A stretch of DNA of 37,291 bases. Origin: Bryobacteraceae bacterium. GTDB taxonomy: Bacteria; Acidobacteriota; Terriglobia; Bryobacterales; Bryobacteraceae. The position numbers and the translations under genes were made by a program. A model generated the notes under the pieces. The model did no database searches and was not told where the DNA came from. It saw only the letters and a program-made list of their open reading frames with translations. The stretch spans positions 1 through 37,291 of the forward strand of contig JASIAM010000284.1 in assembly GCA_030041985.1 (NCBI GenBank), given 5' to 3'. This document shows positions 1 to 37,291 of the stretch, one piece after another (the stretch's first letter is position 1; the number at the start of each line of letters is the position of its first letter).

Positions 1-690
1 CAGGTGGAAACGGCGATGCGGCAGACGGCGTCCTTGGTGCGGCAGTCGGTCGAGCAAGCGCAGAGGGTGGTTGTGGTCGCGGGGCCGGTGGTGGTCCACA
101 CGGGCGGCGCTCCGGGCCTTGCTTCGCTGATTCGTGGCGGTTGGGTACACGCGCTGCTGGCGGGCAATGCGTTGGGTGTGCATGATGTGGAGGCAGCGTT
201 GTTCGGCACTTCCCTCGGGGTTCGTCTTGCCGACGGCCGGCAGGAAGAGTACGGACACCGCAATCACATGCGCGCAATCAACGCGATCTATCATGCGGGC
301 TCGGTACGCGCCGCGGTGGAATCCGGCCGCCTATCTTCGGGCGTCCTCTATGAGTGTATTCGCGCCGGTGTGCCATTTGTGCTGGCGGGAAGTTTGCGCG
401 ATGATGGGCCGCTGCCGGACACCATCACCGACATGAACTGCGCCCAGGATGCTTATGCGGAGCAACTCAGAGGCGCAGGCCTGGTTTTGTGCCTGGGCTC
501 GATGCTGCACTCCATCGCCACCGGCAACATGCTGCCAAGTTGGGTGAAAATCGTATGCGTGGATATCAACCCGGCGGTAGCTACCAAGGTCAGCGACCGC
601 GGCACGGGGCAGGCCATAGGGGTGGTGGCCGACGTCGGCCTGTTCCTCGATCTGCTTTCGCGGTCGCTAGCAGAAAAGCCCTCCGTATGA
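1..690 (+). CDS. TIGR00300 family protein (LOR/SDH, ornithine cyclodeaminase-like), C-terminal part
   Basis: The reading frame is open to the first base of the window, so the gene starts upstream and only the C-terminal ~230 residues are seen. The piece matches the LOR/SDH bifunctional conserved region (TIGR00300), which is also the C-terminal half of the cyanobacterial ArgZ/AgrE arginine-ornithine enzymes. Recognisable stretches are VVVVAGPVVVHTGG near the left end, ALLAGNALGVHDVEAALFGT, the GHRNHMRAINAIYHAGS block, VPFVLAGSLRDDGPLPDTI and the late MLPSWVKIVCVDINPAV segment. Members bind NAD and act on ornithine or related amino acids in the cytoplasm. The exact substrate cannot be set without the N-terminal half. 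The stop codon overlaps the next ATG (ATGA at 687-690), so it is probably co-translated with queF. Confidence 0.85.
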   Translation, partial: QVETAMRQTASLVRQSVEQAQRVVVVAGPVVVHTGGAPGLASLIRGGWVHALLAGNALGVHDVEAALFGTSLGVRLADGRQEEYGHRNHMRAINAIYHAGSVRAAVESGRLSSGVLYECIRAGVPFVLAGSLRDDGPLPDTITDMNCAQDAYAEQLRGAGLVLCLGSMLHSIATGNMLPSWVKIVCVDINPAVATKVSDRGTGQAIGVVADVGLFLDLLSRSLAEKPSV

Positions 691-1109
691 AGCGCGCCTA
701 TACTGACGAGCATGCGGCCGCCGGCACCCGCGAGCCTTTGCCCGAAATCGAAACCTGGCCCAACCAATACGGCGATTACGAAATCGAGATCGTAATGCCG
801 GAGTTCACCTCTGTTTGTCCGAAGACCGGCCTCCCCGATTTCGGGCGCATTGTGCTGCGGTACGTTCCGCTCCGGAGCTGCCTGGAACTGAAATCGTACA
901 AGATGTATCTGCTGGCTTACCGCGAGATGGGAATTTTTCAGGAGAACGTAGTCAATCGCATCCTGCAGGACGTGGTGAAGGCGGCGGATCCGGTGCGCGC
1001 CACGGTAGTGGGCGAATTCACGCCCCGCGGCGGGCTGGGCACGCTGGTCACCGCGAACTGGGAGCGGGCGGCCCGGAAAGCGCAGAGGCCCCGGCGTGGA
1101 AAGCGCTGA
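687..1109 (+). CDS. queF: NADPH-dependent 7-cyano-7-deazaguanine reductase (preQ1 synthase)
   Basis: QueF reduces preQ0 to preQ1 with NADPH, the last step before the queuosine precursor is inserted into tRNA; it is cytoplasmic. The product is 140 residues, the size of the short Bacillus-type unimodular QueF. The catalytic Cys lies in FTSVCPKTGLPDFG (about residues 43-56), followed by the substrate-binding SCLELKSYKMYLLAYR block and the NVVNRILQDVV helix. The ATG at 687 was chosen because it overlaps the upstream stop as ATGA and begins where the family begins. A longer frame from 489 would run inside the preceding gene. The 3' end overlaps the methyltransferase frame by 14 bases, so three genes form one coupled unit. 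No other queuosine gene is in view. Confidence 0.95.
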   Translation: MKRAYTDEHAAAGTREPLPEIETWPNQYGDYEIEIVMPEFTSVCPKTGLPDFGRIVLRYVPLRSCLELKSYKMYLLAYREMGIFQENVVNRILQDVVKAADPVRATVVGEFTPRGGLGTLVTANWERAARKAQRPRRGKR

Positions 1110-2490
1110 GCTGATCGCCATGCTGCGGGGAGTGCGGGAGCAGGTGCGCGCGCGCCACCCGCAGACTTCCGGCCCCGGCAATCTACCGCTACCCGCCCTG
1201 CTGCCGCTAGTGCACGCCCGCGATGCAGCCCTGGGCAAAGTGGCCTCCATCGGAGTGGTGAATCCGCGCCGCGGCGGTCCTCTGAATGCGCTGGTGCAGG
1301 CGGTGAAACGGCTTGTTTCGCGCGTGCTCGATTGGCATGTGCGCGAGCAGGTGGTTTTCAATCGCGGTGTGATGGACTGCATCGATGCCGCCATCGAAGC
1401 AATGAACGAATCCAATCGCGCGCTGGTGGAGTTGGCTGGGCGCCTTGAGTCTTTCGGGGAGCAGGTGCGGCAGCAATCCGAGGAGCGGCGTCAGGAAGCG
1501 GAAGAACTGAAGGATATGCGGCGGCATTGGGCCGAATGGCGCGCGGGATGGGAGATCAAGCTGCACGAGACAGAGGCCAATTACCTGCGCAATGTAGGCG
1601 AGTTGCATGCGGCATTTCAGCATCGCGTGACGCTGATGGATGCCAACTTCCGCGAAACCGTTCGCGGCCAGCATGCCGGCTTCACGGCCGCCTGGCGCGA
1701 GGGCATGGAAAAGACGCGCCGCGAGTTCGAGCACCTGATTCACTCCGAACTGCGCCTGATCCGGCAACGCGCGCAATTGGGGGAAGCGCCAGGGGGCGCC
1801 TGGCGCTCTGCGGTGCCCGATCCCACAAGCGCATCATCCTCTCCGAACGGCTCGCCTGCGATCGACCACGCCGCTTTCGCCGAGCGTTTCCGCGGCTCGG
1901 AGGAGTACGTGAAAACCGGCCAGCAAGTATATGTTCCGTATTTCGCCGGACGCGCGAACGTGCTCGATATCGGCTGCGGACGCGGCGAGTTTCTGGAGTT
2001 GATGCGCGATGCGGGTGTAAGCGCGCGCGGCATTGACCTCAGCGCCGAATCGGTCGCACTCTGCTGTCTCAAGGGCCTGAGCGCCGAAGCCGCGGATCTT
2101 TTCTCATACCTCGCCGCGCTGCCCGCTGCGCAATTGGGCGGCATCTTTTGCGGGCAGGTGGTGGAACACTTGCCGCCCGAACGCTTGCCGGAAATGATCA
2201 GGCTGGCGGCGCGATCGCTGGAGCCGGGCGGCATCATCGCGATAGAGACTCCCAACCCGGAGTGCCTGGCTATCTTCGCTACGCATTTCTATCTCGATCC
2301 CACGCACACCCGGCCGATTCCGCCCCGGCTCCTCATTTTCTACCTCGAAGAATTCGGCGTCGGGGAGATCGAGCTGAAGAAACTGGCGCCGGCGGTGGAA
2401 TCGATGCCTGCTCTCGCAGCGCTTCCCGGCGAGTTTCGCGAGGCCTTTTTCGGCGGACTGGATTACGCCGTGATCGGCAGGAAGCGATAA
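1096..2490 (+). CDS. coiled-coil class I SAM-dependent methyltransferase
   Basis: The protein has up to 464 residues. The N-terminal half (about 1-235) is charged and helical, with a likely coiled coil around residues 95-225 (many E, R, Q and heptad-spaced hydrophobics). The C-terminal half is a Rossmann methyltransferase: motif I VLDIGCGRGEFLEL starts near residue 289, the acidic GIDLS follows, and QVVEHLPPERLPEMIRLAARSLEPGG is the post-motif block. The same C-terminal type occurs in methyltransferases linked to polysaccharide or O-antigen synthesis, sometimes with coiled coils that measure chain length; that role here is inference. GTG 1096 overlaps queF by 14 bases; ATG 1120, eight codons later, is an equally possible start. 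The gene ends before a twin hairpin with a T-tract. There is no glycan operon beside it. Confidence 0.8.
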   Translation: MESAELIAMLRGVREQVRARHPQTSGPGNLPLPALLPLVHARDAALGKVASIGVVNPRRGGPLNALVQAVKRLVSRVLDWHVREQVVFNRGVMDCIDAAIEAMNESNRALVELAGRLESFGEQVRQQSEERRQEAEELKDMRRHWAEWRAGWEIKLHETEANYLRNVGELHAAFQHRVTLMDANFRETVRGQHAGFTAAWREGMEKTRREFEHLIHSELRLIRQRAQLGEAPGGAWRSAVPDPTSASSSPNGSPAIDHAAFAERFRGSEEYVKTGQQVYVPYFAGRANVLDIGCGRGEFLELMRDAGVSARGIDLSAESVALCCLKGLSAEAADLFSYLAALPAAQLGGIFCGQVVEHLPPERLPEMIRLAARSLEPGGIIAIETPNPECLAIFATHFYLDPTHTRPIPPRLLIFYLEEFGVGEIELKKLAPAVESMPALAALPGEFREAFFGGLDYAVIGRKR

Positions 2491-2515
2491 GTTAGTGTGG
2501 TGTCCCGTTTTGTGG

Positions 2516-2562
2516 GGCAGGCGTTTTCACCTGCCAACCGCGCGAAGCGCGGCAGCTTTTTT
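2516..2562 (+). terminator. twin hairpin plus T-tract (intrinsic terminator of the queF-methyltransferase operon)
   Basis: Two hairpins lie in the 90-base gap between the convergent methyltransferase and purA genes. The first pairs GGCAGG (2516-2521) with CCTGCC (2530-2535). The second pairs CCGCGC (2538-2543) with GCGCGG (2547-2552) around a GAA loop. A run of six T (2557-2562) follows four bases later, which fits rho-independent termination of rightward transcription. The first hairpin resembles the GC-rich interspersed palindromes of these genomes, so a repeat may have been recruited as a terminator. Confidence 0.6.
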
Positions 2563-2580
2563 GTCCAGCCATCCTACAGG

Positions 2581-3876
2581 TCAGCCCAGCAGCTTCTCAA
2601 AATGCGAACCAGGCTTGATGATCGTCTGGCTGCGCTCCGGGCCTGTGGAGATGCAGCCGATCTCAACGCCGGCGCGGCTTTCGAGAAACGCCAGGTACTC
2701 CTTCGCGCGCGCGGGCAATTGGTCATAGGAAGTCATACCGAAAATAGAGGCTTTCCAGCCGGGCAGGCACTCGTATACCGGCTCGAGCTGCTCCATTTCG
2801 GCAATGGTGGCCGGAATGTCGCGAACCTCCGCGCCGCCCCGCCGATAGGCGACGCAGACCGGGACGTTATCGAACTCGTCCAGCACGTCGAGCTTGGTGA
2901 TCACCAGTGTGTCGATACCGTTGACCGCGGCACTGTAGAGCGTCAGCGGGATATCGAACCAGCCGCAGCGGCGGGGCCGTCCGGTCACCGAGCCGAACTC
3001 GTTGCCGCGCTGCCGGATTCTCTCCCCAGCGCCGTCCAGCGCTTCGGTAGGAAACGGCCCTCCGCCCACACGCGTGATATACGCTTTGGCCACGCCGACC
3101 ACGCTGCCAATGCTTGTGGGAGGCACGCCCGCGCCTGTGCAGGCGCCGCCTGCGCTGGCGCTCGAAGACGTCACGAACGGGTAGGTGCCGTGGTCGATGT
3201 CCAATAATGTTCCCTGCGCGCCTTCAAACATGACCGCCTTGCCATCCCGCATGGCGCGGCGAAGCAGCATGGCCGTGTCACAGACCATCGGCTTTATGCG
3301 TTCGGCGAAGGCTTCGTATTGCTCGCGAATGGCGGCCACGTCCGCGTATTCGTTTACGCCCAGGGCTGCGCCGATGGCCATCTTTTCCGCCATCAGGGCG
3401 TCGTATTTGGCGCGGAAACCGTCGCGGTCCAGCAGTTCGGCCATACGAATTCCCCGGCGGGCCGTTTTGTCTTCATAACATGGCCCGATACCGCGGGAAG
3501 TCGTGCCGATCGGCCGGCGGGCTTCGAACACTTTTTCCATCGTGCGATGAACCGGCAGCAACACGTGCGCGCGATTGCTGAGGAACAATCTCCCGGAAAC
3601 TTCGATGCCTTCCGCCGTGAGCATATCGATTTCGGAAAGCAACGCCGCCGGGTCGATTACAAGGCCATTACCGATTACGGCCAACTTGCCGGGCCGGAGA
3701 ATGCCGGTGGGAATCAGCTTCAATACGAACTTTTTCTCACCGATAAAAACCGTGTGGCCGGCGTTGTGGCCGCCCTGGTAACGCACCACGATATCGAAAC
3801 GCTTCGCCAGGACGTCAACGAGTTTGCCTTTCCCTTCATCTCCCCATTGAGCGCCCAGAATGATTAGATTACCCAT
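2581..3876 (-). CDS. purA: adenylosuccinate synthetase
   Basis: PurA joins IMP and aspartate using GTP to make adenylosuccinate, the first committed step to AMP; it is a cytoplasmic dimer. The 431-residue product matches the usual length (~430). Visible motifs: the N-terminal GAQWGDEGKGK loop with catalytic Asp and Lys, YQGGHNAGHT with catalytic His, VIGNGLVIDP, TSRGIGPCYEDK, FEGAQGTLLDIDHGTYPFVTSS and the C-terminal TGPERSQTI with the nucleotide-binding region. The start at 3876 is the only sensible one because the family begins with the GTP-binding strand. Upstream on the minus strand a TACAAT lies 13 bases before the ATG, so the leader may be very short. It diverges from the DHA2 exporter, with 86 bp between starts. 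The other neighbours are not purine genes. Confidence 0.97.
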   Translation of the reverse strand: MGNLIILGAQWGDEGKGKLVDVLAKRFDIVVRYQGGHNAGHTVFIGEKKFVLKLIPTGILRPGKLAVIGNGLVIDPAALLSEIDMLTAEGIEVSGRLFLSNRAHVLLPVHRTMEKVFEARRPIGTTSRGIGPCYEDKTARRGIRMAELLDRDGFRAKYDALMAEKMAIGAALGVNEYADVAAIREQYEAFAERIKPMVCDTAMLLRRAMRDGKAVMFEGAQGTLLDIDHGTYPFVTSSSASAGGACTGAGVPPTSIGSVVGVAKAYITRVGGGPFPTEALDGAGERIRQRGNEFGSVTGRPRRCGWFDIPLTLYSAAVNGIDTLVITKLDVLDEFDNVPVCVAYRRGGAEVRDIPATIAEMEQLEPVYECLPGWKASIFGMTSYDQLPARAKEYLAFLESRAGVEIGCISTGPERSQTIIKPGSHFEKLLG

Positions 3877-3950
3877 GGCAAACCGACTTATTGTAGCGCA
3901 ACCTGCCAGGGCTGCCTCGCGCTTCCGCCAAGTGTCGAAGACCCCACCGC

Positions 3951-3956
3951 TATAAT
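3951..3956 (+). promoter_or_regulatory. -10 box TATAAT directly before the exporter ATG
   Basis: A perfect TATAAT is followed by just six bases and then the ATG at 3963. Transcription from this box would begin at or within a base or two of the ATG, giving a leaderless message. No good -35 is seen at the usual distance. No Shine-Dalgarno sequence could exist on such a transcript. Confidence 0.5.
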
Positions 3957-3962
3957 CTATAG

Positions 3963-5591
3963 ATGGCCGCGCCCGCCGACACGGATTTCCGCACCTCCGG
4001 CTTGATTCGTCTCACTCGTCCGCAGTTGCTCTGGACGATGGCTGGCCTGATGCTTTCCGTGCTGCTGGCATCCCTCGATCAAACCATCGTCGGCACGGCC
4101 GAGCCACGCATCATCGCCAGCCTTTCCGGGTTCACACGCTATCCCTGGGTGGCCACCGCGTACCTGCTGACGTCCACTCTCGCCGTCCCCATCTTCGCCA
4201 AGCTGTCTGACATGTATGGCCGGAAATGGTTTTTTCTGGGAGGCATTGCGGGCTTCGTGGGCACCTCGGCATTATGCGGCGCTTCCGGCACGCTGAATTT
4301 CTTCCCGCTCGACGGCATGAGCCAGTTGATCGTCTTCCGCGGGCTGCAAGGTGTCGGCGCAGGCATGATGATGGCGATGGCTTTCACCATCATTGGCGAT
4401 GTTTTCTCTCCCGCCGAGCGCGGCCGTTATCAGGGCTTCTTCGCCGCCACCTATGGCATGGCCTCCATTTTCGGACCCACGCTCGGCGGCTGGCTCACCG
4501 ACTACATCTCCTGGCGCGCCGTCTTCTATGTCAACCTGCCCGTGGGCCTCATCGCTATCGTCGCCATTTATTCCCAATTCCCCGCCCTGCGCCCCCAGGG
4601 TGTGCTGCGCGTCATGGACTGGTTTGGCCTCGTCACGCTGATCGGTTTCCTGGTGCCGTTGTTGCTTGCCTTCACCTGGGTCACCGATTATGGTTGGGGA
4701 TCTTCGCGCGTGGAGGGTCTGCTGGCCTTCTCCATGGTCATGCTGGCGGCGTTTCTCTACGCGGAATCGAAAGCGGTCGAGCCGCTGCTCCCGCTCATCC
4801 TGTTTCACAACTCCGTGATCAGCATGTCTTCCATCGCGGTTTTCGTGCTGGGCATGGCCATGTTCGGCGTCATCTATTACATGCCGCTCTTCATGCAAGG
4901 CGTTATGGGCGTTACCGCCACGCGTTCCGGCAACCTGCTTACCCCTATGATGATGGGCAGCGTGGCGGGCAGCATTACCACCGGGCAATTGAATCTGCGC
5001 CTGGCCAGTTACAAACTATCCGCAGTCTCCGGAAGCGTTCTCGCGGCGCTGGGCATGATTCTGTTTGCGCGCATGGACGCCGCCACCGTACCCAGCGCGG
5101 TGCTCGCCGCCATGATCATCACCGGTTTCGGGATGGGCCTTCTGATGCCCGTCTACACCGTGGCCGTGCAGAACTCCGCTCCCGTACGCTACATGGGCGC
5201 CGCCACCGCTTCCACCACCTTCTTCCGCTCCATCGGCAGCACCATGGGCGTAGCGGTTTTCGGCAGCGTGCTGCTTACCAATTATCACCGCGATTTCGCT
5301 AGAGGAGTTCCTGCCGGCGTTCCTGCCAGCGCGCTCGGCCCCTTCTCCAATCCGCTGATGCTGGCCCAGGCGCGTCCCCAACTGGAAGCCACCTTCGCGC
5401 GTTTTTCGGATGGCGCACGCATCCTCGAAAAGCTGTTCGCCAGCGTGCGCATCGCTCTGTTGCACGGCTTGCAACTGATCTTCATCGCCAGCGCGGTCAT
5501 CATGTGCGCAGCGGTCGTACTCAATATTCTGCTCAAAGACGTGAAACTACGCCGTTCGCACGCGCCCGAGCCGGAAGTCCCCGTAGTGTGA
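3963..5591 (+). CDS. MFS drug:H+ antiporter, DHA2 (EmrB/QacA) family
   Basis: This 542-residue inner-membrane exporter belongs to the 14-helix DHA2 family, which expels lipophilic drugs, dyes or metabolites using the proton gradient. DHA2 signatures: motif with membrane Asp in VLLASLDQTIVGTAEPRI (about residues 36-53), motif A-like LSDMYGRKWFF after helix 2, and the motif C-like block GPTLGGWLTDYISWRAVFYVNLPVG (about residues 170-195). About fourteen hydrophobic segments run to residue ~525, followed by a short charged tail. The start at 3963 has a TATAAT six bases upstream and leaves a 25-residue cytoplasmic N-terminus; a start at a later Met would cut into helix 1. No membrane-fusion partner or regulator gene is adjacent, so the substrate is unknown. 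Confidence 0.9.
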   Translation: MAAPADTDFRTSGLIRLTRPQLLWTMAGLMLSVLLASLDQTIVGTAEPRIIASLSGFTRYPWVATAYLLTSTLAVPIFAKLSDMYGRKWFFLGGIAGFVGTSALCGASGTLNFFPLDGMSQLIVFRGLQGVGAGMMMAMAFTIIGDVFSPAERGRYQGFFAATYGMASIFGPTLGGWLTDYISWRAVFYVNLPVGLIAIVAIYSQFPALRPQGVLRVMDWFGLVTLIGFLVPLLLAFTWVTDYGWGSSRVEGLLAFSMVMLAAFLYAESKAVEPLLPLILFHNSVISMSSIAVFVLGMAMFGVIYYMPLFMQGVMGVTATRSGNLLTPMMMGSVAGSITTGQLNLRLASYKLSAVSGSVLAALGMILFARMDAATVPSAVLAAMIITGFGMGLLMPVYTVAVQNSAPVRYMGAATASTTFFRSIGSTMGVAVFGSVLLTNYHRDFARGVPAGVPASALGPFSNPLMLAQARPQLEATFARFSDGARILEKLFASVRIALLHGLQLIFIASAVIMCAAVVLNILLKDVKLRRSHAPEPEVPVV

Positions 5592-5622
5592 TGATTCGCA
5601 CTCGCATCCTGTTTTGCTGGTA

Positions 5623-5649
5623 TTGACAAACGCGGATACGTGCTATACT
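5623..5649 (+). promoter_or_regulatory. promoter TTGACA / extended TGCTATACT before the cytochrome gene
   Basis: TTGACA (5623-5628) is a perfect -35. A TGC-TATACT extended -10 (hexamer 5644-5649) follows after a short 15-base spacer. The ATG at 5657 is seven bases beyond the -10, so the transcript would start at the A of the ATG or a base away, again leaderless. Confidence 0.55.
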
Positions 5650-5656
5650 TCACCCC

Positions 5657-6058
5657 ATGAAAATCACCGCCGTGCTTCCTATTGTTCTCGCTCTAGGTTT
5701 CTCCGTTTGCGTGATCGCACAATCCGAAGCGGACTACTCAGGTTGGATGAAAGACATTGCCAAGACCAAACAAAAGGTGACCAAGGGAGTCGCTTCCAAA
5801 TCAGCCGATGTCCCCGACGATGCCGAACACCTGGCGGGTCTGTTCCAAATGGTGCGAACTTTCTGGGAAGGGCGCAACGCCAGCGATGCCGTAGAAATCG
5901 CCAAAAAGGCGGAAGACGCGTCCAAAGAACTCGCCGAGGCGGCTAAGGCCGGCGATGAAGCCAAGGAACAAGCCTCACTGCAAACCATCGGGGGCGCTTG
6001 CGGCCAGTGCCACATGGCACACCGCGAAGGATCGCAGGGCAATTTCTCAATTAAGTAA
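5657..6058 (+). CDS. small secreted c-type cytochrome (class II / cytochrome c'-like)
   Basis: The 133-residue protein has an N-terminal signal peptide (MKITAVLPIVLALGFSVCV, cleavage near AQS at about residue 22) and one haem-binding CGQCH motif at residues 115-119, close to the C-terminus. A single late CxxCH after a mostly helical, Lys/Ala-rich body is the layout of class II cytochromes (cytochrome c', four-helix bundle), which carry electrons or bind NO in the periplasm. The family assignment rests on motif position and composition, not an alignment. The gene stands alone between the exporter and a convergent membrane protein gene. It has its own promoter with no room for a ribosome binding site. 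The partner enzyme is not in the window. Confidence 0.75.
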   Translation: MKITAVLPIVLALGFSVCVIAQSEADYSGWMKDIAKTKQKVTKGVASKSADVPDDAEHLAGLFQMVRTFWEGRNASDAVEIAKKAEDASKELAEAAKAGDEAKEQASLQTIGGACGQCHMAHREGSQGNFSIK

Positions 6059-6074
6059 ATTGCCATTTCGGTAG

Positions 6075-6097
6075 CGCCGGCGGTCTTGCCGCCGGCG
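6075..6097. repeat. GC-rich palindrome (REP-like hairpin)
   Basis: A perfect 9-bp stem, CGCCGGCGG (6075-6083) with CCGCCGGCG (6089-6097), surrounds a TCTTG loop. It lies between the convergent cytochrome and membrane-protein genes and has no T-tract. It looks like an interspersed extragenic palindrome that may also slow or terminate transcription. Confidence 0.55.
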
Positions 6098-6139
6098 GGT
6101 CTACCCATGTGTTCGAAGGCGGCTAGCCCGCAGTTCGGT

Positions 6140-7705
6140 TCACTGCTGCGGCGGCAATACCGTCAGCCGCGGCGGATGGGCGTCCGGTTCTAGCAGCCAG
6201 GCTTTGCGATCCGCATAGTATTGCCGCAGTTTCGCGTCTTCCTCCGTCCCAAGGCTAATGGCCCAGACGATCTTCGCTCTATCGATATCGGCGGCGTTAT
6301 GGATCCATTCCGATGCGCCGTGTTGTGGCCAATACCGCACAAAGACCAACTGTTTTCCGGGTTCGCCTTCCAGCCGCTTTTGAATTGCGGCGCGGTGTTC
6401 CGGGTCGCCCTCGGTTTGGATGGCCGCCGTTGCGTAGCGAAAGGCAAAATCGGCGAGGCATAAGATAAGAATCAAAGATGCCGCCGCCCGGCCGATGCGG
6501 AAACGGCTCATCCATGCAAGTCCTTTGATGCTGACGAGCAGGAACAGGCAGGCCACGGCCGCGATGTAATGCGGATAAAAATACGGATACAACGCCGCGC
6601 CCAGCCAGAAAATGGCGATCGTAAGCGCGGCCTTCAGAAACCGCGGCTCGCGGAGCAACAGTAAAAACGGCGGAACGGCGAGATACAGCGGCGGCAGAAA
6701 AAAGAAGCCGGACAGCGTAATGCGCTCGCCGAGCCGCCTCCAATATCCGGCGCGATTGTGTACGGCGGTTTGCGCGTCATAGTCGATCTGCTGTTCCACT
6801 GTCAGCGGGCGATGTGGAACCGGCGCGGGTTCGAAGCCGAAGGTTGTCGGCACGCCGTATTGATAGCGGCTGAGCTCGGCGGGCAGAGTCGTCCAATTGC
6901 CCGTGACCCGCTTATTCTGCAGCAGCGTCAGCCCAAACGCCGGGAGCAGAACCATCCCCGCGATCACCAGGCTGCGAACCGGAACAAAAAACAGAAGCAC
7001 GGCCAATCCAAGCAGCAGGAACTCGTAAGGGCGGGTCAACAACTGCAAGCCGAGTCCAAGGCCCAGAAGAATGGCACTGCGCGCAGGCCGCGGCCCCCGC
7101 AAGCGGGGAATTGCGCCGAACACCAGGCAGCCCGCAATGCCGGATACCGCGCCGCCCCAATACGTATTCATCCACGTGCTCAGCGGTCCGAACTCGGCCG
7201 CGGCCAGAAGTCCTCCCGCCAGCGCCCACATAGGATCGGCCCAGGCCTTGAGCATCCAGTAACAAAGCGCGCACAGAAGCCCCACCGAGAGCGCCACACC
7301 CGCCCAGGGAAGTCGAAAGACAAGCTCGCCCAAAGCCAGCGCTAATCCCTGCCCGAGGGGATAGTAGGAACTCCACGACGGGTCTTGCAGGACGAACACG
7401 CCTTCAAAGAACCGGTGCATCGGATGCATGGGATTGGCGAGACGGAAATGCGCCAGCGTGTCGCCCAGCAGGAGATAACTGAAATCATCCGCCACGCGCG
7501 GGATCGGGAGGGGATGATGCGCGACTAGCACCAGGCGCAACACGATCGGCACGCTCGCCAGCAAGATCATGCAGGGGATCGGGCGCTCCGCCAGTCTGCG
7601 AGCGAACGCGGCGCCGCGCGCGTGCGCCAGAATCGCCGCCACCAGAACAGCGGCCAGACCGAATTCGATAAAATCGATTGGTCCGAACCCCAGCGCGTTC
7701 TTCAT
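6140..7705 (-). CDS. polytopic membrane protein, GT39/ArnT-like glycosyltransferase
   Basis: About 521 residues with ten or more hydrophobic helices in the N-terminal three quarters and a soluble C-terminal domain of ~90 residues. An Asp pair lies in the first long periplasmic loop (VADDFSYLLLGD, D73-D74), where GT39/GT83-type polyprenyl-phosphate sugar transferases keep their catalytic acidic residues. A second aromatic-rich loop (PLSTWMNTYWGG) also fits. The likely role is moving a sugar from a lipid carrier to a protein or envelope glycan, but the acceptor is unknown. The frame stays open to 7897; the ATG at 7705 was chosen because the extra 64 residues overlap the upstream gene in a shadow frame. 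The upstream stop is only seven bases away, so the two are one transcript. Confidence 0.65.
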   Translation of the reverse strand: MKNALGFGPIDFIEFGLAAVLVAAILAHARGAAFARRLAERPIPCMILLASVPIVLRLVLVAHHPLPIPRVADDFSYLLLGDTLAHFRLANPMHPMHRFFEGVFVLQDPSWSSYYPLGQGLALALGELVFRLPWAGVALSVGLLCALCYWMLKAWADPMWALAGGLLAAAEFGPLSTWMNTYWGGAVSGIAGCLVFGAIPRLRGPRPARSAILLGLGLGLQLLTRPYEFLLLGLAVLLFFVPVRSLVIAGMVLLPAFGLTLLQNKRVTGNWTTLPAELSRYQYGVPTTFGFEPAPVPHRPLTVEQQIDYDAQTAVHNRAGYWRRLGERITLSGFFFLPPLYLAVPPFLLLLREPRFLKAALTIAIFWLGAALYPYFYPHYIAAVACLFLLVSIKGLAWMSRFRIGRAAASLILILCLADFAFRYATAAIQTEGDPEHRAAIQKRLEGEPGKQLVFVRYWPQHGASEWIHNAADIDRAKIVWAISLGTEEDAKLRQYYADRKAWLLEPDAHPPRLTVLPPQQ

Positions 7706-7712
7706 CCATCCG

Positions 7713-8477
7713 CTAAGCCAGGTTCTTATCCAACCACGCGAGCATCTCCGCCTGGCGGTTGGCGTCTCCCTTTTGTACTTCCAGATTGACGTAGCGTACG
7801 CCTTCGCGTGCGGCCAGGCGCGAAAGCGAGCCGTCGTCTTGCTGCGGTTTCTTCTGCTGGAGCACCACGTTATACGGCGATTGGGACAGCGCCGCATAAT
7901 CCTTCGGATCGGTGCATAAAAAGAACGCGTGCGGATTGTCCGGTTGCTTCAGCGATATCGAATCGCTGATCGGCACTTCATCCTTTACTGAGTAATCCTC
8001 CGAATTATTGTGGAGAGCGACCAGCACTCCCCTTTTCGGTGGTAGCAGTGCGTTCACCAGGTGGTCGCGGTGGTGGTCCAGAACGCTGAGCGCGATTTCC
8101 ACCTGTGGATACGACCAGCCGGGATTCAGCATCTTGAGATTTAGCTCGGCGCCTTCGGTGGAGAACATCCGGTTGGGATCGAGTTCCCCCCCATTGATGC
8201 TCACGTTGCGCGTGTTCGATTCGATCAGAAACGCGACTCCATCGTGCGTTGCCATGAAGGTTTCTAAAACCTGCCGCGCTGTCTGCTCGTCGCCGTGAAT
8301 TACCAGGTAACGGCGTTTGGATTTTCCGCGGCGGATCACACGAAACCGCGCGCCGTTGAGCGTGATCTGTTTCCGGTGGAAGAAAGGAAACCAGCCGAAT
8401 AGCAACAACTGCCGCCGCGACCAGGCAGTGGATGTCTTTCCCGTGAACGGGTTTGCTACCTCTCGAACGTAGTTCAC
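7713..8477 (-). CDS. predicted M14-like zinc carboxypeptidase/deacylase
   Basis: The 254-residue protein carries, in order, what look like the key residues of the M14 superfamily: zinc ligands H61 and E64 in LVIHGDEQ, R90 in ESNTRN, the substrate-binding D-x-N-R (D100, N102, R103) in ELDPNRMF, a third zinc ligand H156 in LVALHNNS, and a C-terminal Glu (E233) in YVNLEVQKGD. The DxNRxF and HGDE pattern is closest to aspartoacylase/AstE-type and peptidoglycan-trimming members; that reading is mine. Residues 20-33 contain RR followed by a hydrophobic stretch, so export or membrane attachment is possible. The GTG start at 8477 overlaps the stop of the 52-residue gene (GTGA). It lies seven bases before the GT39-like gene, so both may act on an envelope glycopeptide. 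Confidence 0.6.
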   Translation of the reverse strand: MNYVREVANPFTGKTSTAWSRRQLLLFGWFPFFHRKQITLNGARFRVIRRGKSKRRYLVIHGDEQTARQVLETFMATHDGVAFLIESNTRNVSINGGELDPNRMFSTEGAELNLKMLNPGWSYPQVEIALSVLDHHRDHLVNALLPPKRGVLVALHNNSEDYSVKDEVPISDSISLKQPDNPHAFFLCTDPKDYAALSQSPYNVVLQQKKPQQDDGSLSRLAAREGVRYVNLEVQKGDANRQAEMLAWLDKNLA

Positions 8478-8632
8478 TGCGCCTCCTCCTCCGGGCGTTT
8501 CTTGTGTTTGGGTTTTGTGCGCGCAGCCTTGGGCTCGATCGGCTTGGCTGCGGGCACACGACCCACGCGCTCGCGGGCAATGGCCTTCACTTCCCGCGCC
8601 AGCTTAAATTCTTTTTTCTTCTTTCGGGGCAA
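8474..8632 (-). CDS. small lysine-rich protein, 52 residues, TTG start
   Basis: A short frame fills the gap between the response regulator and the peptidase gene. It starts at TTG 8632, preceded by a purine-rich GAGGATGA on the minus strand. It encodes about 52 residues: a MPRKKKKEFKLAREVKAIA start, a middle VGRVPAAKPIEPKAAR and a KPKHKKRPEEEAQ end. It overlaps the response-regulator stop by 29 bases, and its TGA overlaps the GTG start of the peptidase gene. The fit at both ends and the biased, ordered composition argue that it is real. The product would be very basic (about 14 Lys/Arg in the first 40), and could bind nucleic acid or a ribosome. I cannot name a family. Confidence 0.6.
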   Translation of the reverse strand: MPRKKKKEFKLAREVKAIARERVGRVPAAKPIEPKAARTKPKHKKRPEEEAQ

Positions 8633-9023
8633 TCATCCTCCGCACAGCTACCGCCAGCATTTCCGGCGTGAAGGGCTTGTGCAGGAAAGCTACGCGCCCC
8701 GGAGCCACTGCTTCCAGAACGCCCAAATCTACAGGATAGCCGCTGGCCGCTACAATCCGCAGGCTGCCGTTTGCCGCGAGCAGCTCGGACGCCAGCGACT
8801 CCTCAGGAATTCCCATCATGCTGCAGTCCAACACGGCTATGGCGAAATCCCGCATCTCCGCAGGCGTCAGTGCCCGCACCTGCTCGGTACTGTCGAGCGT
8901 TGTCACCATATACCCGAGTCTCCGCAGGTATACACTCATCATCCGCAGCAGCGGCGGTTCATCGTCAACTATCAATATGCGCGCGTGGTTGGCGGGTTCA
9001 TGTGTCGTGGGGGCCATTTCCAT
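8604..9023 (-). CDS. single-domain response regulator (CheY-like receiver)
   Basis: The protein is 139 residues, only a receiver domain. It has the acidic pair D20-D21 in ILIVDDE, the phospho-acceptor D66 in IAVLDCSM, the switch Ser in AASGY (about residue 94) and the conserved Lys116 in FLHKPF. There is no output domain, so it would signal by binding another protein, as CheY or Spo0F do. No histidine kinase lies near. It is the first gene of a leftward coupled set (small basic protein, M14-like peptidase, GT39-like protein), which it may help control only indirectly. Its ATG lies 14 bases from the start of the divergent YjbQ gene. A second ATG two codons later is also possible. Confidence 0.85.
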   Translation of the reverse strand: MEMAPTTHEPANHARILIVDDEPPLLRMMSVYLRRLGYMVTTLDSTEQVRALTPAEMRDFAIAVLDCSMMGIPEESLASELLAANGSLRIVAASGYPVDLGVLEAVAPGRVAFLHKPFTPEMLAVAVRRMIAPKEEKRI

Positions 9024-9025
9024 CG

Positions 9026-9031
9026 TAAGAT
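9026..9031 (+). promoter_or_regulatory. -10-like TAAGAT before the YjbQ gene
   Basis: TAAGAT ends six bases before the ATG at 9038, the same distance as the TATAAT before the exporter. It occupies much of the 14-base gap between divergent starts, so the -35 region of this promoter would lie inside the response-regulator coding sequence. A matching -35 is not obvious. Confidence 0.35.
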
Positions 9032-9037
9032 TTCGCT

Positions 9038-9451
9038 ATGAAATTCTCTACCGAGTACCTGACGTTCAATACGAAAAACCACCGCGAATATATCAATATT
9101 ACAACTCAGGTGGAATCCGTTCTTCATAGGAGCGGCATCCAGGAAGGCATGATTCTGGTCTCAGCCATGCATATCACCGCGGGTGTCTGGGTCAACGATG
9201 CCGAAGACGGACTCCTCGCCGACATCGACCAATGGCTTGAGCACCTGACGCCCTACCGCGACGACTACCGCCACCACCGCACCGGCGAAACCAACGGCGA
9301 CTCCCATCTCAAAAGCCTCCTGGTACACCACCAGGTGATTGTGCCGGTGACTAAAGGCAAGCTGGACTTCGGCCCCTGGCAACAAATCTACTACGCCGAG
9401 TTCGACGGCAAGCGCCCCAAACGGGTGATTGTCAAAGCTATGGGCGAATGA
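9038..9451 (+). CDS. YjbQ/UPF0047 family protein (secondary thiamine-phosphate synthase-like)
   Basis: The 137-residue product matches the YjbQ family along its length: the [19 protein letters not shown] block (family: HTTAG..IN), the [20 protein letters not shown] segment with His and Asp residues near the proposed active site, the [23 protein letters not shown] block and a basic end. E. coli YjbQ has a weak thiamine-phosphate synthase activity, and its main role is unsettled. No thiamine gene is near, so the context does not support that pathway. It is a cytoplasmic trimer in known structures. The gene appears to be leaderless and stands alone. It ends 122 bases before the promoter of the GWxTD gene, and I see nothing in that gap. 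Confidence 0.9.
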
Positions 9452-9573
9452 GCCACCTGGGGCGCCGGCGGCCGCCTTCCATTCCCTGGCTCCCGGCCCC
9501 CTGCCCTTGTTTCCCAGCCCCAAGCTGCGCCGTGGCCGCCGGAACACCACACCTGTGCGCGCCTTTCACGGGA

Positions 9574-9603
9574 TTGACCGCTCGAAATCTCAGGATCTAC
9601 AAT
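9574..9603 (+). promoter_or_regulatory. sigma-70-like promoter of the GWxTD gene (TTGACC-18-TACAAT)
   Basis: TTGACC (9574-9579) and TACAAT (9598-9603) are separated by 18 bases. Transcription should begin near 9610. This rules out the in-frame ATG at 9606 as the start and supports ATG 9639, which has GGAGCGGTGGG upstream as a binding site. Confidence 0.6.
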
Positions 9604-9638
9604 AGATGCAGCAATTTTTTACTGGAGCGGTGGGTCGA

Positions 9639-11375
9639 ATGAAAGTGTCACGCCTGCTAATCACGTGTCTTTCTCTCGGTGGTCTGGCTGGATTGGGTCT
9701 CGTGCTGTCAGCTCAAAATCAAACTTCGGTAAGCACCACACCCAATCAGGACCAAAGCAGCCAATCTAGTTCCAGCGATAGTCCCAAGAAATCTCGCGAC
9801 ACCATCGCGAAGCCCCTTTCGGAGCGTGCCAAGAAAAAGAAAGAGGAGCAGCTCCGCAAAGAGTTGGAATCGCCGTACAAGAAATGGATCGAAGAGGACG
9901 TCGCCTACATCATCACCGATGAGGAGCGGCAAACCTGGAAGCGTCTGCAGACGGATGAGGAACGCGAACAGTTCATCGAGCAATTCTGGCTGCGCCGCGA
10001 CCCCACGCCCGATACCGTCGAAAACGAATTCAAGGAAGAGCATTACCGCCGTATTCAATACGCCAACGATAATTTCGCTTCCGGCATTCCCGGTTGGAAA
10101 ACCGATCGTGGCCGCATCTATATAATGTTCGGCCCGCCGGACGATCGCGAAGAGCACCCTTCCGGTGGAACCTATGAACGCCCGCCCGAAGAAGGCGGCG
10201 GCGAAACCACCACGTATCCGTTTGAGGACTGGACGTACCGCTACATCGAAGGAATCGGCAACAACGTAGTCATCGAGTTTGTGGACCCCACGCTCACTGG
10301 CGAATACCACATGACGATGGACCCCTCCGAAAAGGACGCCCTTACGTACGTGCCCGGCGCGGGTCTCACGCTGATGGAGCAATTGGGCCTATCCGATAAG
10401 ACGGCGCGTTTCAACAATACCGATGGTACCCACCTGGGAGCCCCGATGGGCGGCACTCAGTCTGCCTCCTACAACGAATTCACCCGCCTGGAGCAGTTCA
10501 CCAAGTTGCAGCAGCCGCCGCAGATCAAATTTAAGGACCTGGAAGCGGACGTCAACTCCCATATCACCTTCAATATTCTTCCCATGTCGGCGCGGGCGGA
10601 TTATTTCCCGCTCACGGATGCCTCCGTTCTCACCAGCATCACCCTCCAGTTCAAGAATAAAGACTTGCAATTCGCCTCCAAAGATGGCGTGGAAAAGGCC
10701 ACGGTGGATATTTATGGCCGCATCACCACCATGACCCGAAGGGTGGTGCAGGTGTTTGAAGATACCGTGGAAGTCCCGGTATCGAAAAACATGCTGGAGG
10801 CGTCCAGCCAGCTACGCTCGATTTACCAGAAGACGATTCCGCTCGCTCCCGCTGTTTACCGCCTCAACATCGTCGCCAAGGACGTTGTCGGCGGCAATAT
10901 CAATAATTACGAAATGCGGTTGGAGGTGCCCCGCACCGATCCCGACAAGCTGTCCACCAGCACCTTGGTTCTGGCCGATGTGCTCGAAAAGGTGCCGCCC
11001 CGAAGTATTGGCGCAGGCCAGTTCGTCATCGGTGATTCCAAGGTCCGGCCGCGCGTGGATGAGACCTTCAAGCGCGAAGAAAAAATGGGGATCTACGTTA
11101 AGCTGTATAACTTCGAAGGGGACGAAAAGACCCACAAGCCGTCCGGGCAGGTGCAGCTTGAGGTAGTCAAGAAGGGGTCCAATGAGCCGGTTCCGGGGTA
11201 TCAGTTCACCGAGGATGTGACCAAGGTTCCGGGCGCTTCGGCCAGTTCGGTAACCCTCGAACAGCTTTTGCCGTTGAAGGGTCTCGACCCGGGCCAGTAC
11301 GAGATTCGCCTGAAAGTCACGGACAAAAATCGTAACCAGGTCGTTACCTCTTCGGCCCCATTTACGGTAACCTAG
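9639..11375 (+). CDS. secreted GWxTD domain-containing protein
   Basis: The protein is 578 residues. It has a signal peptide (MKVSRLLITCLSLGGLAGLGLVLSAQ) and a low-complexity Ser/Gln/Asn linker, then a charged helix. The GWxTD domain follows at about residues 75-215: KKWIEEDVAYIITDEER, FWLRRDPTPDTVENEFKEEHYRRI, the name-giving PGWKTDRGRIYIMFGPPDD and a YPFEDWTYRYI block. The second half (about 300-578) is beta-rich and resembles immunoglobulin-like folds, including a final DPGQYEIRLKVTDK strand pair. GWxTD proteins are common in Acidobacteria and Bacteroidetes, and their function is unknown. Export is supported by the signal. The next gene, 50 bases downstream on the same strand, is also an envelope protein. 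Confidence 0.85.
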   Translation: MKVSRLLITCLSLGGLAGLGLVLSAQNQTSVSTTPNQDQSSQSSSSDSPKKSRDTIAKPLSERAKKKKEEQLRKELESPYKKWIEEDVAYIITDEERQTWKRLQTDEEREQFIEQFWLRRDPTPDTVENEFKEEHYRRIQYANDNFASGIPGWKTDRGRIYIMFGPPDDREEHPSGGTYERPPEEGGGETTTYPFEDWTYRYIEGIGNNVVIEFVDPTLTGEYHMTMDPSEKDALTYVPGAGLTLMEQLGLSDKTARFNNTDGTHLGAPMGGTQSASYNEFTRLEQFTKLQQPPQIKFKDLEADVNSHITFNILPMSARADYFPLTDASVLTSITLQFKNKDLQFASKDGVEKATVDIYGRITTMTRRVVQVFEDTVEVPVSKNMLEASSQLRSIYQKTIPLAPAVYRLNIVAKDVVGGNINNYEMRLEVPRTDPDKLSTSTLVLADVLEKVPPRSIGAGQFVIGDSKVRPRVDETFKREEKMGIYVKLYNFEGDEKTHKPSGQVQLEVVKKGSNEPVPGYQFTEDVTKVPGASASSVTLEQLLPLKGLDPGQYEIRLKVTDKNRNQVVTSSAPFTVT

Positions 11376-11425
11376 TCGATAAGCGGGAATCTGAACGTAT
11401 GTCCCGCGCGGTCAGATAAGCGTCC

Positions 11426-13237
11426 ATGTCCCGGAAGCAGACGCACAGGTCGATTGGGTTTCTGGCTTTGGCAGCGGCATGCCTATGCTTTGAAGCCGTA
11501 TCCTGGGCCGGAGACTCGCTGCGGAGTCCGCTCAAACTTTCGGGTGCTATCGGCGGGGTGGTTACCGATTCCACCGGTCTTCCCGAAATGGGCGCGTGGG
11601 TGATTCTATACAATCGCCAGGATCGCATCTACGATAAGGTGCTCACCGATGAGCGGGGCCAGTTCCGGTTCCGGGGCCTGTTTCCTGATCTCTACTCGGT
11701 GCGTGTGGGTCTTACCACCTTCGTGCCTGCTCTTCGAAAAGACATCCTGGTGCAGCCGGGAATGCAGGCCCTGTTGAAGGTAAGCCTGAGTTCCCTTTTC
11801 AGTTCTATCCAGGTGGCCTATCCGCGTCCCGGCAATGGTACCTTCATGACCGACGACTGGAAATGGATGTTACGTGGCGCTTCGGCTACCCGTCCTGTCC
11901 TGCGTTTCGCCGGCGAGGTGGGTACCGCGCTGGGGGACCATCAGCCGCGGGCTTCGGCCTTCTCCGATACGCGGGCGCTTTTGCAGCTTTCCGCGAGCGA
12001 TGGCTCGCCGGTAACGGGCGCCAGCGATGAAGCCGATCTGGGAACCGCGTTTGCGTTGGCAACTTCGATATTCGGCAACAGTCACCTGGAGTTGAGCGGC
12101 AATCTGGGTTACGGCATACAGGGTGGTGTGCCCGTCTCCACGTTCCGTACTGCCTACATCTCCGCCACCGGACCCGAAGTCTCGGTGACCATGCGCCAGG
12201 TGTTTTTGCCCGGCCGGCTCGGCGTAACCGGCGTCCCCGATCTGGGTGTCCCCGTCATGCGCTCCGTGACCGCCAGTATGGAGGAGCGCGCAGAACTTAG
12301 CGACGATGCCACTTTGCAATACGGCTTTGCCATGGATACGCTGTCCGTTGGCGGAGATCACCTGAATTATGTCAGCCCTTATGCGCGCCTCCTCTATTCG
12401 CTTAGCGATAACAACAGCTTGGCTTTCGCGTTTTCATCCGGTAATGCGCACCCGGGTTTAGAGGGAAGCGCGGAGGAATCCGGCAGCCCCGATCTGGATC
12501 TCCAGCGCGACCTCAGCGCCATCGGGCTGTTCCCGCGCATCTCCACCGTGAATAACAATCCGAGGATTCAGCGCGGCAACGAACTGGAGGCAGCGTATTC
12601 GAGGAAGCTCGGCTCACGCAAAGTTGAGTTGTCCGGATACCGGGAAACCGTAACCGATGCAGCCATTTCGGTTGTCGGGCCGGCGAGCATGTACGCCGAC
12701 GCCGATCTTTTGCCCGATTTGTTCACCGGCGACGCCATCTTCAACACGGGCAATTACAAGACCTCCGGTTACAACGCGGCACTCACCCAGAGCCTCGGAC
12801 AAAATGTGAGCGCGACCGTCATTTACGGCACTATGCCCGGTATGACGATAGCCAATCAGGAACTCGTCAGCAGCAGTCCGGACGAACTCCGGTCCATGAT
12901 TCGCGTTAGCCACAGGCAGGCGGTTACGGCTCAGGTGGCAGCAACCTGTCCGTGGAGCGGCACTCACTTGATCGCCAGTTACCAATGGCTGAATGATACA
13001 GGGTGGCTGACTTTGGGTAACTTGTACAGTATGCAATCGGCGACACAGATGCCCGGATTCAATCTGTACATTCGGCAGCCGATCCCGCGCGTGTTGCCGT
13101 GGCGCATCGAATTCACCGCCGATCTGCGGAACCTGCTGGCCGAAGGGTATTTGCCGGTCGAAGCGTCCGGCGGACAGCAGCTTCTGATGGTACAAACACC
13201 CCGCAGTTTCCGTGGTGGCCTCAGTTTCATTTTCTGA
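11426..13237 (+). CDS. outer-membrane protein with carboxypeptidase-regulatory (CarboxypepD_reg) plug-like domain
   Basis: The product has 603 residues, starting with a signal peptide (cleavage near SWAGDS, about residue 30). A carboxypeptidase-regulatory/transthyretin-like domain runs from about 38 to 118: GAIGGVVTDSTGLPEMGAWVILYN, then TDERGQFRFRGLFPDLYSVRVG. The rest is made of alternating polar and hydrophobic strands with aromatic girdles and ends in Phe (LSFIF), as expected for a beta barrel of the outer membrane. It is shorter than the ~1000-residue TonB-dependent receptors of Acidobacteria and shows no TonB box or full plug domain, so it may be a porin-like relative. The cargo is unknown. 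It follows the GWxTD gene by 50 bases with no terminator seen between them. Confidence 0.7.
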   Translation: MSRKQTHRSIGFLALAAACLCFEAVSWAGDSLRSPLKLSGAIGGVVTDSTGLPEMGAWVILYNRQDRIYDKVLTDERGQFRFRGLFPDLYSVRVGLTTFVPALRKDILVQPGMQALLKVSLSSLFSSIQVAYPRPGNGTFMTDDWKWMLRGASATRPVLRFAGEVGTALGDHQPRASAFSDTRALLQLSASDGSPVTGASDEADLGTAFALATSIFGNSHLELSGNLGYGIQGGVPVSTFRTAYISATGPEVSVTMRQVFLPGRLGVTGVPDLGVPVMRSVTASMEERAELSDDATLQYGFAMDTLSVGGDHLNYVSPYARLLYSLSDNNSLAFAFSSGNAHPGLEGSAEESGSPDLDLQRDLSAIGLFPRISTVNNNPRIQRGNELEAAYSRKLGSRKVELSGYRETVTDAAISVVGPASMYADADLLPDLFTGDAIFNTGNYKTSGYNAALTQSLGQNVSATVIYGTMPGMTIANQELVSSSPDELRSMIRVSHRQAVTAQVAATCPWSGTHLIASYQWLNDTGWLTLGNLYSMQSATQMPGFNLYIRQPIPRVLPWRIEFTADLRNLLAEGYLPVEASGGQQLLMVQTPRSFRGGLSFIF

Positions 13238-13338
13238 TCCCTGGTTGATTTTCAGTTCAATCCCGGTTTCGACAGCCAAGCGGCGACGGTACTGATAAGC
13301 AGTTGCAGTAATCGGTTTCACCGGGGAGGGGCGGTGAA

Positions 13339-14100
13339 TCACCGCGCCTTCAAATGCTCCGGCAGCACGGCGTATCCTTCCGGCGGCGGATACAGCGAAA
13401 GCAGTAGTTCCAGCCGGCGCCGCAGGTAGCGGCTGGGCATTTGCCGCGGGCCGGTCTCCACATCGATATCGCAGCAGGTGCCGTGCAGATACAAAGTCAG
13501 TGTGTCTTCGAACGCCTGGCGCGCGTACTCCCGGAATAGTTTGGTTTCTTTTCGCACGTTGGTTTGCCGCCGCAGCAGCGCCTGCTTCAAATGCCAGCTT
13601 CGCTCATCCACTTCTCCGTGCACTTCGGCCGTCAGCTCTTCGCGGATCGTGCGGTGAAAACGCTCCTGGACATCTTGCGGCAAACGGTCGGCCACCAGGG
13701 AAGCTACAGTACTGTAGAACTGGTAGTGATAATCGGCGACTTCAATATCCTTGATACCGAATACCAGTAAGACGGACTCCTCCTCCTCCCACTGTGCGAT
13801 GGCAATCTGGCGGGTGTCGGCGGGCCGCTCGAAACTGACAGCATCCCCGGAACGCGGCCCGGAAGCCACTCCGCCCTTCTCCAGATAAGGCGCCAGGATC
13901 ATATTCACCTGCGGAAGACTCGTGATCACCATGGGCGGCAGGGCCGCAATCGGGTCCCGCAGATAGTGCCGTAAATCTTCATCCGCTATTGGGACGATCG
14001 AGAAATACGAGAATTTCCCGGTGAGCGGGATCATTTCGCCGCGGCAGCGCGCCGCGAGGTCCGCTATGGTCATACGAGACCGCTCTGGTTCGTTGGACAT
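13339..14100 (-). CDS. hypothetical protein, 253 residues
   Basis: I do not recognise this protein. From ATG 14100 it has 253 residues and no signal peptide or membrane segment, so it should be cytoplasmic. The N-terminal part contains a mixed alpha/beta stretch (GKFSYFSIVPIADEDLRHYL, MVITSLPQVNMILAPYL). The middle is acidic (IAQWEEEESVLLVFGIKDIEVADYHYQFY). The C-terminal half is charged and helical (RFHRTIREELTAEVHGEVDERSWHLKQALLR), with a CC pair in HGTCCDIDVE near residue 215. The frame stays open to 14172, but the extra residues overlap the divergent lpxB start. ATG 14100 follows two TACAAT elements, and ATG 14073 is an alternative. It has no visible partner. Confidence 0.75.
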   Translation of the reverse strand: MSNEPERSRMTIADLAARCRGEMIPLTGKFSYFSIVPIADEDLRHYLRDPIAALPPMVITSLPQVNMILAPYLEKGGVASGPRSGDAVSFERPADTRQIAIAQWEEEESVLLVFGIKDIEVADYHYQFYSTVASLVADRLPQDVQERFHRTIREELTAEVHGEVDERSWHLKQALLRRQTNVRKETKLFREYARQAFEDTLTLYLHGTCCDIDVETGPRQMPSRYLRRRLELLLSLYPPPEGYAVLPEHLKAR

Positions 14101-14106
14101 GCCCGA

Positions 14107-14128
14107 GTCGATTGTAGCGTCGATTGTA
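14107..14128 (-). promoter_or_regulatory. tandem TACAAT direct repeat upstream of the hypothetical gene
   Basis: A 10-bp direct repeat (GTCGATTGTA on the plus strand, at 14107-14116 and 14119-14128) gives two TACAAT -10-like boxes on the minus strand with a 12-bp period. The nearer one is ten bases before ATG 14100. They could be alternative promoters or, given the roughly one-turn spacing, an operator between this gene and lpxB. Confidence 0.35.
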
Positions 14129-14170
14129 ACAGGGCGGCAGGGGCTAAACTTGAGTCCAGGGCCAATCCGC

Positions 14171-15346
14171 ATGCCGCAACCGAAAATTCTGGTTTCCGCG
14201 GGGGAAGCCTCCGGCGACCTCTACGCCGCGCTGGCCGTGGATGAACTGCGGCGGCTTTGGCCGGACGCGGAGTTCTTCGGCTGCACGGGATCGCGCCTGC
14301 GCGAAGCGGGAGTTGAGACGGTGGTGGATGCGGCGAGCCTGGCCGTGGTCGGGCTTCTCGAAGTGGTCTCGCACATACCGCGCATATATGGCGAATACCG
14401 CCGCCTGCTGGACGCCGCGCAACGCCGGAAACCGGACCTGGCCATATTGACCGATTCGCCCGACTTTCATTTGCGCATTGCCCGCCAGCTTCGCCGTCAA
14501 GGTGTCCCCGTGGTTTACCTGGTGGCGCCTCAAGTCTGGGCGTGGCGCAAGGGACGGTTGCCCGGCATGCGCCGTGATCTGGCCCACCTGCTATGCATTT
14601 TTCCCTTCGAGGAGGAATTTTTCAGGCGCGCCGGAATTGCGGCTACGTACATCGGCCATCCGCTAGTGGATCTGGTGAAACCAACCCTGAGCCGGGAGGA
14701 GTTTTTTCGGAAACACAGCTTCGCACTGGACCGTCCATTAATAGCAGTCCTTCCCGGGAGCCGCCGCGGAGAGGCGGCGCGTCATCTGCCCGCGCTGCTC
14801 CAGGCTGTTGAGCGGCTCGGCGGGAAGGGGAACTCTCGGAGGCCTGCCACTTTCGTATTACCGGCCTCGCCGACCACCGGGTTGAAATTCTTCGAGGAAC
14901 GTTTGGGCGCCGCGCCGATTCACGTGATAGAAGGGGAGAGTTGGAACGCCATGGCGTACGCCGACCTCGCGCTGGCGGCGAGTGGCACCGTTACCATCGA
15001 AGCGGCGATACTCGGCACTCCCATGGTCACTTTCTACCGGGTAACATGGCCCAGTTGGGTGGCCGGCAAGCTTCTGGTTCGCGTGCCTTTTTATTCCATG
15101 GTGAACCTGGTGGCGGGAAAAGAAGTGGCGCCGGAACTGATGCAGGGCCGCATGACCGGGGCGAACCTGGCTGCCGAAGCCCGGCGCCTGTTGGAAGACG
15201 ACAACGCCCGCGGCCGGATGCGCGCCGGCTTGGCTGAGGTGCGCGCCCGCCTCGCGACTGCTGCGCACAATCATGTCTCTCCGGCGGCGCGCGCGGCCAG
15301 GATTATCCAAGCTATTCTGGAAGGACAGGCTGTACATGTATCGTGA
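14171..15346 (+). CDS. lpxB: lipid-A-disaccharide synthase
   Basis: LpxB joins UDP-2,3-diacylglucosamine and lipid X to form the lipid A disaccharide at the inner face of the inner membrane, so the cell makes lipopolysaccharide. The 391-residue product has the usual length and GT19 motifs: ILVSAGEASGDLYAA at the N-terminus, FGCTGSRLREAGVE, LTDSPDFHLRIAR, VYLVAPQVWAWRKGR, FPFEEEFFRRAG, YIGHPLVD, AVLPGSRRGEAARHLPALL, ALAASGTVTIEAAILGTPMV and FYSMVNLVAGKEVAPELMQ. ATG 14171 was chosen because the family starts with the first strand here; the longer frame overlaps the divergent gene. Other lpx genes are not adjacent. Its last 11 bases overlap the next gene. Confidence 0.96.
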   Translation: MPQPKILVSAGEASGDLYAALAVDELRRLWPDAEFFGCTGSRLREAGVETVVDAASLAVVGLLEVVSHIPRIYGEYRRLLDAAQRRKPDLAILTDSPDFHLRIARQLRRQGVPVVYLVAPQVWAWRKGRLPGMRRDLAHLLCIFPFEEEFFRRAGIAATYIGHPLVDLVKPTLSREEFFRKHSFALDRPLIAVLPGSRRGEAARHLPALLQAVERLGGKGNSRRPATFVLPASPTTGLKFFEERLGAAPIHVIEGESWNAMAYADLALAASGTVTIEAAILGTPMVTFYRVTWPSWVAGKLLVRVPFYSMVNLVAGKEVAPELMQGRMTGANLAAEARRLLEDDNARGRMRAGLAEVRARLATAAHNHVSPAARAARIIQAILEGQAVHVS

Positions 15347-17327
15347 TCTTCACCCCTTCGTAACGGCGGGCCGGCGTCTGGCATTGTGTCTGCTGGCCGG
15401 TGTGCTCTGTTTGGCGGCGCAGGATCGCCATGCCGCGCCGCGCTTGGATGTGGACGCCTACGCCATCGATGCCGAAGTGTCGCCCAACACACAGACCCTG
15501 ACCGCCAAAGTCACCATGCGTTTCGTGCCGGTGGATGATAGCCTCACCAGCGCCGCTTTCGAGTTGAATAATGCTCTGAACGTCTCGCGCGTAGTGGATG
15601 ACAAAGGGAAGCAGATTCAGTCTTCGCGCAATCAGCAGGATTTCACCGTCCGGCTGAATTTCGATTCGCCGTTGCCCAAAGGCCAACCGGCCACGGTCAC
15701 TTTCTATTACGACGGGCACCTGACCGGCCAGGAAGATTCGCCGGTGTACGGCATCAAGTTTGCTGCCATTCATCCCGATTTCGCCTACTTCATGTATCCG
15801 GCGCGATGGCTGCCGGTGAGCGGTTACACCACGGATCGCTTTGCGGCCAACATGCGGGTCACCGTCCCGGCGGGGTACACAGTGGTGGCGGGCGGCGTGT
15901 CAACGGCTTCGCAAGCGGGTGACAAAACCGCTTACACGTTCCAGTTCGAGCGGCCCTCTTTTCCAGCCAGTTTTGCGGTAGTGAAGGGCGATCCGGTGAA
16001 AGTGCAATCCGAAGGGGTCACCACCAGCGTTTATTTTCGGGACGCCGAGACTAAGGCCGCTCAGGCATATGGCGACGAGACCGGCAAGATTATGTCGTAC
16101 TTCACCGGGATACTGGGATTGCCGCCTTACGCTGACCTGACGCTGGTGGAGACGGAAGCCGGCGCTCCCAACGGGTATGCCGCCCCGGGCCTGGTGTTTC
16201 TCGCGCCGCGCGCCATCGGAAGCGCGCCCAATGGAAAACTACTGGCCAACCAGATTTCACGGGAGTGGTTTGAGGATTTGGTCTCGCCCGCCACTCGCAA
16301 TCACCTCTGGCTCAGCAACGGGCCGGCCACCTACGCCGAAGCGCTGTGGACGGAGCACGATTCCGGAAAAGCCGCCATGGAATCGCAGATGCGCGATACC
16401 GTGATCGAAGCCCTGACCGTGGATAACGTTCCCGTGATTCAGTCGGCGCGCCTGGAGGACTATTCGCCCGAAATGTGGGCATTGACGGGCAGCAAAGGGG
16501 CGGCCGTGCTCAACATGCTGCGCTATGTGATCGGCGACGATAAATTCTTCGCCACGCTGAAGGCCTATATTGCCCAGTACTCCTGGAAATCAACTACTAC
16601 CGACGATTTCCGCAAGGTGGCCGAAACGGTTAGCGGGCAGGACCTGGGATACTTCTTCATTCAGTGGATTGAATCGAGCGGCGCGCCCGAATTTAAGCTC
16701 GAATACACCATCTACCGGGTCCAGAAGGGCTTTCGCGTAATGGGGAAAATCTCCCAGGACCTGGATACTTTCCGCATGCCCGTCATGCTCAAGATCGAAA
16801 CCGAAGGCAATCCGGAAGAAAAACGCGTGGAAGTGGTGGGCACCTCTTCGGAATTCTCGGTGGACACGTTCGGAAAGCCCAAGAACGTGATCATCGATCC
16901 GGATGACCAGGTGATGCGTTACGGCAATGACGTGCGCGTGGCCGTAGCTATCCGCAAGGGCGAAGAGTTCATGGAACTGAGCGAGTATGGCGAAGCGCTT
17001 ATGGAATATCAGAAAGCTCTGACTACCAATCGCAACAGTTCGCTCGCTCACTACCGGATCGCAGAGGTTTTCTTCCTGCAAAACAATTATCAGTCCGCCG
17101 CCAACGAGTTTCGGTCGGCGCTGAACGGCGATTCTCAGCCCAAATGGACCGAGGTGTGGGCACACATCTATCTGGGAGAGATCTTCGATATCACCGGCCA
17201 GCGGGAGCGCGCGGTGAACGAATACAACTTGGCCATCCGCACCAAGGACAACACCCAAGGCGCGCAGGCAGTGGCCGAAAAATACTTGAAGCAGCCCTAT
17301 CAACGCGAGCGCCGGACAGACCAGTAA
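15336..17327 (+). CDS. secreted M1-aminopeptidase homologue lacking the catalytic residues, with C-terminal TPRs
   Basis: The product is 663 residues with an N-terminal signal peptide (LALCLLAGVLCLAAQD). An M1-type N-terminal beta domain (about 35-220) and an M1 catalytic-like domain (about 225-470) follow, then a beta segment and about three TPR-like helical pairs (about 545-655). The M1 zinc site HExxH(x18)E should fall at 305-309 and 328; here it reads NQISR and N328, so every zinc ligand and the catalytic Glu are gone. The surrounding scaffold (REWFEDLVSPATRNHLWLSNGPATY) still aligns well, and the GxMEN loop reads GAPNG. It is therefore probably a non-enzymatic binding or assembly protein in the periplasm. 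ATG 15336 overlaps lpxB by 11 bases with GGAAGGA upstream, which suggests co-translation. Confidence 0.8.
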   Translation: MYRDLHPFVTAGRRLALCLLAGVLCLAAQDRHAAPRLDVDAYAIDAEVSPNTQTLTAKVTMRFVPVDDSLTSAAFELNNALNVSRVVDDKGKQIQSSRNQQDFTVRLNFDSPLPKGQPATVTFYYDGHLTGQEDSPVYGIKFAAIHPDFAYFMYPARWLPVSGYTTDRFAANMRVTVPAGYTVVAGGVSTASQAGDKTAYTFQFERPSFPASFAVVKGDPVKVQSEGVTTSVYFRDAETKAAQAYGDETGKIMSYFTGILGLPPYADLTLVETEAGAPNGYAAPGLVFLAPRAIGSAPNGKLLANQISREWFEDLVSPATRNHLWLSNGPATYAEALWTEHDSGKAAMESQMRDTVIEALTVDNVPVIQSARLEDYSPEMWALTGSKGAAVLNMLRYVIGDDKFFATLKAYIAQYSWKSTTTDDFRKVAETVSGQDLGYFFIQWIESSGAPEFKLEYTIYRVQKGFRVMGKISQDLDTFRMPVMLKIETEGNPEEKRVEVVGTSSEFSVDTFGKPKNVIIDPDDQVMRYGNDVRVAVAIRKGEEFMELSEYGEALMEYQKALTTNRNSSLAHYRIAEVFFLQNNYQSAANEFRSALNGDSQPKWTEVWAHIYLGEIFDITGQRERAVNEYNLAIRTKDNTQGAQAVAEKYLKQPYQRERRTDQ

Positions 17328-17378
17328 GGCGTTCGTTCCAGTACCTTCCATCCAGTACTCCTATTTCCTATAAATTTG

Positions 17379-17408
17379 TTGACACTCCGGGTGTGCGTCG
17401 GCTAACAA
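17379..17408 (+). promoter_or_regulatory. promoter TTGACA-18-TAACAA of the giant secreted-protein gene
   Basis: A perfect -35 TTGACA (17379-17384) is followed after 18 bases by TAACAA (17403-17408). The expected start near 17415 leaves an unusually long leader of about 139 bases before the GTG at 17554, in contrast to the near-leaderless genes elsewhere in the window. Confidence 0.55.
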
Positions 17409-17418
17409 TAGGATCTTT

Positions 17419-17550
17419 GCCCGAACTCGATTTTTCAGTCTCGGGTCGAGCCGGGCTTTAGCGCCACAGTTGGAGGGGGTTCCACTCCCGGGTTGTTCTT
17501 TTGGCTGGGGGTTGGTGCGCCCCGTTGTGGACGGCGCAACGAGGTGAGGG
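17419..17550 (+). promoter_or_regulatory. structured 5' leader with strong ribosome binding site
   Basis: The leader can fold into several hairpins. GCCCG(AA)CTCGA (17419-17430) pairs with TCGAG(C)CGGGC (17446-17456). A GGAG...CTCC stem follows around 17472-17488. A GCGCC/GGCGC stem (17517-17521 with 17533-17537) is lengthened by GTT/AAC. It ends directly at GAGGTGAGGG (17541-17550), a strong Shine-Dalgarno sequence three bases before the GTG. The last stem abuts the binding site, so it could affect access to it. I do not recognise a known riboswitch, and it does not match the c-di-GMP (GEMM) consensus that I know. Confidence 0.4.
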
Positions 17551-17553
17551 CCA

Positions 17554-20500
17554 GTGTTCCACAACAGGGCTGGTTGGTTCCGCGATTTTACTTGTTTCTC
17601 TGCGTTTTTGGTCCTATTTGCTGCGCTAACCGAATCGGGCTACGGACAGCAGGCCGATTCCGGATTGCCTGCGGGAATCCAGGCAAGCTCGGCGCCCACA
17701 AAGAGTGACGTAGCAACCGGGCGGCCGGCCAGTGCAGCACGTCCCGCCGTGACTCCTCCCAATGCCGGTACAAGTTTTCGGCGCGGGCAAGGCGTCGCCG
17801 GCAGTTTCATTCTGCCGGCACTTACGTCTCCCGCTGCGCCCGGCGCTACGCCACGAGCGCTCGTCCAGCCGGCTGTTAGTTCCCCACTTCAGGGAGTGAC
17901 GCCACAAGGAGTGACTGCGCCCAGCGCCACTACTTCCATCCCGGCCTGGGCGGCCGCGCTGTCGAACAAGCTTCCGAATCAGGTCACGCCCGGTGCGAGC
18001 GGATCCGCGCTGCAAAAGTCGCAGAAGAAACCGGTCCGCATGCTATTGTCACCCGGCGCCATAACGACCATAGCCAATCCGGCGGATGGCGCCGACCCGT
18101 ATATCGTGGCGGAAGCCACAGCGCTTCACAACGATCCCAACCAGATCTTCGCTTTTGTGCGTGACCAGGTGGGATTTGACATCTACTCCGGCTCGCTGCG
18201 CGGCGCGCGTGGAACGCTCTGGACCATGGCCGGAAACGCGCTCGACCGGGCCAGTCTCCTCATTGCCCTTTTGACCGCCGCCGGCTACACCGCGCAATAC
18301 GTGCAGGGCGCACTCACCAGCACGCAGGCCACGCAGATTCTGCAGCAGATTTTCGGCAACACACCCTTAGGCGTCCTCGGCTGCCTTCCCTCCGGGACCA
18401 CACCGGCCAACCCGGTAGCCAACGCCACTTTCTTAACCACGCTGGAGCAGCATTTTTGGGTGCAGTACGCGCAGGGTTCGGGGCCGTTCCAGAACGCCGA
18501 TCCGTCATTTTCCACGTCGGTGCTCGGGCAGGTTTACGGAACCCCGGCAACCACGTTCACCACCATTCCGGACAACCTGAAGAACACGGTGTACGTGGAA
18601 CTCGATGCCGAGACCTACACGCAGGCCAGCGCTTTACTCGGCGGAAACGGATTTAGCAGCACGCCGGTCCTCACCCAGACCTTCGCGACGGCGGAACTGG
18701 TGGGGCGGCCCTTGGCATTGGGTCACCTGGTAAGCACCAACACGACGTCGTCACTATTCAGCGCCACAACGAACACGTACACTCCCTACCTGACTTATGG
18801 CAACACTACCGACCCCAGCCAGGATGAGACGATTACGGGAACTCAGTATCAGGAATTTCTCACCAGCTTTCCCCTGGGCAGCGTAGTTCTCACCGGAGTG
18901 TTCCTGCAATTTCAAGTGACCGACCCGTCCGGCAACAGCGAGACCTATTCCAAGACGCTGTTTGACCGGGTTGGTTATGCGGCCCGGCAAAATGGCGGAA
19001 GTACGCAAGTAACGGTTCCTGCCTCTGCCACTGCTGCATTCACCCCAGTCGATATCACCACGATCGATGTTTCGGCGTCGTTGCAGAACCCGAGCCAGGT
19101 GCAGTCGTTCGGTGCTTCGGCCACCGCTATCCAGTCGCAGCTCGCGCCGCTGGTAACCCAAACGGCTGCGCTCAGTTCGCCGCCGACCCCCGCCCAAAAC
19201 CAGGCGCTTCAGCAAGAGCAGAATATCGCCGAACTGTCAACCATGGTGACCGGCCGGTTGATTGCTACCGCGTTCGCCAACCTTTCGGATCAGACCGATG
19301 TAGCCACAGCTTCCGCCAACTACGTGAAGGCCTATTTCAACAGTCCCCGCCTGATCACAGTCACCAACAAAGTCACTACGGCCCAGAGCTCCGCGACTAT
19401 TACCGAAGAGCTGGACCTTCTGAAGGACGATAAGTATTCGATTCCCTTACCCGGACAGAACAGCACAACAGCGACGGTCGCCTACAATTTCCTGCGCGGG
19501 GTGGTGGAATCGGTTGACGAATCAGAGATGTCCCAGGGGCTGGCGCAGAATTACACGCCCCAGAACGGCACTACACTGCTGGCCGCGGGCAGCGTAGCGG
19601 ATATCTTCTCAGCGGCCCAAACGCAAGGCATCGGCACTATTCTCCTTACCCCGTCAGACATCAGCACGGTCTCCACTCTCCCGATTTCGGCAGACGCCCA
19701 GGCGCGCATTGTGACCGCGCTCGAGTCTAACCTGCTGGTGTTCGCACCGCTCGCTATGGTCTCTCTCAATGCCATCAATACCTATGGGTGGTACCAGATC
19801 GACCCAACTACGGGGCTGACGGAATCGGTTGCCGAGGACGGTGCTCACCAGGGAATTGTCGACTACACCGCCGTCATCCTTAATGGAGATGAAGCGACGC
19901 TGGTGGCACTCAGTCCGGCGTTCCAGTTCGACCTGGGTTTTGTCTATGGCATCGTACAGTCGTTATTTATCGCACTGCCCGTGCTTTTCCTGAAGGCGAC
20001 ACTCGGTAAGGGCGCCGCGTTCACCAATCTGCTTCTGAATGCATTTTCAGAACTGTCCTCGATCATAGCGGCTATCTCAGCAACATCTCCGTTTTTTGCG
20101 CTCGGAATCCTCGCGGCTTTTGCAGTTGCCGAGACATGGTTGAGCGTTGACCCCCAAGCTCCGGCAATTCTGACAGCCATCCCGGTGCCGTCGCCGGGAA
20201 CACCGGGGGGCACGGCTGGAGTGAGCGCGCAACTGTCGCTCGATCCGTTGCTCACCCTTCCATTTTCGGGAGCGCAACTGCCGTTAGTCTATCGCGCCCA
20301 GATTCAAAACACCGGCCCGCAAGCGGACACGTTTAATCTGACTCCAGCGTCTGTGCCTTCGGGCTTCTCGGTAACTACCAGTCTTCCTTCCGTTACTATC
20401 CCCGCCGGTGCAACGGCGATTATCGGAGTTTGCGTCGAGCCATCCAACACCTCAGTCGCTGCCGGCACACCGGAGACGTTTCAACTCAACGTGGCCAGCG

Positions 20501-23500
20501 CAAGTAATTCCAGTATTACTTCCAGTGCCATGGAGACCTTTGACGTTCCCAGCATCCAGGGCCTGTCATTGTCGTGGTCTCCCAGCCAGGCATCGGCAAC
20601 ACCCGGAAGCGTGGTGGATGCGACGCTGACCGTTCAGGCAGTCGGCAACACGGCAGTGACCGCGCCGCTAACCCTGAGCGCGCCCTCTTCTTTTACGGTA
20701 ACCGGCGTTCCCTCGTCCGTGTCTCTCACTGCCGGCCAGTCGCAGAACATTCCGGTGACGATTACCATTTCGTCCGGAGCGGTGGTGGGTGCACAAAATG
20801 CTGTTGAGGTGTCCTCGACCCTCAATCAGACGAACACTACCGGTACGATTCTACCGAGCTCGACGCTGCAGCTAACAGTTACCTCACAGCAGGCCCTCGC
20901 GGCAGCTAGCGCCGCGCCGGCTGCGATCGCCGCCGGCAGATCGGATATTGCCACTAGTTTGAGCGGCTTGTCCGGCGCGATCACCAACCTGGTAGCGGGC
21001 TGCACGGCAGCCACTCTGGCCGCTTTTCAGAACTACGCCAACAACCTGCTGTCACAAGTCGAGTATTCCAGTAATTCCGGCTTCTTCACCAGCGCCTTTC
21101 CCAACGGCGAGTACACTCTGTCCCAGGAGATTACGAACACTACCTGCAGCAACTACGCGCAAACTATTACCGACCTCAACACGGCAATTACTGCCATTGG
21201 CAACCTGTTCGAGTCGCCCGCAGCTTTTCCCTTCCAGCTTGGCCTCGGGCCTTCTACAGTTGTGGCGCAGCCGAACAGCACGACCACGGTGAAGATTGAT
21301 CTACAGAACGAATCCCAGGTTACTGAGACATATAATCTTTCCGTTTCCGGTATTCCCACGGGCCTGGGAGGGTTGAACACCAGTACCGTCACGCTGGCGC
21401 CGGGGCAGTCGGTTCCGGCGGGCAACTCCAGCGATCCCGCCGTAATCATCTCCCAGACTGGGAATACGCTCCAGGCATTCTCCTACACAGTCACTGCCGC
21501 TCCTACAAATCTGACAACGGACAGTCAATCCACTATTGGGACGGTTAGTCTCCGCCCAAATGTGATTGCGATACAGGATGTGCTGGCGCAACCTGGTTCT
21601 GTCACTGCGGGCGAGTCAGTGGATGTGGTCACCCATATCGCCAATGTGGTGAATCAGGCCACTGCCATCCAGACCTCGCTCAAAGTGCTCAATTCTTCTA
21701 ATACCCAGGTCGCATCCGCAGGTCCGGTTTCAGCCACCCTGTCGGTTACCAACCTGCTCACCGCGGTAGACTTCGGACAGGTGACCATCCCCGGCGGCAC
21801 GCCGAACGGAGATTATACGCTTTCGGTTACCCTGACCGACAGTAACGGTAATGCGCTAAGCGGAGGCACTGGCACGGGATACCTGCTGGTTGGCCCTCTG
21901 ATCAGTGCGACACTCACGGTCAGCCCGCAGACCGTTCCCGCCGGCTCCAACAGCACCACCCTGCAAAACACGCTCACGGTCACTTCTCCTTCGAACTTCC
22001 CGACATCATTGACGCTGGTCGGATCGGTGGCTACGGCCTCGACGGCCGAAACGGTTGCCTTGTTACAAGTATCCGGCATGCAAACGCTGGCTTACGTATG
22101 CGACGAGAATGAAGTCAGTGTAGTGGACGTGTCTAACCCGGCATCCCCTACGGTACTGACTACCGCCCTTTCGACTTACATTAGCAATGCCGCCAACATC
22201 CACTGCTCGATCCAGCAGAGGTCGGGCACGAACTATCTGGTAATTTTCGCGGATACTAACAGCACAGTAAACGGCAACAACCCCGGATTTCTAGTGTTCG
22301 ACCTGAGCACTCCGACGAATCCGACGTTGGTGAACGCGATTCCATTCCCTAAAAGGTTCGTTGGTGACCCGGTTGTCTATTTGGGCGATACCGGTTTCCT
22401 CTATACGCAAGTATATTTCTCGTGTTGCGCACAGACTGGAGACGCTTTCACCGGTGCAGGGGGGGATGTCGTTTCCGTGGACCTTACCAACATCGCGATG
22501 GGGGGCCTGACAAGCCTGCCGGTCCTGGGGACCCTCTCCGGAGAGAACAGTTCGACCTACGGAGGACCGAGTCCGATAGCCGGGCTGGCACTGTACAGTT
22601 CACAACTGCTGTATGCGGGCAGCACCACCGATATCGGCAACAACTTCAACGGATCGGGCGCGCTGGACGTGGTCAATATTTCCAATCCCAATGATCTCTC
22701 TCTGATTGCGCAGGCGCTGGTGTCCAGTAATGGGATTCAGGAAGTGATCAATCCCTTGATTCAGGGCAACCTGCTGGTCGCCCGCGCCGATACCACCGGT
22801 ACAGTGCATGAGGTCAACGTAGAGACGGATAACCAGGAATACATTACAGTTTTCGATATTTCCGATCCGCTGAGTCCGCAGCTTCTATCAGCCACCCCGA
22901 CCAACAATTTCTGCTGCAACGGCTACGGCGGTGCGGTACTCGGGCCTAATCTATTTCTTTTCGGTGGAACTCAGAATGCTGATGGGATGTCTGGATTGCC
23001 GGTACTGGAACTGGTGAATACCACCAATCCCGCCAGTCCGGTAATTACAAATATCGGTCCTCTAACGGCAGCGACCAATAGTTTCATTGTTCAAGGTAAT
23101 TACCTCTACGCCCCCACTGCGTCGGGCCTGTCGATTTACCAGGTTCCCGGTAATCTACTGAGCAGCCAGGTAACGGGTTATTCGGTCAGCCTGCAGACAT
23201 CCAATGCGAGCCCGGTAACTTATAATTCGGCATCGTTTAACGTTACCCCCACTAACATCACCCACGGTAGCGGCTTCGATACTCTCACATGGAACAACGT
23301 TACCAGTACCAACGCCATCACCTGGACTTCCACGGTTACCGGATTACAGCCGTCCCAGATGGCGACGGTCGATCAGAACGGAACTGTGAGCTTTACTTCC
23401 ACTCTGGGGAATGGAACGGTGGATCTCGCTCCGGTAGAGGTTGACGGCGCGCAGCTTCTCAATCTGTCGCCGCAGAGCCAGACAGTACAATATGCAGGCT

Positions 23501-26500
23501 CCACAAATGCCGTCTACACCGTCACGCTGAGCAATCCGACTGCAAGTGCGGTTACCTACAATCTCTCGATCGGCGGGATTCCCGCGTCATGGACGACTAC
23601 TAACCTTATATACAATTACCTTTCGCAGCTTCCGGCGGCCGCCAGTGTCCCCGCGGGCGGGACTGTGAGTGTTCCGTTCACCGTCATTCCGGATCTGTGG
23701 GCCACGGCAGGCACTTATAATTTCCAGGTGATCGCCAGCGCCACAGGTTTGTATGGCACCGTGCAGGGGACACTGATTTACACGAATCAGTATCCGGGCA
23801 GCGCGCCATCGGGCCCCGGCACACCGATCACCACTATCGACACATCGGACGTGCTGATTCAAGTGACACCATCGAGCGCCAGCGCGGGATCGGGCGACAC
23901 CGCCGTGTTTCAGGCACAAGTTACCAACGTTGGCCCGCTCGCGGACACGTTCAATATCATAGGAGAGACGAACTTCAGCGGCAACAGCCAGCTCCCGTCA
24001 CTCTTCGGAGGAGTGGGCACGGCCCCCACGATCGCTCCGGGCCAGACGTTTACGGCCACGCTTTCGGTAAGCGTGCCGGCGAACACGGCTCCGCAGGCCG
24101 TTCCGATTTTGGTGACGGCCTATGGTGAGAACCACGGCGGCACCGGATCGGCTCCGGCTACTGTCAACGTCATTGCCAACGGAGTGACCGTTACGGCGGT
24201 AAACTTTAACACCATATTCAGCCCGAACACTACTGCACAGGTGACAGTCACCAATACGGGTAGCGTCAGCGACACGTTCGCGCTCACGCTGGGCGCTCCT
24301 GGCGCCCAAGTGTCAGCATTACAGACGCAATCGGTAACGCTAGCCGCCGGCGCCAGCCAAAATGTGAATATTACCGTCGGCAATCCGGCGTTCGCACCGG
24401 CCGGCCTGGTGCCGCTCAACGTAACGGCCACCTCGCAAGGGAACTCGGCCGCCACGAATACTCTGGCTTTAAGCATCAACCTGCTGCCCGCTTACGGCGT
24501 GACAGCCGTTTTCCAGCCTTCTTCGCAGAGCGCCGACGCGGTCTTCCCCCTGATTGTGCAGAACACCGGGTCAGTACAAGATAGCTATTCCGCCCAGATC
24601 ACTGCCACCACGGGAGGTATTCAGGCCAACCTGGTGAACCTGGACGGGACGCCAACTCAGATGATTTCGGCGTTCTATTTGCCCTCCCAAGCCAAAGGCC
24701 AACTCTATCTGAATGTCACGGGCACGGCGCCGGCTTTGGTGACCGTAAAAATCACTTCGCTGACGGACTCGTCTATCATCGCCACGGCGACGGCGCGGCT
24801 GTGCAATGGCTGCGTGCAAGCGCCGGTAGCCAACGCGGGCGTGAATCAGACTGTGCCAGCGGGCACACCAGTGACCCTGAATGGCAGCGGAAGTTCCGAT
24901 CCCAACACTCCGGCGCTGCCGCTCACTTATAGCTGGACGCTGGTAAGCGCACCGGCCGGGAGCCACGTGACAACCGACAGTATCGCCAATGCCAGCAATG
25001 CCAACGCCTCCTTCACGCCCGATGCGGCCGGCGCGTATGTCTTCCAGTTGACGGTGAACAATGGCACATTCAGCACCAGCGCCAATGTTACGATCACCGC
25101 AACAGGCAGTGGTGTAGTAACTTTGGCGCCGACGGCCGTTACGCTGACCAGCAGCCTGGACCCAGCCGCGGCCGGCCAGGCTGTGATTTTTACGGCGGTG
25201 GTAACGTCCACCCAGAGCGGCACACCGACCGGCGCCATCCAGTTCCTGGATGGCGCTACCGTCTTAGGCACAGTGGCCCTTGCCAATGCCCGCGCAGCCT
25301 TCAGCACCGCCACACTCCCAGTGGGATCTAACACCATCACCGCGAGGTACAGCGGCGATACCACCTTCCAGGCTTCGCAGGCGAGTCTCACGGAAGTGGT
25401 GAATGCGGCGGTGGGCCTCACTATGAAACTTACCAGCAGCGCCAACCCTTCGACTTTCGGCCAAGCGGTAACATTTACAGCAGCGTTTACCGCGAGCGGC
25501 GGAAATCCGACGGGGACGGTACAGTTCTTCGACAGCACTACTCTGCTCGGTACGGCCTCAGTAGTGAATCTGCAAGCTGTGTACAGTACGGCAACACTGA
25601 CCGCGGGTTCGCATGCAATTGTAGCCAAGTACAGCGGCGACAGCACATACTCGCCCGCGCAGGCCAGTCTCGGGCAAGTGATCAGTCCGCTTGCCAGCAC
25701 AGTAACGGTTACTGCTTCCGCCTTGTCTGTGGCCCTCGGCCAGGCGGTTGTGTTTACAGCCCAGGTCGGACCAGCGCCTCCCATGGGATTCCCGGCGCAG
25801 ACCGGACAGGTATCGTTCGAGGATAATGGCGGGCCGCTGGGCAGCGCGCCATTGGCATCCGGCAGCGCTACTTTGAGTGTCACTACCCTGACTCTGGGCA
25901 CGCACACGATCACTGCAGTTTATACCGGAGACTCTACCTGGGGAGCTTCTCACGCAACGGTTACAGTCACAGTGACACCGCCTCAACTGCAACTGACTAA
26001 CGCCGCGGCCAACCTGTCTATGAGTTTTGCGCCCGATGAGATCGTCAGCATGTTCAACGTGATCCAATTGACGGGAAACACCGCAGCCACACTGCCGCTG
26101 GGTACCACTCTCGACAACACCACGGTGACTGTGAAAGATAGCGCCAGCGGCACGCGCGCGGCCCTTCTCTATGGTGTGTTTGCGTCGAGCGAACAGGTGA
26201 ATTTCGTCATGCCCTCGGGAACGGCTCCCGGCGCGGCCACGGTAAGCGATAGCATCGGAGGGACATCCGGCCAGTCTCTCCAGATTACGATCGCCAACGT
26301 GGCCCCCGGCATCTTTACGGCAGGCATGAACGGCCAGGGAGTTTTTGCCGGACAGATCGTGTATGTGCATGCGGATGGCTCGCACACCCTCACTGACTCG
26401 TTCACGGTCTCCGGCAACACGTATACTACGACGCCGGTCAGCTTCGCCACGGCGACAGATCAAGTCTATCTGCAACTGTATGGGACAGGCTTCCGGCACG

Positions 26501-26688
26501 CGAACACGGTCACGGTAACAGTGAATGGCACAACTGTGCAATCTGTCTTCGCGCCACAGGGAACCGATCCCGGGTTGGATCAGTTGAACTTGCTGTTACC
26601 GGACAGCCTGGCAGGAGCCGGGACAGTCAACATCGTAGTCACAGCAGACGGCCAGGTGGCGAACACGGTAACGACGGTAATTCAATAA
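17554..26688 (+). CDS. giant secreted multi-domain protein (transglutaminase-like, Ig-like repeats, LVIVD propeller, PKD, Solibacter-type C-terminus)
   Basis: This 3044-residue protein has a signal peptide (to about residue 32). An Ala/Pro/Thr linker follows, then a transglutaminase-like core (about 158-255; IFAFVRDQVGFDIYSG and GNALDRASLLIALLTAAGYTAQYV) with no Cys at the usual nucleophile place. A hydrophobic, helical stretch lies near 790-865. Next come several Ig-like/CARDB-like segments with repeating VPAGxT..V strands, a beta-propeller of LVIVD-type repeats (about 1500-1865; SVVDVSNPASPTVL, TVFDISDPLSPQLL), more Ig-like domains, and a PKD-like domain (about 2423-2520; VANAGVNQTVPAGTPVTLNGSGSSDP). 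Three Ig-like repeats with LTSS.(DP/NPS)..GQAVxFTA cores span about 2522-2808. The TIGR03437-type Solibacter domain closes it (about 2810-3044). It is probably an extracellular adhesin or matrix protein. Low Lys/Cys and high Thr/Ser/Ala are typical. GTG 17554 has a strong ribosome binding site. Confidence 0.85.
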   Translation: MFHNRAGWFRDFTCFSAFLVLFAALTESGYGQQADSGLPAGIQASSAPTKSDVATGRPASAARPAVTPPNAGTSFRRGQGVAGSFILPALTSPAAPGATPRALVQPAVSSPLQGVTPQGVTAPSATTSIPAWAAALSNKLPNQVTPGASGSALQKSQKKPVRMLLSPGAITTIANPADGADPYIVAEATALHNDPNQIFAFVRDQVGFDIYSGSLRGARGTLWTMAGNALDRASLLIALLTAAGYTAQYVQGALTSTQATQILQQIFGNTPLGVLGCLPSGTTPANPVANATFLTTLEQHFWVQYAQGSGPFQNADPSFSTSVLGQVYGTPATTFTTIPDNLKNTVYVELDAETYTQASALLGGNGFSSTPVLTQTFATAELVGRPLALGHLVSTNTTSSLFSATTNTYTPYLTYGNTTDPSQDETITGTQYQEFLTSFPLGSVVLTGVFLQFQVTDPSGNSETYSKTLFDRVGYAARQNGGSTQVTVPASATAAFTPVDITTIDVSASLQNPSQVQSFGASATAIQSQLAPLVTQTAALSSPPTPAQNQALQQEQNIAELSTMVTGRLIATAFANLSDQTDVATASANYVKAYFNSPRLITVTNKVTTAQSSATITEELDLLKDDKYSIPLPGQNSTTATVAYNFLRGVVESVDESEMSQGLAQNYTPQNGTTLLAAGSVADIFSAAQTQGIGTILLTPSDISTVSTLPISADAQARIVTALESNLLVFAPLAMVSLNAINTYGWYQIDPTTGLTESVAEDGAHQGIVDYTAVILNGDEATLVALSPAFQFDLGFVYGIVQSLFIALPVLFLKATLGKGAAFTNLLLNAFSELSSIIAAISATSPFFALGILAAFAVAETWLSVDPQAPAILTAIPVPSPGTPGGTAGVSAQLSLDPLLTLPFSGAQLPLVYRAQIQNTGPQADTFNLTPASVPSGFSVTTSLPSVTIPAGATAIIGVCVEPSNTSVAAGTPETFQLNVASASNSSITSSAMETFDVPSIQGLSLSWSPSQASATPGSVVDATLTVQAVGNTAVTAPLTLSAPSSFTVTGVPSSVSLTAGQSQNIPVTITISSGAVVGAQNAVEVSSTLNQTNTTGTILPSSTLQLTVTSQQALAAASAAPAAIAAGRSDIATSLSGLSGAITNLVAGCTAATLAAFQNYANNLLSQVEYSSNSGFFTSAFPNGEYTLSQEITNTTCSNYAQTITDLNTAITAIGNLFESPAAFPFQLGLGPSTVVAQPNSTTTVKIDLQNESQVTETYNLSVSGIPTGLGGLNTSTVTLAPGQSVPAGNSSDPAVIISQTGNTLQAFSYTVTAAPTNLTTDSQSTIGTVSLRPNVIAIQDVLAQPGSVTAGESVDVVTHIANVVNQATAIQTSLKVLNSSNTQVASAGPVSATLSVTNLLTAVDFGQVTIPGGTPNGDYTLSVTLTDSNGNALSGGTGTGYLLVGPLISATLTVSPQTVPAGSNSTTLQNTLTVTSPSNFPTSLTLVGSVATASTAETVALLQVSGMQTLAYVCDENEVSVVDVSNPASPTVLTTALSTYISNAANIHCSIQQRSGTNYLVIFADTNSTVNGNNPGFLVFDLSTPTNPTLVNAIPFPKRFVGDPVVYLGDTGFLYTQVYFSCCAQTGDAFTGAGGDVVSVDLTNIAMGGLTSLPVLGTLSGENSSTYGGPSPIAGLALYSSQLLYAGSTTDIGNNFNGSGALDVVNISNPNDLSLIAQALVSSNGIQEVINPLIQGNLLVARADTTGTVHEVNVETDNQEYITVFDISDPLSPQLLSATPTNNFCCNGYGGAVLGPNLFLFGGTQNADGMSGLPVLELVNTTNPASPVITNIGPLTAATNSFIVQGNYLYAPTASGLSIYQVPGNLLSSQVTGYSVSLQTSNASPVTYNSASFNVTPTNITHGSGFDTLTWNNVTSTNAITWTSTVTGLQPSQMATVDQNGTVSFTSTLGNGTVDLAPVEVDGAQLLNLSPQSQTVQYAGSTNAVYTVTLSNPTASAVTYNLSIGGIPASWTTTNLIYNYLSQLPAAASVPAGGTVSVPFTVIPDLWATAGTYNFQVIASATGLYGTVQGTLIYTNQYPGSAPSGPGTPITTIDTSDVLIQVTPSSASAGSGDTAVFQAQVTNVGPLADTFNIIGETNFSGNSQLPSLFGGVGTAPTIAPGQTFTATLSVSVPANTAPQAVPILVTAYGENHGGTGSAPATVNVIANGVTVTAVNFNTIFSPNTTAQVTVTNTGSVSDTFALTLGAPGAQVSALQTQSVTLAAGASQNVNITVGNPAFAPAGLVPLNVTATSQGNSAATNTLALSINLLPAYGVTAVFQPSSQSADAVFPLIVQNTGSVQDSYSAQITATTGGIQANLVNLDGTPTQMISAFYLPSQAKGQLYLNVTGTAPALVTVKITSLTDSSIIATATARLCNGCVQAPVANAGVNQTVPAGTPVTLNGSGSSDPNTPALPLTYSWTLVSAPAGSHVTTDSIANASNANASFTPDAAGAYVFQLTVNNGTFSTSANVTITATGSGVVTLAPTAVTLTSSLDPAAAGQAVIFTAVVTSTQSGTPTGAIQFLDGATVLGTVALANARAAFSTATLPVGSNTITARYSGDTTFQASQASLTEVVNAAVGLTMKLTSSANPSTFGQAVTFTAAFTASGGNPTGTVQFFDSTTLLGTASVVNLQAVYSTATLTAGSHAIVAKYSGDSTYSPAQASLGQVISPLASTVTVTASALSVALGQAVVFTAQVGPAPPMGFPAQTGQVSFEDNGGPLGSAPLASGSATLSVTTLTLGTHTITAVYTGDSTWGASHATVTVTVTPPQLQLTNAAANLSMSFAPDEIVSMFNVIQLTGNTAATLPLGTTLDNTTVTVKDSASGTRAALLYGVFASSEQVNFVMPSGTAPGAATVSDSIGGTSGQSLQITIANVAPGIFTAGMNGQGVFAGQIVYVHADGSHTLTDSFTVSGNTYTTTPVSFATATDQVYLQLYGTGFRHANTVTVTVNGTTVQSVFAPQGTDPGLDQLNLLLPDSLAGAGTVNIVVTADGQVANTVTTVIQ

Positions 26689-26785
26689 GTCAGATTTCCA
26701 GCATGAGCTTCGGGCTGAGTTTGTGATATTTGCCGCGCCTGAGCGATTTTCCCTGTGGAAACCGGCAAGTTGTATTTAAGTCACT

Positions 26786-28513
26786 TCACAACAGCTCGAC
26801 TTCGATGCTTTTGCTCTGCGGATCGAGGTGGGCAATCCGAAAGCTGCGAACTTGGCCCGCCCGCGCCGGCTCCTGTCTTGCCGGGCTGCCGGACCCTGCG
26901 CCGCCGCCCTTCCATTTAGCCTGGAGCATCGAAGACAAAGAGGAAAGGTCTGTTCTTTTTTCCTCAGGCGCGCCGGCTTGTGGCCCGGCCTCCGCGGGAA
27001 GGCGGCAGGAAGCTTCGATTCCCTCACCCAGTTCCACGCGGGCCTTTCCGTTGGACACGTGAGTCATGCGCCCGCTCACTACATCGCCAGGGTTGTGTTC
27101 GGCGATGTACTCATCGAGGCTGGTGGGCACGAGCTGCTTCATGCCTAGCCGAAGACGCCGCTTTTCGGTGTCCAGTTCAAGCACCTGAGCCTTGACCACC
27201 TGGCCAAGCTTGAGCGCCTCCTGCGGGTGATTGATACGCTTCTCCGCGCTGATGTCGCCAACGTGAATCATGCCCTCAAGGCCTTCGGCTAGCTGGACGA
27301 ACGCTCCAAACTTGGTGATGCTGGTGATGGGCCCTTCCACCACGGAATTGACGGGAAATTTCCGTGGAGCCTCCGCCCAAGGGTCGCCCAGAGCCTGTTT
27401 CAAACCGAGAGAAATGCGGCGCTCTGTCTGATTGACGCCCAAAACAACCACCTCGACGAGCTCGCCGGGCTTGAGCACATCGGAAGGCTTGCGTACCTTC
27501 TTGGACCACGATAGCTCGGACAGATGAATCAGGCCCTCGACGCCCTTTTCCAGCTCTACGAAAGCGCCGAAATCGGTGAGGCGGGTGACCGTGCCGGAGA
27601 CCCGTTCTCCGGTTTTGTATTTCTCGCCCACCTGCTCCCACGGATGGGGCTGCAGTTGTTTCATGCCGATCGAGATGCGGTGCTTGGCGGCATCGACCTT
27701 CAACACCTTGGCTTCGATCTGCTGGCCGATGCTAAGCACATCCGCAGGCTTGTTAATACGCCCCCACGAAATATCGGCCACATGCAGCAGGGCGTCCACG
27801 CCGCCGATGTCGACAAATGCGCCATAGTCAGTAAGCGTGCGCACGGCGCCTTCGACCTGCTCGCCTTCCTGAATCTGCGAGTAGCGATGCTCTTTGGCGG
27901 CGCGCTCTTCCTCTTCGAGGACAGCGCGGCGATCCACGACCACGTCTTCATCGGCGACATCCAGCTTGATGATGCGGCAGCGAATTTCCTGGCCGACGAG
28001 CTTTTCCATTTCCGCGGCGTCCTTGGCTCCGCTGCGCGACGCGGGCATGAAGGCGCGCACGCCGACATCTACGCTGACACCGCCTTTCACCACCGCGCTC
28101 ACCACACCCGCAATAGCGGCTTTATCGGAGAAAGCTCTTTCGAGCGCCGTCCAATCTTTGGGCCGCTCGACTTTCAGGCGGGACAACTCGTAGTAGCCTT
28201 CCGGATGACGGCCCTTGATGGAGACGGGCAAACGGTCGCCGGCTTTAACCGGTTCGCCCGCTGCCTGAAAATCGGCGAGAGGAAGCATGCCTTCCATCTT
28301 GTAACCGATGTCGACAAACACGGAGTCGCCCGATATGGCGATCACGGTTCCTTCGAGAGGACCGGCGTCTGGTGAATGGGCGCGGGCTGGATGGGCGTGT
28401 GACTGCTCGAATTGCGAAAGAATGTCACCGAAAGATTCGGCGGAATCATTGGGGGAAACTGGCGGCGCGGAACCCGTCTCCGGGTCGTGGGCCAGCGAAC
28501 TTGGCTTGGGCAT
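26786..28513 (-). CDS. rpsA: 30S ribosomal protein S1
   Basis: S1 binds mRNA and brings it to the 30S subunit. The 575-residue product has a 50-residue Pro/Ser-rich head followed by six S1/OB domains, at about 50-115, 135-200, 218-286, 303-373, 390-460 and 478-575. Domains 3-5 have the clearest S1 signature (LTDYGAFVDIGGVDALLHVADIS, LTDFGAFVELEKGVEGLIHLSELSW, ITKFGAFVQLAEGLEGMIHVGDIS). The sixth is split by a ~45-residue low-complexity insert before its last strand. ATG 28513 was chosen because the frame upstream to 28621 has no S1 similarity. It diverges from the HEAT-repeat gene with 117 bases between starts. The 97-base gap after the gene, toward the giant gene, shows no clear terminator. 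Confidence 0.92.
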   Translation of the reverse strand: MPKPSSLAHDPETGSAPPVSPNDSAESFGDILSQFEQSHAHPARAHSPDAGPLEGTVIAISGDSVFVDIGYKMEGMLPLADFQAAGEPVKAGDRLPVSIKGRHPEGYYELSRLKVERPKDWTALERAFSDKAAIAGVVSAVVKGGVSVDVGVRAFMPASRSGAKDAAEMEKLVGQEIRCRIIKLDVADEDVVVDRRAVLEEEERAAKEHRYSQIQEGEQVEGAVRTLTDYGAFVDIGGVDALLHVADISWGRINKPADVLSIGQQIEAKVLKVDAAKHRISIGMKQLQPHPWEQVGEKYKTGERVSGTVTRLTDFGAFVELEKGVEGLIHLSELSWSKKVRKPSDVLKPGELVEVVVLGVNQTERRISLGLKQALGDPWAEAPRKFPVNSVVEGPITSITKFGAFVQLAEGLEGMIHVGDISAEKRINHPQEALKLGQVVKAQVLELDTEKRRLRLGMKQLVPTSLDEYIAEHNPGDVVSGRMTHVSNGKARVELGEGIEASCRLPAEAGPQAGAPEEKRTDLSSLSSMLQAKWKGGGAGSGSPARQEPARAGQVRSFRIAHLDPQSKSIEVELL

Positions 28514-28630
28514 GAGACTGGTATCTTCATTGTGGCACAACACCGCCTTCGCCTGCCGATTCGACGCGGCTCCATCGCCGGTTCGTGAAAAACGGTAGCT
28601 CTTCAGCCTCTGCTGCGTCAAAATCTACGT

Positions 28631-29920
28631 ATGCATCTCTTCCGAGCGACTCCTCCCTGCCACCGCTGGTGGCTGGCGGCTCTGGCCGCGATTTCCGTTC
28701 TTTCGGCGCAGGACGTGCGTCCCAAAGACGTCCGCGAAATTGCCAAGGCCGGGTCCAACGCCATACCGAGACTTCAGGAATTATTGAAAAATCCGGATCT
28801 CGATGTGCGCATCGAGGTGGTCAAACAGATCACGGACATTGGCACGGAGCGCAGTCTCGATCCGCTGATTCTGGCGACGCAGGACAACGACCCGGAGGTA
28901 CAGATCCGAGCCACGGACGGCCTGGTGAACTTCTACCTTCCCGGTTACGTGAAAATGGGGTTTGGATCTAGCCTTTCCCGCGTAGGATCGAGTATTAAAG
29001 GGAAGTTCACCGATACCAACAACCAGGTGATCGACCCGTACATCATGGTGCGCCCGGACGTGATCGGGGCCCTGGGGAAGTTGGCCAGTTCGAGCGCCAA
29101 CATGAGTGTGCGGGCCAATGCCGCCCGCGCCATCGGAATCCTGCGCGGCCGGGCGGCGATTCCCGATCTGCTGGCAGCGATTCGCACCAAGGACACTGAT
29201 GTCATTTACGAATCACTGGTTGCCTTGCAAAAAATTCGGGACGAATCCTCGGCTACGCAAATCGACTTCCTGCTGCATGACCTGAACCCTAAAGTGCAGA
29301 CGGCCGCGCTCGAAACGGTGGGCCTGCTGCAGAACAAAGCGGCGCTGCCGGAGGCGGTGGACGTGCTGAATCGTTCTCGCGACGCCCGGGTGCGGCGCGC
29401 CGCGCTCACCGCCATTGCCATGCTGCCCGACGACAGCAGCCGTGCGCTCTACGAGCGCTACCTGCAGGATAAAGACGACAAAATGCGCGCGGCGGCGGCG
29501 GAAGGCTTCGCGCGCCTGAAAAACCCGGCCGACCAAAGCATGCTGGAAAGAGCCTGGCAGGATGAGGGCAAAACCCCGGTGCGGCTGGCACTGGCGTTTG
29601 CGTTGGTGTCGCTAGGCAATACGCAGATGAGCGAGTTCAGCCCCTTGCAGTATCTGATTAACACGCTGAACTCCGCGGCTTATCACGACGTGGCGTTCGC
29701 GTACCTGGTGGAAACGGGGCGCAACCAACCAGTGCGCCAGGCCCTGTATCCATCTCTTACCAACGGCACCAAGGACGAAAAAATTAATGTCGCGCGGGTG
29801 CTGGCTCGCAGCGGCGATAAAGACAGTATTCCCTACCTGCAAAAACTGAGCACCGATACGGATGGAGATGTGGCTATGGAAGGGGTCCGGGCGCTGCGCA
29901 ATCTGCAGGCCCGGTTGTAA
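28631..29920 (+). CDS. secreted HEAT-repeat protein
   Basis: The 429-residue product has an N-terminal hydrophobic segment (WWLAALAAISVLSAQD), probably a signal peptide cleaved near residue 27. The rest is built almost entirely of HEAT/PBS-lyase-type helical repeats: IPRLQELLKNPDLDVRIEVVKQI, LDPLILATQDNDPEVQIRATDGL, IPDLLAAIRTKDTDVIYESLVAL and further copies to the final PYLQKLSTDTDGDVAMEGVRALRNL. Such solenoids hold partner proteins, so the role is probably a scaffold in the periplasm. A 50-residue non-repeat insert lies near 105-155 (GFGSSLSRVGSSIKGKF). The start follows CAAAAT by six bases and has no ribosome binding site, so it may be leaderless. No enzyme domain is seen. Confidence 0.8.
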   Translation: MHLFRATPPCHRWWLAALAAISVLSAQDVRPKDVREIAKAGSNAIPRLQELLKNPDLDVRIEVVKQITDIGTERSLDPLILATQDNDPEVQIRATDGLVNFYLPGYVKMGFGSSLSRVGSSIKGKFTDTNNQVIDPYIMVRPDVIGALGKLASSSANMSVRANAARAIGILRGRAAIPDLLAAIRTKDTDVIYESLVALQKIRDESSATQIDFLLHDLNPKVQTAALETVGLLQNKAALPEAVDVLNRSRDARVRRAALTAIAMLPDDSSRALYERYLQDKDDKMRAAAAEGFARLKNPADQSMLERAWQDEGKTPVRLALAFALVSLGNTQMSEFSPLQYLINTLNSAAYHDVAFAYLVETGRNQPVRQALYPSLTNGTKDEKINVARVLARSGDKDSIPYLQKLSTDTDGDVAMEGVRALRNLQARL

Positions 29921-29938
29921 CCGAACAGCCGAGGTAGA

Positions 29939-30148
29939 CTACTTCGCCTTCTTCTGCTTCTGTTGTCCGACACGCACTTTGAAGTGCAATTGCTTGGATT
30001 CCTGAAACGCCTTGTGATCGTGGCGCGCGACGGCGTCGGCGAGGTACTGGTCGACGTTGGTCTCTCGGGGCAGGACCGCCATGATTGTGAAGCTTTGGTT
30101 GCAAGTGGGGCAGAAGGGGCGGAAACGCTTTACGTTAGGAATGGCCAT
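29939..30148 (-). CDS. small CxxC protein, 69 residues
   Basis: The 69-residue product starts MAIPNVKRFRPFCPTCNQSF, with one CPTC pair at residues 13-16 that could bind zinc together with other residues or another copy. A region VDQYLADAVARHDHKAFQES and a Lys/Gln-rich tail follow. I do not recognise a family. The frame is convincing because of its length, composition and a TACAAT nine bases before the ATG (30158-30163 on the minus strand), giving a leader of two or three bases. It may be separate from the regulator gene that ends 26 bases upstream. The single Cys pair is compatible with a half zinc ribbon. It converges with the HEAT gene. Confidence 0.6.
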   Translation of the reverse strand: MAIPNVKRFRPFCPTCNQSFTIMAVLPRETNVDQYLADAVARHDHKAFQESKQLHFKVRVGQQKQKKAK

Positions 30149-30174
30149 AACGATACGATTGTAGCAAAGCGGCG

Positions 30175-30735
30175 TTAGGCCAATCTTGGCAGGTGCTCGG
30201 GGGCTACGAGAAGGCGAATGGAGCGCGCCATGCCGGGCGTCCGTTCAATCAGGCCATTGCGCTCCAGGGTCTTGATCATTTCGTGCACTGAGGGCGGAGA
30301 AACCTGAAAATATTGCTGCAAATCGGATTCGGCCGGCGCCACGCGGTGGATTTTTCCGTAGTGGTAAATGTAGGCGAGGTACTGGCCCTGTTTCGTGGTG
30401 AATTTCGGTGGGCGGAACGGGTCCAGCTTGGGAGCGGGACGTATCGAAACCTCGAAGGCGTCTTCGCCGAAACTGTCGAAAACGCGCACCTCGAGAAGGC
30501 AAAGCGTGCCGCCGAGGACAGCGCGGACGGGTTTCTTCGCGGCGGCATAAAGGTTCGTACGTAACTCCTTGGCATCTGCGCCGGAGCTCCGGTATTGCGC
30601 GATGCCGATTCCTATGCCTGCCTTTTGGGCGAAGACCCATTCGTGGCTGTCTTTATACTCCACCTGAAGCGCGTCAGCGCCGAGTGAGAAGGCGTGCTCG
30701 CACAGGCCTTCGAGCAACGTGGCGGGCCTGCCCAT
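30175..30735 (-). CDS. winged-helix (LexA-DNA-binding-like) regulator with a novel N-terminal domain
   Basis: From ATG 30735 the product has about 186 residues; the frame stays open to 30846 and would add 37 residues. The C-terminal ~75 residues are a winged helix like the LexA/MarR DNA-binding fold: TTKQGQYLAYIYHYGKIHR, PAESDLQQYFQVSPPSVHEMIKTLERNGLIERTPGMAR, then a wing and IRLLVAP. The N-terminal ~100 residues (LLEGLCEHAFSLGADALQVEYKDSHEWV...) form an alpha/beta domain that I do not recognise, perhaps a sensor. It has no SOS-type protease dyad of LexA. ATG 30735 was chosen because the upstream part crosses a palindrome and promoter-like TATAGT/TATTAT sequences. It lies near the edge of the mobile region and could be native. 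Confidence 0.65.
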   Translation of the reverse strand: MGRPATLLEGLCEHAFSLGADALQVEYKDSHEWVFAQKAGIGIGIAQYRSSGADAKELRTNLYAAAKKPVRAVLGGTLCLLEVRVFDSFGEDAFEVSIRPAPKLDPFRPPKFTTKQGQYLAYIYHYGKIHRVAPAESDLQQYFQVSPPSVHEMIKTLERNGLIERTPGMARSIRLLVAPEHLPRLA

Positions 30736-30752
30736 GCTCAAAACGGGACTAT

Positions 30753-30766
30753 ACGGCTGAAGCCGT
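30753..30766. repeat. palindrome ACGGCT-GA-AGCCGT (REP-like)
   Basis: A perfect 6-bp stem with a two-base loop sits just upstream of the winged-helix gene start. Its CACGGCTTCAGCCGTG-type core has the look of an interspersed palindrome; it might also be an operator for the adjacent regulator. Confidence 0.4.
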
Positions 30767-30868
30767 GTCCATAATAGAGTAAGTGTCTTAGCATCAATAG
30801 CTTGTGATCGAATCTCTCGATGGTCGACTCCAAAAACATTGTCCATTTATTCGTGTGTGGCCGAGGCA

Positions 30869-31258
30869 ATGAAGACGCACCGGAGTAAACCCGGCATTGA
30901 TATGCTTGCCGCCACCATTCCCTCCGATTTCGCTATATTGTCGAATGTGGGGCTAGAAATCCAGCTTCAGGATGAATGTGGCGGTCGAATCCAGAGTGTT
31001 GCAGACCCCAAGAACCTGCTTACCGATCTTTTGCCTCCGAACGAGAAACGCGACGCTTATCCGATGCTGGCAGGAATTGACCCGTATGGCGATACGGTTT
31101 TCAATCCACTTCAGATTCCACGTTTCCTGTCCGAGTGGGTGGACGTTGTTTCAAAAGCACGAACGGAGGAAGACCGGGAGCTGCTGTCGAAGATCGAGAG
31201 GTTAGCCCGTCGTTGTGCCGATGAGGTCCATACCTATCTGAAGTTCATCGGCGACTGA
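30869..31258 (+). CDS. hypothetical small acidic protein, 129 residues (immunity-protein-like character)
   Basis: A cytoplasmic-looking product of about 129 residues from ATG 30869; ATG 30902, eleven codons later, is equally possible. The clearest part is MLAGIDPYGDTVFNPLQIPRFLSEWVDV, then a charged helix ending in ERLARRCADEVHTYLKFIGD. Proteins with an IDPYGDTVFN-type centre and a C-terminal HxYLxFIGD helix turn up as solitary genes in many bacteria and have the size and acidity of immunity proteins. That comparison is from memory and the function is not known. Composition is less GC-rich than the genes to its left, and it lies beside the recombinase module, which suggests transfer. It has no toxin partner in view. 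Confidence 0.6.
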   Translation: MKTHRSKPGIDMLAATIPSDFAILSNVGLEIQLQDECGGRIQSVADPKNLLTDLLPPNEKRDAYPMLAGIDPYGDTVFNPLQIPRFLSEWVDVVSKARTEEDRELLSKIERLARRCADEVHTYLKFIGD

Positions 31259-31313
31259 CCCGTTTGGTGGCGTCAACTATATCTACCCCTAAACCTGATA
31301 CGATCGAAACCGA

Positions 31314-31775
31314 ATGGTTGGGATTCGGCGAAGCGTGGTCGTTGGAGCGATCATTCTTGCCCTCCTGCTGATCCCGATTCCGTACCGCGCGTGCCCCACA
31401 TGGGATGTCTGGGTGGTTGATGATAGCGGTCAGCCAGTACGTGACGTGACGGTTCGATTGGTTTATCAGAACTATTCGGCTGAATCGCGATCTCACGAAG
31501 ACGATCGGATCACCAACGAACGCGGCCACGCGATGTTCCCGCGCCAGGAATCGTCAGCTTCGGTATTGCGGCGCTGTTACTACACGGCTTTGTCTGCGAC
31601 CGCGGGCGTGCATGGCAGTTTTGGGCGGCATGCGTGGGTATTCGCGTTTGGCAAAGGTCTGGAGGGGAACGCAACGTCGGGGCAGATTGTGACCGACTGG
31701 ACGGGAAGCCCGGACCATATGGAATCACGGATCGTAGCGAAGGCAGCGAATCTGTTGTCACCCGGAAAACACTGA
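31314..31775 (+). CDS. membrane-anchored or secreted small protein with transthyretin-like domain
   Basis: The 153-residue product opens with a basic residue pair and a hydrophobic segment (VVVGAIILALLLIPIP, about residues 8-23), which is a signal peptide or single anchor. Then WDVWVVDDSGQPVRDVTVRLVYQNY is a carboxypeptidase-regulatory/transthyretin-like strand pattern, and DDRITNERGHAMFPRQ completes the usual knob. The tail contains two Cys in all (ACPTW, RRCYY) that could form a disulphide. I cannot assign a function. The neighbour at 30869 is on the same strand, 55 bases upstream. It converges on the small recombinase-associated gene with an 17-base gap, so it may be element cargo or the chromosomal flank. 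Confidence 0.6.
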   Translation: MVGIRRSVVVGAIILALLLIPIPYRACPTWDVWVVDDSGQPVRDVTVRLVYQNYSAESRSHEDDRITNERGHAMFPRQESSASVLRRCYYTALSATAGVHGSFGRHAWVFAFGKGLEGNATSGQIVTDWTGSPDHMESRIVAKAANLLSPGKH

Positions 31776-31792
31776 CTCGCCCCAAAAACTAT

Positions 31793-32242
31793 TCATAGCG
31801 GACCGGTGCGGCGCCGCTTGGAATTCTCGCCGGCATGGGGAATCGAGCGATCAGGCATGGCCAACGGCCTCCAGAGTTCAACAGGGTCAATTCCTAGCCG
31901 CTGAGCGTTTCCTTCCGCCAAACAGATTCGAGCGACCAGGCCTTCGCAGCGACGTTGTAGGTCGGCGATTTCCTGATCGCGGTCGTGCATTGCGTCCGCC
32001 TGAGACCGCCGCGCCGTTTCCCGTGGCGACAGTCTGCCAGCGTGCGCTTGCTGCTTGGCCGCCCTAGAGACTTCGATATCCAGACCGTACTTTTTCAAGG
32101 TCTTGCGATCAAAGCCGGTCTGTTTCGCAACTGCCAAAACGTTCAGCGGCGCTTCTTCCGGTGACCTGCTCACCGCGGCGGCGAGATAATCTCTAACAGC
32201 CTTGCGGACGTCGTCCTCTACCGGTGGGCGCGGCACGCTCAA
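31793..32242 (-). CDS. small TnpC-like HTH/coiled-coil protein of the recombinase module
   Basis: The 149-residue product starts at TTG 32242, overlapping the recombinase stop as TTGA; GTG 32236 is another choice. An N-terminal helical part (VRKAVRDYLAAAV) precedes what looks like a helix-turn-helix (LNVLAVAKQTGFDRKTLKKYG, about residues 33-53). A charged helix likely to coil follows (QADAMHDRDQEIADLQRRCEGLVARI), then a Pro-rich tail with WRPLAMPDRSIPHAG. Tn554 TnpC is a similar-sized accessory protein that affects orientation and frequency of transposition; equivalence is inferred from position and shape, not similarity. Translational coupling to the third recombinase suggests that it acts with the recombinases, probably on DNA. 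Confidence 0.6.
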   Translation of the reverse strand: MSVPRPPVEDDVRKAVRDYLAAAVSRSPEEAPLNVLAVAKQTGFDRKTLKKYGLDIEVSRAAKQQAHAGRLSPRETARRSQADAMHDRDQEIADLQRRCEGLVARICLAEGNAQRLGIDPVELWRPLAMPDRSIPHAGENSKRRRTGPL

Positions 32243-34200
32243 TCCTTCACGGGCGCCTCGAAACGGGACGCCTTTCCAGCGTGGGGGCGCACGATGGTTG
32301 ACCCGCCGCCGGAGTCAGCGGCCAGGATTCTATCAACGCCGGCCAAGGTTGCTCTTGCGTCGGCAATCCAGCTTTCAGAAAGGTCAACCCCGCCACGGGG
32401 CTTCTGCGCCTCCGCGTGTTGCAGTATCTGCTGTGTCCGAGTTCGTAGCTGGACCAGGTTCTGACGATGCACATGGTTCGTGGTATCGAACAGATAGTCA
32501 TCGCAGTCCTTGACGCAGTTCAGCATCTTCGGGCATGGAGACACTTTGAAGTCATGCACGCAAAGGCCGAGCGGTGTCACATGGACGGCCTGTAGTTGGC
32601 CCTCCAAGAAAACGTCGCGAATGTCATCATGCAGATTAAAGTACATCTCGGCGACGCGTCCCTTCGTGCGGCCGGACTCAAGGGCCGCTCTCAGCGTGGC
32701 GACCCGCTCCGCGGGAGTGAGATGCTTGTAGGCCTCCAAATCGCCGATATGCTCGCGCCCCTGCCATCGCGCGATCACTTCGTCGGGAACGCCGGCAATG
32801 GCGGCCTTTGTTGTGACCCAGTGACGAAACTGATGCGTGTGCATTTTGAAGAAGCTCCCGCCGTTGTCTACAAGGCCGAAACGTTCGAATGCTGATGTGA
32901 CAATCGTTTTTCCTCTCTCCGTTCGTCCTCCCAGAAAATCGTTGACCGTCTGCTCCGTCAACGGCTCGACGAGGAATCGGCTCATCTGACGTTGCTTATG
33001 CTTGAAGTTGCGGAAAACAACGAATAGGCTCTCCGAGAGCTTCTGTTTCGTGCCGTCTCGCCGGTCGACTATCCATAGTTCGGTCACGCGGAGGCTGAAC
33101 AGGTGGGCGGCTACATCCGACGCTCGATATTCGTGGTGTTTGGAAGCACCGTGCCGCACAACCTTTCGGGGTAGCTTCGACGGCGAAATCTGGTTGACGC
33201 TCTCGATCGTCATACCGAGCAAACTTGCGACCTCTTCGCAGCGAAGCATGTCATTCCGGTGACGCCCTGGAAGCCGTACGCGGTCTGGCGTCGTTTCCAG
33301 GACCCTGGCCTGAGCACGCGCCGACCCGGTGATGGCGCGAGCTTCCTTGATAGCGCCGGTCGCCAGTTCGGCTTGTTTCGGTGTCATCCAACGAACCGCC
33401 AATTGCTTTTGGCCGTCCCGTGACTTCTCTTTGTGGTACCGGATACCCCATCGCTTCTTTACACCAGCGCCCTCCGAGCAGATACAGTCCAGAGGCAGAG
33501 TCAACGTCTCGCCGATCCGAAGGCCCGTCGCCATCATCACTGCCAGAATGCAGGCAATCAGCCGGTCCGGCGGTTCCTTAGCGTGCCTGGCGTAGATGTC
33601 GGCGACCGCGCAGATCGCTTCGTCCGAGGGCATCCTCTTCATTCGTTCCAGTTGCCCGTCGAGCGTGTACCGCTCCGAATCGTCCGTTCTGGGCGTGGTA
33701 AACGCAACCTCCATGGGACGAACGATGCCCCCACCCCGAACCGCCGCCAACGCCCGCATCATGTACTGGAGCTGGGTGCATCTTTTGTAACAGGTCGACT
33801 GGCTCCAGTGAATCAGCATCACCTGCTCAGTCCCCAGGAGATCGTCTTCGGTCAGTTGGCGCCAGTCGAATGCGTCTGCGTCACCGAATCGCGGTCGGAT
33901 GGCCTCCCACAATAAGCGGGCGATGTCCACTCTCAGGATCATCGTGGCGGACGCGCCTTTGTTGAGCAGTATGTATGCCTTCACGACATTCGAAAAGCGC
34001 GTCGGCAGCGGATCCACAATGGAACCGTGGAGCGTGAAGTATATCCACGAGTTTGTCTTTTTATGCTGAGAGGTGCGGAGGTGCCGGATGTCCCAGCATG
34101 GCGCTTCGAAGGGGAAGACTGCATTCGGAAATATGGTCTTGAAAAGCGCCCGGCCCTGCCGTACGTAGGCAGCTTCTGCCGCAGGCACCGGCAGCGTCAT
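32239..34200 (-). CDS. tyrosine recombinase (third of trio) with embedded excisionase-like HTH
   Basis: From ATG 34200 the product has 653 residues; the frame is open much further, but ATG 34200 overlaps the preceding stop as ATGA. Catalytic residues present: R228 in MATGLRIGE, H456 and R459 in HTHQFRHWVTT, H484 in WQGREHIG and nucleophile Y491 in LEAYKHLTP. Between the first Arg and the HxxR box sits an extra segment of about 60 residues (about 317-370) that reads as an excisionase/MerR-type HTH: MLRCEEVASLLGMTIESVNQI, a KLPRKVVR wing and YRASDVAAHL. The C-terminal region has four Cys (547, 556, 562, 566) in a zinc-like GLC...SPCP...NCVKDC cluster. It probably breaks and joins DNA together with its two partners. 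Confidence 0.85.
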   Translation of the reverse strand: MTLPVPAAEAAYVRQGRALFKTIFPNAVFPFEAPCWDIRHLRTSQHKKTNSWIYFTLHGSIVDPLPTRFSNVVKAYILLNKGASATMILRVDIARLLWEAIRPRFGDADAFDWRQLTEDDLLGTEQVMLIHWSQSTCYKRCTQLQYMMRALAAVRGGGIVRPMEVAFTTPRTDDSERYTLDGQLERMKRMPSDEAICAVADIYARHAKEPPDRLIACILAVMMATGLRIGETLTLPLDCICSEGAGVKKRWGIRYHKEKSRDGQKQLAVRWMTPKQAELATGAIKEARAITGSARAQARVLETTPDRVRLPGRHRNDMLRCEEVASLLGMTIESVNQISPSKLPRKVVRHGASKHHEYRASDVAAHLFSLRVTELWIVDRRDGTKQKLSESLFVVFRNFKHKQRQMSRFLVEPLTEQTVNDFLGGRTERGKTIVTSAFERFGLVDNGGSFFKMHTHQFRHWVTTKAAIAGVPDEVIARWQGREHIGDLEAYKHLTPAERVATLRAALESGRTKGRVAEMYFNLHDDIRDVFLEGQLQAVHVTPLGLCVHDFKVSPCPKMLNCVKDCDDYLFDTTNHVHRQNLVQLRTRTQQILQHAEAQKPRGGVDLSESWIADARATLAGVDRILAADSGGGSTIVRPHAGKASRFEAPVKD

Positions 34201-35768
34201 GCTGTGTGCCCCTGTTCCTGATGAATCTGGGCCAGCAACTGGCGAATGGCGGACATGACATCCTCCAACTGCATGGGAATGCGGGAGTCGCTGGTGGCCT
34301 TCATCTCCTCTGAGATCTTCTCCAACGCGGTGAGCACCTCGGCGTGAGGCCCGGCGCGGAAGGCGGCAAAGAACTCGCAAGGATAGCAGGTCAGCGGGGG
34401 TGCTAGCCGGCATAGCCCATCTTTGCGAGCATCGCGTCCGCACATTCCAATCCCGCCGACGTTCATTGGTGCTGTTGGCAGTTGAATGATGTCGCCGGGG
34501 ATTACTTTCGGGTGAACCTTCGGGAAAGCTCGCGGAACCGTGGAATCCACGATTTTGCCGCGAAAGCGCTGGAGCAACGGATCGAACATCTGATCGAATC
34601 GAGCTCCCAGTTGATCGACGACATAGGATGCGGCTTCGATATAGACATTTACATTCTGCAAATCGGTGTGGTCGAGAACTTCGGCGATCCGCTCCCGCGA
34701 TGCGCCTTCCCTTGCCATCTCTGTAGCCAGTGTCGAGCGAAATCGCCGAGGGGTGAGGTGGAGCGGAGATCGCGTTCGCGGTGACATCAAGCGAGCTGCG
34801 GTGGCGAAGCGTACCATGGCCTGGTTGATACCTTCTTCGGGAGCGTCGGGTGACAGCCAATGAAAGAGTGGATCGGCCGGTTCACCCCGCCGCAGTTCAG
34901 CCAGGAGCTGCCCAAGCTGGTCGCTGATGGGTCTCGTCTTCGTTTCCCTGAACTCCCGGCGCTTCTTCACCCGAGGTGCCCGAATCTGATACTTGGTAAT
35001 CGGCCTCGAGCGGCCGCCGTCAACGAGGTTTGCAGAGAATACTCTGAGGTCGTTGTTCCTCATGCGTGCCGTCGACTGCGGATTGAGGCCGAGTTCGAAA
35101 TGGAGCATGACCACCGCGCGGTCGGATGGTGTCCCGGCGCCAGCCGCGATTGCGCGTGCGACGATTCGCTGTTCATCTTGATCCAGCGGTCCTTTCAGCG
35201 GGTCGCGGAACCGGACAGCAGCGCCTTTGATGTTGCCTTGCGCACGAATCGCCTTCAGGGCAAGGGCAAGATCGGGATCAAACTCCGGCAGTTGCGCACC
35301 GAAGGCTCCCCAGGTGTACATCTCCCTGAGCCGGGCAAAGTCGTTCCCCTTGCTGGCCGTCTTGAGCCCATGTTCCAGGAACGCACGGAAGACATCTTCC
35401 GTGACGAGCTGCCAATCAAACGCCGCGGGTCGGCCGACCCGCATAGCGGCGACATACCAACGAAGGAAACGGCGGAACATTACAGAGTCGTTCCAAACGG
35501 TCATTCCCTTTGAAAATGTGAGCCGGTGCGCGATGTACAGCTTTATAATCTGCATGGCGCGTTCCGCTAGAAGCATCGGAGCAGAGGCCGCCGCGATGAC
35601 CGGCCAGTTGATATGGAGCAGACGGCCGCCGTCATCAGAAGCCCGGAACCGCCAGACGTCACCCGTTGTGTCAACGATCTGCCTGTCTTTCGTGATGACC
35701 TGTGGGCGAACCGCCGGTACGAGAGGCCACGATGTCGGCAGCCGGTCCCGCAGTGCTGGAGCCGTCAT
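34197..35768 (-). CDS. tyrosine recombinase (second of trio), two catalytic residues missing
   Basis: The 523-residue product has the SAM-like core-binding domain (about 60-180) and a catalytic domain (about 190-390), but the first catalytic Arg is replaced: FELGLNPQS puts N229 where GLRxxE is expected. The HxxR box reads TPRRFRSTLAT, so R341 replaces His while R344 stays. H367 in LDHTDL and the nucleophile Y376 in NVNVYIEAA are kept. A C-terminal cluster C443, C453, C461, C464 (GMCG...GLCR...TCYPCEFF) looks like a zinc knuckle, similar in kind to the third recombinase. It may bind DNA or pair with the others more than cut. Start and stop overlap both neighbours as ATGA, so coupling is tight. 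Confidence 0.85.
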   Translation of the reverse strand: MTAPALRDRLPTSWPLVPAVRPQVITKDRQIVDTTGDVWRFRASDDGGRLLHINWPVIAAASAPMLLAERAMQIIKLYIAHRLTFSKGMTVWNDSVMFRRFLRWYVAAMRVGRPAAFDWQLVTEDVFRAFLEHGLKTASKGNDFARLREMYTWGAFGAQLPEFDPDLALALKAIRAQGNIKGAAVRFRDPLKGPLDQDEQRIVARAIAAGAGTPSDRAVVMLHFELGLNPQSTARMRNNDLRVFSANLVDGGRSRPITKYQIRAPRVKKRREFRETKTRPISDQLGQLLAELRRGEPADPLFHWLSPDAPEEGINQAMVRFATAARLMSPRTRSPLHLTPRRFRSTLATEMAREGASRERIAEVLDHTDLQNVNVYIEAASYVVDQLGARFDQMFDPLLQRFRGKIVDSTVPRAFPKVHPKVIPGDIIQLPTAPMNVGGIGMCGRDARKDGLCRLAPPLTCYPCEFFAAFRAGPHAEVLTALEKISEEMKATSDSRIPMQLEDVMSAIRQLLAQIHQEQGHTA

Positions 35769-37027
35769 CGCTGCCCACCCGCTGTGTTGTAGAGGCGCTC
35801 GTTCCGTTCACGGAGAAAGACGCTCGCCCGGCGGGCCATCGCATTCTGGGTGTAGTGGAGGGGCATGGCGGACCTCGGCTTCCAACCGCCCAATGTCCGG
35901 AGCAGGGCCAGCGTTTCCTCCTCCCGATGCTGAGTGAGCAACTCTTCGGCAAGAGCCTCGGCCCACGTGTGGCGAAAGCTGTGCCACGAAAGGTCGTCAA
36001 TCTGAGTGCTCCTGGCGATCACGCCGACGACCTCGTTTGCCGCAGTAATCGACAGCGCCTGCGCTGCGGTTGTGACAAACAGATACGGGCTCCCACCGGC
36101 CGCCCGCCCGCTTGGGGCACGGTTGGTGAGATATGCGCGGAGACCGGCCCGCACCTCGCCCGACAGGTCGAGTACTCTCTCGACAGTCTTTACGCCTGGG
36201 CGGTGGCGGCGAGCATCCGCGATGTCGTGCGCACGCCGCCGGATCTTCAGCCCCGGCGAATCCGGCCGGGGCAGGTCATCCAGCCGAAGCTTGAGCAACT
36301 CTCCGCGACGAAGCCCACTGTGGATCGCGATGGCGTACATGAGCCAGTTGCGAAGCCGTGTCTCAATCCTGAACGGATTAGCGGATGCAAACTGAAGAGG
36401 CACAACCAGACCGCCATCGCCTTTACGGCGAGGACCGATCAGTCCGTCAACTCGTGTCACTTCCTCTTCAGTCAGGGGCCGGATCCGCTGGGAACCACCG
36501 CTCTGTCGAGTGATTGCGTGGAAAGCCTCGTCAAGGCAAGCCCTCCGGTGGCGGATCTCATCGAATGAGACCATCTGCGGGCGGCGGCCCTGACTCGTCA
36601 GATCGACGGCCCACTTCAGGAAATCGCGAATGACGCTGGCATGCCGGGCCACCGTATTACTGCCTGAGATCGTCGCCCGATTGATGTCGACGACGTGGCC
36701 GCCTACCCTCAGAAACGCGATCAGGTCCTCGATCTGCATGCCGGTGATGGGCTGTCCGTCCTCGAGGAGATCGTCTAGCTCCCCTTCCAACGCATCGCTC
36801 GCCCATGAATACAGCAGCCCGAGCGAGCGCAGGTCGTTGGCCAGGGTCGAGGGCATCGACCGCCACCGTCGACGGCGGACCACCCAGCGCGTCGCTACAC
36901 GAACCGGAATCCAACTGCAGAAATCCACCAGCGTCGGGAGGACCTCGCCGGTTTCCAGCGTCAATGGGAGAACTCGAAATCGGCGGTGGGAACACGCGTT
37001 CTCGTTCGGTCTTTGCGGCGACAGCAT
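35765..37027 (-). CDS. tyrosine recombinase (first of trio), complete active site
   Basis: The product has 420 residues from ATG 37027; a TTG at 37051 would add eight. A core-binding domain (about 55-150) precedes the catalytic domain (about 180-400). All catalytic residues are visible: R240 in HSGLRRGELL, K280 in PGVKTVERVL, H349 and R352 in LSWHSFRHTW, W382 in LGGWKPRS and nucleophile Y392 in LHYTQNA. It is the lead gene of the coupled trio and the one expected to be catalytically competent by itself. Its promoter is probably in the 235-base gap to its right, which also has inverted repeats. It has no Cys cluster at its end, unlike its two partners. Confidence 0.88.
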   Translation of the reverse strand: MLSPQRPNENACSHRRFRVLPLTLETGEVLPTLVDFCSWIPVRVATRWVVRRRRWRSMPSTLANDLRSLGLLYSWASDALEGELDDLLEDGQPITGMQIEDLIAFLRVGGHVVDINRATISGSNTVARHASVIRDFLKWAVDLTSQGRRPQMVSFDEIRHRRACLDEAFHAITRQSGGSQRIRPLTEEEVTRVDGLIGPRRKGDGGLVVPLQFASANPFRIETRLRNWLMYAIAIHSGLRRGELLKLRLDDLPRPDSPGLKIRRRAHDIADARRHRPGVKTVERVLDLSGEVRAGLRAYLTNRAPSGRAAGGSPYLFVTTAAQALSITAANEVVGVIARSTQIDDLSWHSFRHTWAEALAEELLTQHREEETLALLRTLGGWKPRSAMPLHYTQNAMARRASVFLRERNERLYNTAGGQR

Positions 37028-37096
37028 CACGTGCCCACTCTGACCAAACAAGACGACACAGAAATGTTTTGGTTAGCTACCAGGCCTCGGCGGCGC

Positions 37097-37185
37097 GCGT
37101 TTCGGTGAGGCGCCTTCCACTCCGCCCTAAACGCGCCGCCCTACGGGCGTCGCAGGGCTCCGTTCCAGGCGCCCCACCGAAACGC
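37097..37185. repeat. 19-bp imperfect inverted repeat upstream of the recombinase trio
   Basis: GCGTTTCGGTGAGGCGCCT (37097-37115) is repeated in inverse orientation at 37167-37185 with a single mismatch, around a 51-base centre. It lies about 70 bases upstream of the trio's lead gene start. It could be a recombinase binding site, an element end or a regulatory hairpin. Confidence 0.6.
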
Positions 37186-37220
37186 AAGAAAAGAGCTTGA
37201 ACTGGGAGAGAATGAGGAAT

Positions 37221-37249
37221 CTCTCCTCCCAAGTCCCATGAGAGGAGAG
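37221..37249. repeat. CTCTCCT / AGGAGAG inverted repeat at the right edge
   Basis: CTCTCCT (37221-37227) and AGGAGAG (37243-37249) form a 7-bp stem around a 15-base loop. The left arm can instead pair with GGGAGAG (37204-37210), so two alternative hairpins share CTCTCC. The surroundings are purine/pyrimidine-rich. Function unknown. Confidence 0.4.
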
Positions 37250-37262
37250 TCGCTACTGATAA

Positions 37263-37291
37263 ATGGACACGAAAACGAAGGCCGTACCCTA
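37263..37291 (+). CDS. possible start of a rightward gene (cut by the window end)
   Basis: An ATG at 37263 opens a frame MDTKTKAVP that runs off the window, nine codons seen. AGGAGAGT lies 13 bases before it, rather far for a ribosome binding site. Too little is visible to name it or to be sure that it is a gene. Confidence 0.2.

Follow-up and report, generated by a model that had tools for sequence, protein, structure and literature searches.

A probable GInt with a ginABCD operon at the 3' end of ssb in a Bryobacteraceae bacterium

GInts, called the Tn6571 family in the accessible part of PMC10121019, have the ginABCD operon as their defining feature in the accessible text of Bardaji 2017 (PMC5385486). 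According to the same part of that source, they are flanked by imperfect direct repeats (attL and attR) of 10-17 nt, have ginABCD at one end beside a specific target (often the ssb 3' end), carry 2.5 kb to at least 70 kb of cargo after ginD and end in a short AT-rich 3' end. Excision as a circle was shown there for Pseudomonas GInts, with all four genes essential, and the authors state that GinD resembles TnpC. Other related arrangements are described in the accessible part of PMC10214605. SEs have four recombination genes in the order IntA, Tfp, IntB, Srap, one of them for a recombinase-fold protein and another for a small auxiliary protein, but by description they form a protein cluster separate from GInt, with the fold protein second and not third. 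RIT elements comprise three genes (archetype of 315-410 aa) between 34-bp terminal inverted repeats, whereas Tn554 is described with two recombinases and no Tfp/GinC counterpart.

The window analysed here is the whole of contig JASIAM010000284.1 (37,291 nucleotides) from a Bryobacteraceae bacterium (Acidobacteriota). ORF calling revealed four overlapping genes, ginABCD, that form one minus-strand operon (37051-31793):

35765..37051, minus strand: ginA, tyrosine recombinase, 428 aa from a TTG or 420 aa from the ATG at 37027 (ORF)
34197..35768, minus strand: ginB, tyrosine recombinase, 523 aa (ORF, PF00589, GinB profile)
32239..34200, minus strand: ginC, large tyrosine recombinase, 653 aa from the ATG at 34200 (ORF, PF00589, GinC profile)
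31793..32242, minus strand: ginD, small protein with an HTH-like part and a long helix, 149 aa, TTG start (ORF, identity, model)

Reading of the gene ends gave 4-base overlaps of ATGA at the A/B (35765-35768) and B/C (34197-34200) junctions and of TTGA at the C/D junction (32239-32242); a gene stoichiometry fixed by translational coupling across these overlaps is plausible. The start of ginA had previously been placed at the ATG at 37027, while the ORF list used here begins at the TTG at 37051, and ginC has an alternative, longer TTG frame up to 34860. The Pfam Phage_integrase family (PF00589, cut-off of 27.1 bits) is matched by GinA (40.9 bits), GinB (34.7 bits) and GinC (29.1 bits). The GinC model (pLDDT 77.3) resembles Cre, Tre and XerH in a structure search (E<=0.001), and the GinC sequence gave 0 matches at E<=1 among solved structures. 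GinD reaches no Pfam cut-off and matches nothing in NCBIfam, and a structure search with its AlphaFold2 model (mean pLDDT 82.0, pTM 0.45) returned 0 matches at E<=0.001. This model contains two short helices (35-42 and 46-51), in our reading a helix-turn-helix, as well as a single long one (73-115).

Concerning catalysis, R248, H357, R360, W390 and Y400 of GinA are invariant in an alignment of 11 sequences and K288 is nearly so. In GinC, R228, K259, H456, R459 and Y491 are invariant in both an 11-row and a 13-row alignment, which each include the window sequence and in which L025 and L100 are the same locus; in our reading, they would be the catalytic positions. With motifs assigned by eye, GinA and GinC presumably retain the expected catalytic positions, and GinB of the window presumably lacks the box-I arginine. 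So read, the GinC alignments conflict with the accessible parts of PMC5385486 and PMC10214605, which describe GinC without the first arginine and without the catalytic tyrosine, respectively.

How does this locus compare with the described systems? It shares with GInts four co-directional genes A-B-C-D (three tyrosine recombinases, then a small fourth protein, in that order), and an insertion at the ssb 3' end; imperfect direct repeats at its ends are proposed below. It differs from them by its host, as Acidobacteriota are absent from the host list in the accessible part of PMC5385486, by a proposed cargo of ~1.05 kb versus the published 2.5 kb, and by a hairpin repeat between ssb and ginA. 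The three adjacent tyrosine recombinases recall RIT elements; however, gene number and sizes (428, 523 and 653 aa plus a 149-aa fourth gene) do not fit, and neither do the inverted repeats: in 29000-37291, the contig ending at 37291, a single inverted pair encloses the entire operon, and it measures 17 nt (30501-30517/37085-37101, 88%) instead of 34 bp. Its left arm lies inside a winged-helix protein gene. Tyrosine recombinases with a small auxiliary protein are also a feature of Tn554, but the operon has three recombinases instead of two plus TnpC.

Homology points to the GInt family. Leave-one-out profiles match the window GinA (E 4e-57), GinB (E 1.5e-72) and GinC (E 3.1e-118). A similar profile of 10 distant GinD missed the window GinD, which is too divergent to be detected in this way; its homology appears in pairwise identity, with 34-41% to four Chloroflexota GinD and 33% to one acidobacterial GinD (E 6e-5). 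All four orthologues are found in the order ABCD in three Chloroflexota loci (L070-L072) and as BCD in L069, at 34-44% identity (39-44% for the four GinB), and a quick tree also places the nearest GinC kin in Chloroflexota. More broadly, 40 of the 56 fetched GinC loci contain ABCD in order on one strand (ABC in 7, BCD in 2, other arrangements in 7). On plasmid pTROUS1 of P. aeruginosa, ssb is followed by genes of 428/520/689/149 aa, and on an E. coli plasmid by four gin-like genes and then avs4. We counted this match in order and sizes with published GInts, pTROUS1 and the E. coli plasmid in favour of GInt identity. The gin-like genes of both plasmids are annotated merely as integrases and hypothetical proteins. 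As far as gene content and homology tell, the operon is thus not a new mixed form but ginABCD of the known GInt type, and the case for family membership is strong.

These results bear out the initial sequence-only reading in its description of three tyrosine recombinases and a small HTH gene, fully overlapping, with a four-base start/stop overlap at all three junctions, and the four-gene order that it proposed to look for in other genomes is indeed there. Its suggestion of a mixed form, possibly a distinct family, holds in that the operon is neither RIT nor Tn554; the novelty is lost, as a named family, GInt, has the same four genes.

The left end relies on the following features:

37289..37291, minus strand: ssb stop codon TAG at the contig end (197-bp exact match to contig C136)
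L043 4219-4227: left attachment core CCCTTCTAG, continuing on C136 (197-bp exact match)
37259..37288, minus strand: left inner arm (GGTACGGCC...CGTGTCCATTTAT, ssb sense; TGT spacing, inverted counterpart)
37097..37185, no strand assigned: strong hairpin between ssb and ginA, probably an inserted repeat

ssb and ginA are not on any single contig, and their join depends on the 197-bp overlap: the last 197 bases of the window (37095-37291) are identical to the contig end of C136 from the same genome (4225-4421), which holds the sole ssb match of this genome at E<=1e-20. Through this overlap, the operon lies at one element end beside the ssb 3' end, with ginA beginning 237 bp after the ssb stop codon. 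By eye, the left arm and four other GInt left ends share the spacing between the ssb end and a TGT, and the arm has a partial inverted counterpart at 30752-30772. A Sigma-70 promoter and terminator scan of 36800-37291 found none, and an Rfam search of 28000-37291 gave three sub-threshold hits judged to be chance. A position at the ssb 3' end is also common among GInt loci: of the 42 loci whose sequence extends 400 bp or more upstream of ginA, 30 have the SSB-type tail motif (DDxPF-stop) in the 700 bp before this gene, compared with 32/2102 of all 760-bp segments from 56 loci, true ones included. Together, we consider the evidence for a left end at the ssb 3' end to be strong, and we give a probability of roughly 0.92 to the reading that the window element is a GInt whose ginABCD operon inserts and excises it at the host ssb 3' end.

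The right end and the putative cargo are proposed as follows:

30738..30746, minus strand: proposed right attachment core CCGTTTTGA (Pro-Phe-stop), at the homology break to the ssb-adjacent gene of G024
30752..30772, plus strand: proposed right inner arm (TACGGC...CGTGTCCAT), inverted versus the left arm (9-base exact match)
30839..31258, plus strand: cargo ORF, 139 aa, no Pfam match at E<=0.1
31314..31775, plus strand: cargo ORF, 153 aa, sub-threshold Pfam hits only (best Big_1)
30175..30735, minus strand: winged-helix protein gene next to the right end, 186 aa with its ATG at 30735, regarded as host DNA

We infer a right end at 30738-30746, where homology begins to the ssb-adjacent gene of the family relative G024; the winged-helix gene directly follows ssb in G024 and, for its C-terminal part, in G010. 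If this end is correct, the element would measure ~6.55 kb and its cargo 1,046 bp with two ORFs, below the published GInt range. The last 60 bp and the last 100 bp inside would then each have 57% AT (versus 41% in the window), a figure that depends on that end. The core was recognized only once synonymous codons were allowed and is therefore a post-hoc find; it is one of four Pro-Phe-stop 9-mers in the window, both strands counted, the others being at 18266, 23381 and 32383. CCCTTCTAG and CCGTTTTGA are identical at 5/9 bases, a pairing supported by position and not by a junction. In an E. coli control that tests the layout, not the right site proposed here, the ssb ends of an occupied and an empty plasmid give attB CCGTTCTAA, attL CCGTTCTAG and attR CCGTTCTAA.

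The inverted arm is likewise proposed from a 9-base match plus position. Such 9-base matches occur in 9/2468 overlapping 60-bp chunks (the arm itself accounts for two of the nine and a second copy close by for another two), and TACGGC alone occurs 33 times. Blind local alignment of the left arm did not single out the proposed right arm (score 18): the top place in the window is at ~4541 (score 29), and within 30152-31793 it is near 30377, with a score of 24 that 8/300 shuffles also reached. A search for ungapped direct repeats that compared the contig tail with the stretch left of ginD yielded nothing above shuffles, and close copies of the ssb end sought in the window gave only chance-level matches.

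Our first candidate for the right end was 30151, by synteny. As nine relatives have different DNA beyond this point and a search of eleven relative loci with the contig tail gave no significant match, we regard it as a place where synteny generally breaks down rather than as an empty site. A GInt operon with its right end elsewhere, for instance near 30151, and the winged-helix gene as additional cargo nevertheless has something to recommend it: same-genus synteny stops at ~30151 rather than at 30735, and G034 has a winged-helix homologue away from ssb, with no ssb in the 11 kb read. Moreover, this gene lies in G024 between ssb and an ORF ending in a second SSB-like tail and could therefore once have been inside an element. 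We find this arrangement unlikely in view of the Pro-Phe-stop core and partial inverted arm at 30738-30772, of the other Pro-Phe-stop 9-mers, none of which is near 30151, and of the direct succession of ssb and the winged-helix gene in G024 and G010, both devoid of a ginC match at E<=1e-10.

The gin operon is patchily present among relatives. At E<=1e-10, ginC is found in 1/151 genomes, its own only, where it is single (one match at E<=0.001); it is found in 7/396 genomes of the phylum, own included, at E<=1e-5, and ginA in 2/101 (E<=1e-12), the second being a 28% match in another genus. On the gp3 Acidobacteria contig L117, decayed gin pieces (GinA 77% and 82%, GinC 37-48%, GinD 27% identity to the window) come after ssb, and after them the winged-helix gene (66% identical), as expected for insertion and loss. 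The region over the 139-aa ORF (30912-31283) has a 74% DNA match in G024. Because all four same-genus genomes examined have other DNA after ssb, with no winged-helix gene found within ~1.5 kb, no same-genus empty site was found. The module is thus not fixed in all relatives, an outcome that the sequence-only reading had named as a refutation, and its idea of movement with cargo is partly borne out, for ~1 kb if the right end is correct.

This distribution also bears on the idea that the operon has been domesticated as a recombination system that stays fixed at ssb and has lost its mobility. The minimal cargo (if the right end is correct) and the single-copy ginC would suit it, but with no ginC match in 150 relatives (E<=1e-10) and gin remnants in the same position behind ssb in L117, we hold it to be quite improbable. 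Less credible still is a new transposon, a RIT/Tn554 hybrid with no relation to GInts, which we rejected: three recombinases with a small HTH/long-helix protein do resemble RIT plus TnpC and the 17-nt inverted pair does bracket the operon, but RIT gene number, sizes and 34-bp inverted ends do not fit, while the profile matches of GinA, GinB and GinC, the gene order and the ssb target are those of a GInt.

Taking the window element as a GInt, three tyrosine recombinases and one small DNA-binding protein would integrate and excise it site-specifically at the ssb 3' end, with the codons for the SSB tip, Pro-Phe-stop, as crossover core. After integration, the left junction would encode the intact SSB tail (CCC TTC TAG) and the right junction would retain the other copy (CCG TTT TGA); since attL and attR differ at 4/9 bases, all synonymous, the ssb end would be swapped with the protein unchanged. 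By analogy with Pseudomonas GInts, excision would yield a circle. Whether the element is, in addition, a near-minimal GInt of a separate Acidobacteriota-Chloroflexota lineage that uses the SSB-tip codons as its crossover core seems to us an evenly balanced question.

To conclude, the definition of GInts dates from 2017 and drew largely on Pseudomonas, and the window adds a phylum unlisted in the accessible part of PMC5385486, with a divergent lineage whose nearest intact kin found are in Chloroflexota. If the right end is correct, ~1 kb of cargo suffices for a GInt. If general, the aiming of GInts at the DNA for a protein tip indispensable to nearly all bacteria may explain why they reach many phyla, and the tail survey (30/42) together with the synonymous attL/attR pair offers a concrete and testable account of how very distant elements come to share one target.

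Four minus-strand genes, A to D, overlap by four bases at every junction (ORF calling, with printed gene ends). A, B and C exceed the phage-integrase family cut-off in Pfam profile searches; D (149 aa) matches no curated Pfam or NCBIfam family above cut-off, and we read its model as a predicted helix-turn-helix plus one long helix, residues 73-115. Judged by gene order, number and kind, this operon is ginABCD, which three papers present as defining the genomic islands called GInts (PMC5385486; PMC10214605; PMC10121019). Homologues of A, B and C stand in that order in 10 of eleven comparison loci, L030 being the one where this was not found; the set comprises five of 138 GinC-matching plasmid records and the six other genomes of the phylum that gave a match. 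Leave-one-out profiles from ten of these loci detect A (E 4e-57), B (1.5e-72) and C (3e-118); the corresponding GinD profile missed D. Identity to Chloroflexota loci is 35-44% for A in three loci and for B and C in four, and 34-41% between D and GinD in four; in the fourth locus, L069, GinA went undetected. A quick tree built from 58 GinC rows, with rows below 250 bits and L025 (the same locus as L100, Holophagaceae bacterium) left out, clusters the window with the four Chloroflexota rows (SH-aLRT 99%). Scanning GTDB genomes for GinC by motif gave 56 loci, some of them cut by contig ends, with ABCD in order on one strand in 40, ABC in 7, BCD in 2 and other arrangements in 7. In the window's own genome, which is Acidobacteriota, ginC is single copy (E<=0.001).

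The left end was placed through a contig overlap. The window is the entire contig C261 (37,291 bases), one of 355, and its last 197 bases (37095-37291) are identical to the end of C136, another contig of the same genome that holds its only ssb match at E<=1e-20. The overlap locates one further feature:

37289-37291, stop codon (TAG) of ssb, via the C136 overlap

This puts the ginA start 237 bp past ssb (the ginA ATG at 261 bp), both genes pointing the same way. Tails of SSB are encoded 107-158 bp upstream of ginA in 4 of 10 comparison loci and at most 700 bp upstream in 30 of the 42 genome loci that have 400 bp or more of upstream sequence, against a background of 32 in 2102 windows of 760 bp (56 loci, both strands, true ones included). 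The window's ssb-ginA spacer is longer and contains an 89-bp hairpin. This repeat (37097-37185, also in L044-L048) has a conserved inner core of ~55 bases and outer stems that differ by place; its own-genome matches listed are all this one site, and several copies, often at contig ends, occur in family and class genomes (e.g. G002, G041, G128).

An E. coli plasmid GInt, compared between occupied and empty records, served as control: at the end of ssb, attB is CCGTTCTAA, attL is CCGTTCTAG and attR is CCGTTCTAA, and ~13.2 kb is inserted ahead of a DUF905 gene that lies on the far side from ssb, the same layout as proposed here. At the proposed right end, the window has a winged-helix gene starting at 30735, closely preceded by CCGTTTTGA (30746-30738), which reads Pro-Phe-stop. 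This candidate right core and the left core CCCTTCTAG disagree at four of nine positions, each a synonymous change; counting both strands, the window contains four 9-mers of this class. Beside it lie TACGGC and CGTGTCCAT, the left-arm words inverted. TACGGC alone is common (33 copies), the 9-base arm match is rare, found in 9 of 2468 overlapping chunks (two being the proposed arm and two a second copy ~80 bp further in), and blind alignment did not pick out the proposed right-arm place. In a relative, G024, a winged-helix gene begins 19 bases after ssb; its DNA shares ~75% identity with window 30180-30736. In G010, what follows ssb is the C-terminal portion of a gene of this kind. These are 2 of the ten relatives whose ssb locus was read, G010 having been picked for its earlier match; in the other 8, including all four of the same genus, other DNA lies next to ssb. 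The last 100 bp inside the proposed end are 57% AT, against 41% in the window.

Several further observations concern this region. In G024, the winged-helix gene is followed by a 350-aa ORF (L032, 5617-6669) that ends in an SSB-like tail, GITDDDVPF; this second ssb-end copy is possibly an old attachment scar. A 69-aa ORF (29939-30148), which matches nothing in Pfam at E<=0.1, is kept beside the HEAT-repeat gene in relatives, and the DNA beyond differs in the nine read. A 17-nt inverted pair (88%; 30501-30517 and 37085-37101) brackets the operon, its left arm lying inside the winged-helix gene.

Recombinase motif positions in GinA, GinB and GinC are those presumed for the family. On alignment, GinA retains the R, K, H, R, W, Y pattern, and R228, K259, H456, R459 and Y491 of GinC are invariant; two papers describe a GinC without one of these residues, contrary to these alignments. 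The modelled GinC fold matches Cre, Tre and XerH in a structure search. By eye, asparagine occupies the box-I arginine position in this GinB and in 2 of 10 others. All four Gin proteins would jointly recombine a circular element with the 3' end of ssb, and excise it, on the model of the tested Pseudomonas GInts (PMC5385486).

Directly downstream of ginD stands avs4 in the E. coli plasmid GInt, and one small gene and then a type ISP restriction-modification gene in a P. aeruginosa plasmid (loci L024, L065 and L020 for the two plasmids). In three other Acidobacteriota loci (L025, L026, L028), ginD is followed by another small gene, of 133-139 aa, and by a protein of 699-773 aa. The latter protein looks by eye like what we take to be a RecD-type helicase. 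With the ends proposed here, the window element would span ~6.55 kb, leaving 1,046 bp with two small ORFs between ginD and the right core, whereas published cargo sizes begin at 2.5 kb. Elsewhere in the window, 17554-26688 (+) is one open reading frame of 3044 aa.

A decayed relative is found in L117 (Acidobacteria bacterium isolate gp3 AA109), where ssb is followed by gin pieces and a winged-helix gene (66% identity). The pieces (6915-11026) match GinA at 77% and 82%, GinC at 37-48% and GinD at 27% identity to the window, and GinB was not detectable between ssb and the winged-helix gene. This arrangement fits a close relative having inserted at the same site and been lost. In the open-licence PMC literature, the first 25 of 75 listed titles name no Acidobacteriota GInt; in full text, the only match combining three or more of GInt, ssb, tyrosine recombinase and Acidobacteria is PMC5385486, which lists Bacteroidetes, Firmicutes, Verrucomicrobia and Proteobacteria as hosts. 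The sequence-only reading had raised a distinct family; the window element is a newly found member of the known GInt family.
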